A stretch of DNA of 64,000 nucleotides, from the IMG/VR virus record IMGVR_UViG_3300007511_000007, positions 1 to 64,000 of that record. The stretch is one strand, 5' to 3'. Below the pieces are notes generated by a model. The model searched no databases and had not been told where the DNA came from. It saw nothing but the letters and a program-made list of their open reading frames with translations. This document shows positions 1 through 64,000 of this stretch, piece after piece; within the stretch, counting starts at the first letter, position 1; every line of letters begins with the position of its first letter. Position numbers and translations under genes: made by a program. The DNA comes from a virus.

Positions 1-410
1 CGCACACAAACGTTGGGGAGAAGAACACTAGCAGTCATGGCGTGGTAAACACTACGGTAAGTTTCATATTCCCGTTCCGACATAACTCCGGTCTTGTAGA
101 GGAGTCGAGCGAAACAGGTGTCCCCATAGTAGCTTCGATCCATAACTGCATGACCATACCCATTCATGGCGTGCCATTGAGCTTGGAGGTGCATCCTGAA
201 GCGGGCTTGCAGGAGGTGGACTTGCATAATCAAGGCCCATCTCTTCGAGTCGGCATAGAAATCCGCAAGGTAGGGGTTGGCGTTGTCTTTCTCGTCAGGT
301 TCCATGAGGGTCAATGAATTTGTTCCCAGTGCTTTGCCGAGTTCCTCTGTCAACACAGATTTCCCCGCACCAATAATGCCTTCTACAAGCACAACCTTCT
401 TGTTGTTCAT
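1..410 (-). CDS. Deoxynucleoside kinase, 5' part (runs off left edge)
   Basis: About 136 N-terminal residues are present and the gene continues beyond base 1. The start ATG (408-410, minus) follows a GGAGGAGC ribosome site. The protein opens MNNKKVVLVEGIIGAGKS, a P-loop typical of the dNK/dGK/dCK family. Further on it has E-x-x-x-x-x-NPYL-x-x-FY and RWAL-x-x-Q, which line the nucleoside pocket in this family, and DRSYYGDTCFA, the DRS substrate-binding segment. Such enzymes phosphorylate deoxynucleosides to dNMPs, so this would serve dNTP salvage during phage replication. Which base it prefers cannot be told. Confidence 0.9.
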   Translation of the reverse strand, partial: MNNKKVVLVEGIIGAGKSVLTEELGKALGTNSLTLMEPDEKDNANPYLADFYADSKRWALIMQVHLLQARFRMHLQAQWHAMNGYGHAVMDRSYYGDTCFARLLYKTGVMSEREYETYRSVYHAMTASVLLPNVCV

Positions 411-503
411 TGCTCCTCCGGTACGTGTTTTAGTGGCCGAAAATGTAGGGCACTTCCCTACTTCGGAATTCACTCTACCAAACTGCGGAAGGATGTAAAC
501 AGG

Positions 504-1658
504 CTATTTGAAAATCGCCTCAAAATTCTCTAGGAACTCGGGCTTGAGGGTGCCCTGGCAATACAAAGCAAATGCTTCACAGAAATGTTCTTCGGCATCT
601 GTGGCGGCATAAATCGTAGGGAATTTGACATCCGTTTCCAAATAGTTTCGGATCTGTTTCCACGTCAAGAAACCTTTTTCGGTGATGAAATACTTATCGC
701 CTTGAATCTTCACTACCCGCGGGTCTTTGTGTCCTCTTACTTTAACCGGGAGGGGGTCGCCCACTTTAGGCATCTCCACATCAGGATGATCCCACCGTTT
801 CCCAGCATGATACTGTTGCCATTTGCTGATCATCTCTCTGGGAAGGAATTTGCGCCAGAGCCGGTGACCAAACTCATGTATTCCATTGTGGAGATCTTTC
901 TCTTTCAGGTGCCGAATCCAGATATCATCTTTTCGGGGGTTGTACCAAGCCATCACTTTGGGCTGGTTGAGTTTCGCCACAACGAGGACATCCCCATACA
1001 GGGTCTTCAATGCCCCTGTAACCTTGGAGGATTTGATGAGCCGCACGATCTTGCGCAAGATCTTCTTCGTGTCGTCTAGCTTCTTGCCCTCAAGTTGGAT
1101 CGTGTTGTGGATAACCAACGGGCCGATCTTGAATTTCTCTTCGATGTCGGATTCAACTTCATCTTTCTCAGGCCATTTGACCATCGTCGCAGGCATATCG
1201 AGGTTCTTTTCGTTCCGGCGCATCCATGTATAGATGTTTTGTGGTACTCGTCTGGCTGCAATGAAAAGACGGGCTGCAGCCTGCACCTTCTTTGCCTGTC
1301 CTCGGGGAATCGCTACCGTTCCAAGAGCAAGCTCCATGAAACGCTCACCACGGTCGGTCAACATCACCCAATCCCTTTGAAAATAACGGGAGCGTCTGGA
1401 GATCATCTGCTTTCGGATCTTCTTCTCCACGGGGGCAGGAACCCCCATGGGATATCTTCTCTTGTAGTAGTTCAGTTCTTCATTCACAAGACCGTCAATG
1501 TATCGTTCTTCCGCGGTGGTGAGAATAGCTTTTCGCATCAACAAGAGGAACTTCTGGTAATCTTCGTAGAGTCTTTTGAGTTCTTGCGAAGTGCCCGTTT
1601 TCACTGACATTGATGCCAGCATCCAACGTGCGGCAACTTCTTGGGCAATCCGAGCCAT
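504..1658 (-). CDS. Zincin-like putative metallopeptidase with HEFGH motif
   Basis: A 384-residue protein. Its middle is basic and unrecognised. Around residues 265-275 it has GIHEFGHRLW, an HExxH zinc-binding and catalytic motif. About 90 residues later EEHFCEAFALY could supply a third zinc ligand, as in gluzincin-like proteases. The N-terminus (IAQEVAARWM) resembles a short VAxRW/F peptide repeated in virion-type proteins elsewhere in the window, so it may be virion-associated. The start ATG follows GGGGGTAAG. It lies upstream of the deoxynucleoside kinase on the same strand. Substrate unknown. Confidence 0.6.
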   Translation of the reverse strand: MARIAQEVAARWMLASMSVKTGTSQELKRLYEDYQKFLLLMRKAILTTAEERYIDGLVNEELNYYKRRYPMGVPAPVEKKIRKQMISRRSRYFQRDWVMLTDRGERFMELALGTVAIPRGQAKKVQAAARLFIAARRVPQNIYTWMRRNEKNLDMPATMVKWPEKDEVESDIEEKFKIGPLVIHNTIQLEGKKLDDTKKILRKIVRLIKSSKVTGALKTLYGDVLVVAKLNQPKVMAWYNPRKDDIWIRHLKEKDLHNGIHEFGHRLWRKFLPREMISKWQQYHAGKRWDHPDVEMPKVGDPLPVKVRGHKDPRVVKIQGDKYFITEKGFLTWKQIRNYLETDVKFPTIYAATDAEEHFCEAFALYCQGTLKPEFLENFEAIFK

Positions 1659-1739
1659 CCACTTACCCCCTTGCTATTTGTGGGGCTATAACTTCTCTAA
1701 CGCCTCCGCACATACGTAGGCGTGTGAATTAAAGGAAAC

Positions 1740-1798
1740 CCCCAGAGCGAGTATGCGGCAAGCGGCAAGGAGCATGGTTATGATTTCCCGCTCTGGGG
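1740..1798. other. Long-range inverted repeat in divergent intergenic region
   Basis: A perfect 10-base inverted repeat (CCCCAGAGCG at 1740-1749 and CGCTCTGGGG at 1789-1798) encloses 39 bases containing GCGGCAAGCGGCAAGGAG. On the plus strand it is followed by a short T-rich stretch. It lies between divergent genes, upstream of a promoter. It could be a small structured RNA, an operator, or a terminator for transcription arriving from either side. Confidence 0.35.
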
Positions 1799-1853
1799 TT
1801 CGATCTTTTTGTAGCACGGATTGAGGAGTTGGCAACTTTTTTGCTGTTTTTTT

Positions 1854-1881
1854 GTTAGTCCCGTTCAAATGAGAGTAGTAT
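1854..1881 (+). promoter_or_regulatory. Phage promoter, GTTAGT-N16-TAGTAT
   Basis: GTTAGT at 1854-1859, exactly 16 bases, then TAGTAT at 1876-1881 within GAGAGTAGTAT. This matches five other plus-strand sites with the same spacing. It stands about 70 bases before the nicotinamidase gene, the first of the 1.9-8.5 kb operon. Confidence 0.75.
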
Positions 1882-1951
1882 CAGGCGTAAGGCCGAGAGC
1901 GCACAGATGGTGGCGACTCTTTGGAAAGATGAACAAATGGAGGCTCTAACC

Positions 1952-2785
1952 ATGGGCAAAGCGACACGCATTGAACTTCTCTTGATTGACCCCCAGAACG
2001 ATTTCTGTGACCCCGACAAGGGTTCCCTCTACGTACCGGGAGCCGAAAAGGACATGGAAAGGGTTGCCGCCCTCATCAAACGGTTGGGGAGGCACCTCAA
2101 CGACATCCACGTCACGGTGGATTCCCATCAGGAGGTGGACATCAGCCACCCCATGTGGTTCAAGGATTCCGCGGGTAACCATCCCGACCCCTTCTCCCTC
2201 ATCACCGATGAAAACCTCGAAGAGGGCATCTGGACGACTACCCTCCCATCGCTCTACGCTCGGACCCTCGCCTATTTGAAGGCTTTGAAGGCAGGCGGTC
2301 GCTACGTACACACGATCTGGCCGTACCACTGCATCATCGGGACATGGGGACACGCCCTTTACCCCGCCATCAGTGCCGCTCTCCACGACTGGAAGGTGGA
2401 TCGCTTCGCCACCGTAGATTTCGTGACCAAGGGATCGAACCCCTTCACCGAGCACTTCTCCGCAGTCAAAGCGGAAGTCCCCGACCCGAATGACCCGACC
2501 ACACAGATCAACACTCCGCTCATCACTACGCTGCGGGATGCCGACATCATCCTCTTGGGGGGCGAGGCCGAGACTCACTGCGACAAGGTCACCATTGAAG
2601 ACATCGTGACGGAATTCGCAGACCCCGACCTCATCAAGAAAATGGTCTGGTTGGAAGATGCCATGTCCCCCGTGCCCGATCCTCCCGGTGCCGATGGACT
2701 GTTCTCGAATGCCATCGCCCAGACCAAGGCCGACCTCAAGGCCAAGGGAATGCAGTTCACCACTTGCGCCGAATTTCTGGCATAG
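1952..2785 (+). CDS. Nicotinamidase / isochorismatase-family cysteine hydrolase
   Basis: A 277-residue protein of the cysteine hydrolase fold. Family hallmarks are LLLIDPQNDFCD (catalytic Asp13), VTVDSHQEVDISH (metal ligands Asp57, His59, His66), the Lys160 region VTKGSNPFTEHFS and ETHCDKVTIED (nucleophile Cys210). The layout fits nicotinamidase, which turns nicotinamide into nicotinate for NAD salvage, better than other isochorismatase-like enzymes. The start at 1952 is preferred over 1907 because GGAGG sits 8 bases before it. It ends in TAG, and the next gene starts five codons later in the same frame. Confidence 0.82.
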   Translation: MGKATRIELLLIDPQNDFCDPDKGSLYVPGAEKDMERVAALIKRLGRHLNDIHVTVDSHQEVDISHPMWFKDSAGNHPDPFSLITDENLEEGIWTTTLPSLYARTLAYLKALKAGGRYVHTIWPYHCIIGTWGHALYPAISAALHDWKVDRFATVDFVTKGSNPFTEHFSAVKAEVPDPNDPTTQINTPLITTLRDADIILLGGEAETHCDKVTIEDIVTEFADPDLIKKMVWLEDAMSPVPDPPGADGLFSNAIAQTKADLKAKGMQFTTCAEFLA

Positions 2786-2800
2786 AAGGGGAATACTGCA

Positions 2801-3100
2801 ATGGCAGATATCGATACTCTGAAACGAGCACTGGAAAAAATCGGGTGCGAGGTTACACAGGTTGATTATCCTGACGAGTTCTACCCGATTGACGAACTCC
2901 ACAAGTCCGATCCTGCCATAGCCGAGTTGTTCCCCGAACAGGAGGTTCAAACGGAACCCCCAAAACCACAGTTGAGAGAAGCGGCCCACATCCGATTGGA
3001 TCTGGGAGATTCCTATTTTGTTTTTGATGTCGACGGCAATTTCCTTGAGACAGGATGTTCATCCTGTGATTGCGAGGGGATTGGGTCAAGACCTTGTTGA
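2801..3100 (+). CDS. Small acidic protein of unknown function
   Basis: 99 residues with no recognised domain. The first half is acidic and polar. The C-terminus carries a Cys cluster (GCSSCDCEG) that could bind metal. The start follows AAGGGG, 16 bases after the nicotinamidase stop and in the same frame as it, so amber readthrough would fuse the two. It precedes the vWA gene by 13 bases and is probably co-transcribed with it. Confidence 0.6.
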   Translation: MADIDTLKRALEKIGCEVTQVDYPDEFYPIDELHKSDPAIAELFPEQEVQTEPPKPQLREAAHIRLDLGDSYFVFDVDGNFLETGCSSCDCEGIGSRPC

Positions 3101-3113
3101 TAAGGAGAGTGAC

Positions 3114-3872
3114 ATGCCCATCTTCAATGACGACACAATGGAAGAACACAAAGTCGGTGGGGGCCACTATGGTTTCTCTGCCAAGCGGATCAACGAACTC
3201 GGGGCCACCGAATACACGCTGGTAGTCATCGCCTGCGACGTGTCCGGTTCCGTGGCCGGGTTTCGGGATGGTCTGGAAAAGTGCGTGAAGGAAATCGTAC
3301 AGTCCTGCGCCCACAGCCCCCGTGCAGACAATCTCATGTTGCGCCTCGTAGCCTTCGATAGCAGGCTCGACGAGATCCACGGGTTCCGTCCTTTGACCGA
3401 ATGCGACGTGGACAAGTACACGGATGTTCTGCACATCGGCGGCATGACCGCTCTGTTCGACGCAGCCAAGAACGGGATCGACTCCGTGACCCAGTACGGC
3501 AAAAGCCTCACGGAGAGCGACTACGACGTGAACGCCATCTGTTTCGTACTCACGGACGGCGACCACAACGCTTCCCCGCTGACCGCTTCGGTAGTCGCCA
3601 AGGCGAAAAACGATGCGATCACAAGCGAGGCTTTGGAATCCATGCTCACGATCCTCGTGGGGGTCAACATCACAGACCCGCAGGTCGCACGATTCCTCGC
3701 AGACTTCGAGAAGACGGGCGAATTCGATCAGTACGTCAAGTTGGACGATGCCAACAAATCCACACTGGCAAAGCTGGCTGAGTTCGTGTCCCAGTCGATC
3801 AGCAGCCAGAGTGAAGCATTGGGTACCGGTGGCCCGTCCCAGACCATCGACCCCGATTCACTGGAACTCTAG
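3114..3872 (+). CDS. von Willebrand factor A (vWA) domain protein, TerY-like
   Basis: 252 residues that are almost entirely one vWA domain. The MIDAS metal site is visible: VIACDVSGSVAGF (Asp42-x-Ser-x-Ser46), GGMTALFDA (Thr) and FVLTDGDHNAS (Asp). vWA proteins bind partners through a metal ion. A stand-alone cytoplasmic form next to a PP2C phosphatase and a kinase is the TerY arrangement. There is no signal peptide. The start at 3114 follows AAGGAG by six bases, and the longer upstream extension lacks such a site. It ends in TAG two bases before the next start. Confidence 0.85.
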   Translation: MPIFNDDTMEEHKVGGGHYGFSAKRINELGATEYTLVVIACDVSGSVAGFRDGLEKCVKEIVQSCAHSPRADNLMLRLVAFDSRLDEIHGFRPLTECDVDKYTDVLHIGGMTALFDAAKNGIDSVTQYGKSLTESDYDVNAICFVLTDGDHNASPLTASVVAKAKNDAITSEALESMLTILVGVNITDPQVARFLADFEKTGEFDQYVKLDDANKSTLAKLAEFVSQSISSQSEALGTGGPSQTIDPDSLEL

Positions 3873-3873
3873 C

Positions 3874-4071
3874 GTGACTGACCAGATCGCCATCGACATC
3901 AACTACCATCGAACAAGGGGGGACGCTGTTCATGCGGACCTCCTTTTCGATGGGGTCTCACGGGGTAGTCTCGATCTCCCCCTTGAAGAGTGGAGAGCTT
4001 TTCGGAATTCTTTTCGGAAATCCGATTTTCACAAAGTGATGTTCCATTTTCAGGGAGGGTCAAAGAAATGA
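3874..4071 (+). CDS. Small unknown protein, GTG start
   Basis: 65 residues starting at GTG directly after the vWA stop. It opens VTDQIAIDINYHRTRGD and has no recognised domain. Its stop overlaps the next start (ATGA at 4068-4071), a sign of translational coupling inside the operon. Confidence 0.55.
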   Translation: MTDQIAIDINYHRTRGDAVHADLLFDGVSRGSLDLPLEEWRAFRNSFRKSDFHKVMFHFQGGSKK

Positions 4072-4400
4072 GCTACGCAATTGCCAACTTTGTTTTCGGA
4101 GTCCCCCTCACGAGTAACATCGCAGAGAAAGCTGAGGAACTGGACTTCGACCCTTCTGATCCCGAAAGCTTCGGTTTTGAGGGCCTGTATTCCGCTGGCG
4201 GAGACGGCCCGCTCGGTTTTCTCGGGGTCCAACTCACTCAAACGGATGAGTGTTCTGCTTACGAGAAGGTTTCTGGCCTGAAACTCCAACCCACGCCGGA
4301 ACAGGAGCAGAAATACTGGAGTCTCTGGGCTGAAGTTCCAGAAGGAATACGGGCAATCCTTCCTGAACCTGAGACTTGGCTCATTTGGAGTTCTTCTTGA
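4068..4400 (+). CDS. Unknown acidic protein of the vWA/PP2C/kinase operon
   Basis: 110 residues beginning MSYAIANFVFGVPL, acidic, with many aromatic residues near the C-terminus (YWSLWAEVPEG). No family recognised. It overlaps the preceding stop by ATGA and has GGGAGGGTC upstream. It probably belongs to the same translationally coupled set. Confidence 0.55.
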   Translation: MSYAIANFVFGVPLTSNIAEKAEELDFDPSDPESFGFEGLYSAGGDGPLGFLGVQLTQTDECSAYEKVSGLKLQPTPEQEQKYWSLWAEVPEGIRAILPEPETWLIWSSS

Positions 4401-4831
4401 AACCAATTCCCATAGAGAAGTTTGGGAAAGATCATTGGAGTACCTTCGGCTATGTCGTCACCGTTTGTTATGGCAAGGCAGGTGTGCCTCACAAAAGCCG
4501 TATGCGATGCTGTCCTGAAGAACACCCCGGTCTGAACGGCCAGATTTCGGGGAGACCCCAAAGACTCTGGGACAACAAGTATTCTTCCATTCTCAAAAAC
4601 GGAGAAAAAGCACCCGACGGACATGACGACTGGCATTGTGTTGAGGATCTGGAACGCCACGGATTGCTCCGTTGGCGGGGGTCCGGCATGACCCCGATCC
4701 TCTTTCTCACCAAGCGAGGGATCTCAGTGGGGGCGGCTTTGTTGAGTCACAAGAAGAACGGCGGCAACTTCGCCAACTTCGAAGTGGACTGGGATTGGAT
4801 AGTCGAAAACTTTCCCGAAAAACCCCGTTAG
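4397..4831 (+). CDS. Unknown protein with winged-helix-like C-terminal half
   Basis: About 144 residues from a TTG at 4397 that overlaps the previous stop; an ATG at 4376 would add seven residues. The C-terminal half (CVEDLERHGLLRWRG, then LFLTKRGISVGAALL) has the spacing of a small winged-helix domain, but this is inference. A Cys pair (RMRCCPEEH) lies in the middle. The stop TAG lies inside the following promoter. Confidence 0.5.
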   Translation: MKPIPIEKFGKDHWSTFGYVVTVCYGKAGVPHKSRMRCCPEEHPGLNGQISGRPQRLWDNKYSSILKNGEKAPDGHDDWHCVEDLERHGLLRWRGSGMTPILFLTKRGISVGAALLSHKKNGGNFANFEVDWDWIVENFPEKPR

Positions 4832-4854
4832 GTCTTTTCCCCAAAGAGTAGTAT
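4827..4854 (+). promoter_or_regulatory. Phage promoter, GTTAGG-N16-TAGTAT
   Basis: GTTAGG at 4827-4832, 16 bases, TAGTAT at 4849-4854, followed by AGGTAGGAGG. It begins within the stop codon region of the preceding gene and would give extra expression of the PP2C/kinase half of the operon. Confidence 0.75.
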
Positions 4855-4871
4855 AGGTAGGAGGTGCGACA

Positions 4872-5225
4872 ATGCTGTGGAAGACAACCGAGATCGTGGC
4901 CTTATTGGACGGCCCCCGTTTCCGCATCGACACTGGATCACAGGGCGGCGATGTCGATACTACTCAGATTCTTATGCGCCTCAAAGACGCAGAGGGAGAG
5001 TACCCCGAAACCCTTTTCATCTCCGGGTTCACGGTCGAGGCCGGGGCATGGGTCACCAAACCTGACGAATGGGACGTGGACATGGTGGAAGTTTCAGATG
5101 GCATGGACAGCCGTGGGGGATTGAATTCCAGCGATCCCGATTTCTGTGTCATGTATGCTCACGCTGTTTCCAAGCTCCGCCTGGCGGGATTCGATGTGGT
5201 GCCGTGCATGAAGGACTACTTCTAG
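4872..5225 (+). CDS. Unknown protein, first gene after the internal promoter
   Basis: 117 residues starting MLWKTTEIVALLDGPRF, with a strong AGGAGGTG site seven bases before the ATG. It looks like a compact soluble domain rich in Asp and Gly. No recognised family. It ends in TAG one base before the next gene. Confidence 0.6.
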   Translation: MLWKTTEIVALLDGPRFRIDTGSQGGDVDTTQILMRLKDAEGEYPETLFISGFTVEAGAWVTKPDEWDVDMVEVSDGMDSRGGLNSSDPDFCVMYAHAVSKLRLAGFDVVPCMKDYF

Positions 5226-5226
5226 C

Positions 5227-5412
5227 ATGTTCACCATCACAAACCTCGGCACGAATGAAAAGAAGGATATTGTTCTTCGCATAACTGCGGAAAAGGATTT
5301 GCTGATTCACGTCAACGACAATCCCCCAATCGTGATCGGCCCGGGAGTTTCCACCCAGATCCTTCTGGAGAACAACGCTTCCATGACCCTCTCTACAACG
5401 GAGAAACCATGA
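5227..5412 (+). CDS. Small unknown beta-rich protein
   Basis: 61 residues with alternating hydrophobic residues suggesting beta strands (KKDIVLRITAEKDLLIHV). No domain recognised. It sits between two genes of the operon and overlaps the next one by ATGA. Confidence 0.5.
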   Translation: MFTITNLGTNEKKDIVLRITAEKDLLIHVNDNPPIVIGPGVSTQILLENNASMTLSTTEKP

Positions 5413-5702
5413 GTGACGAAACTACTTACCTGATTGGCGTTGAGGTTCGAAAGAGCGTTGTCACCGACGTGATCGTGAAGGTTTCAGCGGCTTCGAAAGA
5501 AGAAGCCGCTGCCAAAACCCAGGCTGCTGGTACATCGTTCATCGAAGATCCTCATAATGAAGACATCCTCTTGGGAATCGACAATTGCCACTGGGTGGAT
5601 GAAAACTTTGACGCCACGGGGCGAGTTTTCCCCGAGTCGTATACCTCGCCGCCTTACTCGGACGAAGATGTGCTTCTCAATCTCACTGAAGAGGGCGACT
5701 AA
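5409..5702 (+). CDS. Small unknown protein upstream of PP2C
   Basis: 97 residues opening MSDETTYLIGVEVRKSVVTD, with a strand-helix pattern (VIVKVSAASKEEAAAK). It shares a general layout with the 6562-6801 product (MARIRVPIQIEKMYVTTVV): a strand pair followed by an Ala/Glu-rich helix and an acidic tail. The two may be distant paralogues flanking the phosphatase. Its TAA overlaps the phosphatase start. Confidence 0.55.
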   Translation: MSDETTYLIGVEVRKSVVTDVIVKVSAASKEEAAAKTQAAGTSFIEDPHNEDILLGIDNCHWVDENFDATGRVFPESYTSPPYSDEDVLLNLTEEGD

Positions 5703-6559
5703 TGCACGCTGACTGCTTTTTCAGAATAGGGAAGACTCACAAAGTCTGTGAGGACTATGCCCGGGCGGGCTTCCTGAACGATGACCCCGACCGCCCTTTC
5801 GGGGCGATCTCAGACGGGTGCAGCGGTTCTCCCGACACGGACTTTGGTTCTCGTTTCCTTGTTCTTGCGGCAGAAGAGTGCATGGCTCGATCCGGTAATC
5901 CGACAGAATCCGAAATCCTCTACAAAGCGATTGAACTCGGGCACCATCCTCTGCTGAACCCTTTGAATCTGGACGCTACCCTGATGACTCTTCACCGCTC
6001 TGCAACTACAGCCAACCCCCATGTTGCCGTCTCCGGGGATGGTGTTGTATCTGCAAGAACTCCCGAAGGGGACATCCACACGTTCGTCATAGAGTTTCTG
6101 CCAGGAGTCACTGGCAAGGTTGCCCCCTTCTATCTCTCGTATTCAGGTCGCATGGATCAACGGCGTCTGGATCACTTTGTGGCACAGGGTTACAATCGGC
6201 GCAAAATCTCCTTTTTCCTCAATGGGGAACTTCAGGATGAAGAAGTCGAAGAAGTCCCTCCCGATCTCTCGTGGGATCAATCGAGGGCTAGAAATTGGAC
6301 AAAGGAAACAGTTCCCGGGGCTTTCGACCTCATTGCGATTTTCTCGGATGGTGTCCAATCCTTCAGGAAAGAAGTACGCCCAAAGTTCTTCGAGGCGGTC
6401 TCTGTACATGATGTCTTGGAGCAAGTTATGGCAATCAAGGTTGCCAAAGGTGAATTCGTGACCCGTCGTTGCCAGAAGTTTTTCAGCCGCTTCTGTGTCA
6501 AAAACGATTGGCATCACGACGACGATTTTTCAATGGCTGCGATCTGGTGTGGAGATTAG
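5702..6559 (+). CDS. PP2C-family serine/threonine phosphatase (PPM type)
   Basis: 285 residues. PP2C metal-binding motifs are present in order: CEDYARAG near residue 16, GAISDGCSG (Asp38-Gly39), LDATLMTL and VSGDGVV, then LIAIFSDGVQSF and HHDDDFSMAAIW near the C-terminus. These Mn/Mg-dependent enzymes dephosphorylate Ser/Thr residues. With a kinase 245 bases downstream and a vWA gene upstream, it probably reverses the kinase's action on shared targets. The start overlaps the preceding stop. It ends in TAG. Confidence 0.85.
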   Translation: MHADCFFRIGKTHKVCEDYARAGFLNDDPDRPFGAISDGCSGSPDTDFGSRFLVLAAEECMARSGNPTESEILYKAIELGHHPLLNPLNLDATLMTLHRSATTANPHVAVSGDGVVSARTPEGDIHTFVIEFLPGVTGKVAPFYLSYSGRMDQRRLDHFVAQGYNRRKISFFLNGELQDEEVEEVPPDLSWDQSRARNWTKETVPGAFDLIAIFSDGVQSFRKEVRPKFFEAVSVHDVLEQVMAIKVAKGEFVTRRCQKFFSRFCVKNDWHHDDDFSMAAIWCGD

Positions 6560-6561
6560 TT

Positions 6562-6801
6562 ATGGCACGAATTCGAGTCCCGATTCAAATTGAAAAGATG
6601 TACGTTACTACTGTTGTGGTGGAAGTAGACACCGAAGATGAACAGAACGCCACAGCCGTAGCGGAAACGTACATAGAAGACCGCTGTGATACGAATGACG
6701 AAGGTGTTTTCGGCCATCTCCCATGGAAGTTCAGATTCCACGTCTGCCTCCCCGAAGGGGAAGACCATGGGGAAGATGCCGACTACTTCATTGGAGACTG
6801 A
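6562..6801 (+). CDS. Small unknown protein between phosphatase and kinase
   Basis: 79 residues with beta-rich, acidic composition and an Asn/Ala helix (EQNATAVAETYIED). Similar in outline to the 5409-5702 product. It fills the space between the phosphatase and kinase genes with no room for separate promoters, so it is part of the same unit. Function unknown. Confidence 0.55.
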   Translation: MARIRVPIQIEKMYVTTVVVEVDTEDEQNATAVAETYIEDRCDTNDEGVFGHLPWKFRFHVCLPEGEDHGEDADYFIGD

Positions 6802-6803
6802 CG

Positions 6804-8495
6804 ATGAGAGTTTTCCCGCATGGGGGTGGGCCACCCCTCAATCTTTCGAAGCGAGATTACCTCGCTGGTGGGGGAGAAGGCGACGTGTACGTCAAAGGTT
6901 CTCGTGCCTTCAAGATCTATCACAATCCCCAGAGAGCAATTCCATTGGGGAAAATTCAGGAACTCGCCCTGATTACTGATTCTAATGTGATCAAACCTGA
7001 GACTGCCCTCGTAGATTCCCATGGGAATCTAGTCGGATATGACATGCGTTTTGTGAAAGACACCGTGGCTCTTTGCCAATTGTTTCCACGAGCTTATCGA
7101 GAACGCAACAATCTCTCTCACAAGACCATGTTGAAGCTCATCCGTCGGCTGCAAGAAATGGTAAGAAACATCCATGCTGCCTCGGTACTTGCTGTAGACC
7201 TCAATGAACTCAACTTTCTGGTAGCCAAATCCTACCAGGACATCTTCGGCATCGACGCTGACAGCTATCAGACTCGGAGCTATCCTGCTACTGCGATCAT
7301 GGCTTCCATTCGTGATCCCTTGGTGCGGCAGAACCAATTCACAGAACTCTCTGACTGGTTCAGTTTTGCCGTTGTGAGCTTCAATATGTTTACTGGCATC
7401 CACCCCTTCAAAGGGAAACACCCCGATGTGAGAGGGATGGAAGATCGAATGAAAGCCGGGATTTCAGTCTTTGATCCCAAAGTGAGGGTACCCAAAGTCG
7501 TTTATCCCTTTGATGTGATCCCCCAAGTCTATCGGGATTGGTATAAGACTCTCTTCACCCGCGGGGATCGTGTAGCACCTCCGGGGGATGTAGTTCATGC
7601 TGTGGTGCTTGTACCCACCGTAGAGGCTATCTCAGGAGCCGTCAATGTAAGTTTCGTCGAACTGCTCACCCTGCGGGATACCATCCACAGGGCTTGGAGC
7701 CTCGGAGCCTCTACGCTGGCTCTTGGTGATTCCGGGGTCTACCTTGACCAACGGAGAATCGCCACTCCCCCCTCTGCCACTTGTACGGTAGGATTATGCC
7801 CGCCTTCCAATAGACCCGTGCTGGCCTGGATCGAACCTTTCGACAAGCTCCGTCTTTTTGACACCAAAGAAGAGAAGGAGATCCCCTTCACTTTGGGTGC
7901 AGAACAACTTACCGACTGTGGGCAGAGACTCTACATCAAGAACGGCCCCCAAATTCATGAGATCGACCTGGTACAAACTGGTTCCAAGGTAATTGCGGGG
8001 GCGATTCCAGTTGCAAACTGCATGGAGAACGCTACCCGTTTCTTCCCCGGGGTTGTCGTACAGGATATGATTGGCGAACCCCACCTCACGATGTTCCCGG
8101 CCAGTAAAACGAGCTACACGGTGAAGATCCCCGAACTCAAGGGCTACAAAATTGTTGATGCCCGGGGGAACCGCAACGTCGTCATGGTTGTGGGGCATCA
8201 CAAAGGACGGTATGACCGACTCGTAATCAGGTTCAGTTCTTCATACAAGGACTACGATGTGAGAGTCGTCAAAGACATCTCCCCCGCAGGGTTGAACTTC
8301 ATCGTTCTGGAAACCGGCGTCGTAGCCTGTATTACAGAAGAAGAGAAACTCGAACTGTTCTCAGCCAAACGTGGCAATCCCGCCGTCAAGGTAATCAGCG
8401 ACGACGCTTTAGGCGGGGATATGAAGTTGTTTGAGCATCAGGGTAAGGCTACAATCTGGAGAGACAAACAGATTTTCCGTTTGAAGACCAACTAG
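6804..8495 (+). CDS. Ser/Thr protein kinase with C-terminal repeat (beta-propeller-like) region
   Basis: 563 residues. The N-terminal third is a eukaryotic-like kinase: glycine loop GGGEGDVYV (22-30), AFKIY (Lys37), the catalytic loop variant VLAVDLNELNFLV (Asp132, Asn137, no HRD arginine), Asp151 in FGID at the DFG position, and ELSDWFSFAVVSFNMFTG (the alpha-F helix). Residues from about 270 to the end are beta-rich with repeated short strands (LDQRRIATPP, KLRLFDTKEE, VVACITEEEK), suggesting a WD40/propeller-like sensor or docking domain. No membrane segment. The start at 6804 fits the preceding stop. The terminal TAG overlaps the convergent DHH gene by four bases. Confidence 0.85.
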   Translation: MRVFPHGGGPPLNLSKRDYLAGGGEGDVYVKGSRAFKIYHNPQRAIPLGKIQELALITDSNVIKPETALVDSHGNLVGYDMRFVKDTVALCQLFPRAYRERNNLSHKTMLKLIRRLQEMVRNIHAASVLAVDLNELNFLVAKSYQDIFGIDADSYQTRSYPATAIMASIRDPLVRQNQFTELSDWFSFAVVSFNMFTGIHPFKGKHPDVRGMEDRMKAGISVFDPKVRVPKVVYPFDVIPQVYRDWYKTLFTRGDRVAPPGDVVHAVVLVPTVEAISGAVNVSFVELLTLRDTIHRAWSLGASTLALGDSGVYLDQRRIATPPSATCTVGLCPPSNRPVLAWIEPFDKLRLFDTKEEKEIPFTLGAEQLTDCGQRLYIKNGPQIHEIDLVQTGSKVIAGAIPVANCMENATRFFPGVVVQDMIGEPHLTMFPASKTSYTVKIPELKGYKIVDARGNRNVVMVVGHHKGRYDRLVIRFSSSYKDYDVRVVKDISPAGLNFIVLETGVVACITEEEKLELFSAKRGNPAVKVISDDALGGDMKLFEHQGKATIWRDKQIFRLKTN

Positions 8496-9382
8496 CTTTC
8501 GATCCCCGGGAAATTCATCAACTTGAGATTTGTTTCCACACTCCGCACGATCTCTTTCAAATCCTTGAATGTCATCCTCTTGTCCCGAGGAGATCCAGCG
8601 ATCCCCGCATGACCACCCGCCCCCTCACCCCACAAGGACTGAACAATCTGACAAGCATTGAGTCTCTCTCCGTTATCCTCAAAGGATAGGGTGATGGAAC
8701 CCATAATCCGATTGAAAGAAATGATAGCTTCGGCCACCGTGTCGTCGGGACGCCGATAATACATATTGCAAAAGGCTTCCCCAACGAAAATGCGAATGGA
8801 GCCGTGCTCAGACATGAAGCAGGCGGCTTCCTCTTCTCCTCTCCGATTCTCCCACTCCATCCCCGCTTTGATCATCTCCGGGTCACCCTGAAGAATCGAA
8901 GCGATTGCATCGAGGCCGGTCGAGATCTCTGCAGAAACATCGGCAACTGATCCATCTCGCAGAGGGAAGAGTCGATTTTCATCATGCCATGCCAGAAACG
9001 CCAGAATGTATTGATGCTCGGATTCCCACTCAGGACAATCCAACGCCCGATGAATCCCATTGGTATCGAGGAAAGCTGCTGCAGCCCAGAACTCGGGACA
9101 AGCCTTTTGATCAATCGCACAGGCGTGTCCGAGGATCGAGGCAATGCCCCCAAGGGCGTCCAGGTCCATGTGGGAGATGCCAATAGCATCCACCTCCACG
9201 GGGCCATCCTCGAACAAACAAGGCGCAGGGTTCTCAGAACGAGTCCCGTGGTGTGCAAGAGTCAATTCTGACCCTTCCACGACGGCAGTGCCGTATTCGG
9301 CCTCCACGGTAGCTGTACGTTTGTACTTCGCCAATTCTTCTGCGAGTTTCTCAGGATTGCTTGCCATCAAGATTTTCGTCAT
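8492..9382 (-). CDS. DHH-superfamily phosphoesterase
   Basis: 296 residues. IGISHMDLDALGGIAS carries the D-x-D-A-x-G core of DHH phosphoesterases, and GEGAGGHAGIAGSPRD near the C-terminus is the GGGH-like DHHA1 motif. The usual central DHH triplet is not obvious, so it is a divergent member. Relatives cleave nanoRNA, pAp or cyclic dinucleotides; the substrate here cannot be deduced. The start follows AGGAGG. It is convergent with the kinase gene and shares its CTAG. Confidence 0.72.
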   Translation of the reverse strand: MTKILMASNPEKLAEELAKYKRTATVEAEYGTAVVEGSELTLAHHGTRSENPAPCLFEDGPVEVDAIGISHMDLDALGGIASILGHACAIDQKACPEFWAAAAFLDTNGIHRALDCPEWESEHQYILAFLAWHDENRLFPLRDGSVADVSAEISTGLDAIASILQGDPEMIKAGMEWENRRGEEEAACFMSEHGSIRIFVGEAFCNMYYRRPDDTVAEAIISFNRIMGSITLSFEDNGERLNACQIVQSLWGEGAGGHAGIAGSPRDKRMTFKDLKEIVRSVETNLKLMNFPGIES

Positions 9383-9469
9383 CGTTCTTTTCCTCCTACG
9401 TTACTCTACTCCAAAAGACGTACCTATCGACCCAGTTGTGACACCAAAAAGAAGCAGGGAAAATAATTC

Positions 9470-9497
9470 GTTACGTTTCTGGGTTCTTGAGTAGTAA
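9470..9497 (+). promoter_or_regulatory. Phage promoter, GTTACG-N16-TAGTAA (upstream of pair)
   Basis: GTTACG at 9470-9475, 16 bases, TAGTAA at 9492-9497, followed by GTATGTAGAGAGG. It is the first of two tandem copies 47 bases apart. Confidence 0.7.
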
Positions 9498-9516
9498 GTA
9501 TGTAGAGAGGAAATCG

Positions 9517-9544
9517 GTTAGGTTTCTTCTCATGAGAGTAGTAT
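9517..9544 (+). promoter_or_regulatory. Phage promoter, GTTAGG-N16-TAGTAT (downstream of pair)
   Basis: GTTAGG at 9517-9522, 16 bases, TAGTAT at 9539-9544, then the GGAGGAAGGA ribosome site of the 9560 gene. The resulting leader would be very short. Confidence 0.75.
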
Positions 9545-9559
9545 CTATGGGAGGAAGGA

Positions 9560-10381
9560 ATGATCGAGCACAAGGACATAAAGGAAGCCGTGGCCGAAGC
9601 AACTGGCCTGAAGGTATATGGGAACTCCAAGCATGGCGGGGGTAGCTTCGCCTACGGGAACGCCCGGGTTCTATATTCGGGATACAGTTTTCCCGTAAAG
9701 GTCAAGTTCCGGAAGGAAGGGGTCGGGGAGCGCAACGAGTTGAACGAGTTGCAGCAGGCAGACTCGGTGGACGAACTGGTGGGACTTTGTGCCGAAGTGC
9801 TCTCCACGGGACGGACGGTGGAAGTAGGCGCGGGAGTTGGCCTGCGGGAATATCAGGTTTGGCCCCGTTCCAGCCCCTGTGACTACGGAGTCGATTCCTT
9901 GGCCAAGATGGTCAATGGGGAGTCTCTCGAAGATGACGGTTGGGACTTGAATCCCGACTACCAACGGCAAGCCGTCTGGACTGATGGGCAGGCTTCTCGG
10001 TTTATCGGCCATCTGATCTCTGAAGGGCCGGTGCCTGCAATCTTTGTACAACGGTACGAGACCGACAAGAATGCGCCCGAGGGTTCGGAATACTGGAAGC
10101 TTCCCGTGGAAGTGATTGATGGGCAACAACGAATCAGAGCCGTACTCCGGTGGGTCAGGGGCGAGATCAAAGCTGAAATGGAAGATGGGCAATTAGTCAG
10201 CTACGAAGACCTCAATGAAATCGAGCGGCGTGGCCTGCCCAACATGCGGATACACTACGTTGACCTCAGCCGGGAGGAAATCCTCAAGTTTTACATCAGG
10301 CTCAACCGTGGTGGGACGATCCACACTGATGAGGAGATCGAGCGGGTGCGGGAATTGCTGGCAAAGGAGACTCAGGGATGA
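9560..10381 (+). CDS. DUF262 (ParB-fold, GmrS-like N-terminal domain) protein
   Basis: 273 residues. From about residue 110 it follows the DUF262 pattern: WDLNPDYQRQAVWTDGQASR, then PVEVIDGQQRIRAVLRW (the DGQQR signature) and LKFYIRLNRGGTIHTDEE. In DUF262/GmrSD proteins this fold hydrolyses nucleotides or DNA and drives restriction of modified DNA. This one lacks the C-terminal HNH nuclease, so it may be regulatory or part of phage-phage competition. The first 100 residues are unrecognised. Two tandem promoters precede it. Confidence 0.75.
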   Translation: MIEHKDIKEAVAEATGLKVYGNSKHGGGSFAYGNARVLYSGYSFPVKVKFRKEGVGERNELNELQQADSVDELVGLCAEVLSTGRTVEVGAGVGLREYQVWPRSSPCDYGVDSLAKMVNGESLEDDGWDLNPDYQRQAVWTDGQASRFIGHLISEGPVPAIFVQRYETDKNAPEGSEYWKLPVEVIDGQQRIRAVLRWVRGEIKAEMEDGQLVSYEDLNEIERRGLPNMRIHYVDLSREEILKFYIRLNRGGTIHTDEEIERVRELLAKETQG

Positions 10382-10635
10382 ACGTTCGCAAACCAAAGCT
10401 CGTGCCTCTTGACCTGAGAAAAGGTGAGGGGCACGAGCACCCTGACATCAAGACGGATGGTACACAGTACCTCTGCGAGATCGGAAAGGGTTGGTATGCG
10501 GGGGGCTTCAATCGCCAGTGGTACGGCTTGAACTTTGACGGGTGGGCGTGGAACTCCCTTCAGTACGACAAACCGGGGACTAACGCCTCGAATTGGAAAC
10601 AAGTTTTTGAGATGGTCTTCAGGGAGAAGAAGTGA
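10378..10635 (+). CDS. Small unknown aromatic-rich protein
   Basis: 85 residues rich in Trp, Tyr and Gly (GKGWYAGGFNRQWYGLNF). Overlaps the previous stop by ATGA and is followed by TGATG. No family recognised. Confidence 0.6.
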   Translation: MNVRKPKLVPLDLRKGEGHEHPDIKTDGTQYLCEIGKGWYAGGFNRQWYGLNFDGWAWNSLQYDKPGTNASNWKQVFEMVFREKK

Positions 10636-10925
10636 TGTCAGACAAACCAAAATGCCCGTGGTGCAAAGGAACCCTTCATGGTGGGGAATACGAAAACCCC
10701 TGTTGCGAGGTTGCGGAGAAGGAATGGCAGATCACCCGCCTCAGTACAACGTTGGCGATCCACCGGGGTTGCCCCAAGTGCGAGATGCACCCCAACAGGG
10801 ACATTGAACCGGGGTCTCCTGACTACATCGAGGATGATGTTTTCGGCTGCAAGGGTTGCGACCCTTGGGATAAAGACAGGAAGAAAGCAATCGGAGTTTG
10901 CTGGCCCAAATGGGCAATGAGGTAA
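10635..10925 (+). CDS. Cys-rich zinc-binding small protein
   Basis: 96 residues with CPWCKG, ENPCCE, GCPKCEMH and GCKGCDP clusters, enough for two zinc sites. Start ATG at 10635 overlaps the previous stop; a GTG one codon earlier is possible. Function unknown. Confidence 0.6.
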   Translation: MSDKPKCPWCKGTLHGGEYENPCCEVAEKEWQITRLSTTLAIHRGCPKCEMHPNRDIEPGSPDYIEDDVFGCKGCDPWDKDRKKAIGVCWPKWAMR

Positions 10926-10928
10926 CCA

Positions 10929-11519
10929 TTGAAACGACACTACAGAGAAGACACCATTAGCCTCAACCCATTCCTTGACCGGCAACGTGACCCCGAGAGT
11001 CCCTTCACGCACTGGGAAATGTCGGACGAGGAACTGTTGGCCATGATCCTTGAAAACTGGCGGGATCGTCGCCAAGGCTATCGGAGTGGTGTTGTGTTGG
11101 TCCCAGTTCCCCCAGAGGGGTTTTTCTCTGCGACTCGGGTATTAAACAAGGGAGACAGGTTGGTCGGGGAATACAAAACCAGACGCAAGGGAGAAGTACC
11201 TCGAAAAACTCTCTATGTCCAGAGCGATGAGGGTAAGACCACTCCCGTCTCCGTGGATGTTGTCCTCTACCGGAAAGAAGTTCTGGCCGAGGGTGGCGAG
11301 AAGTGCCCTACCGACTGGTCAGTCATTACCATCCTTGGGAAACTCTGCGGTTCAGAAAAGGAAGAACCTATGGACCCCAACACCCTGATGGCAAACCACT
11401 TTCAGGATTCGGGTGGAACCGCTACGGGGATGTCCCCCCAAGAGTTCGAGGAAGCTCTGCGCAAATCCTACTTCTACTGGCGAAACAAAGCATCTGTGTA
11501 CCGCGAGGAAGAAAAATGA
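10929..11519 (+). CDS. DUF3228-like protein
   Basis: 196 residues starting at TTG. The core GYRSGVVLVPVPPEGFFSA, followed by a GEVPRKTLYV segment and VDVVLYRKEVLAEGG, matches my recollection of the DUF3228 family, whose function is unknown. It is soluble with no metal motif. Its stop overlaps the next start (ATGA). Confidence 0.6.
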   Translation: MKRHYREDTISLNPFLDRQRDPESPFTHWEMSDEELLAMILENWRDRRQGYRSGVVLVPVPPEGFFSATRVLNKGDRLVGEYKTRRKGEVPRKTLYVQSDEGKTTPVSVDVVLYRKEVLAEGGEKCPTDWSVITILGKLCGSEKEEPMDPNTLMANHFQDSGGTATGMSPQEFEEALRKSYFYWRNKASVYREEEK

Positions 11520-11701
11520 GGCGTCTCTTTGTTTCATATTATGTCGTGACCCCAGCCGGTTCCACATTTGGGAACGTCGAAATCGAACGGGAACACGTCA
11601 GAGGCGAGGAAGATGTTGCTCTCCTAGAGAAGGAAATCGCTGCGACTTACGGAGGGCAAGCTTCCGTTTCTGTTCTTTACTGGAAGGAGTTCGACAAATG
11701 A
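11516..11701 (+). CDS. Small unknown protein
   Basis: 61 residues opening MRRLFVSYYVVTPAGSTFGN, beta-rich, with an acidic helix. It overlaps both neighbours by ATGA, which supports it being real despite its size. Confidence 0.55.
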   Translation: MRRLFVSYYVVTPAGSTFGNVEIEREHVRGEEDVALLEKEIAATYGGQASVSVLYWKEFDK

Positions 11702-12000
11702 GAGATCTTCCCATACAGTTTTACGCAGGTTCTCGACCTGTTTGTTTCCGGCACGCAGTCGAGTCGCTGAATACCGGAGTGGAAATCTCGGCCAAGGCAA
11801 TTGCCAACGAGGACGAATGGGAGGGGCACATCCCACAGTGTTATCTTTGTCGGGAAGTCTATGAAGAAGCTCAAGCCAGAGTTTGTTCCCGATGTGGGGG
11901 CGATGGGATGGTTGACACACCGGGGTTCATGTATGAGTTTGGTGAGATGTCCCCACGAATGGAATGCCCCGACTGTGGGGGATCTGGGGAAAAAGGTTGA
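11698..12000 (+). CDS. Protein with DnaJ-type zinc finger
   Basis: 100 residues. The C-terminus has CSRCGGDGMVDT and CPDCGGSGEKG, two CxxCxGxG repeats as in the DnaJ cysteine-rich domain. Earlier Cys residues (CYLC) may form another site. There is no J domain, so it is not a chaperone partner of the usual kind. It ends six bases before the tRNA gene. Confidence 0.65.
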   Translation: MRDLPIQFYAGSRPVCFRHAVESLNTGVEISAKAIANEDEWEGHIPQCYLCREVYEEAQARVCSRCGGDGMVDTPGFMYEFGEMSPRMECPDCGGSGEKG

Positions 12001-12006
12001 TAACAC

Positions 12007-12079
12007 GCCCCCGTAGGCTAATGGCTGGCCGGGAACTTCTAATCTTCCGTCGATGCGGGTTCAATTCCTGCCGGGGGCG
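12007..12079 (+). tRNA. tRNA with CUA anticodon (putative amber suppressor)
   Basis: A 73-base cloverleaf. The acceptor stem is GCCCCCG (12007-12013) with CGGGGGC (12072-12078). The D stem is GGCT/GGCC with a GG-containing loop, and the T stem is GCGGG/CCTGC around TTCAATT. The anticodon stem is GGAA/TTCC plus a C-C mismatch next to the loop TTCTAAT, so positions 34-36 read CUA with U33 and A37 in place. The variable loop has six bases and CCA is not encoded. A shifted reading with UCU (Arg) needs a weaker stem. CUA would decode UAG; the charging amino acid is unknown. Confidence 0.75.
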
Positions 12080-12086
12080 CAAAAAG

Positions 12087-12140
12087 ATGTTTGACTTGGA
12101 AACGAAAGCTACTATCTTGGAAGTAGGAGGCACACCATGA
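12087..12140 (+). CDS. Possible 17-residue leader peptide
   Basis: A tiny ORF just after the tRNA that ends by ATGA overlap with the next mini-ORF at 12137. It has no ribosome site of its own. It is listed only because it forms a cascade with 12137-12268; it may be chance. Confidence 0.2.
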   Translation: MFDLETKATILEVGGTP

Positions 12141-12268
12141 AGTACACTGCCAGTTTCGTCTAGGGCCACCAATCCCGCTGTCGCGGCCCTCCGTTGCCAC
12201 GGTTGCAACTCACCCAACTATTGCAACTGATGCAACAAGAAAGACCATTGGAGGGTCACACATCATGA
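12137..12268 (+). CDS. Leader ORF with in-frame amber codon at codon 9
   Basis: ATG at 12137 has a strong GTAGGAGG site. After eight codons (MKYTASFV) there is TAG at 12161-12163. If UAG is read as sense, the frame stays open for 34 further codons (Gln/Leu-rich) to a TGA that overlaps the ATG of the 12265 gene. Without suppression it is an eight-residue leader peptide. It begins 57 bases after the CUA tRNA, which makes a regulatory link conceivable. Confidence 0.35.
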
Positions 12269-12801
12269 AAGATACACTCAAGAGACTCAAAGAAACTATC
12301 AAGACCGATATGGCCGAAGGCCGTGAGAAACGTATCGAAGTCAACCATCTCAAAGCAGAAGGGAAAGGCCCTGACGCTCATACGATTAATGAAAACTGGT
12401 CGTGGGATCGGGATCGACGCAGAATCAACCATCTTGCGTACTGCTACGCCAAGGGACGCACTTACAATCAGTGTGAACCTACAGTACGGAAACTCCCCGC
12501 ATGGAGTCTGAGACACCGCACATCGAGCACCATTGCAGGCATGGCCAAACTGATCCACGCCGACAAGGAACTCATGGAAGAAGAGAAGACCCGCATCCGT
12601 AGCTGGATCGATCTCAAGAACGTCACCAGGTGGAATCTCCTCGGGGAAACTCCGGAAGTGGCTCGTAAGGAGATGCTCCACGCCTGCGTAGCACACCATG
12701 AGAATGAGGCGGCTGCAGCCAAAGCTGAACTTGAACGTTCTCAGAAAAGTGCGGCTAAACTCAGGGAGAAGCTGGAACGGGATTACGCGCTTACGTCTTA
12801 G
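12265..12801 (+). CDS. Unknown basic protein
   Basis: 178 residues, strongly charged and mostly helical by composition, with an Ala/Glu-rich helix near the end (EAAAAKAELERSQKSAAKL). No recognised domain. The start follows GGAGGG. Its last ten bases overlap the convergent 12791-13891 gene. Confidence 0.6.
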   Translation: MKDTLKRLKETIKTDMAEGREKRIEVNHLKAEGKGPDAHTINENWSWDRDRRRINHLAYCYAKGRTYNQCEPTVRKLPAWSLRHRTSSTIAGMAKLIHADKELMEEEKTRIRSWIDLKNVTRWNLLGETPEVARKEMLHACVAHHENEAAAAKAELERSQKSAAKLREKLERDYALTS

Positions 12802-13891
12802 GCGGGTTGCCTCGGTTCACATTGAGCAACTTCTGGGCTGTCTCTGGAAGATTAACGAAGTCCATGAAGCTCCCATTGATGGATCTCGAACTACTCTGGG
12901 CGGGGGCTTTGATCCCGCCCATCCCGAATTTCGTAGCTCTCAGGGCAGACTCCCGCGCCGCCTTGACCATCAGAGGCTCGTAAAGAACCCTTTGAAGGAG
13001 AGCTTTAGTACGAGGGGCGTTCCATAGTTTGATCTTCACACTGATGGACTGAAACAATCTGTCCAACAGATCTTGCAACGACTCGTAGTTTCCCACCTGG
13101 CTGCGGAGCAGCTTTATGGCCCGGGGAGGCAATCCCTCAAAGGGCTTTTGCAACCGGGACGCCAACCCGGTCACGATCCACTGACGAACCAGTTGTTCTT
13201 TCACCGCCATAAGCTCAAGGACATTTCTCCTGGCATCTGAATGCGTCCGAGCCGCCCAGTTGAACGGATTGTACATGCTGATCCCTGAAAGAGGGGCGTC
13301 CAATTCGTTCTCGACAGGACCTGGACCCCATATGTCATCGGGAAGCGGCTGATCCAATCCGGTAATCCCGGGCCTCCATGGGAAACTCGGGCGTTGTTCG
13401 AAATCGATTCCCGAGCCAACAAACAGCCGCCCATCATTGCTTTCTATTCTGGCGACCTCTTCTTCGAGAATCGACTCAACCTCCATGTAAGTTTCAGCCG
13501 ACCGAAGAGGATCTGAAAGCCTCTCGAAATCCAACCACTTGCTGTACTTACGTATGAACTTCTCAGCCTTCTTTGTTCTCTCCCACGCTTCTATCGACCA
13601 ACTCTCTTTGGGCAAGTTCCTAATGCCGTAGTTCTTTTTGAGGCGGCGCACCACCTTCTTCTTGACATCCCCTTCGGCCACCGGGATCGCTTTATGTACT
13701 CGCTGGTTTTTGACTACAATCCAGAACTCCTCGGTGTCCACTGAGAAATTCCATCTCCCCCGACCCTCGTAGATGCCGTCTAACAAGTGTCCTTGGCCTC
13801 CCCACTCCTCATCGATTGCGAAAGACACGATATCGCCAACTTTGTACTCCGTGTGCTCAAAATACACTGTGAGTTCTCGGCTCTCTGTCAT
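12791..13891 (-). CDS. Unknown 366-residue protein
   Basis: It opens MTESRELTVYFEHTEYKVGD, followed by a small barrel-like segment (YKVGDIVSFAIDEEWGGQG) reminiscent of SH3/KOW folds, then basic helices (KKKVVRRLKKNYGIRNL) and a long helical C-terminal half. No family recognised. The start has GGAGGG six bases upstream, and a sigma70-like promoter sits 30-55 bases before it. Confidence 0.6.
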   Translation of the reverse strand: MTESRELTVYFEHTEYKVGDIVSFAIDEEWGGQGHLLDGIYEGRGRWNFSVDTEEFWIVVKNQRVHKAIPVAEGDVKKKVVRRLKKNYGIRNLPKESWSIEAWERTKKAEKFIRKYSKWLDFERLSDPLRSAETYMEVESILEEEVARIESNDGRLFVGSGIDFEQRPSFPWRPGITGLDQPLPDDIWGPGPVENELDAPLSGISMYNPFNWAARTHSDARRNVLELMAVKEQLVRQWIVTGLASRLQKPFEGLPPRAIKLLRSQVGNYESLQDLLDRLFQSISVKIKLWNAPRTKALLQRVLYEPLMVKAARESALRATKFGMGGIKAPAQSSSRSINGSFMDFVNLPETAQKLLNVNRGNPPKT

Positions 13892-13917
13892 GGTTCTCCC
13901 TCCAAAGCCCTCTACTT

Positions 13918-13947
13918 ACTATACTCAAAGTTACCGAAAAAACTCAA
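13918..13947 (-). promoter_or_regulatory. Promoter, TTGAGT-N18-TATAGT
   Basis: On the minus strand TTGAGT (13942-13947) is followed 18 bases later by TATAGT (13918-13923) within GAGTATAGTAAG. The GAGTA-x core is shared with the plus-strand promoter family. It serves the 12791-13891 gene. Confidence 0.5.
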
Positions 13948-14591
13948 AAACTGAATTGTCCGTGTCTGTGTCCCATCTCTTTTTCACAAAGTTCATGGAG
14001 ATCCATGTCTACTTTCGAGTACGTGTGGTCTTCCATCACCCGATTGAGCATTGCGCCCCGGGGATCAGTGGAGATGCAATCAGAACACACCTCGAAGGAA
14101 ACCTCAGGATGGGTCTGCTTTTTCATATGTGGCAAATAAAGGAGTGCCTGCTCTCCATCCCCGCTACCCAAGGTAGCGACCCCCTCTACTTGAAGTAGCG
14201 ACCAGGGCTGATCAGTGAACTCGATATCGACAATAGCCACTTCGATAATTTCGCCACTCCCGAATGAGACATAGTAAGAGTCGTCGGAATCCATGGGACA
14301 TGCGATTCGGTTCAAACGGGAGAAGATCGTCGAGAACTCCTCGAACAGCCGAAGTTGCTTGAGGTTGAGATCGAACCATTCCCCATGCCGTCTGGAGATT
14401 CCAAGGTTCTTGTGCCATTGCTTTTCATGAGCCACGGGATCGGGCGTCCGATGCCAGGCTACTAAGTGTAGCGGCGTGGGTGATCCAAGTTGCAGAGATC
14501 GCATCCGGCGAGGCAAGTTGACCGTTCGCCCGATCTTGAAACGGTAATCTTCGCCCGATTGTGCTAGATAAATGAACCCTGGATCAATCAT
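13944..14591 (-). CDS. T5orf172 / MUG113-type GIY-YIG-like protein
   Basis: 215 residues. GFIYLAQSGEDYRFKIGRTV with NLPRRMRSLQ and later HGEWFDL matches the T5orf172 branch of the GIY-YIG nuclease superfamily. Residues from about 110 are unrecognised. The start at 14591 is preferred: it overlaps the upstream stop by eight bases, and a longer start would run far into that gene. It may cleave or bind DNA; its role is unknown. Confidence 0.7.
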   Translation of the reverse strand: MIDPGFIYLAQSGEDYRFKIGRTVNLPRRMRSLQLGSPTPLHLVAWHRTPDPVAHEKQWHKNLGISRRHGEWFDLNLKQLRLFEEFSTIFSRLNRIACPMDSDDSYYVSFGSGEIIEVAIVDIEFTDQPWSLLQVEGVATLGSGDGEQALLYLPHMKKQTHPEVSFEVCSDCISTDPRGAMLNRVMEDHTYSKVDMDLHELCEKEMGHRHGQFSF

Positions 14592-15132
14592 CAGAAACTT
14601 CCACTTTGTCGCTGTAGAGTTCGAGTTTTTTGAGGGCATTCAAGTTGAAAGCCGAGCTACAAGACCAGCAATCGTGGTCATGCTTCTTGAATACCAACGG
14701 ATACATAGTGGCACTCCCAGACGTGGCGTAGCAATCTTCAGCTTCCAGATCCAATTTCGTGACCGTGGCGATACAAGGGCCAGAAATCAAGTGAACCACA
14801 ATGATCCTGTCCCCGACTTTGATCCCATCGGCAGATGTGATCCTATTCTCATATCTGCGCTTCCAAATCTCCGTCACACGGTCTTGATGCTCAACCGTCC
14901 AATCGTCAGTCTTCGCAGGAATGTCATCAGGGAGCTTCACGATCTCACAACCAATCGTTTGATGAACCGTGAACCCAAGCTTGCGCTTGGAGGGTTCCAC
15001 CTCAATGTCTGTCCGCTCAGTCGGGAACTCCCCAACGTATTCAGGCTCAGTCGGAATCTCAGCAGGATAGACGATCTTCGCTGGCCCCTGAACCCAACCC
15101 TTTCGCCAATCCTTCTTCTTTTCGTCAGTCAT
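14584..15132 (-). CDS. Unknown protein
   Basis: 182 residues with a basic, proline-rich N-terminus and a small domain GIKVGDRIIVVHLISGP that resembles a barrel fold. A Cys pair (DHDCWSCSS) occurs near the end. GAGGTGA precedes the ATG. It is transcribed together with the T5orf172 gene. Confidence 0.55.
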   Translation of the reverse strand: MTDEKKKDWRKGWVQGPAKIVYPAEIPTEPEYVGEFPTERTDIEVEPSKRKLGFTVHQTIGCEIVKLPDDIPAKTDDWTVEHQDRVTEIWKRRYENRITSADGIKVGDRIIVVHLISGPCIATVTKLDLEAEDCYATSGSATMYPLVFKKHDHDCWSCSSAFNLNALKKLELYSDKVEVSDD

Positions 15133-15181
15133 CTCAGTTCACCTCACACCTTATTCTACCCCATCAGGGTACAATAGACTC

Positions 15182-15532
15182 ATGTGGTGGGTTTACGTCA
15201 TTCAGTCAGAACAGACACGTCCCGGTGGAAGACCGGGATTCTTCTACGTGGGGTGTACCACGGAACCCGCACGACGCATACTCGAACATAATGGAATCCG
15301 GAAAGGCGGCGGCAAGTTCACATCCAAGTGGCGTCCATGGGTCGCACGCAGCTTGCACGGCCCCTACAAGGACAGAAGTACCGCAATGAAGGCAGAGTAC
15401 GCCCTCAAGCATGGAAAGCGGGGGAAAGGCCGTATACGATGGTCCACACAAGACTCCCCATGGTGTCGAGGTGAAGGGGTTCACCACCCATGGGTTTCTG
15501 ATCCTACACTCAAGGTCAAGGATTTCCCCTGA
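15182..15532 (+). CDS. GIY-YIG domain nuclease
   Basis: 116 residues. WWVYVIQSE (GIY-like strand), GFFYVGCTTEPARRILEHN (YIG-like strand plus the conserved Arg) and MKAEYALKHGKRGKGR (catalytic Glu) define a single small GIY-YIG domain like those in Slx1/UvrC-type proteins. No clear ribosome site. A TACAAT sits seven bases before the ATG, so the transcript may be leaderless. Confidence 0.78.
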   Translation: MWWVYVIQSEQTRPGGRPGFFYVGCTTEPARRILEHNGIRKGGGKFTSKWRPWVARSLHGPYKDRSTAMKAEYALKHGKRGKGRIRWSTQDSPWCRGEGVHHPWVSDPTLKVKDFP

Positions 15533-15541
15533 GAGCCAGAG

Positions 15542-16525
15542 TTAATGCTTCAAGAGGGTCACGCCATCCATGTACCCGGCTTCTGCAGGCATCAAGTCCT
15601 CCCGACCCAGAACCACAAGAGGATTCTTGAAAACTTCCATTTCTTTGATGGGCCTTAACCTCCTCACAACCCGCTTCTCCAGAAAGACCCCCAAAGCCTT
15701 GTGCGCCGCATACCAAAGATCATAGCCCTGCAACTTGTTCTCTTTTTTCACAGGGCGGAGCATTTGATGCAGCAGGAATCCCGCACTATTTTCTTTCCCG
15801 AAATCTTTTCCATAAGCAACTACCCTCAGGAACTCCTTCACTCGTTCAGGATCGTGGCCTTCACAAAGAGCACGGACAGCCGTACCACGAATCAACGCAT
15901 TCAGATTCTTCACTTTCGGGGATGACGCCAACACACTCACAATTTGATCCCGTAGAAGCGTTCCCCATGTCCGCAAGTCCTCCGAAATCGTAATCGTATA
16001 CCTCACCCGAGGACCAAAGATCGCCGCCTTGAGAGTAGACTCAAAGTTCCGATCCTCAAAATGGTATTCTCCTGTCAACACTAATCCATCTGAGTTTGTC
16101 CTCTTCGCACCTTTATCAAGACAAACCTGAACCTCCTGCTCCATATTAAAGAGGACATTGAATTCGACGGTACATCCAGAGGCAACAACTGCCGCCAACC
16201 GATGCTGCCCATCCAGAAGAATGCCATTCTGGGAGAACATTAATGGTTGGCCTACCAACCATGATCCACGTTTCATCTCATAGGAAAATTCCTTGACCTT
16301 ACGGGAACGAGTACGCCTGTTGTGCGTATTTCCCTTCAGTAGAACCCTAGCAACCTTGGGAGAAATTTGTGTTTTGACGCAGAGAACCTGAGTACCCTCG
16401 GCCTGCAACTTCTTCAGCATCCCCATGACCTGAGGGACATCCCGCAGAGAACGTTCTGTGGGAGCCATGCCGTCAAGAACTTCATCCAACCCCAAAGCAA
16501 ATGTGTCTTTCTTCGTTCTCATCAT
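15542..16525 (-). CDS. ParB-like phage protein with DGQHR motif
   Basis: 327 residues. NRRTRSRKVKEFSYEMKRGS then GILLDGQHRLAAVVASG is the ParB/sulfiredoxin-fold signature common in phage proteins of unknown role. The C-terminal half is helical and basic. Two consecutive ATGs (16525 and 16522) follow AGGAG; the second has better spacing. It ends ten bases from the convergent GIY-YIG gene. Confidence 0.7.
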   Translation of the reverse strand: MMRTKKDTFALGLDEVLDGMAPTERSLRDVPQVMGMLKKLQAEGTQVLCVKTQISPKVARVLLKGNTHNRRTRSRKVKEFSYEMKRGSWLVGQPLMFSQNGILLDGQHRLAAVVASGCTVEFNVLFNMEQEVQVCLDKGAKRTNSDGLVLTGEYHFEDRNFESTLKAAIFGPRVRYTITISEDLRTWGTLLRDQIVSVLASSPKVKNLNALIRGTAVRALCEGHDPERVKEFLRVVAYGKDFGKENSAGFLLHQMLRPVKKENKLQGYDLWYAAHKALGVFLEKRVVRRLRPIKEMEVFKNPLVVLGREDLMPAEAGYMDGVTLLKH

Positions 16526-16565
16526 TGCTCCTAAATCGCAAAAGCGACATCCAATTGCCGCACCT

Positions 16566-16596
16566 TATATACTCCAAAATGGAGGAAAAAACCCAA
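16566..16596 (-). promoter_or_regulatory. Promoter, TTGGGT-N19-TATATA
   Basis: On the minus strand TTGGGT is followed after 19 bases by TATATA inside GGAGTATATAAGG, whose GAG and AGG flanks match the plus-strand promoter family. It lies about 40 bases before the ParB-like gene. Confidence 0.45.
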
Positions 16597-16724
16597 ATTT
16601 CTGAGCTTTTCCGAAAAAACCCTGCAATTCCAAAGGGTTACACACTTAGAAGTAGTCGCCCCCCCCCTCATTTAAACCGCTCGAAGTTGAGTGCCTCTCC
16701 TGAACAAGCCAACAAAAATAGTAT

Positions 16725-16752
16725 GTTACGTTTTCTCCTCCACGAGTAGTAT
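16725..16752 (+). promoter_or_regulatory. Phage promoter, GTTACG-N16-TAGTAT
   Basis: GTTACG at 16725-16730, 16 bases, TAGTAT at 16747-16752, in the same GAGTAGTATAGG context as 4849 and 34987. It drives the DUF4258-like gene. Confidence 0.78.
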
Positions 16753-16756
16753 AGGT

Positions 16757-16782
16757 GTAGACCCACCAATAGAGGTGTCTAC
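16757..16782 (+). promoter_or_regulatory. Hairpin in 5' leader
   Basis: GTAGA pairs with TCTAC and CACC with GGTG, separated by a CC bulge and a six-base loop. It would form at the very 5' end of the transcript from the promoter just upstream, a place where such hairpins protect mRNA or bind a regulator. Confidence 0.4.
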
Positions 16783-16804
16783 TTTGACAACTTGGAGGAT
16801 CAAA

Positions 16805-17128
16805 ATGAACGCAGTGATTATTTCAGTGCCACTTAAGAAGAGGGAACTCGTAAAGAGCCGACACTCCCAGAAGCGGATGTCCCAACGAGGCATTCGCAAG
16901 AACGCAATTGAAGCCGTCATGAAGTTCGGACGGATCGTCAGGGGAAAGGGATGTCATCGCTTCTTTCTCGGCCACAAAGAAGTCAAACAGTGGGCAAGCA
17001 AAGGAGTAGACCTCAAAGCCCACCTCAACCTGCATGTCGTAACGGATGTGCATGAGACAACGGTTCTCACCGTCTACAGGGATTCGAGAACCAGATTGCC
17101 CGGATACTCAAGGAATGCTTCTCAGTGA
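16805..17128 (+). CDS. DUF4258-like small basic protein
   Basis: 107 residues. SRHSQKRMSQRGIRKNAIE, then a segment with GCHRFFLG, and VTDVHETTVLTVYRD follow the DUF4258 layout (H-S-x-x-R-x-x-x-R-G-I at the start and a final strand pair), a RelE/BrnT-like fold. Whether it acts as a toxin is unknown, and no antitoxin partner is visible. The start follows TTGGAGG. It is a single-gene unit with its own promoter. Confidence 0.6.
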   Translation: MNAVIISVPLKKRELVKSRHSQKRMSQRGIRKNAIEAVMKFGRIVRGKGCHRFFLGHKEVKQWASKGVDLKAHLNLHVVTDVHETTVLTVYRDSRTRLPGYSRNASQ

Positions 17129-17138
17129 ACCCAACATC

Positions 17139-17163
17139 GTGGGGGAAACTTGAATCCCCCCAC
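17139..17163 (+). terminator. Hairpin after the DUF4258-like gene
   Basis: GTGGGGG (17139-17145) pairs with CCCCCAC (17157-17163) around an 11-base loop, ten bases after the stop codon. There is no T run, so termination is plausible but not assured. Confidence 0.4.
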
Positions 17164-17196
17164 TGACCAGAGACCCGAATCCCAACCTTGTTCATC

Positions 17197-17382
17197 TTAG
17201 ACGACCTCAAATTGGAAACAATTTACAGTGCCCATCACCGTGCTCCCATCTTTGAAGTAGCCGAAGGAAAAATGGGAGACACCCGGTGGGCTGTCTTCTG
17301 TTCTGATCCTGTGCGCCCTCAAAGTCAAAGACATCTTGCCATTTTCAAAACCCGAACGGTCAATCGAAACCTCAATAGTCAT
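17197..17382 (-). CDS. Small unknown protein
   Basis: 61 residues beginning MTIEVSIDRSGFENGKMSL, predicted all-beta. An AGGAGGTG site lies four bases before the ATG at 17382, which fixes the start. A TATAGT element lies about 20 bases upstream. Function unknown. Confidence 0.55.
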   Translation of the reverse strand: MTIEVSIDRSGFENGKMSLTLRAHRIRTEDSPPGVSHFSFGYFKDGSTVMGTVNCFQFEVV

Positions 17383-17401
17383 TGGACACCTCCTATTCAA
17401 A

Positions 17402-17650
17402 CTATACCACAGACCCCGGCCTCAATGCCAGGAGCAACTTCTGTCCTCGGGGAGAACTCACGGGAACGAATGCGGCCTCAGATTCGCAGTGGGGGCAGAC
17501 CTTGTACTTTGAAGAAAGCCGCCAAACCGAGTAGAGCAACCCCGGTAGAAGAAAGAATAGCCACAGCACCAATTCGATGAAACAACCCCCTCGGGTTACG
17601 GTCTTGCGACGCCCTATGTACCCGCAATTGGGACAGATCGATTCTTTCAT
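17402..17650 (-). CDS. Zinc-ribbon membrane protein
   Basis: 82 residues: CPNCGY at the N-terminus, one hydrophobic segment (FIELVLWLFFLLPGLLYSVW), then CPHCES. The two CxxC knuckles flank the membrane segment, a layout of small zinc-ribbon membrane proteins. Relatives with similar hydrophobic cores include superinfection-immunity-type proteins, but that role is a guess here. GAGGTG precedes the ATG. Confidence 0.6.
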   Translation of the reverse strand: MKESICPNCGYIGRRKTVTRGGCFIELVLWLFFLLPGLLYSVWRLSSKYKVCPHCESEAAFVPVSSPRGQKLLLALRPGSVV

Positions 17651-18963
17651 CGAACACCTCTTCGCTGTTTCTTTTTCCCAAACGGCTTTGGTTTCTCGTC
17701 TTTTGTGTGAGTAGTTTCCGTGAATTCAAGAAAATCCTCGTCATCGAGTATCCGCTTGATCCTAGATTCTTGGACTTCAGGCTCAATTGCCCGCTCCTTC
17801 AGCCATGCTTTGTGGCCCCAATCGGGTTGAACTGCATTCCCCCGGTGTCTACGACTTTCAGAAAGTGCCGCAAGCTGTCCAAACTCCTGTGCGTGGATAT
17901 CAGCATATTCTTTGCTCACAATGAAATCTGCGCTATCTAAAGATCTGTTCCCGTTCTGTGTAAAGTTTCTTGATCCTTTCCACACAGCTTCCCAAACAAC
18001 TCTTTCCTTCACATCCGCTTCCTCCACGGCAAAAAAAAGATCATTTCGGGCAGCGACCTCGACATCAAGCTGCTCCCACCATTTGTCACAAACTGCCCAC
18101 GATGGCTTGGGCGGCACAATACGAGAGTCTCTCAATACAATTCTCTTCGCACCCCCGACAGTTCTGACTTTCCCAAAAACGAGGAACTTATGGTGCAGGA
18201 TCGGTGCCGCATAGTCGGTATTCAGTTCGGTGTCACCAAAACAACGGGCACCCCCAAAAGAATCTTCAGGGTCCAGCCCCGGCCAATTCTCCCAAAAACT
18301 TCGGGGCATATCCCGCAGCAAAAGTGAGTTATCCTCTAAACCCCAGACGCCCGGAGACGATTCCAACGCATCTGTCTTGGCCACAACAAAAGCGCAACCC
18401 CTCTTCAATTCTTGCATCGCCCCCAAGAGACTGCTCAACGTGAACCAAGCCATACACCCAAGGACAGCGTCATATTGTCTGAGATACCCCTTCAAAGGGG
18501 TCTCCAAATCTCGGAAATGAGAAGTAACAGAAACGGTGTGGGGGATGCCACCATAACATTGGAGGAGCTTTTCATCCATTCGGGACAAAGAGTTCAAACT
18601 GAACTCTTTCCCGATCTTCCTTCTGAGGTGCCTTCGATACTCTTCAAGAGCATCTTCCCGTTCGATCTCGGGATGTACCTTCACCCAACCTTTTATGAAC
18701 TCAGCTTCCCCAAATCGTAAGCCATCGGCGGTCAACACTCCAGACAACACCGCAACCTTATGAGCATGGAAATTCCGCTTCTCCTCGGGGGTCTTGAAAA
18801 ATACCTCTACCTCCGAATCCCAATAGGAACGTCGACAGTATCTGTCCTGCCATCCCCGAACTAAGACAATGCTGCCACCATCATCGGGAACATCAACCTG
18901 AAGAGTTGTAGCCCCTTCCATAAAAAGACCGGAAATACCAGAGGGTGTCTTTTCAACTTTCAT
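17647..18963 (-). CDS. Phospholipase D-like (single HKD-type motif) protein
   Basis: 438 residues. APILHHKFLVFGK is the H-x-K half of a PLD motif with Gly in place of the usual Asp, and WKGSRNFTQNGNRSLDS is the GSxNxT segment that follows it in PLD nucleases. Only one copy is seen, so activity would need a dimer. The first 130 residues are unrecognised and the C-terminus is very basic (KPFGKKKQRRGVR). Overlaps the upstream gene's end by 11 bases and is followed immediately by the zinc-ribbon gene. Confidence 0.68.
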   Translation of the reverse strand: MKVEKTPSGISGLFMEGATTLQVDVPDDGGSIVLVRGWQDRYCRRSYWDSEVEVFFKTPEEKRNFHAHKVAVLSGVLTADGLRFGEAEFIKGWVKVHPEIEREDALEEYRRHLRRKIGKEFSLNSLSRMDEKLLQCYGGIPHTVSVTSHFRDLETPLKGYLRQYDAVLGCMAWFTLSSLLGAMQELKRGCAFVVAKTDALESSPGVWGLEDNSLLLRDMPRSFWENWPGLDPEDSFGGARCFGDTELNTDYAAPILHHKFLVFGKVRTVGGAKRIVLRDSRIVPPKPSWAVCDKWWEQLDVEVAARNDLFFAVEEADVKERVVWEAVWKGSRNFTQNGNRSLDSADFIVSKEYADIHAQEFGQLAALSESRRHRGNAVQPDWGHKAWLKERAIEPEVQESRIKRILDDEDFLEFTETTHTKDEKPKPFGKKKQRRGVR

Positions 18964-19231
18964 GAGTCACTCTGGCAGCCAACTCCCTCAACTTCGGGAG
19001 TGACCCGATCACCACATGGGAAAAGTTCACACAAGGAGAAACAGTGGCCCAAACCAACCTGACTCCACTTTTCTCAAGCTCTTTCAGGCAACATGCCACA
19101 ACGCCGTCGGAGTGTCGCCCTCCAAGTTTCCAGTCCTGAATCAGTTGGTAAGACACACTAACATTCTTATTGAGTTGGAACTCACGATGCAAAAAACGAA
19201 GCAGATCTCGGGTCTTTTCCGAACAAAACAT
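18953..19231 (-). CDS. Small unknown protein
   Basis: 92 residues opening MFCSEKTRDLLRFLHREFQL, with two predicted helices and a possible winged-helix outline (DGVVACCLKELEKSGVRLVW). GAGAGGGG lies upstream. It is co-transcribed with the PLD-like gene. No family recognised. Confidence 0.5.
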   Translation of the reverse strand: MFCSEKTRDLLRFLHREFQLNKNVSVSYQLIQDWKLGGRHSDGVVACCLKELEKSGVRLVWATVSPCVNFSHVVIGSLPKLRELAARVTHES

Positions 19232-19327
19232 AGTTTACCCCTCTCGCAAACCACTCATCTGAACTACTCCATTTCACCAAAAAACCCCGAAAGCCTCAAC
19301 TTTGCCCCCTCGGGATCAGCCTTCAAT

Positions 19328-20818
19328 TCACTCCTCAAGAAGCATGTCAATAACATTTGGCCCCTTTACCATCTTCCGATATCCACCACGACGCCATTTG
19401 GCAACATACTTTTTGATCCTTTCAGCAACTCGTTTGGGATCGTGTTTGATCTCACTCTCCCATAAGACCAAGCAAGAGATGCCTTGATCCTCATAAAACC
19501 TTTCTACCTCTCTCCTATGGGTAAAACGATCCTTCCCAGTCTTTTGTGGGCCATGCCAGTAGTCACCAAAGATTTCGATCAGAGCACTCGTCCTGAGATC
19601 GTTCAACTTGGTACCATCCCGATAGGCGTCCAACTGTGCCCGTGTCAAGATTATAAAATCTGGATTCCGATTTTGGGAGGTCTCTTCGCTTCCCACCCAA
19701 TAAGACCCATCTCCAGCATACACCACAAATTCTGTGGACAATCCATTTACCTGTTGCTCAAGTTTATTTGGGCTAGTGTGAGTTTGATTTGACCACATGC
19801 TTTGAGGGGGAAAGGGGACACCATACTTTTGTGTCCAAACTTTCTTGATCTTCCTCTTGATCTCCTCACTTTTCGACGGATTATCCACTCCATACTTCTC
19901 CAACCATGTCTTTTGCGCTTTCGCCCGCACCTCTGGGCATTGCTGAGAATGTCTCCCCCCATGATTGGCCAGGTTTGTCTCGTAGGCTTGCTGTTGAATT
20001 GTAGGATCAAGTAATGGGTTCTCTACACCATACTTCTCCATGAATACAGCAGCCAACCTCTCCCGCACTTCCTCAGACTTCATAGGATGCACAACACCCC
20101 ACTTCTCCAAACACACAGCTTTGAACTTTTCTTTAAACTCGTCTGTCTCGAAGTAATGCTCCGATCCATACCTCTCCCTGTTTGTCTCCCTTGTCTTCTC
20201 TTGAATCTCAGGGACTCTCTGAGGACATGTCTCCCCATACTTAGACTCCATACCCTCCTGTGCCCTTTTTGTACCCTCCTGACCCCCCAAAGGGTTCTCA
20301 TGCCCATACTTCACCAGATTCGTAGCTGCACGTTTTCTCTGTACCTCAGGGGCAATCGCAGCATGGTTTACGCCGTACTTCTCTTTGGCAGTCTCTCGGG
20401 ACTTCTCCTTGACCCCCTCATCCTGAAAAACGTTATCCACACCATATCTCTTCTTGACCGTCTTCTTGCGTTTCTCAAGCGTTGTTGAAAGCCTCACGGG
20501 GGCACCCGGAAACTTCATCTTGTACTCGCCCTCAGTCAAACCATGAACCTTCTTCAAATGATCCATCATACGAGTAAACCGGAAATCCCACCCATATTGA
20601 AGACAGACTTTGCATTGGACGTAATCCTGCCCCTCAACCAGCCTCTCTCCAAATAGATGTTTCTTTGAATACTTGTCCCACTTGAAGTATGGCAGTGGAT
20701 CACCAAACTGCTCTTTCCACCCCTCACACTCAGATGTGTGTTCATGAATCTTCTTTGGTGCCATCCTGTGACCACACGCAGGACAACTGATACTGCCACG
20801 ATCTTCATTTCTTGGCAT
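19328..20818 (-). CDS. Free-standing homing endonuclease with tandem YGV repeats and Vsr-like nuclease domain
   Basis: 496 residues. The N-terminus has a zinc finger (SCPACGHRMA) and a second Cys pair (QCKVCLQYGW) with a following HLKKVHGLT. The middle holds about eight roughly 30-residue repeats with the core KYGVDNP (KKRYGVDNVF, KEKYGVNHAA, EKYGVENPLL), a DNA-recognition repeat of phage homing endonucleases. The C-terminus (ALIEIFGDYWHG, CLVLWESEIKHDP) matches the Vsr/EDxHD nuclease fold. The start at 20818 is chosen for GGGAGGAG seven bases upstream. It probably invaded this site as a mobile gene. Confidence 0.75.
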   Translation of the reverse strand: MPRNEDRGSISCPACGHRMAPKKIHEHTSECEGWKEQFGDPLPYFKWDKYSKKHLFGERLVEGQDYVQCKVCLQYGWDFRFTRMMDHLKKVHGLTEGEYKMKFPGAPVRLSTTLEKRKKTVKKRYGVDNVFQDEGVKEKSRETAKEKYGVNHAAIAPEVQRKRAATNLVKYGHENPLGGQEGTKRAQEGMESKYGETCPQRVPEIQEKTRETNRERYGSEHYFETDEFKEKFKAVCLEKWGVVHPMKSEEVRERLAAVFMEKYGVENPLLDPTIQQQAYETNLANHGGRHSQQCPEVRAKAQKTWLEKYGVDNPSKSEEIKRKIKKVWTQKYGVPFPPQSMWSNQTHTSPNKLEQQVNGLSTEFVVYAGDGSYWVGSEETSQNRNPDFIILTRAQLDAYRDGTKLNDLRTSALIEIFGDYWHGPQKTGKDRFTHRREVERFYEDQGISCLVLWESEIKHDPKRVAERIKKYVAKWRRGGYRKMVKGPNVIDMLLEE

Positions 20819-20832
20819 GAGCAACTCCTCCC

Positions 20833-20850
20833 ATGCGGGAACTCCCGCAT
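20833..20850 (-). promoter_or_regulatory. Hairpin next to the ribosome site of the homing endonuclease gene
   Basis: A perfect eight-base stem (ATGCGGGA / TCCCGCAT) with a two-base loop lies directly before the GGGAGGAG ribosome site. Hairpins at this position limit translation of some T4 homing endonucleases, so a similar role is possible. Confidence 0.45.
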
Positions 20851-20952
20851 GAAACATGCTACCCAAGCGTATCTAGGTTGTCAAGAAAGAAATGACAAGA
20901 GAGGCGAAAGCTCGGAAAACCCTAATGATAACAGACACATCGGAGGGAAACC

Positions 20953-21591
20953 TTAGAGAAAATTCCGGGGTGAGAGGACGCCCCGGCCCACATTTGCACC
21001 AAAAGCCGATCTAATTCCTACCCCATATTTGGGCTGACGCAATCCACGGATATATTTGACGGTCATCATCTTGGTTTCAGTGGCTTTCTCGAATTGCGTC
21101 TCGGCATTCTGCTTGAGCGACTCGTACTTGGAAGACTTCTCGATGTCCAATGAAACCCCACCAATCGAGTATGAGTTGTGCGCCAAGATCCCATTGGCAA
21201 GAAAGAAGTTCTCGGGGCCGGGAACCGACAGGTCAAAGGTAAACTCCTCAGGGTCAACATCCTGCACACGGGTCACGAGAGGAGCTACGATTTGGTCCTC
21301 AACCTGCGCTATGATGGCCGAACCACATTCAAGCCCCCCTGAAAGGACAGGAACGAGCTTTCTCCCTTCACTGGTGAACAAGCTATGGTCTTCTGTACAA
21401 ACGACGCTCTGGGACTCCCCAACGAGGCTCACCGTCACTTCCACCATTCGTTTCTGGGGGGTATGGTGACGCATGATGTCGGAAACCGAGTGCAGAGAAA
21501 CCTCTCCTGTTTCCCTATCGGCTGCTTTGACCCTGAGTTGGCCCGCAAGAAACGCTTTCTTGATCTCGGCTCGTGTCTGACTATCCAACAT
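20953..21591 (-). CDS. C-half of split-intein protein: intein-C (139 aa) plus virion-protein C-extein (73 aa)
   Basis: 212 residues from an ATG with GGGAGG eight bases upstream. Residues 1-139 are the C-terminal part of an intein: block B as VCTEDHSLF, block F as FDLSVPGPENFFLANG and the end ILAHN followed by Ser+1. Residues 140-212 (SYSIGGVSLDIEKSSKYESL onward) are the C-extein, rich in basic residues and ending GRGVLSPRNFL, like a phage structural or connector protein. It pairs with the 22564-23334 product. The start overlaps the end of the intervening endonuclease gene by 11 bases. Confidence 0.85.
   Translation of the reverse strand: MLDSQTRAEIKKAFLAGQLRVKAADRETGEVSLHSVSDIMRHHTPQKRMVEVTVSLVGESQSVVCTEDHSLFTSEGRKLVPVLSGGLECGSAIIAQVEDQIVAPLVTRVQDVDPEEFTFDLSVPGPENFFLANGILAHNSYSIGGVSLDIEKSSKYESLKQNAETQFEKATETKMMTVKYIRGLRQPKYGVGIRSAFGANVGRGVLSPRNFL
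21175..21591 (-). other. Split intein, C-terminal fragment
   Basis: 139 residues carrying nearly all of the splicing fold (blocks B, F and G) but no first residue. The segment KAADRETGEVSLHSVSDIM resembles the strand that normally follows block A. The last residues are His-Asn, then Ser+1 of the extein. Confidence 0.82.
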
Positions 21592-22567
21592 TGCAAAACC
21601 TCCCACGATCCTCTAAATCCAAAACGGCTTTTCGGATTCGCTTCAAACAGCTTTCGGGATCTTGTCTGATTTCATGTTCCCAAAAGGCGAGCAATGTCCA
21701 CCCTCGGTTTCTCAAATAGGTTGCCTTGCTCTTATCGGTTGTGAGCGTGCCTTTCGGCCCCGTCAATTTACATTCAGGGCAACTGTGCCAATAGCACCCG
21801 TTGATCTCTACCGATAACTTAAGCTCGGGGATCGCCTCATCTATTGAGTAGTACCCAACCTCATGTTCCGTCTCGAATCCCACCAACCCGAACTCAATCA
21901 TTCTCTCCTTGAACTCAAGATGCAACTTTGTTCTCTTCTTCTTGATGTGCCTGCGAGCCTGCTTCGCCATTTCTAAAGACAACTCTTTATTGTCCCGATG
22001 CCAGCCCTCGACAGCTTCTCTGAGATCCCCATTCTCCCATCTCTCTTTGGACTGTTGGCGACGCAACTCTCGATACTCTGGGGTCTTGTTGAGGGCCGTC
22101 AGATGCGCCGCAGCTTGTTCTCGATAGGGGCCAGCCTGCATACGTTTCGACGCTTCTGAGATCTGCTGTCGTGTGATTTCTCCCACCGGGGTCTGGAACC
22201 TCTTTTTGAGCTTCTCAGACTGTGCTTCCTTTTGCCCCTCGGACTTCGCTTTCCGCCCCCTCGTAAACGCACTCATCAACGGGGCCTCGGGGAACTTCCC
22301 CACGTAGTCTTTCAGAGACACCCCCGAACACGCCTTGAGATGCCTTGGTGAAATCATGTTCTGGAAAGCCCCACACTCTTTGCACAGGATGTAGTGCTCC
22401 CCTTCGATCAACCTTTCTTGTAGGTGCTCATAGGAGAAGAAAATCGTAGGACGTTTGCCTTCTTTACGGGAGTGCTCACACACTATTCCTGATTCGACCA
22501 AGGCCGAAAAGGTCTTGGCGTTGAACCCATAGCGCAGGAGCACTTGTCGTTTCGTCAACAGAGTCAC
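21581..22567 (-). CDS. Free-standing Vsr-like homing endonuclease between the intein halves
   Basis: 328 residues from GTG at 22567, overlapping the stop of the upstream gene. It has an N-terminal helix-turn-helix-like segment, a Cys pair (LCKECGAFQN), a SLKDYVGKFPEAP segment echoing the 19328-20818 product, and a C-terminal nuclease domain: LSVEINGCYWHSCPEC, then GWTLLAFWEHEIRQDP, the Vsr/EDxHD pattern. Such genes occur between split-intein halves in fractured phage genes, where they promote spread of the whole arrangement. Confidence 0.82.
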   Translation of the reverse strand: MTLLTKRQVLLRYGFNAKTFSALVESGIVCEHSRKEGKRPTIFFSYEHLQERLIEGEHYILCKECGAFQNMISPRHLKACSGVSLKDYVGKFPEAPLMSAFTRGRKAKSEGQKEAQSEKLKKRFQTPVGEITRQQISEASKRMQAGPYREQAAAHLTALNKTPEYRELRRQQSKERWENGDLREAVEGWHRDNKELSLEMAKQARRHIKKKRTKLHLEFKERMIEFGLVGFETEHEVGYYSIDEAIPELKLSVEINGCYWHSCPECKLTGPKGTLTTDKSKATYLRNRGWTLLAFWEHEIRQDPESCLKRIRKAVLDLEDRGRFCNVG

Positions 22568-23334
22568 TCTTTACACACCTTGTAAAGCTCCTCAAAGGGG
22601 AGCGTCACTTCTTCTCCATTCGGGAGAGTTACAGTAATCTCTTGATCCCCTCTCACGCTGAACTCGTCCGAAACCCAATTGCTCGCCAGGGCAAAGCAAG
22701 CGTGTACGATTCCACCCCAGATAATCGCGGTTCTCCAAACGGGTTTCATGGAAACGAGCCGGTCGATGGTATTGACTGCTTCCGTCTCGGGCGGGAACAT
22801 ATTGAACCAGTCCAAGGCTCGTTCCAGATATTCCAGAAGTTCTTCATCTCGCCATATCTGGCCGAACACCTGATTGTACTGGCCAATGGTACCTTCATGC
22901 TCTGGTGGTCTGAAATGGTAGAAGGAATCTGGGTCCTGGTCTCGAAGGAGCATTCTGATCTTTGCAATCATGGAAACTTCGGCTGCTGTATACGTTATTG
23001 AGGTAACTGTTCCGGCGGCGACTACGGCGAATTCTTGAACAACTTGTTGATAGGGTGATGAGGTGAGTTCTTTGAATGTCCAACGGATTCGATATGTTCC
23101 TACTGTAGCACCGGAAGGGATCATCAGGGAGCCGTAGTATTCTCCCACAGTGGGATTAATCGGGGTTCTTTGTGCCGCCCCGATCAATACTTCAGACTCG
23201 GGGGGGCCTGGATCTACGTAGTAGAGCGCAAAATAAATCTCGGCGGCATTTGTGGCGGCACCTTGGGTGTTTGTCAGGAATATGTCCAGGTCACCGCGCC
23301 CGAGCGTTTCGCCTTGTGTGAATGCAATAGCCAT
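22564..23334 (-). CDS. N-half of split virion protein plus intein-N with Ser1
   Basis: 256 residues. Residues 1-225 are the N-extein, a virion-type protein with a beta-rich N-terminal part and a helical second part (DEELLEYLERALDWFNMFPP, GGIVHACFALASNWVSDEF). Residues 226-256 are a short intein-N: SVRGDQEITVTLPNGEEVTL then FEELYKVCKE, i.e. block A with Ser as residue 1. After splicing, WVSDEF would join SYSIGGVSLD of the 20953-21591 product. The combined protein of about 298 residues is probably a head-tail connector or neck protein, judged from position only. Confidence 0.82.
   Translation of the reverse strand: MAIAFTQGETLGRGDLDIFLTNTQGAATNAAEIYFALYYVDPGPPESEVLIGAAQRTPINPTVGEYYGSLMIPSGATVGTYRIRWTFKELTSSPYQQVVQEFAVVAAGTVTSITYTAAEVSMIAKIRMLLRDQDPDSFYHFRPPEHEGTIGQYNQVFGQIWRDEELLEYLERALDWFNMFPPETEAVNTIDRLVSMKPVWRTAIIWGGIVHACFALASNWVSDEFSVRGDQEITVTLPNGEEVTLPFEELYKVCKE
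22567..22659 (-). other. Split intein, N-terminal fragment (31 aa, Ser1)
   Basis: Residues 226-256 of the N-half protein. GDQEITVTLPNG is the block A strand pair seen after the first residue of inteins, and the segment ends at TGA. Ser instead of Cys at position 1 and the very short N fragment are both uncommon. Confidence 0.78.
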
Positions 23335-23355
23335 GTGAGCTTCGGTACCTCCCTT

Positions 23356-23805
23356 CTAACCAATCAGAATCCGAGTATCTGTCGTCAGAACCACTACCGT
23401 GGCACTGATGGCATTTGCCACCCGCACCGTCATTACCCCCGACCCGGCGGGAGGTGTTTGACTCACTTCTCCAGCCGTAGTGGACAAATAGAGATCATTT
23501 CCAATGGTCAATGGGCCACCCCCGGTTACGATGGGAGTTACTTTTGATCCACGACCAGTGATTATTGCCGCAGTTTGGCCGGGAACTCCATTTGCGCCCA
23601 TGAATCCAATGAACCCATCCAGGTTATCGGCTGGGCCTGCCCCACACAGTGCAAACTCTAAGGAACCGCCATTATCTACGACTGCTACCGCGGCTCCAAG
23701 GAGAAGCGGCGGGGCTGCCGGAACAGTGATGTCGGAGTACAGTATTTTCGCAGAATCACTGCTGATACTTGATCCTGCTGCTGGCGGGTATGCAATCGGT
23801 GTCAT
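23356..23805 (-). CDS. Probable virion decoration or fibre protein
   Basis: 149 residues, Gly/Ala/Thr/Val rich and all-beta by pattern. GNDLYLSTTAGEVSQTPPAG and the end TVRVANAISATVVVLTTDTR resemble DUF2190-type capsid decoration proteins. No ribosome site is visible before the ATG; the codons just upstream are TAG AAA in the same frame as the previous gene. It ends in TAG, and the next gene follows in frame. Confidence 0.6.
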   Translation of the reverse strand: MTPIAYPPAAGSSISSDSAKILYSDITVPAAPPLLLGAAVAVVDNGGSLEFALCGAGPADNLDGFIGFMGANGVPGQTAAIITGRGSKVTPIVTGGGPLTIGNDLYLSTTAGEVSQTPPAGSGVMTVRVANAISATVVVLTTDTRILIG

Positions 23806-23808
23806 TTT

Positions 23809-24033
23809 CTAATGTACCATCGAACGACACGCTGCATCATACCGTTCTTCTGTCGAACCGGGGTAACTTGTCAACAATTCTTTTGCCGTTGGGTTTCCAT
23901 TCAGAGACTCCCCAGCAAAGACGAAGACCACCGTCTTCGTATCGTTCTCATCGATCTCGGTTCGAAGGAATTTGCCGCCTTTGTTCACCATGAAGCCAGC
24001 CATCCTGAAATCTGTAACTCGAACTTCTGCCAT
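23809..24033 (-). CDS. Small virion-region protein, DUF5659-like
   Basis: 74 residues: VTDFRMAGFMVNKGGKFL, then KTVVFVFAGESL and LTSYPGSTEERYD. The F-x-F strand after an acidic turn and the following helix resemble the 24415-24678 product, so the two may be related. AGGAG lies eight bases before the ATG. The TAG stop is one codon before the next gene in the same frame. Confidence 0.55.
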   Translation of the reverse strand: MAEVRVTDFRMAGFMVNKGGKFLRTEIDENDTKTVVFVFAGESLNGNPTAKELLTSYPGSTEERYDAACRSMVH

Positions 24034-24045
24034 CTGCGGACTCCT

Positions 24046-24411
24046 CTATCCCCCCTTTACGAACTGAGCGATCAAACCTGGATAACCCCCTCCCAACCCT
24101 CTATTCGATGAAATCAGCGTTAATTCTTGTTCGGCCCGACTCACCAACCCCGATCCAGGATCAGTCCCTTCCATTAATCCATAAAGAGCGTCACCATCCG
24201 TGAATGTGGTCGGGATGGTGTACGTGTATGTGTAACGACCTACCTCTGCGGGAACAGCCTCAACCAAAGCCGCTGAGACCAATGTCTGTTTTGCACCTGC
24301 ACCAGTGAAATTATAGATGAGGATCGCCGGGTTGTTCACAGCGATGGGTGTGTTTGTGGCATCCACAAACAGCACCGTGAAAGTAAATGGACTTCCAATA
24401 ACAGCTTCCAC
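24046..24411 (-). CDS. Ig-like beta-sandwich virion protein
   Basis: 121 residues from GTG, with strands typical of an Ig-like fold (GSPFTFTVLFVDATNTPI, VGRYTYTYTIPTTFTDGDAL). It is probably a head or tail surface component. Ends in TAG four codons before the next gene, in frame with it. Confidence 0.55.
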   Translation of the reverse strand: MEAVIGSPFTFTVLFVDATNTPIAVNNPAILIYNFTGAGAKQTLVSAALVEAVPAEVGRYTYTYTIPTTFTDGDALYGLMEGTDPGSGLVSRAEQELTLISSNRGLGGGYPGLIAQFVKGG

Positions 24412-24414
24412 TTC

Positions 24415-24678
24415 TTAAACCTCATCCATGTGAGTCAAAGTTTTCATATTCTTGATCTCTTCAGCGTAACCAAGAGCCACTACCTTACTCGTCCTATTGA
24501 AGTATTGGAGCTTGAGATTTTTGATTGCGTCAGAACGCTCAAAGACAAAGTAGACTCGTCGTCCTTCTCTATCGATATCGACAAGAGGAACGCCCGCCAG
24601 CTTCAGATAAGCGGCATAATACAAGTCCGTGGTTCGGTATGTGGAGTTTGGTTCTACATTCATCCGTTTCCTTTGCAT
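24415..24678 (-). CDS. DUF5659-like small protein
   Basis: 87 residues: TYRTTDLYYAAYLKLAGVPL, then RRVYFVFERS and a basic helix with EEIKNMKTL. This is the layout I associate with DUF5659: a helix, an F-x-F strand and a terminal helix. Function unknown. Stops with TAA one codon before the following GTG. Confidence 0.6.
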   Translation of the reverse strand: MQRKRMNVEPNSTYRTTDLYYAAYLKLAGVPLVDIDREGRRVYFVFERSDAIKNLKLQYFNRTSKVVALGYAEEIKNMKTLTHMDEV

Positions 24679-24751
24679 CTGTCAATCCATCCTGGCTCTC
24701 AAATAAACCAGGAGGTCTTCACCTATAAAGCCTGCGCTATAGAGCAAAAAA

Positions 24752-25840
24752 TCAGATTCTCAAAAGGTTTCCATCAGAATCGTAAACAGTGATCGCCTCA
24801 AACATTCCATTCGCTGGAATTTCAGACAAACTATGGGCGTACCAACCCCCGGTTGAAGGGCCTCCAACCAGGGGACTAACAGCTTGAAAAACAGACGAAG
24901 ACACCAAATTACTGACCGTGTAACCCCCATCAAAAGCCGTGGTCGCATTATCAAAGATTGCCACGGTATCCCCGACGGCAAGGAAATGGCCGTTGGTGAC
25001 GGTCACCGTCATTGTTCCTGCAGCCCCTGTCATTGAAGCTACCGGGAGTCGTGTCGCATACGTGCGTGCGGTACCTCCTCTCCCATATGTGAATTGAGGA
25101 TTCTGGTACACAAACATGGTGTCTGCGATTCTGCCCGCCAGCGATACCGTGGGGAATCCCAATTCGGATCTCGCTGAACTGGAAACATAAAGAGGGCGGG
25201 CATTTTTGAAAGCAGGGGACTGTGGGAAAACAACATTTGTCGGTGGGGCTTGAGTCAAAAAACCCGAAGCAAGGTTCCCCGTGAGAACACTAACTGCAGG
25301 ATGGGCTTCAGCCGACCAGTTATTTCCGGCCATATCAGCGAGGGTCGCCCCGAACCCTACCCGATAAACTTCACCCGAAAGAATTCGCATGATGTCGTCC
25401 ACGGTAGCGATACTGCCGTTCGTGGTGAGGTTCGTCAGGTTTGGTAAAGGAGGTGGACCAAAGAGATTGGCTGTGTTGTTGATCACCCCCACAATGTCCG
25501 CTTCGGTCATCTCAGCCCGATTGAGGATTCGGGCATACAAGGTAAGGGCAATATGATATGCTTGCCGAGCAAACATCATCTGATCCCCAACACAACAAAT
25601 ATGATCTAGGAGATACCCCGCCAGACCATCTTCATCCTGACCCATAACCGTTTTTGCCCCGGTGAAACCGAGGTTTGGTTCTTGCGTGAGTTGAGGAAAG
25701 TTATTGACGTTCACATACCCGGATTGCCCTGAGCCTTCCATGCCCGGATTGACAAGAGAAGAGTTGGGTATAAGACTACCGAGAGGAATAGCCCCGGCTG
25801 GAAGATCATTACGGACAAGGACTGGGTAGATACGACGCAT
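24752..25840 (-). CDS. Virion protein paralogue A of a tandem trio
   Basis: 362 residues. The N-terminus RNDLPAGAIPLGSLIPNSSL and C-terminus ITVYDSDGNLLRI are shared with the next two upstream genes. The middle is Ala/Gly/Thr rich and contains AHPAVSVLTGNLASGFLTQ, matched closely by paralogue B. Probably a tail tube, sheath-like or head surface protein; no family recognised. Confidence 0.65.
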   Translation of the reverse strand: MRRIYPVLVRNDLPAGAIPLGSLIPNSSLVNPGMEGSGQSGYVNVNNFPQLTQEPNLGFTGAKTVMGQDEDGLAGYLLDHICCVGDQMMFARQAYHIALTLYARILNRAEMTEADIVGVINNTANLFGPPPLPNLTNLTTNGSIATVDDIMRILSGEVYRVGFGATLADMAGNNWSAEAHPAVSVLTGNLASGFLTQAPPTNVVFPQSPAFKNARPLYVSSSARSELGFPTVSLAGRIADTMFVYQNPQFTYGRGGTARTYATRLPVASMTGAAGTMTVTVTNGHFLAVGDTVAIFDNATTAFDGGYTVSNLVSSSVFQAVSPLVGGPSTGGWYAHSLSEIPANGMFEAITVYDSDGNLLRI

Positions 25841-25872
25841 AGCTTCACCCCCCTTTTACGAGAGGAGGCGTA

Positions 25873-27156
25873 CTACAGGACGTTGCCTTCGCTGTCGTAG
25901 ACCATGATGCCACGGAACTGACCGGGGGCAACTGCCGCCGCCGCTGTAGCAATGTCCGTGTGGTTTGCATTGGCCACTGTAGCGATACCATTGGCGGTTT
26001 CCAGAGAACAAGTTGCTCCCGCTGCCACAAAACCTACACCGGGAGCGTTGGTAGCAATGCCAAGCTGGAAACTCGTGGCCGCAACTGAACCCGCCACGGT
26101 GTAAACGCCGTTGGTCGCAGTGGTATGGGCTGCCCCGGCTGCGGTCAACGCACCATTCAGCCGTACCGTGTCACCGTTGATGAACGGATGGTTGGCACAG
26201 GTAAATGTGGCATTGGCGGCAACATCGGAAACGCCCATCGTGTAGATGAAGTTGTTGGAATGTGCGGTTCCACGAGTCGTACTCGCACCACCATTGGCTA
26301 CGCCGTAGGTTGCTGCTGTCACACCGTCGGGCATGATGGATGCATTGTAGGCGAACGGTACCGTGGCTGCCGGGGTGCGTTTGAACACCGAAAGATGCCC
26401 ACCACCAGCCGAAGCCCGAATCGAACCGCTCAGGTACAAAGCACGCATGTTCACGAAGTTCACGGAAGCGGGCCACGTCTGAGTTGCCACAGCAGCGTTG
26501 GGCTGCGTCAAGAACCCTGAAGCGAGGGTACCCGTGACGTTCCCAACTGCGGGGTGTGCGCCACCGGCATACGATCCGGCACCATCACCGAAAATCGCCA
26601 GAGCCTGAACTTCCCAGACTTCGCCCGCCAGAATACGAATGACTTCCTCGACCAATTGCGCTGCGGGCTTATTCGCACCGCTTGCATTGGATCTCAGACC
26701 CGTCGCAGTCGGAAGGGCCGGGTTCCAAGCAATCATACCCGGAGCGGAGCCGTCCATTGCTCCCACGGAGTTGATGGCTGTTACGATGTCCGCATGAGCC
26801 AGCGGAGCACCTGCGACAACCATGACGGCCAGACGAGCGGTTATCGCCCGTGCCTGTACCGGAGTCATAATCGCATCCGCACCACCAGCATCACACTGGA
26901 TATGGTCCATCAGCCAACCGGGGAGTCCCCGAGTGACTGTCGGGATCACATCAGCCACAAGAGTACCAGGTAGCTCGATGTTCATCGGGGGAATCCAAGT
27001 GGTGCCCCGATAGTGCCCATGGTCAATGTAACCTGTTTGACCTGCTCCGCTCATTCCCGGATTCGCTTGTGACGTGTTGGGTGCCACATCCGTAAACTGA
27101 ACCAGTCCATCGGGCAGATCGTTCCTGCAAGGAATGATAAACGCTCTGTTCGCCAT
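25873..27156 (-). CDS. Virion protein paralogue B of a tandem trio
   Basis: 427 residues with CRNDLPDGLVQFTDVAPNTS at the start, AHPAVGNVTGTLASGFLTQ in the middle and IMVYDSEGNVL at the end. Compared with paralogue A it has a longer Ala/Thr-rich beta domain. No ribosomal or enzymatic motif. Ends in TAG. Its relatedness to A and C points to gene duplication. Confidence 0.65.
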   Translation of the reverse strand: MANRAFIIPCRNDLPDGLVQFTDVAPNTSQANPGMSGAGQTGYIDHGHYRGTTWIPPMNIELPGTLVADVIPTVTRGLPGWLMDHIQCDAGGADAIMTPVQARAITARLAVMVVAGAPLAHADIVTAINSVGAMDGSAPGMIAWNPALPTATGLRSNASGANKPAAQLVEEVIRILAGEVWEVQALAIFGDGAGSYAGGAHPAVGNVTGTLASGFLTQPNAAVATQTWPASVNFVNMRALYLSGSIRASAGGGHLSVFKRTPAATVPFAYNASIMPDGVTAATYGVANGGASTTRGTAHSNNFIYTMGVSDVAANATFTCANHPFINGDTVRLNGALTAAGAAHTTATNGVYTVAGSVAATSFQLGIATNAPGVGFVAAGATCSLETANGIATVANANHTDIATAAAAVAPGQFRGIMVYDSEGNVL

Positions 27157-27229
27157 GTCTAAATCCTCCGTTTACTTTTCAACCCCCAAATGAGGGCAAC
27201 AAATGAATCTGCCCGAAAGCAGTTCGATC

Positions 27230-28846
27230 CTAGTACAAGGTTCCGTCGTCGTTGTATGTCGTCACGACTCTCGACGTTGCTGCTACCAATGCCGTATTCG
27301 GAGAGCCGCCCTGATAGCCGTACTTGGGAATCGGGTTCCCGGCTCCGTCAAGGGCATTCCCGCTCGCCCCGGCGTTTCCTACCATGAAAGAAATGCCGTG
27401 CAAACGCTGCGGGGTCTGCAAGAAGGAGATCACACCCTCGCCGTCAGAAGAACCGAGGGAACCGCCCGCATAGGTGGCCCGGATACCTTTGATGTCCTTG
27501 GTGTATGCGAAAGCTCCTGCCCCAATTGTGGTGACGAAACCACCCAAGCGAGCCGCTTTGATCGCCGCCCCCTGAATTGCAGACCCCGAAGGAAGTCTGT
27601 ATCCGCGCCCGGCGAGAATCTGCATAAGCTCCGAATGAACTGCCGTGGAGAGTGTTCCCGCTGAATTGAGAATTTCTGTACCAGCTACGGTGGCTGCTGC
27701 CACAGCATTCACGGTTGCAACAGGATCATTGGCCGAAGCAACGGTGCCCCCCACTCCATAGGCAGGACCAGCATTGGCAATCGTGACTGTAAAAGTTGTC
27801 GCAGTCGGTGTGCTCCCTACTACTTGTGCGCCATTCACGCCCGCCACGGAATGCCCTGCAATCACAACATTCTGACCCACTGTCAGACCATGCGCAGTTG
27901 CTGTCGTCAACACTGTGTCACCAGCAACTGATCCCGTTGTGATCGAAACCGCAGTCCGATTGGTGAACTCACTGGACACGGTGCCCGTGGCAGTTCCAGC
28001 AACACCAGTGGTATTGTTGACGCCAACACTGAAAGTCGTCGCATTGATCCGAGTGGCAATATGATCGCCATTCAAGGGGGCAAAACTATGCCCCACGATG
28101 TTGACCGTCTCACCAGTGAGGATGCCATGTGCTGTCGGAGCCGTAGAAATCACCGCAGGAGAAGCCGCAGTTGAACTCACGAGAGCGAACGACAATTTGT
28201 TGATCAATGCCTGGGCAATCGTTACAGCGTTTGCTGCGGGAAGGGCTGCAATGCCTGCAGCCGCCAAAGTTGCACCTGACAATGTGATGTCAACATCAGT
28301 CGCAACCATTGTTATGGCATTACCCGCAGCACCATAAGCAATAGCGGTTACTGTAACCACACCCAAGGCACTCTCTGCTGTAACTCCAATCCCCAAAGCC
28401 TGCGCTCCTGTCACCGCTGTCGGATCATTGATCGCCAAAGCGATTGAGGCAGCCGTTGCAGTCGCATTACCGCCTCCCGCTAGGTATTGACCAATCGCCG
28501 GGTTGGGGGCCGCATTTGCCGTCAGTGTTACTCCATTGATAACAATAGTTTGCGGTGCCGCACTAAAACCAGTGTTCGATGTCACAGTACCAGCGGCCCG
28601 CACGGTACCTCCAGCCACCACATTATCGATCAAGTAGGCGGCGAGGCCGTCGTACTGAGCGTTCGTCGTGATCGGACCAGCACCCGTAGTCATGACCACA
28701 TCGTTCTGTGGTTCATTCACATACTTGGTCTGCCCCGGAGGATCAACCGATGCGTTGGCCTGCGACGTGTTGGGTGAAAGGTCCAAAATCTGAAGTACCC
28801 CATCAGGGATGTCGGTTCTTGCTAGACAAATGAATGGCATGGTCAA
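27230..28846 (-). CDS. Virion protein paralogue C with large inserted beta domain
   Basis: 538 residues. The N-terminus ARTDIPDGVLQILDLSPNTS and the end VVTTYNDDGTLY match the trio. Between them is an extra region of about 200 residues of Ala/Thr/Val repeats (AHGILTGETVNIVGHSFAPL, AHGLTVGQNVVIAGHSVAGV) that looks like two copies of a small beta unit. Such insertions are common in surface-exposed phage proteins. The first gene of the trio in transcription order. Confidence 0.65.
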   Translation of the reverse strand: MTMPFICLARTDIPDGVLQILDLSPNTSQANASVDPPGQTKYVNEPQNDVVMTTGAGPITTNAQYDGLAAYLIDNVVAGGTVRAAGTVTSNTGFSAAPQTIVINGVTLTANAAPNPAIGQYLAGGGNATATAASIALAINDPTAVTGAQALGIGVTAESALGVVTVTAIAYGAAGNAITMVATDVDITLSGATLAAAGIAALPAANAVTIAQALINKLSFALVSSTAASPAVISTAPTAHGILTGETVNIVGHSFAPLNGDHIATRINATTFSVGVNNTTGVAGTATGTVSSEFTNRTAVSITTGSVAGDTVLTTATAHGLTVGQNVVIAGHSVAGVNGAQVVGSTPTATTFTVTIANAGPAYGVGGTVASANDPVATVNAVAAATVAGTEILNSAGTLSTAVHSELMQILAGRGYRLPSGSAIQGAAIKAARLGGFVTTIGAGAFAYTKDIKGIRATYAGGSLGSSDGEGVISFLQTPQRLHGISFMVGNAGASGNALDGAGNPIPKYGYQGGSPNTALVAATSRVVTTYNDDGTLY

Positions 28847-28866
28847 CCTCTCTGTTTCAAATTCAT

Positions 28867-28880
28867 CCCCAACCGTGGGG
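28867..28880 (-). other. Short hairpin in the leader of paralogue C
   Basis: CCCCA / TGGGG stem with a four-base loop, about 20 bases before the start codon. It may affect mRNA stability or translation. It lies in a 125-base gap that otherwise shows nothing recognisable. Confidence 0.3.
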
Positions 28881-28971
28881 CGATTAATTCACACGTTCGC
28901 CTGTTTTTCAAACAGTTCTACTCATCCTATTTCTAGTGCCCTATAAAAGAGATAACGGAAGATAATGTTGA

Positions 28972-29736
28972 TCACTGACCCATCGAGACGGTCATAATGG
29001 AGGTGAATGGAACAACTGCGCCCTGACCTTCTAAGAGCACATTCTTGATACTGGGAGGAACTCCGTCATGTTTTTCTTGCCCGGGAACCGCACTGCAAGT
29101 ATTTCCAACATCAAATGAAACCAACAGATTGTTCCCCAATGCGGGGTCCAGATTCTGGATCATGGCGTGCAAAGTGAACCGGGGAAGTACAATGTGCATC
29201 GCACCAGGGGGACCGCCCGTAGTTCCTACTTGAGCCAGGATATCCCCCGCCACCGTACCCACTCCCGTGTTTGGGGCACTCCCCGACAAAGTCAAAGCCG
29301 GGGAAGGCGACGAATAAAAATCAGGAGGGGGCACAACATAGACCCGGTCAGGAGCCAACAAAGCTCCCGAAGCCGTGCTGAACGGGCGCACAATGAGAAA
29401 TGCAATTTGCTGGTCATGAGGGACATTGACCGCAGCGGGTGCGTGGTAGTCCATCATATCGAACATAATCCGGGTCAACCCTCGATTACTCTCATCCACA
29501 CGACCCCAGCCTCGACGCACCACACCGGGAGAACGGAACATGGTACCTGAAGGCACCGCAAAAAGAAGGTTTGGGGCTGCTGCTGGAACAACGCCATTGA
29601 CTGCCACTCCCGTGTACGCATAGGCATCATTCAAGACTCTGGCCACGTAAACCGAATAGGAAGTGATCCCCGGCTCCACCGGAATCGCCATATCGATGAA
29701 GTTGTTTGATCGTTCAATGAGGTTCAATGTCGTCAT
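28972..29736 (-). CDS. Unknown virion-region protein
   Basis: 254 residues, beta-rich, Pro/Ala/Val heavy (MAIPVEPGITSYSVYVARVL). No recognised family. Its start overlaps the FmdB-like gene's stop by ATGA, and its position among structural genes suggests a virion component. Confidence 0.55.
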   Translation of the reverse strand: MTTLNLIERSNNFIDMAIPVEPGITSYSVYVARVLNDAYAYTGVAVNGVVPAAAPNLLFAVPSGTMFRSPGVVRRGWGRVDESNRGLTRIMFDMMDYHAPAAVNVPHDQQIAFLIVRPFSTASGALLAPDRVYVVPPPDFYSSPSPALTLSGSAPNTGVGTVAGDILAQVGTTGGPPGAMHIVLPRFTLHAMIQNLDPALGNNLLVSFDVGNTCSAVPGQEKHDGVPPSIKNVLLEGQGAVVPFTSIMTVSMGQ

Positions 29737-30113
29737 GCGCTACTCTCCTTACGGATCATCTTGTCATAAGAGGAAGCTTTTTTGCCCTTCGACTTTGCCA
29801 ACTTTTTGGCGTCCTTCCATGAATCCACTTTCTCCCCATCTACATTGGGGGTCAGGGTCGCAGTCGGGGCCTCTTTGCGTCGGGCATCTTGTTTTGCCCC
29901 TAAACGACGGTTCTTTTCAGCCATCTGCTTCTTGATCCGCAGATTCTTGTCTACCCAACCATCCCCCTTGAAGATCACATGAGTTTTCGGGACAGTCTTT
30001 CGAGTTTCAGCCGATTCACATTTGGGACAATCTTGATGAGCATCGCTCTCAGACATCTTGAGCACCACTTCAAACTCATGTCCACACTCACATTCATAGG
30101 CGTAAAACGGCAT
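29733..30113 (-). CDS. FmdB-type zinc-ribbon protein
   Basis: 126 residues. MPFYAYECECGHEFEVVLKM and CPKCESAETRKTVPKT form the FmdB-family (CxxC...CxxC) zinc ribbon, with the typical FKGDGW after it. The rest is a basic, lysine-rich tail. Phages often carry this fold in structural regions; the role is unknown. Confidence 0.72.
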   Translation of the reverse strand: MPFYAYECECGHEFEVVLKMSESDAHQDCPKCESAETRKTVPKTHVIFKGDGWVDKNLRIKKQMAEKNRRLGAKQDARRKEAPTATLTPNVDGEKVDSWKDAKKLAKSKGKKASSYDKMIRKESSA

Positions 30114-30139
30114 CTCTCGAACTCCCTACGTCAAAAGCC

Positions 30140-30490
30140 CTACCCGGCGTCACGAAGCAAGGGGACAAGGAACTTCCGGGTTTCAGGGACAGTTTTCGCC
30201 AGATGAATCGTCCGAAACTTCAACTCGTCAAAGGTGCCCCCTGCTGCCTTTATCTTACCGTGCTCCCGGCCGATTGAGGCGCACATACCCTCGGGACTCT
30301 CCACATCCTTTCGACATTCCTTGAAATACTTGACACAGTTGTCGAAACGCTCGCCCTTGCCGCCCTTGAAAGTCCCATCGGGGTTCTTGTAGGCATCCCC
30401 ACAACTACCCTGCTTCAGAAGAGGAACCAAGTGCTTCCTCATCTCCGGGGTTTCTCGACCTAACTTGACCAACTTTTCTCGCAAAAGCAT
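30140..30490 (-). CDS. Small protein with two copies of the PELRKxLVPLL peptide
   Basis: 116 residues. It opens with LREKLVKLGRETPEMRKHLV and ends with TIHLAKTVPETRKFLVPLLR, two copies of a peptide also found in the next two upstream genes. Between them is a short Cys-containing segment (GKGERFDNCVKYFKECRKDV). No recognised domain. Confidence 0.6.
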   Translation of the reverse strand: MLLREKLVKLGRETPEMRKHLVPLLKQGSCGDAYKNPDGTFKGGKGERFDNCVKYFKECRKDVESPEGMCASIGREHGKIKAAGGTFDELKFRTIHLAKTVPETRKFLVPLLRDAG

Positions 30491-30501
30491 GACAACACCT
30501 C

Positions 30502-30972
30502 CTACATCAATCGCCCCAGATCCACTGAATCGAGAATCTTACCCACTAACGAAATTGTGCCCGCCTTCAACAACTCCCGAATCGACACCTTTGGGGCGGT
30601 ATTCCCCGGGTTCGGGTAAATCAACAAGCCGTCGAAATGGTTCATCTGGAGTGAGATAGACCCCTTTTGCGGGGGTGAGTCGGGATCTGTAGGATCATAA
30701 AAGAAGTTGGGGGGCATGTTCTTGATCCGATCAAAAGAGATCGACAATCCCGAACCCCCGCTGACCTGACGGAGTTTAACACTCCCGTACCCTCTCTTGA
30801 GGTATTTCTCCACCTCATCCCCAAGATGTCGGAGAAAACGATCCGTGGCATCTATCCAAAAACCCGGCCACGCCCCGCTTGAGGCCCCCTCTTTCCGAAG
30901 AAGCGGCACAAGGTGCTTCCTTAACTCTGGTTTCTCTTTGGCAAGCCTGGCCACTTTCTCTCGTAGATCCAT
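30502..30972 (-). CDS. Protein with N-terminal PELRKxLVPLL peptide
   Basis: 156 residues from ATG at 30972, five bases after the upstream stop, with GGGGGTGA as ribosome site. The N-terminus REKVARLAKEKPELRKHLV is the shared peptide. The rest (VKLRQVSGGSGLSISFDRIK) looks like a small mixed domain. Ends in TAG. Function unknown. Confidence 0.6.
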   Translation of the reverse strand: MDLREKVARLAKEKPELRKHLVPLLRKEGASSGAWPGFWIDATDRFLRHLGDEVEKYLKRGYGSVKLRQVSGGSGLSISFDRIKNMPPNFFYDPTDPDSPPQKGSISLQMNHFDGLLIYPNPGNTAPKVSIRELLKAGTISLVGKILDSVDLGRLM

Positions 30973-30976
30973 CTCA

Positions 30977-33616
30977 TCACCCCCGACAGCAGCTTTTCTT
31001 TCTCTTTGGTTTTGCCCCTTCCCGCAAAATGGGGACAATCTGCTTTCGCAATTCGGGCTTCTCATGCGCCAATTTGACTAGTTTCTTTCTGAGTTGAGTT
31101 TGCTTCATCGCAGTAATCTCTCCACTCCTTCCCGAAATATCAAGTTGATATTGGCCTTTTTTGCCTCGATAGAAGAACATCATCTTCTTCTTTGCCAAAC
31201 GATCGAGTACCGCAATGACGTGTTTACAGGCTTTGTGGTCACCTTGAGGATCTCTCACTGTGGGATTCGCCGCCGTCCCTCTGGCCTTACCGTACAAGTA
31301 ACCATCTGCCTTAGCCCAATGCTCCGGCCCTTGCCACTGCCAGAAGTTACATGAACATGTCACCCGGACATCCAACTTCTTGTGGTCTCGGGTGTTCCCT
31401 TTTTTGAGGAATTTGATTTTGACCCGATAGGGTGCCTTGGAACCTTGCACCCTGTAAAAGTAGATCCAATTCTTTTCCAGCACTCTTTCCAGATCAACTT
31501 TCAATCCCTCTGCCCGAGTCCTGATTTTTGGCCCAGTAGTATTAATGATCTCTGAGATCTTGGCAGCAACACGAGCATTGAAGGCTTTTTTGTTCTCAAA
31601 ATCATGCCCGCTGGGGATCACTTTTGCGGAACCGGGGTTGTTGTCCACCTGCCCATAATCACTCTCATGCCCTGGCGATTTGACTTCTCGCTCCTCAATG
31701 AGGCCAGGGCGATGGGTCATAGGAACAACCCACGTTCTTGTCCCCGTATACTCTTGTGCATTCTGGTCTTCACCTGAGGGAACGCCTTTGACGTTCTCAT
31801 CATGCTGCATTCGATCCGAGGGTCTTTTACGCTCTATGTAGACATCCGCAATTTTCTGTACCGCTTGAGGGATGTTCACGATCCCATAAATGTAATCGTC
31901 ATCTGTGGGATCAATGAGTTCTGATTCGGCATCATCAAGTGAGGGGTATTCTCCGCCTCGATCCTCATCCCCCTCCATGTCATCTTCGTGCGGGTCTTCT
32001 TTCCCTTGCTCGGCGTTTTCAAAGACCCCATCTACAATCCCGCTATCCACCCGTTCGAGTTCTTCAGGAGTCATTTCCGAGAGGCTCATCTTCCCCCCCA
32101 GAGCTTCACAAGCTTTTTGGAACTCTTCGCTTCCGAGATCGATTCCGGCGGTCTCTGCGGCACCCTCGACAGCTTCGGGGGTCAGGTCGGCGTAGGCGAC
32201 ATCTCCTACTTCCGTATCGATAAGCTCGAACATTGCATCAATGTCCTGCTCGGAGAGGAACACAACACTACAGAGGAACACTGGAACAGATAGAGACTGA
32301 AAGACCCCTCTCTCTGCCAAATTGAATGTGACCATTGCGGAGAGGGGAGAGACGCTATGGACATACCCTAACTCCATGTCCTGACCGATGACAAAAGCAA
32401 TCTCGGGGGCTGTCAGAACACCAGCATTCCGACGTTTGAACCGTTGGGGGTGCTTTCTGCGAATCTTCCTCTGGCGTTTGAACGCAGGTTGGTTCTTCCT
32501 TTTCCGATACCGCTGTTTCGCTTTGATCCGATTCCGGTTCCTGTTTTTCCGGTAGCGCATTCTCGATTTGACTCGGCTCAACCCTCTCTGTTTTCTTTGT
32601 CTCCTTCTCGGCTTCTGCCTTACGGCTGCAGTCACAGCTTGAGCTTCCTCATAATCAAAAAGCCAATCCAGATAGTTGAAGAACCGCTCCTCATCTTCCT
32701 CAGATTGGAAAATGACCTCTTCCATGAACTGCTCAAAGGGGACATCGTAGATCTCACCCTCGTACTCAAAACTCACCATTCCCGTGTTGTTCAAGAAAAT
32801 GAGTTTGGCTTCTCCGTCGTAGTCTTCCAACCACACTCGAATGGTAGGGAGATTGAAATACTTGGGGATCGCACCATCAGCCTTCTTTTCGCCCTTATTT
32901 TTCTCCCGCCACTTTTTCGCCCGATCTTTATTCTCCGACACTCCTGAAGGACGCCGCTTGTATTTGTCCGGGTATTTACGACGATATTTGACATCTCTCT
33001 TGTAGTCCGTCCGGTTCTTGATCTTCCGATATCGCCGCTTGGCTTTCATCCTGACTTTGCCACGATTACGCCGATAATACTTCTGGTAGTAAATCTTGGC
33101 CTTCCCTTTCTGGCTCTTTTGCCGGTCTGCCGATGACGGAAACACTTTTGTCAATCCGCCTTGAACCAGAATCCGAAAAGCCTCGTCCACTTTTTCGGCC
33201 AACCACTTTTCAGCCACGCTTGCTGCCGTGACATCAACCCGTCGTTTCATACTCCCACTTCCGTCATCCTTCCATGGATGCCCGTATTCTTCACCGGGAA
33301 CAGCTTTGGTACGAGGCCGTTTATGAAGCGGTTTCCCGTCTGTTTCACACGAAGGAGGTGGCGCATTGTATGTGGGACGCTTCGACGGCTTATCGGGGGT
33401 CGGTTGGTGCTTCTCTCGCTCTTTCTTGTGCTTGGGGGTAATCGGGAGAGCTTGTTGTTTATTCTCAGGGACATCGGGCCGGGTCTCGAAATTGTTCTCA
33501 GGAGATTCTGAAGTTGGGGGCGTCAAATCTTTCTGACTTGGTTCCGAGACCCAAGTTTTCACGCCAGGTAATTCACTGGCAGGTTGTCGGTAGCCCTTTT
33601 TCTTAACGAGGTTCAT
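30977..33616 (-). CDS. Large virion-type protein with SWIM zinc finger and two basic repeats
   Basis: 879 residues. A proline-rich N-terminus is followed by VAEKWLAEK. Two very basic repeats (near KAKRRYRKIKNRTDYKRDVK and KAKQRYRKRKNQPAFKRQRK) each precede a small acidic domain. A long acidic stretch comes next, then a C-terminal SWIM-type zinc finger (TCSCNFWQW, Cys754/Cys756, with ACKHVIAVL, Cys797/His799) and finally the shared peptide KLVKLAHEKPELRKQIVPIL. SWIM fingers bind DNA or proteins. The basic repeats suggest DNA contact, perhaps packaged in the capsid. Confidence 0.65.
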   Translation of the reverse strand: MNLVKKKGYRQPASELPGVKTWVSEPSQKDLTPPTSESPENNFETRPDVPENKQQALPITPKHKKEREKHQPTPDKPSKRPTYNAPPPSCETDGKPLHKRPRTKAVPGEEYGHPWKDDGSGSMKRRVDVTAASVAEKWLAEKVDEAFRILVQGGLTKVFPSSADRQKSQKGKAKIYYQKYYRRNRGKVRMKAKRRYRKIKNRTDYKRDVKYRRKYPDKYKRRPSGVSENKDRAKKWREKNKGEKKADGAIPKYFNLPTIRVWLEDYDGEAKLIFLNNTGMVSFEYEGEIYDVPFEQFMEEVIFQSEEDEERFFNYLDWLFDYEEAQAVTAAVRQKPRRRQRKQRGLSRVKSRMRYRKNRNRNRIKAKQRYRKRKNQPAFKRQRKIRRKHPQRFKRRNAGVLTAPEIAFVIGQDMELGYVHSVSPLSAMVTFNLAERGVFQSLSVPVFLCSVVFLSEQDIDAMFELIDTEVGDVAYADLTPEAVEGAAETAGIDLGSEEFQKACEALGGKMSLSEMTPEELERVDSGIVDGVFENAEQGKEDPHEDDMEGDEDRGGEYPSLDDAESELIDPTDDDYIYGIVNIPQAVQKIADVYIERKRPSDRMQHDENVKGVPSGEDQNAQEYTGTRTWVVPMTHRPGLIEEREVKSPGHESDYGQVDNNPGSAKVIPSGHDFENKKAFNARVAAKISEIINTTGPKIRTRAEGLKVDLERVLEKNWIYFYRVQGSKAPYRVKIKFLKKGNTRDHKKLDVRVTCSCNFWQWQGPEHWAKADGYLYGKARGTAANPTVRDPQGDHKACKHVIAVLDRLAKKKMMFFYRGKKGQYQLDISGRSGEITAMKQTQLRKKLVKLAHEKPELRKQIVPILREGAKPKRKKSCCRG

Positions 33617-34010
33617 TCACACTTCCTGAGAGCCATCTTTCAGAAACCCTCTTCTCCATAGACTTCTTGCCACCGCTTCCACCAAACGGGGGTTGCCCGA
33701 ATTTCACCGCATCTTCTACTTCCTTTTTTTCCGAGAGCGGGAGACGAGCCTCCAAAAAGTCTTTGCCCAAAATCGAAAGGGCATAAGAAACTTTGTCCAA
33801 TTTCCCGTCCAGTTGATCCAGACGTTCAGGGAGACCCATAATGATGTCTCCCCCCATCTGGTACAGGTCTTCCTTGTGTTTGGACTCAGAAACCAAACGA
33901 AGTGCTCGATTTATGAGATGGCGAATGCGATGAGCTTCCACCCGGGAGGCATGTACCCCTTCGGAGAGCACGGCATAGGCGGCTTGGCTACTGGCTTGTT
34001 TCTCGGGCAT
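33603..34010 (-). CDS. Unknown helical protein
   Basis: 135 residues, helical by pattern (ASRVEAHRIRHLINRALRLV). The last bases overlap the 879-residue gene. A TATAGT sits about 35 bases upstream. No family recognised. Confidence 0.55.
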   Translation of the reverse strand: MPEKQASSQAAYAVLSEGVHASRVEAHRIRHLINRALRLVSESKHKEDLYQMGGDIIMGLPERLDQLDGKLDKVSYALSILGKDFLEARLPLSEKKEVEDAVKFGQPPFGGSGGKKSMEKRVSERWLSGSVNEPR

Positions 34011-34069
34011 CTTGCAGAACCCCCTATTTCTCTATCAAGGGTTCTACTATAGAAGAACTAAAGGGACGC

Positions 34070-34867
34070 TCAGGAAAGAGCTTTCTCGATTCTCTTCTTC
34101 ACGCTATCCATCTCGACGGCTTTGATCGCAGCAATTGCCTTAGGATCACCCCCGTGGTTCTCCACCGCCAACTTCACACGAGTTTTCCAGTGATGGTTGA
34201 GATCCCACTGAAACTCCCCGGCTGATCCGCGGAGAGTCTTCGGCTCATATTGAACCGGCTTGTAGTAGGACTTCTTGGCCGGGGCTTTCTTGGGGGGAGG
34301 AGACGCCACGACCGCATCGGGGAGCAATTCCGAAAGTTCCTCGCCCGCATCGGCGTGTTCAATCGGTTGTGCTTTCTTGGACACCGAACTGTCTAACTTC
34401 CTGGCCTCGGCTGCAGCCGTCCTCGAATCGGTGATCTTCGTACTCTGCTTGGCCGGAGTTTGAATCGTGGCCACCGGCCGGGCTTCCTGGTCTTCATAAA
34501 TGACCTTGCCCATTTTCTGCCCAAGATTGGCATCCGCTACCGAAGTAACTACCGTTTCTTCCTCGGCAACCGCGTCCATCTCAATGGCGTCTCCCCGATC
34601 CCGTCCCGAAGTTTGCGCCGCATGAACTTCTACCCCGGCGGGCTTGGGACGATAAGTGGAAGTTTGATCCGAAATCGGAACGAGCCACCCTTGACGAATC
34701 GCTGCCCTGACGGTGGGAACATTGAAAGTTTCAGACCCGATCTTCAAGGTCTGACCATCAAACTCTACTTCATCATTCTCCCACACGTCACGCTCTACCG
34801 ACCCCAAATGGAACTTGACCGTCGCCCGAAACGAAAGAAACTGACCCTTCTGAAATTGCATTTCCAT
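34070..34867 (-). CDS. Unknown protein with disordered middle
   Basis: 265 residues: an N-terminal beta domain (GQFLSFRATVKFHLGSVERD), a disordered Ala/Lys/Pro-rich middle, and a C-terminal helical module (FQWDLNHHWKTRVKLAVENH). Probably virion-associated, judged from location. GAGAGGACGCC precedes the ATG. Confidence 0.55.
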   Translation of the reverse strand: MEMQFQKGQFLSFRATVKFHLGSVERDVWENDEVEFDGQTLKIGSETFNVPTVRAAIRQGWLVPISDQTSTYRPKPAGVEVHAAQTSGRDRGDAIEMDAVAEEETVVTSVADANLGQKMGKVIYEDQEARPVATIQTPAKQSTKITDSRTAAAEARKLDSSVSKKAQPIEHADAGEELSELLPDAVVASPPPKKAPAKKSYYKPVQYEPKTLRGSAGEFQWDLNHHWKTRVKLAVENHGGDPKAIAAIKAVEMDSVKKRIEKALS

Positions 34868-34964
34868 GGCGTCCTCTCCATATGTCTACATTTCAATGCT
34901 GCTTCCTTTCTATCGTACCACCTTAATACGAGAAAGATTCAAAACTTGCAACTAAACTTTAAAT

Positions 34965-34992
34965 GTTACGTTTCCCCCCTCAAGAGTAGTAT
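34965..34992 (+). promoter_or_regulatory. Phage promoter, GTTACG-N16-TAGTAT
   Basis: GTTACG at 34965-34970, 16 bases, TAGTAT at 34987-34992, then AGGTAGAGAGGAGG, which supplies the ribosome site of the 35014 gene. It is the cleanest member of the family. Confidence 0.8.
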
Positions 34993-35013
34993 AGGTAGAG
35001 AGGAGGAATTACT

Positions 35014-35355
35014 ATGCCCACAAGTTTCAGAGATGACGCCTTCGGTGACCTCGTCCACGTTTGGAAAGACGGGGATTATCTCGACGGCAAGACAGGGTGT
35101 GGTGCCGCTGTTGAGCGCAGCATTCGTATCACTAATGGGCACTCCTACATTGACCACGGTTTCAAGCTCAAGTGGACTTGCCCCAATTGTCATGCACGAA
35201 CACGAAAATCCAAGGGGCACCCCGGTTACCGAGAATGCGGACGTTGTCATCACATGACGGGAATGCTCAAAGACGGGAAACTCATCAGTTTTCCTGCTGA
35301 CATATTCGAGTTTCTCAGAGTTGAGCCTTTCGACCCTGCCAAGTCCCGCTACTAA
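35014..35355 (+). CDS. Zinc-ribbon protein, single-gene plus-strand unit
   Basis: 113 residues. WTCPNCHARTRKSKGHPG and YRECGRCHHMTGMLKDGK form a four-Cys zinc ribbon in the middle. It is the only plus-strand gene in the 17.2-64 kb region and carries its own strong promoter, so it is probably expressed at a different time from its neighbours. Function unknown. Confidence 0.7.
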   Translation: MPTSFRDDAFGDLVHVWKDGDYLDGKTGCGAAVERSIRITNGHSYIDHGFKLKWTCPNCHARTRKSKGHPGYRECGRCHHMTGMLKDGKLISFPADIFEFLRVEPFDPAKSRY

Positions 35356-36461
35356 TAATCAGGGTATCCCGAATCCTCTTGAGTTTCATTTTCAGGGGTG
35401 CCGTGGGCTTCCATCTTCTTGCCACTCTGGTACCCCACAGGGTCATCCTGCGTGAAGATGAGTTCCGACGGGGGCAATACAGAGTCCTTTGATTCCACCG
35501 GGGCAATCCTCAAGAACTTGAAGTGCTCGGCTTTAATCTGATTCTCCTTAGCCCTTTTGTCCTCCTCGGCAAGATCAAGGAAGCACTCCAAGCAAACCTT
35601 GTGGTGCAGATACCTTTCCCCCACAATTTTCCAGAGGTCGTCGGCCACCTTGTAGTTCAAGCGGATGATCTTCCCGCATCTGCGACACGAAGGATGCCCC
35701 ATAGGATTGTAATTTCTGATCTGCCACTTGCCGTTCTCAGGGACATTGATGAAAGGCAGACGGTACCAGTCATGTAAACCGGTGTCCTTGAAACAAACAC
35801 CTCTCACATTGAGTCCCAGACGGGCCAGCGTCTCATGGGTCAGAATGGCTCTGTAAACCATCCCAATGGGGTATTTGGCATCGTTATGCAACTTTGTGAT
35901 GGTGGACTCCAGACGATTAGGATCGTCGTCCACCTCTTCCTCCGTTACCACAAGCTCCCCGCCCTCATGAAGGGGGGCGTCGAGCTTGGATTCATAGCCG
36001 GGGAATTCCAAATGATATTTGTCCACGTAGTCGAACAGGAAGTCGATGGCACATACAACCATGGGCCTCCATGTGTCAATGAGCATCTCCCTGATCACCG
36101 TGTCGAAACCCGTGAGCAATTCACTGGTCGACAGCATGTGGGCTTGGCCAACCAAGAACTCGTAGGTATCCCGTGCATCCTTGGGCATAGTGAATTCGAG
36201 CTTGAACATGAGATGCTCCAGAACTCTCCGATCCTGAACCACCCGCAAAGTATCGTCCGTGAAGGATTCCCCAATGGGGTCTTTCTCATCGGAGTCGTCC
36301 TCCTTCCCCAAAGAACTCAACCGTAACTCCATGGGTTCCTGTTTCTCACCATCCCTTGAAAACTGGGGGTTACGACTGTCTTTGATGACAATGCGAGGGA
36401 ACAGATCCCACTTACTTGTGAGATGACGACGCTTTCTCCTTGCTTTGGAACGTTTACTCAT
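35352..36461 (-). CDS. Unknown 369-residue protein with a zinc-binding segment
   Basis: Opens MSKRSKARRKRRHLTSKWDL and has a helical central domain (LEHLMFKLEFTMPKDARDTY). Near residue 290 CRRCGKIIRLNYKV, followed later by HHKVCLECFLDLAE, suggests a zinc site. Start at 36461 follows GAGGAGG. Convergent with the 35014 gene, overlapping by four bases. No family recognised. Confidence 0.6.
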   Translation of the reverse strand: MSKRSKARRKRRHLTSKWDLFPRIVIKDSRNPQFSRDGEKQEPMELRLSSLGKEDDSDEKDPIGESFTDDTLRVVQDRRVLEHLMFKLEFTMPKDARDTYEFLVGQAHMLSTSELLTGFDTVIREMLIDTWRPMVVCAIDFLFDYVDKYHLEFPGYESKLDAPLHEGGELVVTEEEVDDDPNRLESTITKLHNDAKYPIGMVYRAILTHETLARLGLNVRGVCFKDTGLHDWYRLPFINVPENGKWQIRNYNPMGHPSCRRCGKIIRLNYKVADDLWKIVGERYLHHKVCLECFLDLAEEDKRAKENQIKAEHFKFLRIAPVESKDSVLPPSELIFTQDDPVGYQSGKKMEAHGTPENETQEDSGYPDY

Positions 36462-36591
36462 CCGAGCCTCCTCAATAGTTGGTTGCTCACCAACCAGTTC
36501 GGGGTTACATCTGTCGGAGCAGGGTATGTCCCTACCCACATGAAAACTCTACCACGCAAAATCAGCTTGCACAACATGGAATTGAAAACAA

Positions 36592-39282
36592 TTACCGTTC
36601 GCCAACACAGTCAGAACAATACCGTCTCGTGTTATTTTGGCTCTGGTCTAAGAATGCTCCCCCACACCTTCGACATTTCTTCGACCTGAGTTTTTGACGG
36701 CAATCTAAACAAACTGTACGGCGATCTACGGCTTTGAACTGCTCACCGCACTCAGAACATGTCCAGACCCCAATTTCTTGCTCGCTGCGGAATTGCGACA
36801 CATCGGTAATCTTGCCAGATCGAAACATCTTTTCCCGCCGCCGATGCTCAGGACAACAAAACCGCATTGAGTTTTGCTTCGAGTCATCAACGAAAGCCTC
36901 CCCACAATGTCGATACTGACAAGTCTTCCGACGTTTTGATAGCTCCCGCTCCTCCTTACACTCAGGACAATACTTGAAGCTCCCCTTTAGACTCGTTTGC
37001 CATTCCTTGTCACAACTCTGGCATATGAAATCCCGCACCCCTGCTAAAGGATTCGTTGCCCGACGCTGCTTCCTTTTCTCTTTCGCTCTCTTTGCGTCGA
37101 GTGCCTTTCTGCAATCCACACAATACAACGTCCTCGAAGATGCCCCCACAAGCTCCAGACCACAAACGGTACAAGTAATCTTCTTACTTGAACAGGCGGG
37201 ACAAATCATCTTCTCCCCCAAAGGAATGACCTTGCCACAGCTTGTACAATGACTGAATTGCACGCCTTGCTCACCAATCGTGACCGTCTTTGGCTGCCCT
37301 ACCCGAGGCCAACACAGAACTTTCTCATGGTTCTCTCGGTCTTTGAACTTCGGCATCGCATATCTTACAACCTCTCCCTTCCCCACTGGGAGCCGCTCAC
37401 AGATGTCAATAGTATCTTGAATCAAGGGGTACACCACACCCCCTATCTTGAAATCGTCCACGTTCAAGACAACCCACCCACCCGGATTTAGAGCGAGCAC
37501 AGATTTCCGCACCACCTCTTCCCAGAACTCTTTCAGCCAACTCTCGTATGTGGAATATCGATTTCCAGCCAACCTCTCGGAATCCCCATAAATCTCTCGT
37601 TTCCAGTATGGTGGGGATGTCAAGACCATATCAACACAAGGGAACTCAAAGTCCTCAGATGTCACATTATGCAGTTGAATCCGATCTTTGGCCCCCTGGA
37701 CATAGGAACCAATCCAATCGGCCATGCGGTGCAATCTCGTGAACGTTTCATTCTGTGGCTCGCATCCGATATATCTCGGATACGCACTCGACAGAACAAC
37801 TCCCATCATTCTGCCGCCATACCCGGCGCAGGGATCAAAAACGGTGCCACCTGGCGGGCAGAATTTGTCCACCAGTACCTTTGCTGCAGAGGGTCTGAAA
37901 TTATACACTCCTGAGTAAGTCAAAAACCTCAAAGCCCCCCGCAGTTGAGACGGATTAGGGACTCTCCCCATACCCAACAAAGCACGTATCGCTTTCCTTA
38001 GCGACACGTCATCGCTGAAAATCTGCATTGGGCTTCTTTTTGACTGGAAAGAGCGAGCTTCCCAAATGTGAGGCATCAGAGCATGACACGAACTCTGCCC
38101 AACACGTCTCTCTTTCAGGACACCACCCTGTAGAACTTGGTCAACTTCTAAACGATGAATTGCTTGTAGCTCCTGCGGTTTGATAATCGAATGGGGGAAC
38201 CCCTCTCTTCGCCAAAACTCAAAGATCTCCTGCTCGATGCGCTCCCGGTCCGACAACGAAACGCTGCCCCACCTCTTGGCCTCTCGCCGTAACTCAATGG
38301 GAATATGTTTCTCCCCTTTTGTATTGATTGGAACCTTTGGGACAACACCTGGAGGCCAAAACTTGCGGGGGATTTTATACAAAACACTGGAACTGGCATA
38401 CGGGGCAATCAAGGAAAAGAACAGTGCCGAAGAGATCGCCCTGATCCCCATAATCTTGCAAGAGGTCTGTGCCGAAGTTCCCATTAAGTACGTTTTAATC
38501 CCGAACTGCTCCCCCACAACCCTCACAATCTCTTCTGCTTCCTGAAGGGTCGTGTCCCCTAACGCAAAAGAGGGGAGACCAGAATCCAGATGACCATCGT
38601 CAAAGTACCAATACGCCAATGACTGCACAGTCAAGCCCCTCAAAATTACTGTTGGGTACTTTCTAGTGCCCTTTGGATAAAAGACCGCACGCAATTCCCG
38701 CAACCACTCATGTTGAACTGTCCGGAACCCAAAGCCATACTGCATCTCTCCCGAGTCTTCTGATTCAGTCTCTTCGTAGAACAGGGGCCGCGCAATTGTG
38801 CTCAACATGTTGTGGATATGCCGCAAATAATCGAATTGACTGTGGGAATGAACAACCTTCAGCACACCACGCTCAAAAAGATGGCCATCCCCCAATAAGG
38901 TTCCAATGATGACCTCCTTCTGATCCTGTGTGAGCAAATCTTTCTTTGTAGCCCGCTCTGACTTCGAGATTGCTACAATGCCCCACTTCTTACGGAGTCT
39001 GGCTATGGCAGGCTTTTTAACTCCATACCGAGCAGCAATTTGCCTGTCCCCCATCTGTTGATAAAGACTTTTCAAAAGGACTGGAGTTAATTCGCCCAAA
39101 GTAGGCAACCCCTTTCTTTGACTCAGGTCACGTCTCTCTCGGATCGTAGTTGTCGGGATACCAAGCTTCTTTCTGTGGTAAGCAACCCCCTCACCGGACA
39201 TCCCGAACATCTCACCTATCTGGGAATCCGTGTGCTGTGTATACAAGACCTCTAATTCCCCCTTGCTAAATTTCTTGCCCAT
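36592..39282 (-). CDS. LAGLIDADG homing endonuclease - DNA methyltransferase - zinc-ribbon fusion
   Basis: 896 residues. Residues 5-105 hold two helix-turn-helix-like units (SQIGEMFGMSGEGVAYHRKK, RQIAARYGVKKPAIARLRKK). Residues 124-300 are a LAGLIDADG nuclease (IIGTLLGDGHLF, LAYWYFDDGHLD). Residues 400-665 are a DNA amino-methyltransferase with the SAM site GGTVFDPCAGYGGRMMG and the catalytic LTSPPYWKREIYG. Residues 678-896 are a chain of at least five zinc ribbons (HCTSCGK, CTVCGLE, ICQSCDKE, TCSECGEQ, KCRRCGGAF). It lies between a structural-type gene and the capsid gene and is probably mobile. Confidence 0.85.
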   Translation of the reverse strand: MGKKFSKGELEVLYTQHTDSQIGEMFGMSGEGVAYHRKKLGIPTTTIRERRDLSQRKGLPTLGELTPVLLKSLYQQMGDRQIAARYGVKKPAIARLRKKWGIVAISKSERATKKDLLTQDQKEVIIGTLLGDGHLFERGVLKVVHSHSQFDYLRHIHNMLSTIARPLFYEETESEDSGEMQYGFGFRTVQHEWLRELRAVFYPKGTRKYPTVILRGLTVQSLAYWYFDDGHLDSGLPSFALGDTTLQEAEEIVRVVGEQFGIKTYLMGTSAQTSCKIMGIRAISSALFFSLIAPYASSSVLYKIPRKFWPPGVVPKVPINTKGEKHIPIELRREAKRWGSVSLSDRERIEQEIFEFWRREGFPHSIIKPQELQAIHRLEVDQVLQGGVLKERRVGQSSCHALMPHIWEARSFQSKRSPMQIFSDDVSLRKAIRALLGMGRVPNPSQLRGALRFLTYSGVYNFRPSAAKVLVDKFCPPGGTVFDPCAGYGGRMMGVVLSSAYPRYIGCEPQNETFTRLHRMADWIGSYVQGAKDRIQLHNVTSEDFEFPCVDMVLTSPPYWKREIYGDSERLAGNRYSTYESWLKEFWEEVVRKSVLALNPGGWVVLNVDDFKIGGVVYPLIQDTIDICERLPVGKGEVVRYAMPKFKDRENHEKVLCWPRVGQPKTVTIGEQGVQFSHCTSCGKVIPLGEKMICPACSSKKITCTVCGLELVGASSRTLYCVDCRKALDAKRAKEKRKQRRATNPLAGVRDFICQSCDKEWQTSLKGSFKYCPECKEERELSKRRKTCQYRHCGEAFVDDSKQNSMRFCCPEHRRREKMFRSGKITDVSQFRSEQEIGVWTCSECGEQFKAVDRRTVCLDCRQKLRSKKCRRCGGAFLDQSQNNTRRYCSDCVGER

Positions 39283-39406
39283 AAAGACTCTTTTCGCCTC
39301 CTTTCGGGAACAGGCCGAAGCGACGTTTACACGTAGCCGTAGGCGGGTTTGCCATCTAGGAGCATTTTACTTGGGGATTGTTGCGGAGTCAAGAGGGTTA
39401 ACCAAG

Positions 39407-39440
39407 AAATCCCCGAACCACCAAAGCGGAACGGGGGTTT
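39407..39440 (-). terminator. Putative terminator after the major capsid gene
   Basis: On the minus strand AAACCCCCG pairs with CGGGGATTT (one wobble pair) around a 16-base loop, followed by CTTGGTT. It lies about 30 bases after the capsid stop codon and would isolate capsid transcription from the methyltransferase gene. Confidence 0.5.
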
Positions 39441-39469
39441 CTCTTACGATTTCAGGCAGTTACGAGAAC

Positions 39470-40345
39470 TTACCTTGTGACCGTCAGGCGAGTCAACCCA
39501 CGAGGATTGAATGCACCGAGACCGAGATTCTCGAAAATCGAGAATCCGATGGTACGTGCCTTGGGATCGTCCGCACTCAGAACGGTGAGTTCTGTACGAA
39601 CCGGGATTCTGCCGAAAAATTCCGGTTCGCAGCACACGTACACCGTGCCCACGGGAACCAGACGGCTGACGATGATCTGGGCACCCCAAAGGGTGGCCAT
39701 CAGACCGGTCTTCAGCAGAGTGGCCTGGGACTCGATGTCGAGAATGTCACGACCGAACTTCCTCAGGTCGGCGTAGTCCCGTGCATTCATGAACACACGA
39801 GCCACACGCAGGTCATGGCGTTCGATCAAGGCGAAGGCGTCCGCAAGAACGGCACCCGTGATCGGAGCGACGACCGGAATGTCAGGGTTGGTACCGGCAG
39901 CGATGCTGTCGAAGCCCTGAGTTGCAATTGCATCGAGAACCGCAAAGACACGTTCGTCTTCAGCAGCCTGAATCTGCGCCCGGCCCAGATCCTGCGCACG
40001 CTCGATGAGATCGAAGCGACGCTCTTTGATCTGAGTCAGCGGGATCTCGGGATTGCTGGCGATCTCAAAGAGCGGGAAAATCACACGCCGCGGCTTGGTG
40101 ACGGCAAGAATGTTCTCGCCTTCTTCACCCACCACGTAGGCGGTGACATCCGGGTCTTTGTCGTAGATCGGAAGCGCGCCATCGGGAAGCTGCTCAACCA
40201 GGAAGGTTTTGCGGCCAACCGAGGTGTAATCCCGGCGCAAACGCAGCGGCTGAGTCATGGACGCAGCCAGCTTCATACGACCCTGCGGAGTCTTGATGTA
40301 GTCGGAGATGATCTTCTGTTTCACAGCGTTGTTGACTTGACTCAT
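39470..40345 (-). CDS. Major capsid protein (HK97-fold type)
   Basis: 291 residues from ATG at 40345 (GGGGGGAT upstream). It follows the scaffold-like and decoration-like genes and comes last in the head gene order, as expected for the capsid protein. LFEIASNPEIPLTQIKERRF, the central domain around IERHDLRVARVFMNARDYAD and the end ENLGLGAFNPRGLTRLTV are consistent with HK97-fold capsid proteins. This is inferred from context plus pattern, not a search. Ends in TAA. Confidence 0.78.
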   Translation of the reverse strand: MSQVNNAVKQKIISDYIKTPQGRMKLAASMTQPLRLRRDYTSVGRKTFLVEQLPDGALPIYDKDPDVTAYVVGEEGENILAVTKPRRVIFPLFEIASNPEIPLTQIKERRFDLIERAQDLGRAQIQAAEDERVFAVLDAIATQGFDSIAAGTNPDIPVVAPITGAVLADAFALIERHDLRVARVFMNARDYADLRKFGRDILDIESQATLLKTGLMATLWGAQIIVSRLVPVGTVYVCCEPEFFGRIPVRTELTVLSADDPKARTIGFSIFENLGLGAFNPRGLTRLTVTR

Positions 40346-40355
40346 GGCATCCCCC

Positions 40356-41021
40356 CTATATCCGCTGATCGTACACAAGTTCACCCTGTGTAGCATCAGC
40401 AGGCATCTTCAAGACGCCAATGATTGTCGTCCCACCAGCAGCGTTGGCACCCCAACTGTCAGTACACGTATGCGACCGCTCCTGACTGTTGTTGATTGCC
40501 GTGACGTTGGTGAGATAACCGTTCAACGAGGCGACGAGAGCATCCCCCACGGTGTAAACCAGCGCGACACCCGGACCACCAGTGAGGATGTTCTGGGTTT
40601 CGTACAGGGCGTTTCCGTAAGTTCCCTGAGCGGAAACATACGGACCCTTGCCGCTGGCCGTACCGGGAGTATTCTCAAACGTGTTTCCGTTGGCCGTATT
40701 GATGAAAACCCCGAGTGCCCGATGGGTCGGGACTGCTGCGCCAGCAACAGTCGCATTGGGAGCCGCAAGAGGGCCTCCAATGAAATTGCTGCCGCCACCT
40801 GCGTCGGGGCGAGAGAAGGCAACCGAGCCACTCAGCACACCAAGCAACGCAGTGTTGACTTGGGTGGAGACGGTCGCTGCCGTAGTAACGTGAGGGGGAT
40901 TGACCTGAGTGAATGAGTCGTCCGTGAGAACTCCAACGGTGTTACGCACACCGACATGGAGAATTCGCAAGGCCGAGGAACTCTCAGTCCAACCACCGCT
41001 CGCCTGTCCAAGCAAAGGCAT
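40356..41021 (-). CDS. Probable capsid decoration protein
   Basis: 221 residues, Gly/Ala/Thr/Asn rich and beta-patterned, ending GTTIIGVLKMPADATQGELV. It directly precedes the major capsid gene in transcription order, the usual place of head-decoration or head-fibre genes. AAGGAGG precedes the start. Confidence 0.6.
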   Translation of the reverse strand: MPLLGQASGGWTESSSALRILHVGVRNTVGVLTDDSFTQVNPPHVTTAATVSTQVNTALLGVLSGSVAFSRPDAGGGSNFIGGPLAAPNATVAGAAVPTHRALGVFINTANGNTFENTPGTASGKGPYVSAQGTYGNALYETQNILTGGPGVALVYTVGDALVASLNGYLTNVTAINNSQERSHTCTDSWGANAAGGTTIIGVLKMPADATQGELVYDQRI

Positions 41022-41041
41022 GAGTAACCTCCTTACCTTTA

Positions 41042-41059
41042 CTCCCTGTTTTCAGGGAG
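41042..41059 (-). other. Hairpin in the leader of the decoration gene
   Basis: CTCCCTG / CAGGGAG with a four-base loop, perfect seven-base stem, about 20 bases upstream of the start codon and next to its ribosome site. It may stabilise the abundant mRNA expected for this gene. Confidence 0.4.
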
Positions 41060-41159
41060 GTGATTGAAAACATGACCCTTTGAAGTGCCTTTACCTCGTA
41101 GGGTCGAACCAAAAGACAAATTTTCAAGCTCTTACATCAGCACTAATAAGGCGAGCGTA

Positions 41160-41187
41160 AAGGCAAAGTATCGAAAAACTTTGCCTT
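41160..41187 (-). terminator. Perfect ten-base hairpin between scaffold and decoration genes
   Basis: AAGGCAAAGT (41160-41169) pairs perfectly with ACTTTGCCTT (41178-41187), eight-base loop. It lies 26 bases after the scaffold stop. There is no real T run on the minus strand, so it could be a terminator, an RNA-processing site or an mRNA stabiliser. Confidence 0.45.
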
Positions 41188-41212
41188 CATGCTCAAACCT
41201 TACCGCTCAAAA

Positions 41213-42643
41213 CTAGAAGTGATCCGAAACGTCCGGGGCTTCGTCCCACAGATTCTGAAGCTGTTCAACGTCATCACTGGCGGTCTTGGGGACACTGCCC
41301 AAAGACTTGACGCCATCGCTGGCTTTCTTCGGCTGGGGCTGCTCTGCCGCTTCCTTCCCTTCTTCTTCCTCGTCATCCGAGGCTGTCATGCCGTACAGGG
41401 CTGCAAGCTCTGCATCTTCTTCCACATCCACGTCCAGACCCATCGGATCGTCGGCCGGGGAAATGTCAACGTCGAGTTCAACATCCTGCTGGGCCATCGT
41501 CTCGATGAGTGCCTCACCTTCAGCATCATCCATAGCCTCTTTCTTCTCGCCCTCTTCTTCCTTCTCTTCCTCGTCGGCTGCCTTCTTGCCGCCTTCCTTG
41601 TCGTCCCCGTCATCATCGTCGGAGTCGTCATCGGAATCGTCGGAATCATCTTCCTCGTCATCGTCGGCTTTCTTGGCTTCCTTCTTCTCGCCTTCGTCCT
41701 CTTTCTCTTCTTCCTTTTCCTCGGCCTTCTTGGAAGCGTCTACTTCTTCCTCGACCTCATCATCGTCGGCCTTCTTTGCTTCTGCCTTCTTCAATGCGAA
41801 CTTGGAGAAAGAGTCACCAAGACCGGCAGCAGCTTCTTCTACGGTGATGATACCGTCACCGTCTGAGTCGATGGCAGCAAAGACAGCCGGGCTTCCGCCC
41901 CACTCTTCCGCCGTGATGAAGCCATCACCGTCCAGATCGTACTCGTCAAAGACGTTGTGGCCCAGACTCACATCAAGGAGAGCTTCCTTCTTGTCCTCGG
42001 CTTCCTTGTCGCAACCTTCGCATTCGTCATCATCAGCCTGCTTCGGGCTGTCAGAGACATCGAAACCAGTGTCGAAAGCATCGGGCTTGTTCTGGTCAGC
42101 AATCTTTGCTTCGAGGTCAGCAATCTTCGCTTCCATCTCGGCAAACTTGCAGGCCATCGGGTCTTCCACTTCTACTTCGGCTTCTTCGTCGAGCATCTGT
42201 GAAAGCATTGCTTCTTCGTCCATCTCCACGTCGAGTTCGTCAGCAAGAAACCCACCGGCTTCCAGACGTTCCAGAGCGGACTTGATCCGGGCTTCGCCAA
42301 GATCCATGAATTCCAAAGCCTGATCTTCGATAATCGAGGCTTCGACCTTCAAACCCTTGAACATTGCCTGCGCCATACGCACGCACTTGGCCGCACGCTG
42401 CTCAACGGCAACTCGCATGGACGCTTCCTTGGCTGCGGGATGCTCGGTGCCTTCGTCGGGGTAAGCAGGGTGCTCTCCCTTGGGGTAAGGCGGTTCTCTC
42501 GGATCTTCTGCCCATGCAGAAGGATCGCCCTTCTCGTATTCTTCCCGAGAGGGATCACCTTTGTCGCCGGGATGTTCCGTACCTTCCCACGGAACTGCGG
42601 GACGCTCTGCAGCTTGACGGTCTGTCAATCTTTCTCTCTTCAT
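41213..42643 (-). CDS. Acidic scaffold-like protein with two EF-hand loops
   Basis: 476 residues, extremely rich in Asp, Glu and Lys with long acidic runs and a coiled-coil segment (FAEMEAKIADLEAKIADQNK). Two consecutive EF-hand loops are visible: DLDGDGFITAEE (236-247) and DSDGDGIITVEE (259-270), both with the full Asp/Asn, Gly and terminal Glu pattern needed to bind calcium. Its place between protease and capsid genes and its composition fit a scaffold that is cleaved and removed during head maturation. Confidence 0.72.
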   Translation of the reverse strand: MKRERLTDRQAAERPAVPWEGTEHPGDKGDPSREEYEKGDPSAWAEDPREPPYPKGEHPAYPDEGTEHPAAKEASMRVAVEQRAAKCVRMAQAMFKGLKVEASIIEDQALEFMDLGEARIKSALERLEAGGFLADELDVEMDEEAMLSQMLDEEAEVEVEDPMACKFAEMEAKIADLEAKIADQNKPDAFDTGFDVSDSPKQADDDECEGCDKEAEDKKEALLDVSLGHNVFDEYDLDGDGFITAEEWGGSPAVFAAIDSDGDGIITVEEAAAGLGDSFSKFALKKAEAKKADDDEVEEEVDASKKAEEKEEEKEDEGEKKEAKKADDDEEDDSDDSDDDSDDDDGDDKEGGKKAADEEEKEEEGEKKEAMDDAEGEALIETMAQQDVELDVDISPADDPMGLDVDVEEDAELAALYGMTASDDEEEEGKEAAEQPQPKKASDGVKSLGSVPKTASDDVEQLQNLWDEAPDVSDHF

Positions 42644-42677
42644 CGCACATCCTCCTGTTTTCTGGCGTATGCCATGT

Positions 42678-45362
42678 TCAATGATCTCCCTTTTCGGAGA
42701 TAAATTTGCCGAGCCGGATCAGAGTTTGTTGCTCTGAAGACTTGGGCATACGCCCGAAAGCAGCCCGACAAGAACCTAAAAAATGCCTCAACAAAGCGTG
42801 TTTGTCCTGCGTTCCAACCTTGAGGGTCGTGCGATACAGATCCACTGGAACCTGAATCCCCACAGAAGCGTTATACTTTGCCAATTTCTCTATGAACTCT
42901 ATGTCCGAGGACGCCGTGCGGACTAGCGCGAACACTGCCGCCCTATATGCCACATCCCTCCGATCCTGTGCCGCCTGCTTAACCACATTGTCGTTAGGTT
43001 CCGCAGTTGAATCTTCAGGACTCAGATCGGCAACTTCATCCTCACGTAATTGCTCCCGCACCCTTTTCTTGACCTTGTCCAGAACCATCTTCTGGATATC
43101 GTTTTCCAGATCACCGAAAGGATCTCCACCCCCACCACCGTCATCAGCATCGCCGCCCTCATCTTCATCGGGATCACCCCAATCTCCCTTCTTGAGGGTT
43201 TGAAGAACGTTGGCGGCTTTCTGATATTTGTCTTCTTGCCACTGGGCAGGAGGTGATGACAAGACTAGTTCAGCCTGTTTGAGAACTTCGGGGGAAACGT
43301 CCTTTGCTTCAAGGACATTGCGAAGTACGGCTCCGGTGAATGCCGGAACTTCAACCCACGACGCCTCAATGAACTGAACCCCACCATCTTCTTCACTCTC
43401 ATGACCACAAAGCTCTGCGACCCGATGTTTTTGATTCTTGTCATCGTAGAAAGTGCTGCCTTTCATGAAACGAATGTGCTTACACACTTCCGTTTCATCT
43501 GCGGCAACATGGCCGCAGGTCGTACAGATTGTGAAGTTCGTGAAACAGTTATGAACGACGGCACCCTCGACAACATAAGAATGGTCATCTTCGATCCCAA
43601 GGTCATACACCCAACCCTCATAGACACTCGCCTCAGAGGATTTGACCTTGTAAAGGATATAGTCGTCCACAACATTGAGAGTCCCATCAAAGTGTGAACT
43701 TTCGGGGGTCTTGCTTGTGAATTCCCTTAGCTTGGGGGCTTCGGTATTCCCCACTTTGATGAAAAAGGCGGGAAGTTTGCCTGTCTTTTCATCTCGTATC
43801 CCAATCCCATCTACCACCACTCCTGACGGCTGGCGGGGGCTTCCTTTAATTGAGCACTCTAATCGAGAATAAACCCCACAACGACTCAGCACCGTCTGGA
43901 GTTGTGTTGCCAAGGAATAAGACACCGTAGCGGCAGAAATACTGCCCCCACCGTCCTTCACTAAGCAACCATCTCCATTGATCCATGCGCCTACAAGGTG
44001 TCCAAGGATATGTGTCGGCCACGACATGACTTCAGCAGAAATCTTTTTGCCGTGACTGTATTCCCCCGCATGGCGGTAAAACCATGCCACCATTTCTTGC
44101 CCTGAACAGTGGACCGTGCAAGTATTCCTGTCTTCTCTGTCCTGCAACCATGGTGAATTCGCATCCGGGAACTCTCGCTGGAGCAATTCAACGGTCTCTG
44201 CCGCAAACGTATCCTTTTCTTTTAGTCCGAAATGGAACTGAACCTCAACCGGCTTACCTTCTCGTTTGATGTAACAGCCCTCTGCAAGGAAATATCCAAG
44301 CAACCGAGCTTTGCCAATCGACGCACCTTCGGCATTCTCAACGTCGCGGGATCTTGGAAAACAAAGGTAATCCCCAATCTCAATTTCATCAGCCCTGACC
44401 CATTCAGGCTTCCACGATTTGAGCCGCTCCAGATCCTGTTTTGCTTCCTCAGAGTTCTTCGTGGGGTCATTCGGATTGAAAATTCGCATCTGATGCCCAC
44501 GTTTGAATCGTTGCCCCATCCTCCGTGCTGGATCAACGTGGTGTCTCGGATCGATACTCTCCCCACAACCACACCCGCAGATGGAAGCTGGACGGAACAC
44601 TAAGAACTCGTGGTTTACTGTGGCCGTGATTGCAGACGGGAGTCCCACGGCTTCGACGCTTTGAACCTTCCATGCGCTCCGCATCTGATGCTTGTTATCG
44701 ACCCGTTTGGCTTTCCCCGTGTGAGTAATTACCATATCTCCAATCTGGATATCCTCGATAGGAACTCGGGTACCGTTGTCTAACGAAACCTGAGTCCCAG
44801 GGAGAAAACACCCCATCGATAAGGTCGCAACCTTACCAGAGATGATATCCTTGATGAGTTCTTTGTGCTGCCGATCCGTGGCGACCAGAATATCGATGTA
44901 CAACGATGGCCCAATGTCCCTGGCCACAGCATCAATGATCCGACCTTTGCTCAACTCCTCAAGCTGGATGTGTTCGAGGAAGTTATGTCCCCCGACGAAG
45001 CTCTTGTAGGCTTTGAGGAGAACGCCTCGTGTCCACGCATCGTGGTTGTTGTTAACGAACTTGTCACATTCTGTCTTGATCCGGAAATCCGAAAACTTCC
45101 TCATGATCCGCTGACCATCTTCGGTCACAGAACCAAGTTTGGCGTTCGGAACACTTTCCACATCTACAGAAGCAACAATGGTTGCATGAGATAGCAAATA
45201 CTTCGAGGGGTCAAACGGCTGTCCCAGAATCTCCGACGCTTGTTCAATCAGATTTTTGGAGAGGGTCGTTTTGGGTTTTGACGCCTTCCGGACCTTACTC
45301 CAAGACCGTCCTGTGATCTGCGGTTGGGTTACCGACGCGGCTGCGTATTTAATGAAAGGCAT
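42678..45362 (-). CDS. Prohead maturation protease-like protein interrupted by an intein
   Basis: 894 residues; 473 after splicing. The N-extein has VGGHNFLEHIQ, a candidate catalytic His, and ILVATDRQHKELIKDIISGK followed by VATLSMG|C, the Ser-x-Gly site of phage prohead proteases. The C-extein continues FTNFTICTTCGHVA with a zinc knuckle and a second Cys/His pair (EVCKHIRFM), a pattern I associate with SPO1-like proteases. The remainder is acidic and helical, perhaps scaffold-like. The intein lies directly after the presumed active site. Confidence 0.75.
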   Translation of the reverse strand: MPFIKYAAASVTQPQITGRSWSKVRKASKPKTTLSKNLIEQASEILGQPFDPSKYLLSHATIVASVDVESVPNAKLGSVTEDGQRIMRKFSDFRIKTECDKFVNNNHDAWTRGVLLKAYKSFVGGHNFLEHIQLEELSKGRIIDAVARDIGPSLYIDILVATDRQHKELIKDIISGKVATLSMGCFLPGTQVSLDNGTRVPIEDIQIGDMVITHTGKAKRVDNKHQMRSAWKVQSVEAVGLPSAITATVNHEFLVFRPASICGCGCGESIDPRHHVDPARRMGQRFKRGHQMRIFNPNDPTKNSEEAKQDLERLKSWKPEWVRADEIEIGDYLCFPRSRDVENAEGASIGKARLLGYFLAEGCYIKREGKPVEVQFHFGLKEKDTFAAETVELLQREFPDANSPWLQDREDRNTCTVHCSGQEMVAWFYRHAGEYSHGKKISAEVMSWPTHILGHLVGAWINGDGCLVKDGGGSISAATVSYSLATQLQTVLSRCGVYSRLECSIKGSPRQPSGVVVDGIGIRDEKTGKLPAFFIKVGNTEAPKLREFTSKTPESSHFDGTLNVVDDYILYKVKSSEASVYEGWVYDLGIEDDHSYVVEGAVVHNCFTNFTICTTCGHVAADETEVCKHIRFMKGSTFYDDKNQKHRVAELCGHESEEDGGVQFIEASWVEVPAFTGAVLRNVLEAKDVSPEVLKQAELVLSSPPAQWQEDKYQKAANVLQTLKKGDWGDPDEDEGGDADDGGGGGDPFGDLENDIQKMVLDKVKKRVREQLREDEVADLSPEDSTAEPNDNVVKQAAQDRRDVAYRAAVFALVRTASSDIEFIEKLAKYNASVGIQVPVDLYRTTLKVGTQDKHALLRHFLGSCRAAFGRMPKSSEQQTLIRLGKFISEKGDH
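43548..44810 (-). other. Intein in the prohead protease (421 aa, LAGLIDADG)
   Basis: Residues 185-605. Block A CFLPGTQVSLDNGTRVPIED (Cys1), block B ITATVNHEFLVF, a Cys/His-rich insert (CGCGCGESIDPRHH), LAGLIDADG helices LLGYFLAEGCY and HLVGAWINGDG, block F WVYDLGIEDDHSYVVEG and the end VVHN, then Cys+1. All splicing residues are present, so it should splice, and the endonuclease looks intact. Confidence 0.9.
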
Positions 45363-45937
45363 TAGACCTTCACCTCGACTTCTTTCCCATCAGTCTTGAT
45401 CGAAATCTCGACTTCCTGCTGGGGTTGTCTGGCGATGTCATCCTCCCGAATCAAAAACATGCAACCGGTGCAGCCCATGAGCCGAACCCGCTTCCCTTCT
45501 TGCATCTTGTAAATGGCTTTGCGCAGAGTGTTCTCACGACACCGGGGACAAATGAACTTACCACTGTCCTGTTCCTGTTTCGTGGCCCGATACTTTCGAT
45601 CTTTTGCTCCCCAATACAAAGCCTTCTTGACAAAGGCACTCGCTACACGGGAAGCATTGGGGCCACCCGAAACTTCGTCTACCGGCAATCCCCCGGGCAC
45701 ACTGTCATGTGTGGGAGGATCAACCCAACAACTGTCATTGAGTTTTCGCAACTCTTCGACCGGGTATCTTTTATTGCCGTATGAGAACTGCACTTCTGCC
45801 ATTCCAATTGCAGGGAAAAGAGCAACGATCCGGCCCGCCTGTTCTACAGGCGCAAGCTCAGGGACAACCTGATTACCCACCTCAAAGTGGGTCGCAATCT
45901 GCTGATAATTCGGGTTCAGGTGCCCTTGCCGTTTCAT
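45362..45937 (-). CDS. Zinc-ribbon protein of the head module
   Basis: 191 residues. An N-terminal barrel-like domain (GRIVALFPAIGMAEVQFSYG) is followed by ASRVASAFVKKALYW, the shared VAxRF-type peptide, and then a four-Cys zinc ribbon (FICPRCRENTL and GCTGCMFLI). Its stop shares a base with the protease start. Role in head assembly unknown. Confidence 0.6.
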   Translation of the reverse strand: MKRQGHLNPNYQQIATHFEVGNQVVPELAPVEQAGRIVALFPAIGMAEVQFSYGNKRYPVEELRKLNDSCWVDPPTHDSVPGGLPVDEVSGGPNASRVASAFVKKALYWGAKDRKYRATKQEQDSGKFICPRCRENTLRKAIYKMQEGKRVRLMGCTGCMFLIREDDIARQPQQEVEISIKTDGKEVEVKV

Positions 45938-45945
45938 TTGCCCCT

Positions 45946-47235
45946 CTATTCTGCGGACAGGTCAAAGGAATGGTTCGCCTCCTTCGACTCACCGTCCTCT
46001 TTCTCGTCCTCGCTGGCCAGCTTCGCCACACTCTTGAACGCGCCGTTGATGTCGCCTTCGGCATCCTTGAGCAACTTCATGATGTTGCCCGTTCCGCTCT
46101 TGACCAGACGGGTTCTCTCTGCAAAGCCCTTGAACCACTTCTTGATGTCTCCAGCGAAGTTGAAGATCTTCTTGGATACATTGTCCGCCGCACCGCCCAA
46201 CCAATCTCTGACCGAAACGATCCAGTCAGCAATTCCGGCGGTCTTGACTTCTTCCTTCGTCAACGAAGCACTCTTGGCAACAATCTTAAGGCCCCGCACC
46301 GCGGCTGCAGCGTGGATCAGGTCTTCTTTGGTTTGTTCAAAGATTTCCTCGACGATGCCGCCCGCTTCCGACCCCAACCGCTCAGAAATCTTCTGGAAGA
46401 ACTCACCAGCCTTCTGACCCGGTTTCACTTCGTCTTCCTCAGCCACCATCTGTTCAATACCGGGCACCTTCTCTTGCAAGAAAGCCGTGAAGTTCAACAT
46501 AGCCTTTTCGGTTTCCACCAGATACTTGCCCTTGGCTCGCATCTCTTTGGCAGCTTTCTTCAGTTCATTCAAGCCGTCCTTCTCTTCTTTGGACAAAGCC
46601 TTGAATTTGCTGATGGCCGCTTCAAACTGCTTGGTGAGAATTTCGAGTTCCTGGCGAACCTCAACGACGTGGTTCACTTTTGCCCGAACCTGAGCAGGAC
46701 TCAAACCCGGTAGTGCTTTGATGACCTGCGGACCCGCTGCCAATTTGACATCCTGCACGAGAGTCCGCACTTGCTCAAAAGGGGAGACTTCCTCCGCTAC
46801 CTTTTCGTCTTCAGCCTGCTTCTCGTCTTCGGCTTGCTTTCCCGGCTGCGGTGCTTGCTGATCTTCAACCGTCTTGTCGTTGCCAAGGTCACCGTCTTCG
46901 ACTCTTTCCCGAAGCTCACGGTTTTCCTGCTGTGAGAATTCCCCCTTCATGTAACCTTCGTCGGCATCGCCTTCCTGCGGCCCAGCTTTTTCTTTCCCAA
47001 TATCCTCGGGATCAAAACCAGGCTCTTTCACGGGGTCGTCGCCGGTGAGGGCTTCTTTGCCGATGCCTGCCCGCTTTTCGACGAAATCGGAAAGCATGTC
47101 GCAGCGCAGCGCAAACTCTTTGGCAACTTTCTCTGGAACTCCCAATGCCTCAAAGTCATGCTCAAACAATGACGCCATGTTGTCGAGAGCGGCAGTGACT
47201 TCCAAGGCTCCCTTTTTGGTCATCTTTTGTTCCAT
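45946..47235 (-). CDS. Coiled-coil virion or scaffold-type protein
   Basis: 429 residues from ATG at 47235, preceded by GGAGGAAG. Long charged helices (QELEILTKQFEAAISKFKAL), an acidic disordered stretch with a repeated KQAEDEKQAEDEK and a basic C-terminal part (WFKGFAERTRLVKSG). No enzymatic motif. Composition and position between the portal-side genes and the protease suggest an internal head or scaffold protein. Confidence 0.55.
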   Translation of the reverse strand: MEQKMTKKGALEVTAALDNMASLFEHDFEALGVPEKVAKEFALRCDMLSDFVEKRAGIGKEALTGDDPVKEPGFDPEDIGKEKAGPQEGDADEGYMKGEFSQQENRELRERVEDGDLGNDKTVEDQQAPQPGKQAEDEKQAEDEKVAEEVSPFEQVRTLVQDVKLAAGPQVIKALPGLSPAQVRAKVNHVVEVRQELEILTKQFEAAISKFKALSKEEKDGLNELKKAAKEMRAKGKYLVETEKAMLNFTAFLQEKVPGIEQMVAEEDEVKPGQKAGEFFQKISERLGSEAGGIVEEIFEQTKEDLIHAAAAVRGLKIVAKSASLTKEEVKTAGIADWIVSVRDWLGGAADNVSKKIFNFAGDIKKWFKGFAERTRLVKSGTGNIMKLLKDAEGDINGAFKSVAKLASEDEKEDGESKEANHSFDLSAE

Positions 47236-47379
47236 CTTCTCTTCCTCCGTAAGTTTCAAAATCAGCCCCCGACCTACGGGGGAAATTCTCTTTTGCAACG
47301 CAAAGAACGGCATCGACTGTTTGACAGTCTTCCGCTTATAAGATTAGTGATATAGAAAAAACATTGAGATTCGAGGAAC

Positions 47380-50300
47380 TTATTTACCACCAAGAGGTGG
47401 CTCAGTCTTAAACTTATCGCCCCGCTCCGGGTCTCGATCCCGAAGCATCTCTTGGATCAATTGCAACGCTCGATTCCCCTCCTGAGGGAACTCCGCTAAG
47501 GCCGAAGCAACTGATTCCATCTGCGCCAATTCCAGTTCTTTGCCCAGTTCTCGAATTTCGTCTTCAGAGGCGTCACTCTTTATCGCTTCAAGGAAAGTCT
47601 CTACCTGTGCGCCAGTGTCCCGAAGACAAGAATCAAGCGTCTGCGATACCTTCTTCTCGACATTCTTGGTCTTCTTGTCCTTTTTCTTCTTTCCCTTCTC
47701 GCCGTCCTCTGCGCCTTCGTCCTCATCCAACTGTTCATAGGCACTCTTGATTGCAGTATGAGAATAGGTCATGTCATTGAGGAGTAATCTTTCCAACATA
47801 TTCCTGGCATAGGCCGCTTGAGCCTCCCCAACTACCGGCCTCCCATCTTCGCCCACCTCATTGAGAGCATCAAAAATATCGGCATAGGGGCTGTCTTCAC
47901 CGCCAGCAAACTCGTAAAGTTGCTGATTGTTCATCTGCCCCATGGCTCCCTTGATGCCCTCTCTACCCTGGGGGCCACAAAAGTCTTGCATTGATCCAAG
48001 TAGCAGAGAGGGGTCTTGTCCCGGGGTGTCCTTCAAAGCCTTGGCTAAAGTGACCACCTGTGGAGAAAGCTCCTGCCCGTCGGGGAGATCGGGGGTTTCA
48101 TCGTTTACGACCTGAGCCAGGCACACTCCGTTGTACATCTGATCTAACTTCATCAGTCGTTCTTTGTCAGGCTCATCTTCGTTCATCAATTCATCAAGTT
48201 GCCCTCGGATATTCTCAGAAAGCTCCTCACGTTCTTTCGGAGATGCCTCCGTGAGAGCTTTGTAACTATCCTTGGCGAGGTCTTTGGAATCGGGATCGAC
48301 CCCAAGTGACTCGATTGTGCCTTCAGGTGTTTCCCGCCACTTCTTTTCGGCTACCTCCTTCTTCTCCTGTTGTTTCTTCTCGGCCTTTTGTTGTTTCTGC
48401 TTTTCGGCTACAACCTTTTCGCCCTCTTCAAGAGTAGTGAGGATTATGTCCATCGAATTCTTATCTTCGAGCTTCCCAAGCAATCGCTCTGCCCTGAACT
48501 TTGCCTCTTCAAGAGCATCCTTCGCTTTCTCCGCATCCTCAATCGCAAAGGCACTTTCCAGATTACCAAGTGCTTCCTCCAGGGCTGCTTTCTCCTCATC
48601 GGGGCCTTCTAATTCCGCAAGCTCCTTCTTTGCCCCGGAGACCCCTGCCTCTTCCTCTTTGGGTTCCTTCTCGCTTTCACCCTGCTCATCGGCTTCATCA
48701 CTTTTGTACTTCGCCTGTTCTTCAGGGCTGAGGCTGTTCCAGCCCACCTGTGTAACTTCACCGCCTTCGGTTTGGTGATCAAACTTCTTGCCCACAGCCC
48801 ATTCAGGAGTATCCCCGGCCATCATCAAATGCCAGAATGCCACTCTCCCCGGAGAGGGGATGTCCTCGGAAATGAGCCAACGAGATGCAATCCTCTTGTA
48901 GTTCAAGGACATGTCTTTGTCGTCACCACGATCTCCGTGGTCAACATCGGGATCATCCTCGGGTTTGACCTGCTCCCGGCGAAGATCATTGCGAGGCGGC
49001 TTCTTCTTTGGTTCTGGCCGCACCAAACGTTCCGCTTCTTCGTCTTCCTTTTCCCCATGGTCTTTGGTGGCTTGCTTGAACTTTTCCTCACACGACCCGC
49101 ACACAGCGGGCATCTCAAGGACTTCTGCGTGTTCATGTACTCTTTGTGGACAACGGCATTGGTTTTTGTTTCCGCAGATCGGGCACGTCAAACGCCAATG
49201 CTCAGGCTGCAGGATCTGCATAATCTGAGCTACAGTCTCCCCTCTCCGAACATGCAGGTCATACAAACGGTCGCCCGAAGCACTCCGATAGAGCTTCAGT
49301 TTTGCTTCATAAAGGGCTGACTGGCGCACCCCTTGATCACAATCTTCCAGATAGCCTGCCGCAATCAACTCATCCACAGCATCGTCATCCACCTGGTGAC
49401 CCCGAAGAAAGTACCCTTTTGGAGTCTTCAGAATAGGCTGCTGGTGAATGTCCATGTCCTGCATAATGGCCTGTTCATATCCGGTTAGGCTGGATTGCAG
49501 TCCCAGATCTCCCCGGAGCACCCACTCATCCCCATCACCTTCTGGGCCATCGGTAGCATTGTTGATGTTGATGATGGCAACCTTCTTTCCTTTCTGCACC
49601 GACCCGTCATGGACATAAGAATCTTCCAGCCCCGGCACCAGATAGTCGGAACGCAAGATCGAAGTTGTGTGCCCAACGATGTCTGCCACTTCCTCAAGGG
49701 CTTTCTTGAACTCTTCCTTGAGGATCTTGTCTTTTTCTTTCCTCGCATGGGGGAGGGCCGGGCCTTTCTTACGAACTTTTCCCAGAGCCTTTCGCATCTC
49801 ACGGTTAGCGTGGAAGCCTCGCATATCCTTGGCAGTGATCTCGTAAGGTTTGAGATACTCATTGATATCAGATGCGCTCACGTCGGGGAGGACTTCTTCG
49901 TCATCTCCCTTCCCTTTGGCCGCTGCTTTCAAGGCAGAAATCAACTTTGAGTCCGTAACTTCCTTGGTGTGTTTGACCCCAGACTTGCCAGTATACTTCA
50001 GGACCGCCTTCCCTTCTTTAAAGGATATATGGCTGGCTTTCCATCCCGTAACCCCGTAGTGGCCTTTGTCTGCGGAGTCCTCATTCCCGACTCGCTCATA
50101 AGTCTCGTTGATGAGAGCAACCGCCATCGCAGTTTGTTTCTTCTTGTCGTCCTTGGCGTTGAGATCCTTCTCTACTTGCTTACGGAGCTTGGGGTATTCC
50201 TTCTCAAGCTGTTCGAGCTTCTTAGCCTTCTCCCGGTGCCGATGCTGAACTTGCCCATCTGTGTATTCATAGACGACCTGCTCATCGCCATCCTTGTTCT

Positions 50301-53300
50301 TGATCTTTTTCTTGTCTTTGTACTTGGCCGCAACCCGGATCGCCTGTGCTACCATTCTACCGGCTTCTTTGCTGATCCCCTCCCAGTAAGGGTCGACGGA
50401 ATAATCAGAGGGCAGTTCACCCTCCTCCTTGAGCTTCTCGACTCCTCTCTCAACATAGATGTCTTGATAGTCCCGGTCATTTCGGATCACCCAAGTACAG
50501 AACTTCCACAAAGCGTCCAACTCTTCTCGTCTCGGGGGGCGAGCAATTTCAGGATGAGCCAAATAATGCTCAACGATGTCGTGAAGGGCTGGTTCAAGAA
50601 TATCCGCTGGGCCGTCCCCGATCACATAACCTGCTTGATTACCTGGGTCCATCTGCAAAGTCTCAGGATGAATTGCCCAATACCCGGCTTGCTTCGAGAA
50701 ACGAATTGCTACCCTCTTCGAACTCCCCTCAACGCCCCGACGGGCCAGTTGGAAACGCTTCCCCAACTCCGGGTAGAAACTAAAAACTTCCTGCGGTACT
50801 TCTTTGCCCCCCATCAGAGCCTTTGCGATTTCCCTCTTGTGCCTTGACCGATAAAACGCCAAATCCATCTCTCGTTTAGCGTCAAGTTCCTTCTTTTCCT
50901 TGCGGTACCCCACTTCTTCAGCAAACTGTTTTTCTAGCCTCTGACGCATAAAGACCTTTTTTGCCAATCCCTTGAGAACCCCTTTCTCTCTCCTTGTTCG
51001 GTTCGGGGTCGCAAACAAAGTGCCCCCGAGAAACGTAGCGAACTCTGCCTCCGTCGCCATTTCTCTAGGGTTAATGCCCTGTTCTCTCACCCATGCATCA
51101 AAAGGCAGATCCGGGCGTCTGATCTCTCGGAGCAGTCCTGAGTCACGGATGAACTCAGGTAAGGACATCTGCCAAAACTCCTTTCGAGATGCCCCTACCC
51201 TTTTCTCCAAATGCTCGTGCATTTCAGCATTGTTACTCCCCCACCCATGCGCGAGGGGATTTGCTGGAGTCAATGAGATCTTCTCCAGCTTCGGAAGTCC
51301 CCACACCTCGATGTCCTCCACATCCCACGCCCCTGTGGGCAGCTTCCCCTTGAATTCGCTATCAACGCCCTCCAGATAGCCCAACGTCGTATGCGGGCGA
51401 TAAATGTGCGGTGAGACATCTACAAGGTCAAAGCCTGCCTCCTGGTACGCCTCAGCAAGCCTCCAGCGTAATTCGGAGATAGGTCTCTCAAACCGAATGT
51501 TCATATGCGGGATCGCCAAGTCTTTCTCAGCATTACGGAAATAATCGACCTGATGGAACTCGGCTTTGGTCGTCGGCGTACCCAACCCACCAGGGATGAT
51601 GGTTTCGGCAATATCGAGGAATTCCTGTTCTCGCCCTTTCACATCCCCGACAATCAAGAAGGTGATATGCTCCGGGGAATCATCATTGGCCAGTTCAGGA
51701 AACTGCTTCCCGAGTTTTTCGGGAACTCGGATGAAGAATCCTGCCGATGTGGAATCCCCCGTGACGCTGCCGTCCCCACCGGCAGTCTTACGGCTTTTCT
51801 CTTCCCAATACTCTGGGGGGTTGGACCATTCGTTCGACTCTCCCAGCAATTGCTTTGCTCTCTGAGAGTACCACCACAAAGTGGAGCTTGCAGAATCAAT
51901 GAACTCTTCCACTGCTTTGGGCTTCGGTCCCGGTGGCTCATCTTTCAAACTGTATGGGACTCCAATATCAAACCCACTGTTTTTGACCCCAATCCACGCA
52001 CGCCTCAGTTCCTCCTTCTGCTCCTCAGGAAGTGCCATGACTTGCTGCATGGTCACATTGTAATGCTCACAAATGAGATCAACCCACGGATTTAGCTTTC
52101 TATCGGTGATATTTTTGATGCTCCGAAGGAGGTGGTCAACTTCCACGCCATCTATAGGTCGGCCTAATGCGTCCCGGTACTCCATGTCGATTCTGTCAAT
52201 GAAGTCCCCGGCCATATCCAAGGGGCCATCCCCAGTCCAATGCCCCGCATCGGGAACCTCTGGAATTTTCTCTGGATTCAACTCCCACCATGAGGCAGTT
52301 TTCAGGAACCGGGTTGCTACCTTTTGAGCAGGCCCCCTACGCTTCGTGATTTCGTCCATGACCGCATCCGTTAGATCGGGTTTCTTTGCCAACTCGGGCT
52401 TCTCCAGCATCAACTCTCGGGCAATCTGGAATGGAATCTGTCGTTCCGGGCCTTCCAAATTATGAATCTCAAACACTAGCCGTTGATCCACAAGAGGGCG
52501 TTGCAGGAGCTTAAGGAAGTTGTCCGCTTCCTTCGGCTTCATGCCCAGAGTGATCTTACGCAACGTTTCTTGCTGCTCAGGGGACAAGAATGAGATTGGA
52601 GACCGAACCTGAATCCCCAATCCCGCAAGATCCAACAAGAGTCCGACCCCCTTATCATTCAGGTGTCCGGAAAGGTAGCTGGCAAACGCGTTGTTCTCCC
52701 GCACCATCTCAGCGATGACTTTGAGAAGCCCCAACTTCTGCATGAGCTTCAGAGAGTCTCGGGCGTTCTTTTCCCTGATAACATTCTCCACCATGAGCTT
52801 GCCGATTGCTTCCCAAGGAGCTTTCTTCATCTTGGGGGCATTGCGTTTGATAGCGGCAGCAATCTGGGGTGGAATCGTGAAACCGTACTTAGCAACAAAC
52901 TTCACGGCACGCAATAAGCGAGTTGGATCATCAGAGAACGTTTTGTCTGGATCAGACGGGCAACGGAGTTCTCCTTTCTGAAGATCACGTAAGCCACATC
53001 CCGTGATATCCACGATCTCAGCTTTATCCGGCCCCTTAGCGATCTCAGCCAATTCCCACATCAAGGTATTGAGCGTAAATTCCCGCCTCAACACATCTTC
53101 TTTAATTGTCGCAGGTTCAACCGTATGGGGTTTGTACCCTTTCCCGCCCTGGCCTCCATATGACTCTTTTCGGGCATTGGCAATCTCAAGTACCTCACCC
53201 TTCATGTCATGGCCGTCCAGATCCCAATGATCCTTCACAGTAACGATAGCAACCCCGTAGTTGTTCGTGACCACACTGGTTCTGACAGGGATCGCTTTGA

Positions 53301-53523
53301 CCAACTGGTTCGCAAACCATGCGGAGTCTCTGCCCTTCAACGCAATTGTATCAATTACAACATCCACATCCTTGATTGGAGCTTTGAGGAGATGATTTCG
53401 AACAGCCCCACCCACGATGTAAATGTGTTTGTCTGCCCGAGATTTCTTTGCGACTGAGGCCAGAAACTTGGCGAGGATTATTGCTCGCTTGTTTCTTCCT
53501 CGAATAGCTGTTTTTGAAACCAC
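47380..53523 (-). CDS. Giant multidomain protein: CCA-adding enzyme, 2H phosphoesterase, topoisomerase IB, zinc ribbon, acidic tail
   Basis: 2047 residues from GTG after GAGGTGA. Residues 30-300 are a class II CCA-adding/poly(A) polymerase head (IYIVGGAVRNHLL, DVDVVID, RREFTLN, DDPTRLLRAVKF). Residues 590-755 are a 2H phosphoesterase with two His motifs (PEHITFLIVG at 619, RPHTTLGYL at 711). Residues 1065-1310 are topoisomerase IB with its catalytic set: Arg1144 (YERVGN), Lys1180 (YTGKSG), Arg1235 (KDMRGF), His1285 and Tyr1294 (VGHTTSILRSDYLVP). A Cys cluster follows (LTCPICGNKNQCRC). The C-terminal 500 residues are acidic coiled coil. VAxRF-type peptides mark several boundaries. Confidence 0.82.
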   Translation of the reverse strand: MVSKTAIRGRNKRAIILAKFLASVAKKSRADKHIYIVGGAVRNHLLKAPIKDVDVVIDTIALKGRDSAWFANQLVKAIPVRTSVVTNNYGVAIVTVKDHWDLDGHDMKGEVLEIANARKESYGGQGGKGYKPHTVEPATIKEDVLRREFTLNTLMWELAEIAKGPDKAEIVDITGCGLRDLQKGELRCPSDPDKTFSDDPTRLLRAVKFVAKYGFTIPPQIAAAIKRNAPKMKKAPWEAIGKLMVENVIREKNARDSLKLMQKLGLLKVIAEMVRENNAFASYLSGHLNDKGVGLLLDLAGLGIQVRSPISFLSPEQQETLRKITLGMKPKEADNFLKLLQRPLVDQRLVFEIHNLEGPERQIPFQIARELMLEKPELAKKPDLTDAVMDEITKRRGPAQKVATRFLKTASWWELNPEKIPEVPDAGHWTGDGPLDMAGDFIDRIDMEYRDALGRPIDGVEVDHLLRSIKNITDRKLNPWVDLICEHYNVTMQQVMALPEEQKEELRRAWIGVKNSGFDIGVPYSLKDEPPGPKPKAVEEFIDSASSTLWWYSQRAKQLLGESNEWSNPPEYWEEKSRKTAGGDGSVTGDSTSAGFFIRVPEKLGKQFPELANDDSPEHITFLIVGDVKGREQEFLDIAETIIPGGLGTPTTKAEFHQVDYFRNAEKDLAIPHMNIRFERPISELRWRLAEAYQEAGFDLVDVSPHIYRPHTTLGYLEGVDSEFKGKLPTGAWDVEDIEVWGLPKLEKISLTPANPLAHGWGSNNAEMHEHLEKRVGASRKEFWQMSLPEFIRDSGLLREIRRPDLPFDAWVREQGINPREMATEAEFATFLGGTLFATPNRTRREKGVLKGLAKKVFMRQRLEKQFAEEVGYRKEKKELDAKREMDLAFYRSRHKREIAKALMGGKEVPQEVFSFYPELGKRFQLARRGVEGSSKRVAIRFSKQAGYWAIHPETLQMDPGNQAGYVIGDGPADILEPALHDIVEHYLAHPEIARPPRREELDALWKFCTWVIRNDRDYQDIYVERGVEKLKEEGELPSDYSVDPYWEGISKEAGRMVAQAIRVAAKYKDKKKIKNKDGDEQVVYEYTDGQVQHRHREKAKKLEQLEKEYPKLRKQVEKDLNAKDDKKKQTAMAVALINETYERVGNEDSADKGHYGVTGWKASHISFKEGKAVLKYTGKSGVKHTKEVTDSKLISALKAAAKGKGDDEEVLPDVSASDINEYLKPYEITAKDMRGFHANREMRKALGKVRKKGPALPHARKEKDKILKEEFKKALEEVADIVGHTTSILRSDYLVPGLEDSYVHDGSVQKGKKVAIININNATDGPEGDGDEWVLRGDLGLQSSLTGYEQAIMQDMDIHQQPILKTPKGYFLRGHQVDDDAVDELIAAGYLEDCDQGVRQSALYEAKLKLYRSASGDRLYDLHVRRGETVAQIMQILQPEHWRLTCPICGNKNQCRCPQRVHEHAEVLEMPAVCGSCEEKFKQATKDHGEKEDEEAERLVRPEPKKKPPRNDLRREQVKPEDDPDVDHGDRGDDKDMSLNYKRIASRWLISEDIPSPGRVAFWHLMMAGDTPEWAVGKKFDHQTEGGEVTQVGWNSLSPEEQAKYKSDEADEQGESEKEPKEEEAGVSGAKKELAELEGPDEEKAALEEALGNLESAFAIEDAEKAKDALEEAKFRAERLLGKLEDKNSMDIILTTLEEGEKVVAEKQKQQKAEKKQQEKKEVAEKKWRETPEGTIESLGVDPDSKDLAKDSYKALTEASPKEREELSENIRGQLDELMNEDEPDKERLMKLDQMYNGVCLAQVVNDETPDLPDGQELSPQVVTLAKALKDTPGQDPSLLLGSMQDFCGPQGREGIKGAMGQMNNQQLYEFAGGEDSPYADIFDALNEVGEDGRPVVGEAQAAYARNMLERLLLNDMTYSHTAIKSAYEQLDEDEGAEDGEKGKKKKDKKTKNVEKKVSQTLDSCLRDTGAQVETFLEAIKSDASEDEIRELGKELELAQMESVASALAEFPQEGNRALQLIQEMLRDRDPERGDKFKTEPPLGGK

Positions 53524-53569
53524 ACGTCACCTCTAGCACCTACTTCCCTGCAAACTATCGAAGGAATAA

Positions 53570-56500
53570 CTAGAAGCGACCGCCATCATCCTTCGGCGGC
53601 TCATACTCCAAACCCAATTTCTCAGCGATCTGCTTCACAATTTCCGTACCTTCCACAAGTTTCGCAGCAACATCGTTGTAGACGCCCCGCACCATCTCAT
53701 TGAAGGTAGGATCGTTTACTGTCCACAGATCCCGCTCCACCTTCTCACGGGTTCTTTCAGGATCAATGTTCAGAAGCTCAAGAATAATCTCGATGTCCAG
53801 CGACCCTTTCTGGTACAGGTTGAAGAGATGGTCGAACGTGTCGGAGTTGTCCCTCAAAGCCAACCGGGTAAAGGACACAGAGGGGTAGATGACATTCTCG
53901 TCATCATACTCATCAGCCTCAATGAACCCCATACGGCGGCACATTGGTTTGAAAAGTTGCTCCTCAATGAAGTCTTGAAGGATCTCACGCAAGAGCATGT
54001 ATCTGGTATTGATGACCTCAAGATTGATCCGGTCTCCCGAATAGCTGGATTCTCCTGAAAGAAGACTTTCTGTGACACCCAGACCCGAATACATCTGGCG
54101 ATCTGTGCGGTCATAAAGGTTCGACCAATCCGGAACTCGTGTGTCAGACCCCATCTCCTCCCAATTAACCTGGAAGTTGGTGACGATTGAGAAATCGGGG
54201 TCTGCCAGAGCCATATCAACCTGATCCCGCAATTCCTCGATATCGTCCACATCCATACCCTCGGCCCAGACAATTCTGATGGGAGTCATGTGACGAGAAG
54301 CTATCGACGTTTCCGCCTGCCTAATCTTGTCTCGAAAAACGAGTATTCTCATGCAGTTGTGTACCAAAACCTCATGTGTTACTAGAGATTCGTCGTCTTC
54401 TACATCGAAGGAATAAACGATGCCTTTGTAATGCACTGCCTGTGTTTCCTTGATTTTTCTCAACAGCTTCTTTGATCCGGACCAACCAGTGTCTTTGCCC
54501 GCCCGATTCACTGCGGAGAGCTTACCCTCCCCTTTCACTGTCTGCTCGGCCCACTTCTTGACATCCTCGGTGGAGCAACAAGAGAGACCCCAAAAGTCTT
54601 TCTTTCCGTATTGGTATGTCTTCTCTTGCCACCCGGCTGCTGTTTTCCACTTCCGGGACCAATTACGTGCTTGCCGACTCCTTTTTTTAATCTGTGTTTT
54701 GATCCCAACACGATTACAAAGAAGATGGATCTGATGAATCAACAAGCGGTTATCGAGTTGGATTTCAATTTGCGCTGCGTTCTCATCCCAATGCAACCAA
54801 CCATCTGTATCCAGCAATCCCTTAAGGAATGCTAAGATCCGTTCCTCGCCCAAATTGAAGACCCATTCAGGGACACTTTTACCCGAAGCCCCATGTCCAA
54901 ACTCTTCCATGAACCATCGGGCCAAAAGCATATCTCCGATTCTGATTTGTGTGGCCTCCAGGTCCGCTTCACCCACCCCAAACAAGTTCCCTCTGTCCAA
55001 GCCCCCGAATTGACTTAAGACGCCTTCAACTTTTTGTTTGAGTTTCTCATCTCGTTCACCCTTCCCAAAAGTCCATGCCAGACTATGCGTGTTGAGTAGA
55101 GAATCTTTTTGTGTCCAGACACAACCATCCCCCAACCAGGTTCCAACCAGATACATAAAGTCATCTGATATAGAGATCTTGGAAACAGGGGAACTCAAAC
55201 TTTTCGTGACGACTGCTCCTGGGACACGGATTTCTTTTGCTATTGGATGCCAAAGAGTTCCGTTTCCCTTTCCTCGGCCTTTGAACACCTTTTCGGTCTG
55301 CAGGCCAATTTGATTCCGCAGCCGTGAGACACAGGCACGGAGACCTGCATAGGTATGTCCAGTGATCCCCCTAATGGCTTCATAAGAAGCCTCAGTCGGT
55401 TCTTCTAATCCCTTGAGCCAATTGATCAGACGGGTAGACTTCTTGACGGCTTCTATCCGCCCTGCGTCATCCTGCTCATATTCAAAAGAAACAACAAGCT
55501 CTCCCGCTCCTGATGTGTCTGCCTCTATAGCAGTGATTTTCCGCTCCCGTCTCTCAAACCCTTTCTGGTTCTCCCTGAAGCGTCTATCAACTTCAAGTTC
55601 TTTTCCCCGCCACCAGTCGGCCAAATCAATCTCAGTAATCGGATTGGACTCAGGAACCACTTGCGCTTCTTTAACCAAATCGCCTTCTTTGAACTCTTGT
55701 GCTTCAATCCACTCTTCTGTCTCATCTTCGTTGACCCGCAGGATGCGGTGATCGGAAGTTACTGCCAAAGGCCGTTCAATACCCGCCACAGAAAGAATAG
55801 TTATTTCCTCATCTACGGGGCGAGAGCCTTTCTGAGCTTTACGGAATCTACCTTTGTGGGTCAACAGAGAATCCACTTCAACGTCCACGTCTTCTACAGG
55901 AATTTGCTGAATGATACCGTTTCGTTTGACTGTGACCAGAGTGCCGGGTAGTAAGCAACGTTCCAGTAAGGAAGAACCCCGTGGCTCATATTGGGACTTC
56001 TTTCTGCACATGTAGTAGACAAAACTACCCGCGTCCGGATCTGTGTTCAAAGGAATGTTTCGTCCTTGAAGAATTGCAGACGTGACATCCCCCGGCATCG
56101 AATTTACAACCCGAATTGCGTCTCTGTCTCCCATATTGGCTTTCTGGATCACGTCCTTGGTCTTCGAGTCGGCTACCAACTCAATGATCTTCTCGTCCGT
56201 GAACGGGAATGCCTCCATATGAATCTGCTCAGGGGGTAGCACTCTGAGCGCAGTCCATCCTTTGTAGTTCTTCTTGAGCCACCCAACCGCCCGTGCATTG
56301 GCGTCTTCACGCAATTGCCATCGTTCAATTGCTTTGCCGTCTGGGGTCAGTTCCCGAATCGCCTCTTCACGAATCTCTTTCGGCATCTCCGGATTATTGT
56401 CCTCACAGAAAATGAAAACTTCGCCCAGCAAATGGTAGTCGTGGACAATCTCAATCAGACGATGGAGAATCTCATTTTTCTTGCACCACCGCTCACAAAA

Positions 56501-56869
56501 TTCGAGGGCTTTCTCCGCAAGCGTCCGGTTCTTGGCCTTGGGCATCCCCAAACGAAGTTTGGAGAGAGGCAGTTCCGTGTGGAGGTCAATCGCCTGCCCG
56601 ACAAAACAATCAGTTTTGTACCAGAACCGGTAATAGTTCCGTTGCTCGTCAATGCTCTGTGGAAGTTCAAGGAAGTCCGTGGATAACTCAGGAGAATAAA
56701 AGTTCCCCCCGGAACCCCCAACGGTACCACCTACCGTTGGGTAAGCCACCTTTGAGCGCATCGCAGAAGACATGATCTTGCGGGGTTTCCCCGTGGACAC
56801 TTTGGGTCTCGGGGGGATCTTCTTTACCTCTACGGCAGTGTCATTCTGTGCCCGTTCTTCTTTGGTCAT
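53570..56869 (-). CDS. Portal protein interrupted by an intein
   Basis: 1099 residues; 565 after splicing. It follows the terminase and two small genes, the usual portal position. The exteins show portal-like segments: LPQSIDEQRNYYRFWYKTDC near residue 70, WTALRVLPPEQIHMEAFPF, and in the C-part MTPIRIVWAEGMDVDDIEE, EMGSDTRVPDWSNLYDRTDR and GVTESLLSGESSYSGDRINL. Portals form the dodecameric ring through which DNA is packaged. The intein sits at LLER|CMRIL, inside the conserved core. Confidence 0.85.
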   Translation of the reverse strand: MTKEERAQNDTAVEVKKIPPRPKVSTGKPRKIMSSAMRSKVAYPTVGGTVGGSGGNFYSPELSTDFLELPQSIDEQRNYYRFWYKTDCFVGQAIDLHTELPLSKLRLGMPKAKNRTLAEKALEFCERWCKKNEILHRLIEIVHDYHLLGEVFIFCEDNNPEMPKEIREEAIRELTPDGKAIERWQLREDANARAVGWLKKNYKGWTALRVLPPEQIHMEAFPFTDEKIIELVADSKTKDVIQKANMGDRDAIRVVNSMPGDVTSAILQGRNIPLNTDPDAGSFVYYMCRKKSQYEPRGSSLLERCLLPGTLVTVKRNGIIQQIPVEDVDVEVDSLLTHKGRFRKAQKGSRPVDEEITILSVAGIERPLAVTSDHRILRVNEDETEEWIEAQEFKEGDLVKEAQVVPESNPITEIDLADWWRGKELEVDRRFRENQKGFERRERKITAIEADTSGAGELVVSFEYEQDDAGRIEAVKKSTRLINWLKGLEEPTEASYEAIRGITGHTYAGLRACVSRLRNQIGLQTEKVFKGRGKGNGTLWHPIAKEIRVPGAVVTKSLSSPVSKISISDDFMYLVGTWLGDGCVWTQKDSLLNTHSLAWTFGKGERDEKLKQKVEGVLSQFGGLDRGNLFGVGEADLEATQIRIGDMLLARWFMEEFGHGASGKSVPEWVFNLGEERILAFLKGLLDTDGWLHWDENAAQIEIQLDNRLLIHQIHLLCNRVGIKTQIKKRSRQARNWSRKWKTAAGWQEKTYQYGKKDFWGLSCCSTEDVKKWAEQTVKGEGKLSAVNRAGKDTGWSGSKKLLRKIKETQAVHYKGIVYSFDVEDDESLVTHEVLVHNCMRILVFRDKIRQAETSIASRHMTPIRIVWAEGMDVDDIEELRDQVDMALADPDFSIVTNFQVNWEEMGSDTRVPDWSNLYDRTDRQMYSGLGVTESLLSGESSYSGDRINLEVINTRYMLLREILQDFIEEQLFKPMCRRMGFIEADEYDDENVIYPSVSFTRLALRDNSDTFDHLFNLYQKGSLDIEIILELLNIDPERTREKVERDLWTVNDPTFNEMVRGVYNDVAAKLVEGTEIVKQIAEKLGLEYEPPKDDGGRF
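54356..55957 (-). other. Intein in the portal protein (534 aa, LAGLIDADG)
   Basis: Residues 305-838. Block A CLLPGTLVTVKRNGIIQQIP (Cys1), block B LAVTSDHRILRV, LAGLIDADG helices YLVGTWLGDGCV and FLKGLLDTDGWL, block F GIVYSFDVEDDESLVTHEVL and the end VHN, then Cys+1. Complete and probably active. Between block B and the nuclease is an extra helical segment (SYEAIRGITGHTYAGLRACV), perhaps a DNA-binding insert. Confidence 0.9.
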
Positions 56870-56876
56870 GGATCAC

Positions 56877-57173
56877 CTATTTAGCCGCGGCTTCCCGCTG
56901 TTTAGCCCGCTCCTCTTTTCGTTTCTGACGAGCCTGCATCGCCCGCTCGTCCTCAGTAATCAAATCAGGATCTTCCATACCCGCCATATCTCGTAGTCCC
57001 CTGACAGAATTGAAAGCATCCATCAGTCGGCCAATGTCCCGCCTGGTCTTCTTCAGAGCGGGCACTTTACGAGAAGTGCTGTTGCGGCGGGTAAATCTGG
57101 CACAAAGATCAAGGGCATCCCCGAGGGAACGTTTAGCATCCTTGAGCTTCCTGTCGATTTCGGCTTCGATCAT
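56877..57173 (-). CDS. Small basic helical protein
   Basis: 98 residues, highly charged (RKLKDAKRSLGDALDLCARF, AMQARQKRKEERAKQREAAA). Overlaps the preceding stop by ATGA and sits just before the portal gene. No domain recognised. Confidence 0.55.
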   Translation of the reverse strand: MIEAEIDRKLKDAKRSLGDALDLCARFTRRNSTSRKVPALKKTRRDIGRLMDAFNSVRGLRDMAGMEDPDLITEDERAMQARQKRKEERAKQREAAAK

Positions 57174-57418
57174 GTCACATCCTTCTTCGACACTATACCT
57201 GTGGAGATCGCCGCCTTCACAGTCTTCCGCAAAAGAGACATCTCATCCGTAGATCCCAGAAAGAGTTTCTCCCACGATCCCCCGGCTTTTTGGAACACTT
57301 CAGAGATCTTGTTGTATTCCTCAGCCTTGTCCAGAAATTTGCCGGGACTCACATCCAACAGCCGGGCGATCATTCGATGATCAGCACGGGTTGGTTTTAT
57401 CGCCGTGAGCGTGACCAT
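57170..57418 (-). CDS. Small unknown protein
   Basis: 82 residues from ATG at 57418 (GGAGGGGGGC upstream), overlapping the large-terminase end by 22 bases. Helical (MIARLLDVSPGKFLDKAEEY). Function unknown. Confidence 0.55.
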   Translation of the reverse strand: MVTLTAIKPTRADHRMIARLLDVSPGKFLDKAEEYNKISEVFQKAGGSWEKLFLGSTDEMSLLRKTVKAAISTGIVSKKDVT

Positions 57419-59274
57419 GCCCCCCTCCACGCTGATCTAGCCCTTTGAACGTCTACTCTTCGAGAATCATGGCTCCCGGTACGATGCAGCCGTTTGAAGT
57501 TCGAGCTTCTTGTGCCTGCTCGACGAGCCATTCCCTGTCCCTTTCCGGTACCTTTGGACATGTACTTGGGTTGGGTGATTCTCTGTGTAGCCAACCAGAT
57601 CATCCTCACCAGAGCGTCTGAACGGTCGTCGTGTTTCCCTTCAATGTTCGGAGCCTGAACCTTGGTGATGTGTTTGGAAACCCGTTCTTCCTGCAACTCT
57701 AACAACTCGGTGACATACCCACAGTGCGTTTCGCCATCGGCAATAGGCCAATCGTAGAGGACAACTCTACGATCCCACATCATGTCTTTGAAGGTCTTGA
57801 AGATTTCTGAGTTGATAATTGGCGTCAGTTGTTTGGTCTTCATCCCTTTGACACCACGTTTCATCAACGCCTGCTCAAAGGGGATTCCGGCCCACTGGTC
57901 AAACAATCCCTCTGCAACATAGAAGCGGGACGCATGTGCTTTGACCCAATCCGCAACCTCATCGAACTCCAGGCGATCCTGTTGAGCGTATTTGCCTTCC
58001 CCGGCTTTGATCTGATCCACAAGGTCAACCACCACAACCGGCCCCATCTCGGGGTCTTGCTCGATATGCCCAATTGCGATTGCTGAACCGTCTCCTTTCA
58101 ACCCAACGTCAATCCCCACGAAATGAGGTACCTTGGTGGGGCCTGATGTCTGGGGTCTGCGATCAGGGTCGATACATGCGATCAAGTCCCGCTCGTCCTC
58201 GATCCAACCCTTGGTTCGGTCGGTAAACTCGGCTCCGTATTCGGTGAAGAACTCGGTGGGGTCTTTGAGATACTGCTTCATGTACTCAGCTTTGGGAACC
58301 GTGGGGTTAATTTCCCAAGTTGGTGCCTGAATACACAGCATGTCTTCCGCTACCTCACCACCCCGCATCGCCATCTGGAACTGCTTGTAGAACAACCCCT
58401 GCCGCCCCATTGGGGATGAAATCAGGATCATGCGAGCTTCAACGTTCCCAATGGGGACTCTGGGATCGTCAGGGTCTTTAGGGGAGAACGCTGACAGAGA
58501 AGGCTTGATAGCTCCATAGACGGCATCCGCACTGGACTGCCCCGATTCTACAAAGTGGGCAACCTCATCCAAGATGACAACCAGGTTACCTGCACCTCGA
58601 AGCCCCTTGGCAACACAAGACTTGAACGTCACATTGATACTGGCCTTGGCCGCAGGGTCTTCGCTGTATCTCCCAAACCGATTAATGTCCTTTGGGGTCT
58701 GGAACTTCGCATAGGACATTGTGTTGTTGGCCGTGAACGTTTTGAAGAAACCACATTGACGGAAGTGGTTCGACACCCCCTGATAGAGCAACCCCGCCTG
58801 ATCCTTGTCCGTCGCTACAGACGTGATTTGGATCATATCCGAACCCGGGAGTCCGTAATATGCCTGCGGGTCTCCCTTGCTCAAGAGCTTGTACGTTTCG
58901 TAGGCTGCAATACAGGCAGAAATCAGAGTCTTCCCTGACCGTCTTCCCAATGACAAAACCATTTCCCGACGTTCATCCCCGGCGACTACTTGCCGGATAT
59001 TACATCGGCCTTCATCATACATGTGACGAAGGTAAGCTGCCTCCGTCATCATCTCGATATCTTCCAGCCTCCAATCGTCGGGGACCGGGACTATCTTCTC
59101 TTTCGTGTCGAGAGGCACCCCATAGTGAGCCTTCAGAATGACTCTTTGAGCGGGGAACAACTTGAAATTCAGCCCCCACCCGGATTCAATGAAAGTGATA
59201 ATGTCGACAATCTTTCGCCCTTGATCAGGGTTAATCCCACCACCAGCATGTTTGACCAGGTCACCAAGACTCAT
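57397..59274 (-). CDS. terL: Terminase large subunit (TerL)
   Basis: 625 residues from ATG at 59274 (overlaps the previous stop by ATGA). The ATPase half has Walker A SLGRRSGKTLISA, Walker B LVVILDEVAHF and the coupling motif ISSPMGRQG. The RNase H-like nuclease half has GIDVGLKGDGSAIAIGH and GKHDDRSDALVR, supplying the acidic residues. It powers DNA packaging through the portal and cuts the concatemer. The last 40 residues are unusually basic (LHRTGSHDSRRVDVQRARSA) and may be a lineage-specific tail. Confidence 0.95.
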   Translation of the reverse strand: MSLGDLVKHAGGGINPDQGRKIVDIITFIESGWGLNFKLFPAQRVILKAHYGVPLDTKEKIVPVPDDWRLEDIEMMTEAAYLRHMYDEGRCNIRQVVAGDERREMVLSLGRRSGKTLISACIAAYETYKLLSKGDPQAYYGLPGSDMIQITSVATDKDQAGLLYQGVSNHFRQCGFFKTFTANNTMSYAKFQTPKDINRFGRYSEDPAAKASINVTFKSCVAKGLRGAGNLVVILDEVAHFVESGQSSADAVYGAIKPSLSAFSPKDPDDPRVPIGNVEARMILISSPMGRQGLFYKQFQMAMRGGEVAEDMLCIQAPTWEINPTVPKAEYMKQYLKDPTEFFTEYGAEFTDRTKGWIEDERDLIACIDPDRRPQTSGPTKVPHFVGIDVGLKGDGSAIAIGHIEQDPEMGPVVVVDLVDQIKAGEGKYAQQDRLEFDEVADWVKAHASRFYVAEGLFDQWAGIPFEQALMKRGVKGMKTKQLTPIINSEIFKTFKDMMWDRRVVLYDWPIADGETHCGYVTELLELQEERVSKHITKVQAPNIEGKHDDRSDALVRMIWLATQRITQPKYMSKGTGKGQGMARRAGTRSSNFKRLHRTGSHDSRRVDVQRARSAWRGAWSRSRR

Positions 59275-59969
59275 GAGGGTACCCCCCGGATGGTATTCTT
59301 GATTTTGTTCTTGGCCTCTTGTTCCCAATGGGCATCCATCTTCTTGGAGAGGTTATCGAACACAAGATCAACCATCTCCGAAGGCAATCCGGATTCTCGC
59401 ATAGCGTATTGGAACGTCTGCATGATATGGGAAAAGAGTGTCTTGAAAGCGGGGCTGTCGAACTCCAGGGTTGACGAATCGATCTCTTTCTTCTTCTTGA
59501 GCCACGTTTCCCCAATCGTGCGCAGAGCTTTCAGCCGACGGCTAGAAAACCCCGAAGTGCTGTCCCCCTCTCTTTCGGCCACACTCTTGTCATAGTCCAG
59601 GGACGCCGCCTCCTTAGCCATCTCCTTGAGGATGTGGTCAAGAATGTCGGTCGAGTCAGGATTCTTCCCCATGGCTGTTACGATTGGATCATTCACGACG
59701 ACGGATTCTCGTTGTCGCACCCATTCTGCCACTTCCGGATTTTTGGGGTCGGGCAAAGACACTTTCGGTTTACCGACACCCCCCTTACGGCCGGGGAGAT
59801 TCTTCATCACGATGGGTTCACCGGATTTCTTGGTCACTATCGTATCGGTTGTCTTTACCTCATCTCGATTCCGCCACCGAAGATTGCCGTCTTTATCCGT
59901 TACTTTTACTCGGAGAGCGTCCTTGGGGAGTTTGGCCGCAATCGCTTTCGCGTTTTGTTTACCCGACAT
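59271..59969 (-). CDS. Possible terminase small subunit
   Basis: 232 residues directly upstream of the large terminase and overlapping it by ATGA. It has a basic N-terminal segment and a helical C-terminal half (FKTLFSHIMQTFQYAMRESG). No clear helix-turn-helix is visible, so the assignment rests on position only. Confidence 0.45.
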   Translation of the reverse strand: MSGKQNAKAIAAKLPKDALRVKVTDKDGNLRWRNRDEVKTTDTIVTKKSGEPIVMKNLPGRKGGVGKPKVSLPDPKNPEVAEWVRQRESVVVNDPIVTAMGKNPDSTDILDHILKEMAKEAASLDYDKSVAEREGDSTSGFSSRRLKALRTIGETWLKKKKEIDSSTLEFDSPAFKTLFSHIMQTFQYAMRESGLPSEMVDLVFDNLSKKMDAHWEQEAKNKIKNTIRGVPS

Positions 59970-60041
59970 AATAACCTCACGGCTCCATAATACCGCTCAA
60001 AAACAGCATTTTTATAAGGTATTTAGTGTGATCCGAGACGA

Positions 60042-60611
60042 TCAGGTATGGATTGCAGGGCCAATCGTGGGGGCACCAACAGTCAAGAATCCAGTCGTAG
60101 GAGCTAACACGAAGTTGGTCTTTGTCCCCAGATGTTCCACGGTGAACGGAACTAAACCACCCCCTGGTCCCATTGGACCAGTGATGTTGATCACCCCCAA
60201 TCCAGCATCCGTTCCGGTGAAACCGGGGAGATTGTTGAGCATTGTTGCCAAAGCTGCAGCCACATTCAAGAGAGTCGGATTCGGGTACGCCGCTAATGCC
60301 ATGATGGGTGGGGCTGTGGCGACCTCAAACTGAATATCTCCAAGGGTGAGGTAAACAAACCCGGTACCAAGCTCACAATTCCCTGCCCCATCCGTGTTCT
60401 GTACGGTGAGAGTTCCGGTGGAGACTGCGGCTGCCCCAGTGGACATCCCCTGAACATTGATACCATCCGAAAACTCGAATACCTGATCCTGAACAGCATT
60501 TCGCCAACTACCGCTACTATGGGGGTGTGCTTGTCCTTTACCGGGATCACCACCAAATTGTCCCGTGCCCACGAGCTTCCGAAACGGCGGTTTGTTCTTT
60601 ACGGTTTTCAT
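60042..60611 (-). CDS. Unknown beta-rich virion-type protein
   Basis: 189 residues from ATG at 60611 (GGGGGAG upstream), overlapping the previous stop. Gly/Thr/Ala rich and beta-patterned (GTLTVQNTDGAGNCELGTGF), like phage surface proteins. A segment INITGPMGPGGGL is collagen-like but short. Confidence 0.55.
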   Translation of the reverse strand: MKTVKNKPPFRKLVGTGQFGGDPGKGQAHPHSSGSWRNAVQDQVFEFSDGINVQGMSTGAAAVSTGTLTVQNTDGAGNCELGTGFVYLTLGDIQFEVATAPPIMALAAYPNPTLLNVAAALATMLNNLPGFTGTDAGLGVINITGPMGPGGGLVPFTVEHLGTKTNFVLAPTTGFLTVGAPTIGPAIHT

Positions 60612-61507
60612 TTCTGCCACTCCCCCAAACTGAACCACAGGGATTCCAGATCAGCATCTGCTGTCCGACCCCCCTGGAAATGATGCAGAGCATCTCGGAA
60701 TGACGTGAAGAATGCCGAAATCATGCTGTTCGGGCCTTCCACGAACTTGAACTCTCTCGTGTAACTGCCAAAGAGCATATTACGAAGGAACACCTTCAGT
60801 CTCTTTGCCCACGGCGCATTGACCTTGGGTACCGTCTTCATGAATTTCTCAAGATTCTCTTTTGTGGGTGGCGAATAGGTCAGAGCATCCAAGCGTTTGA
60901 CCGTGGAATCCCACTTCGGGTTGTCCTTCAACCACTGGATAACCGCCTTTTCCCAAACCTGAGATTCTCGCTTGAACAGAATAGCCCCGGTCTTCAAGAG
61001 AGGTTCTTCAAAATTCGCCCAACGCTGTGGACTCCCCGCACTATGCCACGCCCTTTCCCACGCAACGTCCTTATGCGCCCGCTGTTGCAACAAGTACAAG
61101 CTTTCATCGTGTTGGCTCACAAGGTCTTCGAGAAACACTTTCCACCCGGTCGGCATCTCATCAACGATCCTGCCTTTCACCATGTCCACAAAGACCAACT
61201 CGGCCTTGAGAGCACGTTCTACAGGATCAGGGATGTCCCAAAAGATCTTAAGATAGTCCGTCATCCTTTTTGCTGAATCAGGGCCGTCTACAGTTTGCCA
61301 TCCAAAAAGCCCGACAATCCGTTCTGCCAGCCCGTCGATCTGGGCATCTGCCGCCTCATAAAGCCGTTGAAACAAGAGATGATCCTGATAGAAGAATTTG
61401 CCTCTCGCCTGCCAATGGGAGGTTTGATACATCCATGAGAGCGTTCTCAGCAACCCGAGAATAAGGGCTGCGTCTCTTCTCTCAGGTTCTTTGAACGCCA
61501 GTTTCAT
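60608..61507 (-). CDS. Ferritin/Dps-like domain protein
   Basis: 299 residues. Residues 10-70 (ILGLLRTLSWMYQTSHWQAR, FYQDHLLFQRLYEAADAQID, AERIVGLFG) match the first two helices of Dps-like ferritins, including the HW, DH and D-x-x-AER pattern of the metal site. The C-terminal half is unrecognised. Dps proteins bind iron and protect DNA; the role in this phage is unknown. Overlaps both neighbours. Confidence 0.6.
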   Translation of the reverse strand: MKLAFKEPERRDAALILGLLRTLSWMYQTSHWQARGKFFYQDHLLFQRLYEAADAQIDGLAERIVGLFGWQTVDGPDSAKRMTDYLKIFWDIPDPVERALKAELVFVDMVKGRIVDEMPTGWKVFLEDLVSQHDESLYLLQQRAHKDVAWERAWHSAGSPQRWANFEEPLLKTGAILFKRESQVWEKAVIQWLKDNPKWDSTVKRLDALTYSPPTKENLEKFMKTVPKVNAPWAKRLKVFLRNMLFGSYTREFKFVEGPNSMISAFFTSFRDALHHFQGGRTADADLESLWFSLGEWQK

Positions 61508-63966
61508 ATCTCGAAGCCCCCACCAAAGAAGATGTCCCCGATGTCTCCGAAGTCAGGATCATCACTCAATTTGATATTATCCGTAGCAGAACCGAGATCG
61601 AACTCAGCGGGGTCATGTGCTGGGGCGAAAAGGCTCGCCGTCATCTCAGCATCACCTGCTCCTGCGGCTTTGATGTTGGCCTGTTTCACTTTCTCGATTG
61701 CCGCCCCGTCCCCGCTCTCTGCTGCTATCAATGTCTTGTTGTACTTCTGACAAACTTGGGCTTCAATGGGCTGGTCGTCTGCCCCGGTGATCAATTTGGC
61801 ATTGGCGAACTTGCAGGCATGGCAACGCTCCATCTCCAGAAGCATCGGGATACCATTGACCCGATGTTTTGACGCCCCTTTGTCACAACCCTTGGTGCCT
61901 GTCTTGCTCGCATACACATGCGGGTCAACATAAAGGAATCCAGCAGCCCCCTCATGCGCCTTCCGCAGGGTGCTGATGGCCTCTTGTGCGGCCAAACGGA
62001 CATCGCTGGTAAGGCGCATCTTGATGAGGTCATCCAGATCCTTCCCAGCGGAACCCTCATTCATAGCTTTGGCTACCCACAGCAATGACGCTCGCAATTT
62101 CTTCGGCTGTGCGTTGATCCATTCCGACACTTCCTGTACGGAAGCGGTTTTCTTGGCAGCTACTTGCTTGCGCTGAGGCACTGCAGCCTCAAACCTGTGT
62201 CCTTTGTAGTCTTCTGTCTGAGCCGCATTTTTCAGACTGGCCACTACCTGCCGCCCCAGCTTGAGTGCTTCATCCACTACCGCTGCGGGGGAACGTCCCC
62301 CTTCTTTGTACAGTTGTTTCCGCAATTCAGGGGTGATCATCACACCATTGGATTCAATGGACTCTGTGAGAAGGCGTTTTACAGCTTGAGATTGTTTGTG
62401 GTACCAGTCGAGAAACTCAGAGTTCTGCTTGATTGCAGCCCCCTTGGGACTCCGATAGGCATTCGCCTTGTAATTGCCCCCGACATATTCCTTCGTCTCC
62501 GTAGCCTGAACCCCTTTCTTCCTTACCGCCGTCAAAGCCAGCACCATCGCTTCCCGAGGGGACTTACCCAAGGAAAAGATGCGATTGACTTCAGTGGCCG
62601 AAAGCACCCCGGCTGAGACATATTTCTTTTCGAGGTATTCACGAGCTTGTTTGTTCTGTGCCGCCCACATCTCCTGAGTCTCCATTGCGGTCTTGGACTC
62701 AGCCCGGGACAAGAGTTCCCATGCATTGCGGGTTTCCCGTTCGTCCGGGGCAGCAGCAATAAACGAGACCCCGATTCCATCATACTCTTTGCTGGGTGCC
62801 GTCGCCGCAACAAGTTTGGTCGCCGCTTTGAGGACATCAGCAGGGGGAGCCGTGGATTGGAACAGACGTTTGGCGGCTTCCTGGCTCAAAAGCCCGGCCC
62901 GCATCTTCTGTGCAATCCAGCCATGCGCTTTCTTACGCTGACCTTTGATGACCCTTTGCCCGACACTCACTTGCTGGCGAGGCTCGGGAGTTGCCGCTGC
63001 GAATTGCTTCTGAGCTTCCTCAGAAGTCACGGTATCAACAGCCTTCACCTCAACCGGCTTGAAACTGTCCTTTGCTGCCGACTCACCCGGGCCAGCGAGA
63101 AATGCTTTTTTCAAAATCTCAGGCGGGGCCAGATCCCCGTCTTCGGTGAGCACATAACCCAAAGACTGGAGCTTGGGGCCGTAGTGGGCCATCGCTTCGT
63201 CCCACGGCATCACTACCACAGCTTCCTTGCCCACGACCCCCCCGACGGGGCTTCCTTCTTCCGCAATGATGTACTTGGCACTCCCGCACTTCTTACGGAT
63301 TATTTCCTTCCATTTCCCATTCTTCAGCCCGGGAAAAGCTGCTGCTCGAATGAAGACCTTACCTGCCAGCCCGTGCTCATTCACGAGCCTCCTCATTGTT
63401 TGGGCGATCCTGGGGAAGTCGGGGCCAAGTTCCTCGCGGGCTTCTTTGATGATCTCCGCAATCGGGTACCCATAAGCTGATTTCCGCATCGCCCGCTGGA
63501 CGACTCGAAGCAGATCTTCCGTACTAGCCTTCTTCGCCGTGGGTGTCGAGGCGTGGCTTTCCTTGTAGGGCAAACGTTGGTTGACCCCATCTGTTCTATG
63601 CTCAACGCCCCATGCTTGCTCCAACTCTTCAATCCCTTTGTCCACGGGGTTTACCGGAAGTCGATCTGGATCTTGCTCACCATGCAACCAGCCCAGCCCG
63701 GCAAGGCTGCCCTCTTTCATCAGTTGATCCAAATCCCCGATCTGATGGCTCGCAGACTGACTGTCTACATCCCCTTCGGGAACGGCATCTACAACCAGAC
63801 CGTCAGGAAGATCTGCCAACCCGTGTACTTCAGGCAGTCTCGCATTGTCCAGGACGCCGCTTCCATACTCCGTGTCGAATTGAAATCCGTCCAGACCGTA
63901 ATTGTACCCATCGGTCATGGTGAAATCATCAGACGGCATGTTGGATTTCGATTTCTTATCAGTCAT
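61504..63966 (-). CDS. Large unknown virion-type protein
   Basis: 820 residues. An acidic N-terminal part with GLDGFQFDTEYGSGVLDN is followed by a long helical, Lys/Ala-rich middle (RVVQRAMRKSAYGYPIAEII), then a Cys-containing segment (MERCHACKFANAKL, GTKGCDKG) that could bind metal, and an acidic end (DDPDFGDIGDIFFGGG). AGGAGAAA precedes the ATG. First gene of the head operon in this window; probably structural. Confidence 0.6.
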   Translation of the reverse strand: MTDKKSKSNMPSDDFTMTDGYNYGLDGFQFDTEYGSGVLDNARLPEVHGLADLPDGLVVDAVPEGDVDSQSASHQIGDLDQLMKEGSLAGLGWLHGEQDPDRLPVNPVDKGIEELEQAWGVEHRTDGVNQRLPYKESHASTPTAKKASTEDLLRVVQRAMRKSAYGYPIAEIIKEAREELGPDFPRIAQTMRRLVNEHGLAGKVFIRAAAFPGLKNGKWKEIIRKKCGSAKYIIAEEGSPVGGVVGKEAVVVMPWDEAMAHYGPKLQSLGYVLTEDGDLAPPEILKKAFLAGPGESAAKDSFKPVEVKAVDTVTSEEAQKQFAAATPEPRQQVSVGQRVIKGQRKKAHGWIAQKMRAGLLSQEAAKRLFQSTAPPADVLKAATKLVAATAPSKEYDGIGVSFIAAAPDERETRNAWELLSRAESKTAMETQEMWAAQNKQAREYLEKKYVSAGVLSATEVNRIFSLGKSPREAMVLALTAVRKKGVQATETKEYVGGNYKANAYRSPKGAAIKQNSEFLDWYHKQSQAVKRLLTESIESNGVMITPELRKQLYKEGGRSPAAVVDEALKLGRQVVASLKNAAQTEDYKGHRFEAAVPQRKQVAAKKTASVQEVSEWINAQPKKLRASLLWVAKAMNEGSAGKDLDDLIKMRLTSDVRLAAQEAISTLRKAHEGAAGFLYVDPHVYASKTGTKGCDKGASKHRVNGIPMLLEMERCHACKFANAKLITGADDQPIEAQVCQKYNKTLIAAESGDGAAIEKVKQANIKAAGAGDAEMTASLFAPAHDPAEFDLGSATDNIKLSDDPDFGDIGDIFFGGGFEI

Positions 63967-64000
63967 GGATTTCTCCTAATGCTCGCCGTGCAGCAACCCT

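What the first reader, a model, noticed from the sequence alone, without database searches (positions are those of the whole stretch)
20953..23334. Fractured virion gene: split intein with Ser1 and a 31-residue N fragment, homing endonuclease in between
Seen: the 22564-23334 product ends with a block A-like segment starting at Ser226. A Vsr-like endonuclease gene follows with overlapping ends. The 20953-21591 product then begins with the rest of an intein ending LAHN|S and continues into an extein. Removing the intein parts joins WVSDEF to SYSIGG. Known: fractured genes with split inteins and free-standing Vsr-like endonucleases have been described from phage metagenomes. Unusual here: Ser as first residue and a very short N fragment.
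Basis: partly seen in the sequence, partly recalled or inferred. Interest (0 to 1): 0.88.

Follow-up and report, generated by a model that had tools for sequence, protein, structure and literature searches.

The report
Phage connector gene broken by split intein
A phage gene for a probable head-tail connector protein is cut in two by a selfish DNA-cutting gene, and the two half-proteins almost certainly join themselves through a split intein; relatives show the same gene cut at a second place, sometimes at both, and in at least one lineage stitched back together.

Summary
The N gene (22564-23334, minus strand) encodes 225 extein residues plus a 31-residue intein-N starting at Ser226. An EDxHD/Vsr-like nuclease gene overlaps both neighbours. 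The C gene (20953-21591) encodes a 139-residue intein-C ending in HN, then 73 extein residues. The only change at the joint is Asp in place of Ser at +1 (75 of 79).

Ser1 with a short N fragment is not new (GOS-TerL, PolB16 OarG). Ser1/Ser+1 chemistry combined with a split after the first helix appears undescribed: a March 2026 paper names PolB16 as the only natural cysteine-less atypically split intein, and it is split elsewhere.

Relatives add more. The gene has two intein sites, each with its own nuclease family. Six contigs are split at both, giving three-piece genes. One contiguous intein keeps a fossil ribosome-binding site and start codons from a split ancestor. Intein gain also goes with a second extein change, at +10, that the model pairs with +1 across a hairpin.

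Trans-splicing and cleavage are inferred; neither was assayed.

The parts
22660..23334 (-). N-extein, residues 1-225 of the connector-like protein (Ig-like domain plus helical domain)
   Evidence: uninterrupted homologues up to 70% identical
22567..22659 (-). Intein-N, 31 aa, Ser1; block A plus the first helix
   Evidence: Ser1 in 24/24 distinct site-2 inteins
22564..22567 (-). 4-base overlap: stop codon of the N gene with the GTG start of the nuclease gene
21581..22567 (-). Free-standing homing endonuclease (putative), zinc-finger-like N part and EDxHD/Vsr-DUF559 nuclease C part
   Evidence: PF04480 E 3.5e-8, vsr E 2.4e-6, PDB 3r3p mobile intron protein E 7e-5; relatives only at this site
21599..21604 (-). 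Shine-Dalgarno-like GGGAGG ahead of the C gene
   Evidence: AGGAG-type motifs at the same place in many split relatives
21175..21591 (-). Intein-C, 139 aa, with NX His42, TEDH block B (His69), His138-Asn139
20956..21174 (-). C-extein, 73 aa, beginning Ser+1 (SYSIGGVSLD...)

Best explanation
The gene for a head-tail connector-like virion protein is fractured. Its two parts are translated separately from one operon. The 31-residue intein-N and the 139-residue intein-C associate into a HINT fold. Ser1, helped by the NX and block B histidines, attacks the N junction; Ser+1 takes over the N-extein; Asn139 cyclises; and the exteins are joined as ...DEF-SYSIGG.... This is class 1 oxyester chemistry. 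The gene between the halves encodes an EDxHD/Vsr-like homing endonuclease that cuts intein-free alleles at this point, so that repair copies the whole cassette in, including the adapted +1 and +10 codons. Shown by sequence: the anatomy, the exact empty sites, conserved catalytic residues, repeated gain or loss, and the site-restricted nuclease family. Inferred: splicing in trans, nuclease cleavage, homing and co-conversion.
For: Exact empty alleles in 79 contigs, occupied in 27. Intein C-terminal domain over cut-off. Contiguous homologue predicted with pLDDT 94 and matching solved inteins (Pho RadA, TM 0.79). Ser1, NX His, block B His and HN invariant in 24/24 distinct site-2 inteins. +1 is Ser/Thr in 27/27 occupied alleles and Asp in 75/79 empty ones. 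The split is evolutionarily stable and under purifying selection, dN/dS 0.06-0.23 for IntC and 0.07-0.23 for the nuclease. All 13 loci found by the nuclease search lie in this gene at this site. Site-2 status changes at least 16 times on the extein tree.
Against: No expression or splicing data. The extein function rests on weak family matches (phrog_17327 in 7 of 37 relatives, best E 6e-6; 28% identity to a protein annotated head-tail connector). The nuclease is only distantly similar to characterised enzymes, and its start codon (GTG or a near TTG) is uncertain. The window's intein-N alone is too short to be matched by a family model.
Confidence: 0.93

Rival explanations
1. The halves no longer splice: the intein is a relic and the two proteins work as separate subunits.
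For: Breakage of a phage gene by a homing endonuclease with both parts working unligated is known (the phage ribonucleotide reductase case cited in PMC10448857). No splicing assay exists here.
Against: All catalytic residues are intact in the window and in 24/24 distinct relatives. IntC is under purifying selection. The +1 residue is always a nucleophile when an intein is present. Forms that lost the nuclease keep an intact intein (L023, L146, L010, L070).
Confidence: 0.04
2. The nuclease gene lies in a self-splicing RNA intron inside a contiguous intein, so a single protein is made after RNA splicing.
For: Group I introns with EDxHD nucleases are known (I-Bth0305I, PMC3943268), and it is the best-scoring structure for the nuclease.
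Against: No Rfam match in 17000-27000 at E up to 1. The nuclease ORF overlaps both neighbours, leaving no room for a ribozyme. The C gene has its own ribosome-binding site and start, and so do many split relatives. L023 stays split with no nuclease and only 94 bases between its two intein parts.
Confidence: 0.02
3. The +10 Asp travels with the intein only by co-conversion and does nothing for the protein.
For: It lies 27 bases from the insertion point. Most +1 codons in occupied alleles are TCN, as if inherited from one donor lineage.
Against: Columns beyond +10 carry no comparable signal. The pairing holds in 10 of 10 independent comparisons and also in the four intein-free alleles with Ser+1, all of which have Asp+10. 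The model places the two residues opposite each other in a hairpin, although at low confidence. Columns +2 to +9 are nearly invariant, so a short co-converted tract cannot be excluded.
Confidence: 0.3

Closest known systems
Fractured genes (Dassa et al. 2009, NAR, doi 10.1093/nar/gkp095; not held here, known by citation and from memory)
   Same: Two gene halves, each ending or starting in a split-intein half, with a free-standing nuclease gene of the EDxHD/Vsr-like family between them, in phage metagenomes
   Different: The host gene is a connector-like virion gene. Intein-N is 31 aa instead of about 100. Relatives carry a second site with an unrelated nuclease family
GOS-TerL and AceL-TerL split inteins (PMC11766414, PMC13014065)
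   Same: Split after the first helix (called S2), short IntN (37 and 25 aa); GOS-TerL has Ser1
   Different: They are Cys-dependent (Cys+1, or Cys1 and Cys+1), in the terminase gene; here Ser1 and Ser/Thr+1 with the NX histidine
PolB16 OarG intein (PMC10189870)
   Same: Ser1/Ser+1, short IntN, NX-motif histidine preceded mostly by Arg or Lys
   Different: Split after strand 2 with a 15-aa IntN, in a DNA polymerase gene. PMC13014065 calls it the only known natural cysteine-less atypically split intein
I-Bth0305I, EDxHD homing endonuclease (PDB 3r3p; PMC3943268)
   Same: Vsr-like nuclease domain, best PDB match of the profile (E 7e-5)
   Different: Encoded in a group I intron in a phage recA gene (from memory) rather than between intein halves; overall similarity is weak
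AceL NrdHF (PMC7891396) and MIJ3 PolB (PMC6892783) fractured genes
   Same: Split intein with a free-standing nuclease in between
   Different: AceL NrdHF has a canonical split, class 3 chemistry and a GIY-YIG nuclease; the MIJ3 PolB intein has an HNH nuclease

Membership tests
Split intein, class 1 | Nucleophile at residue 1, block B TxxH, C-terminal HN, nucleophile at +1 | tested here: met
   Ser1, TEDH, HN, Ser+1 in the window; all invariant in 24/24 distinct site-2 inteins apart from Thr+1 in three contigs
Split intein, class 1 | HINT fold | tested here: met
   Tested on the contiguous homologue L010 (predicted, pLDDT 94; matches solved inteins), not on the window's two chains
Split intein, class 1 | Splicing in trans | not testable with these tools
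   Needs protein expression
Fractured gene | Intein halves on separate genes with a free-standing nuclease gene between them | tested here: met
   20 of 22 split site-2 relatives also hold the nuclease
Fractured gene | Uninterrupted alleles exist at the exact point | tested here: met
   79 of 106 contigs
Atypically split intein, site after helix 1 (TerL type) | IntN ends just after the first helix | tested here: met
   Window IntN is 31 aa; in the model the break falls in loop 31-36 between helices 22-30 and 37-43
Cysteine-independent intein | Ser/Thr at 1 and +1, NX histidine preceded by Arg or Lys | tested here: met
   RH in the window; His in 24/24 site-2 inteins (Arg or Lys before it in 20), absent in all 19 Cys1 site-1 inteins. 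The window intein does hold non-nucleophilic cysteines
EDxHD/Vsr-like homing endonuclease | Vsr-like nuclease domain | tested here: met
   vsr TIGR00632 E 2.4e-6, below its cut-off; DUF559 over cut-off; 3r3p and Vsr structures as best matches
EDxHD/Vsr-like homing endonuclease | Cleavage of the empty allele near the insertion point | not testable with these tools
   Only indirect: site-restricted family and repeated gain or loss
Head-tail connector | Recognised family match and virion location | tested here: inconclusive
   phrog_17327 in 7/37 relatives, best E 6e-6; annotated relative in Tunturi_5; no significant fold match

The most novel reading that the evidence does not exclude
This gene family is a natural record of split-intein evolution. 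Two inteins of different chemistry (Cys1 and Ser1), each invaded near the same N-terminal loop by an unrelated nuclease gene (TnsA-like and Vsr-like), occupy two sites of one virion gene. They can make it a three-piece gene assembled by two trans-splicing reactions, can fuse back to contiguous inteins, and spread together with a compensating extein mutation. The Ser1 site would be the first natural cysteine-independent inteins split after helix 1.
Probability: 0.6. Interest if true: 0.75.

Novelty: new variant of a known kind. Interest (0 to 1): 0.62.

Why it matters
Natural cysteine-independent split inteins with a short, synthesisable N fragment are scarce: PMC13014065 (2026) names one and says no other natural candidates were at hand to test. 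This locus and its relatives supply at least 15 distinct natural sequences. They also hold empty, contiguous, split-with-nuclease and split-without-nuclease states of the same site. That makes two questions testable: how inteins become split and whether this can be undone, and whether a homing intein must repair the protein it enters. PMC6801210 asks why nuclease domains within inteins always sit at one place; here two unrelated nuclease genes lie at another, but only as separate genes.

Tried and rejected
Group I intron or other known RNA: no Rfam match. Assembly artefact: the same break recurs in many independent contigs. Direct search with the window's intein-C alone found nothing; an alignment was needed. 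Fold search of the extein gave no reliable match; the model is low in confidence beyond the first domain. Sequence search of the extein and of the site-1 nuclease against the PDB: none. Polarity of the other contiguous forms (L010, L143, L149, L026, L064) could not be settled: no fossil start codon seen in them. The 2009 fractured-gene paper, the GOS-TerL paper and the I-Bth0305I paper are not held, so whether three-piece genes or TerL nucleases were already reported could not be checked.

Full report
What is there. On the minus strand three overlapping genes lie head to tail. The N gene encodes 225 residues that match the extein family, followed by SVRGDQEITVTLPNGEEVTLPFEELYKVCKE and a stop. 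The nuclease gene starts on that stop. The C gene starts inside the end of the nuclease gene, behind GGGAGG, and encodes 139 residues ending GILAHN, then SYSIGGVSLD and 63 further residues. The C part is an intein by TIGR01443 (E 7e-8, over its cut-off) and PF14890; N plus C passes the Pfam cut-off.

Searches fetched relatives of both exteins. One search showed that most run from DEF straight into the C-extein. After adding loci found through the intein and both nucleases, 106 distinct contigs could be scored. Site 2, the window's site, is empty in 79, split in 22 and contiguous in 5. Because some loci were fetched by searching for the intein or nuclease, these counts are not population frequencies. 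No empty allele contains the SVRGDQEITV segment.

Chemistry and fold. Twenty-four distinct site-2 inteins all have Ser1, the block B histidine and HN at the end. All have the histidine of motif NX, which PMC10189870 describes as specific to Ser1/Ser+1 (or Thr+1) inteins; it follows Arg or Lys in 20 of 24. The Cys1 inteins of site 1 have Ala, Asn, Ser or Val there in 19 of 19. A contiguous relative, L010, is predicted as an intein with mean pLDDT 94 and matches solved inteins. In it the break falls in loop 31-36, between the first and second helices. PMC13014065 lists the natural short-IntN splits as after strand 2 (VidaL, PolB16) or after helix 1 (AceL-TerL, GOS-TerL, both Cys-dependent), and calls PolB16 the only natural cysteine-less atypically split intein. 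Ser1/Ser+1 with the helix-1 split is therefore a combination I find no report of. One relative, L153, appears to be free of cysteine altogether if its IntC begins at the GTG codon; this was read by eye.

The nuclease. The C-terminal domain matches DUF559 and Vsr. Its profile finds 3r3p (a mobile intron protein, which I take to be I-Bth0305I) first in the PDB at E 7e-5. A scan with the profile returned 13 loci, all in this gene at this site. Close pairs show dN/dS of 0.07-0.23.

A second site. After residue 133 the same gene carries another intein in 23 of the 106 contigs: Cys1, +1 Ser or Cys, IntN of 29-37 aa, also split at the N-terminal end. Its nuclease is of another family: PF08722 TnsA-like, over cut-off in L070 at E 2e-8 and weaker in L022. 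Six contigs are split at both sites, so the gene is in three pieces. L022, L118 and L138 hold both nucleases. L023 has lost both and is still split at both sites. L073 keeps a 33-residue remnant of the first nuclease. L146 has a shortened first nuclease and no second.

Split back to contiguous. L070 has a contiguous intein at site 2; L068, L069 and L073 are split with a nuclease and about 86% identical to it at DNA level. The contiguous form is the split form joined at a shared AGGAG. Its frame reads ...KEE-RMMDN..., from AAAGAGGAGCGTATGATGGAT, which keeps the AGGAG and the tandem ATGATG start of the split C gene. L070 lies inside the L068/L073/L133 group (100/99 for the group; 96/77 and 94/76 within it). 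This is best read as deletion of the nuclease gene that fused the two halves again. L149 (contiguous) and L153 (split with nuclease) form a second close pair, support 100/100, with IntC about 95% identical, but without a fossil start, so the direction there is open. The four distinct contiguous site-2 inteins need four changes on the tree.

The host protein pays a price. Of about 298 extein columns, only two predict site-2 status well: +1 (Asp in empty, Ser/Thr in occupied) and +10 (Ser, Asn or Thr in empty, Asp or Glu in occupied). Their mutual information is 0.67 and 0.66 bits of a possible 0.85; the next column has 0.30. For site 1 only +1 does so (Asn to Ser or Cys, 0.76 of 0.76; next 0.20). 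On the extein tree built without these columns, site-2 status changes at least 16 times. In 10 of 10 independent supported pairs +1 and +10 change together (p 0.002), and in 12 of 12 for site-1 status and its +1. The model of an uninterrupted homologue puts +1 and +10 opposite each other in a two-strand hairpin, but at pLDDT near 42, so this is a hint only. I read it as compensation carried along by co-conversion during homing; hitchhiking of a short tract is not excluded.

The extein. It is a connector-like protein by weak evidence: phrog_17327 in 7 of 37 relatives, 28% identity to a protein annotated head-tail connector in Tunturiibacter phage Tunturi_5, and a place in a region with terminase and portal genes. 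The record is a 112,371-base viral contig.

Limits. No experiment was done. Ligation, cleavage and homing are inferred from sequence. The key 2009 and 2011 papers could not be read, so prior reports of three-piece genes cannot be ruled out.

Noticed in passing
19328-20866 (-): A second free-standing nuclease-like gene (DUF7487, phrog_3339 homing endonuclease) directly follows the C gene; weak nuclease matches also follow the gene in some relatives (L048, L080, L116).
   Followed up: partly
42678-45362 (-), 53570-56869 (-), and L112:4609-7998 (-): Three more intein-like regions in long open frames of the same contig: a head-protease-like gene, the portal gene, and a ribonucleotide reductase gene with an HNH domain.
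   Followed up: partly
36592-39282 (-): One 896-aa frame with LAGLIDADG endonuclease and DNA methyltransferase matches; may be another intein or a fusion.
   Followed up: no
24752-28846 (-): Three neighbouring genes with similar N-termini (NDLPDG/NDLPAG...NTSQANPGM) look like tandem paralogues of unknown function.
   Followed up: no
L175:3651-4585: In a contig binned as an Altiarchaeales archaeon, the site-2 intein is followed by space for only the nuclease half of the endonuclease (matches start at about residue 180).
   Followed up: no
L125:1333-1629, L157:2629-2937 and others: A diverged copy of the first (Ig-like) extein domain lies upstream of the gene in several relatives.
   Followed up: no
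L077, L096, L100, L162 at site 2: Intein-free alleles that nevertheless have Ser+1 and Asp+10: either alleles that lost the intein or alleles ready to receive it.
   Followed up: partly
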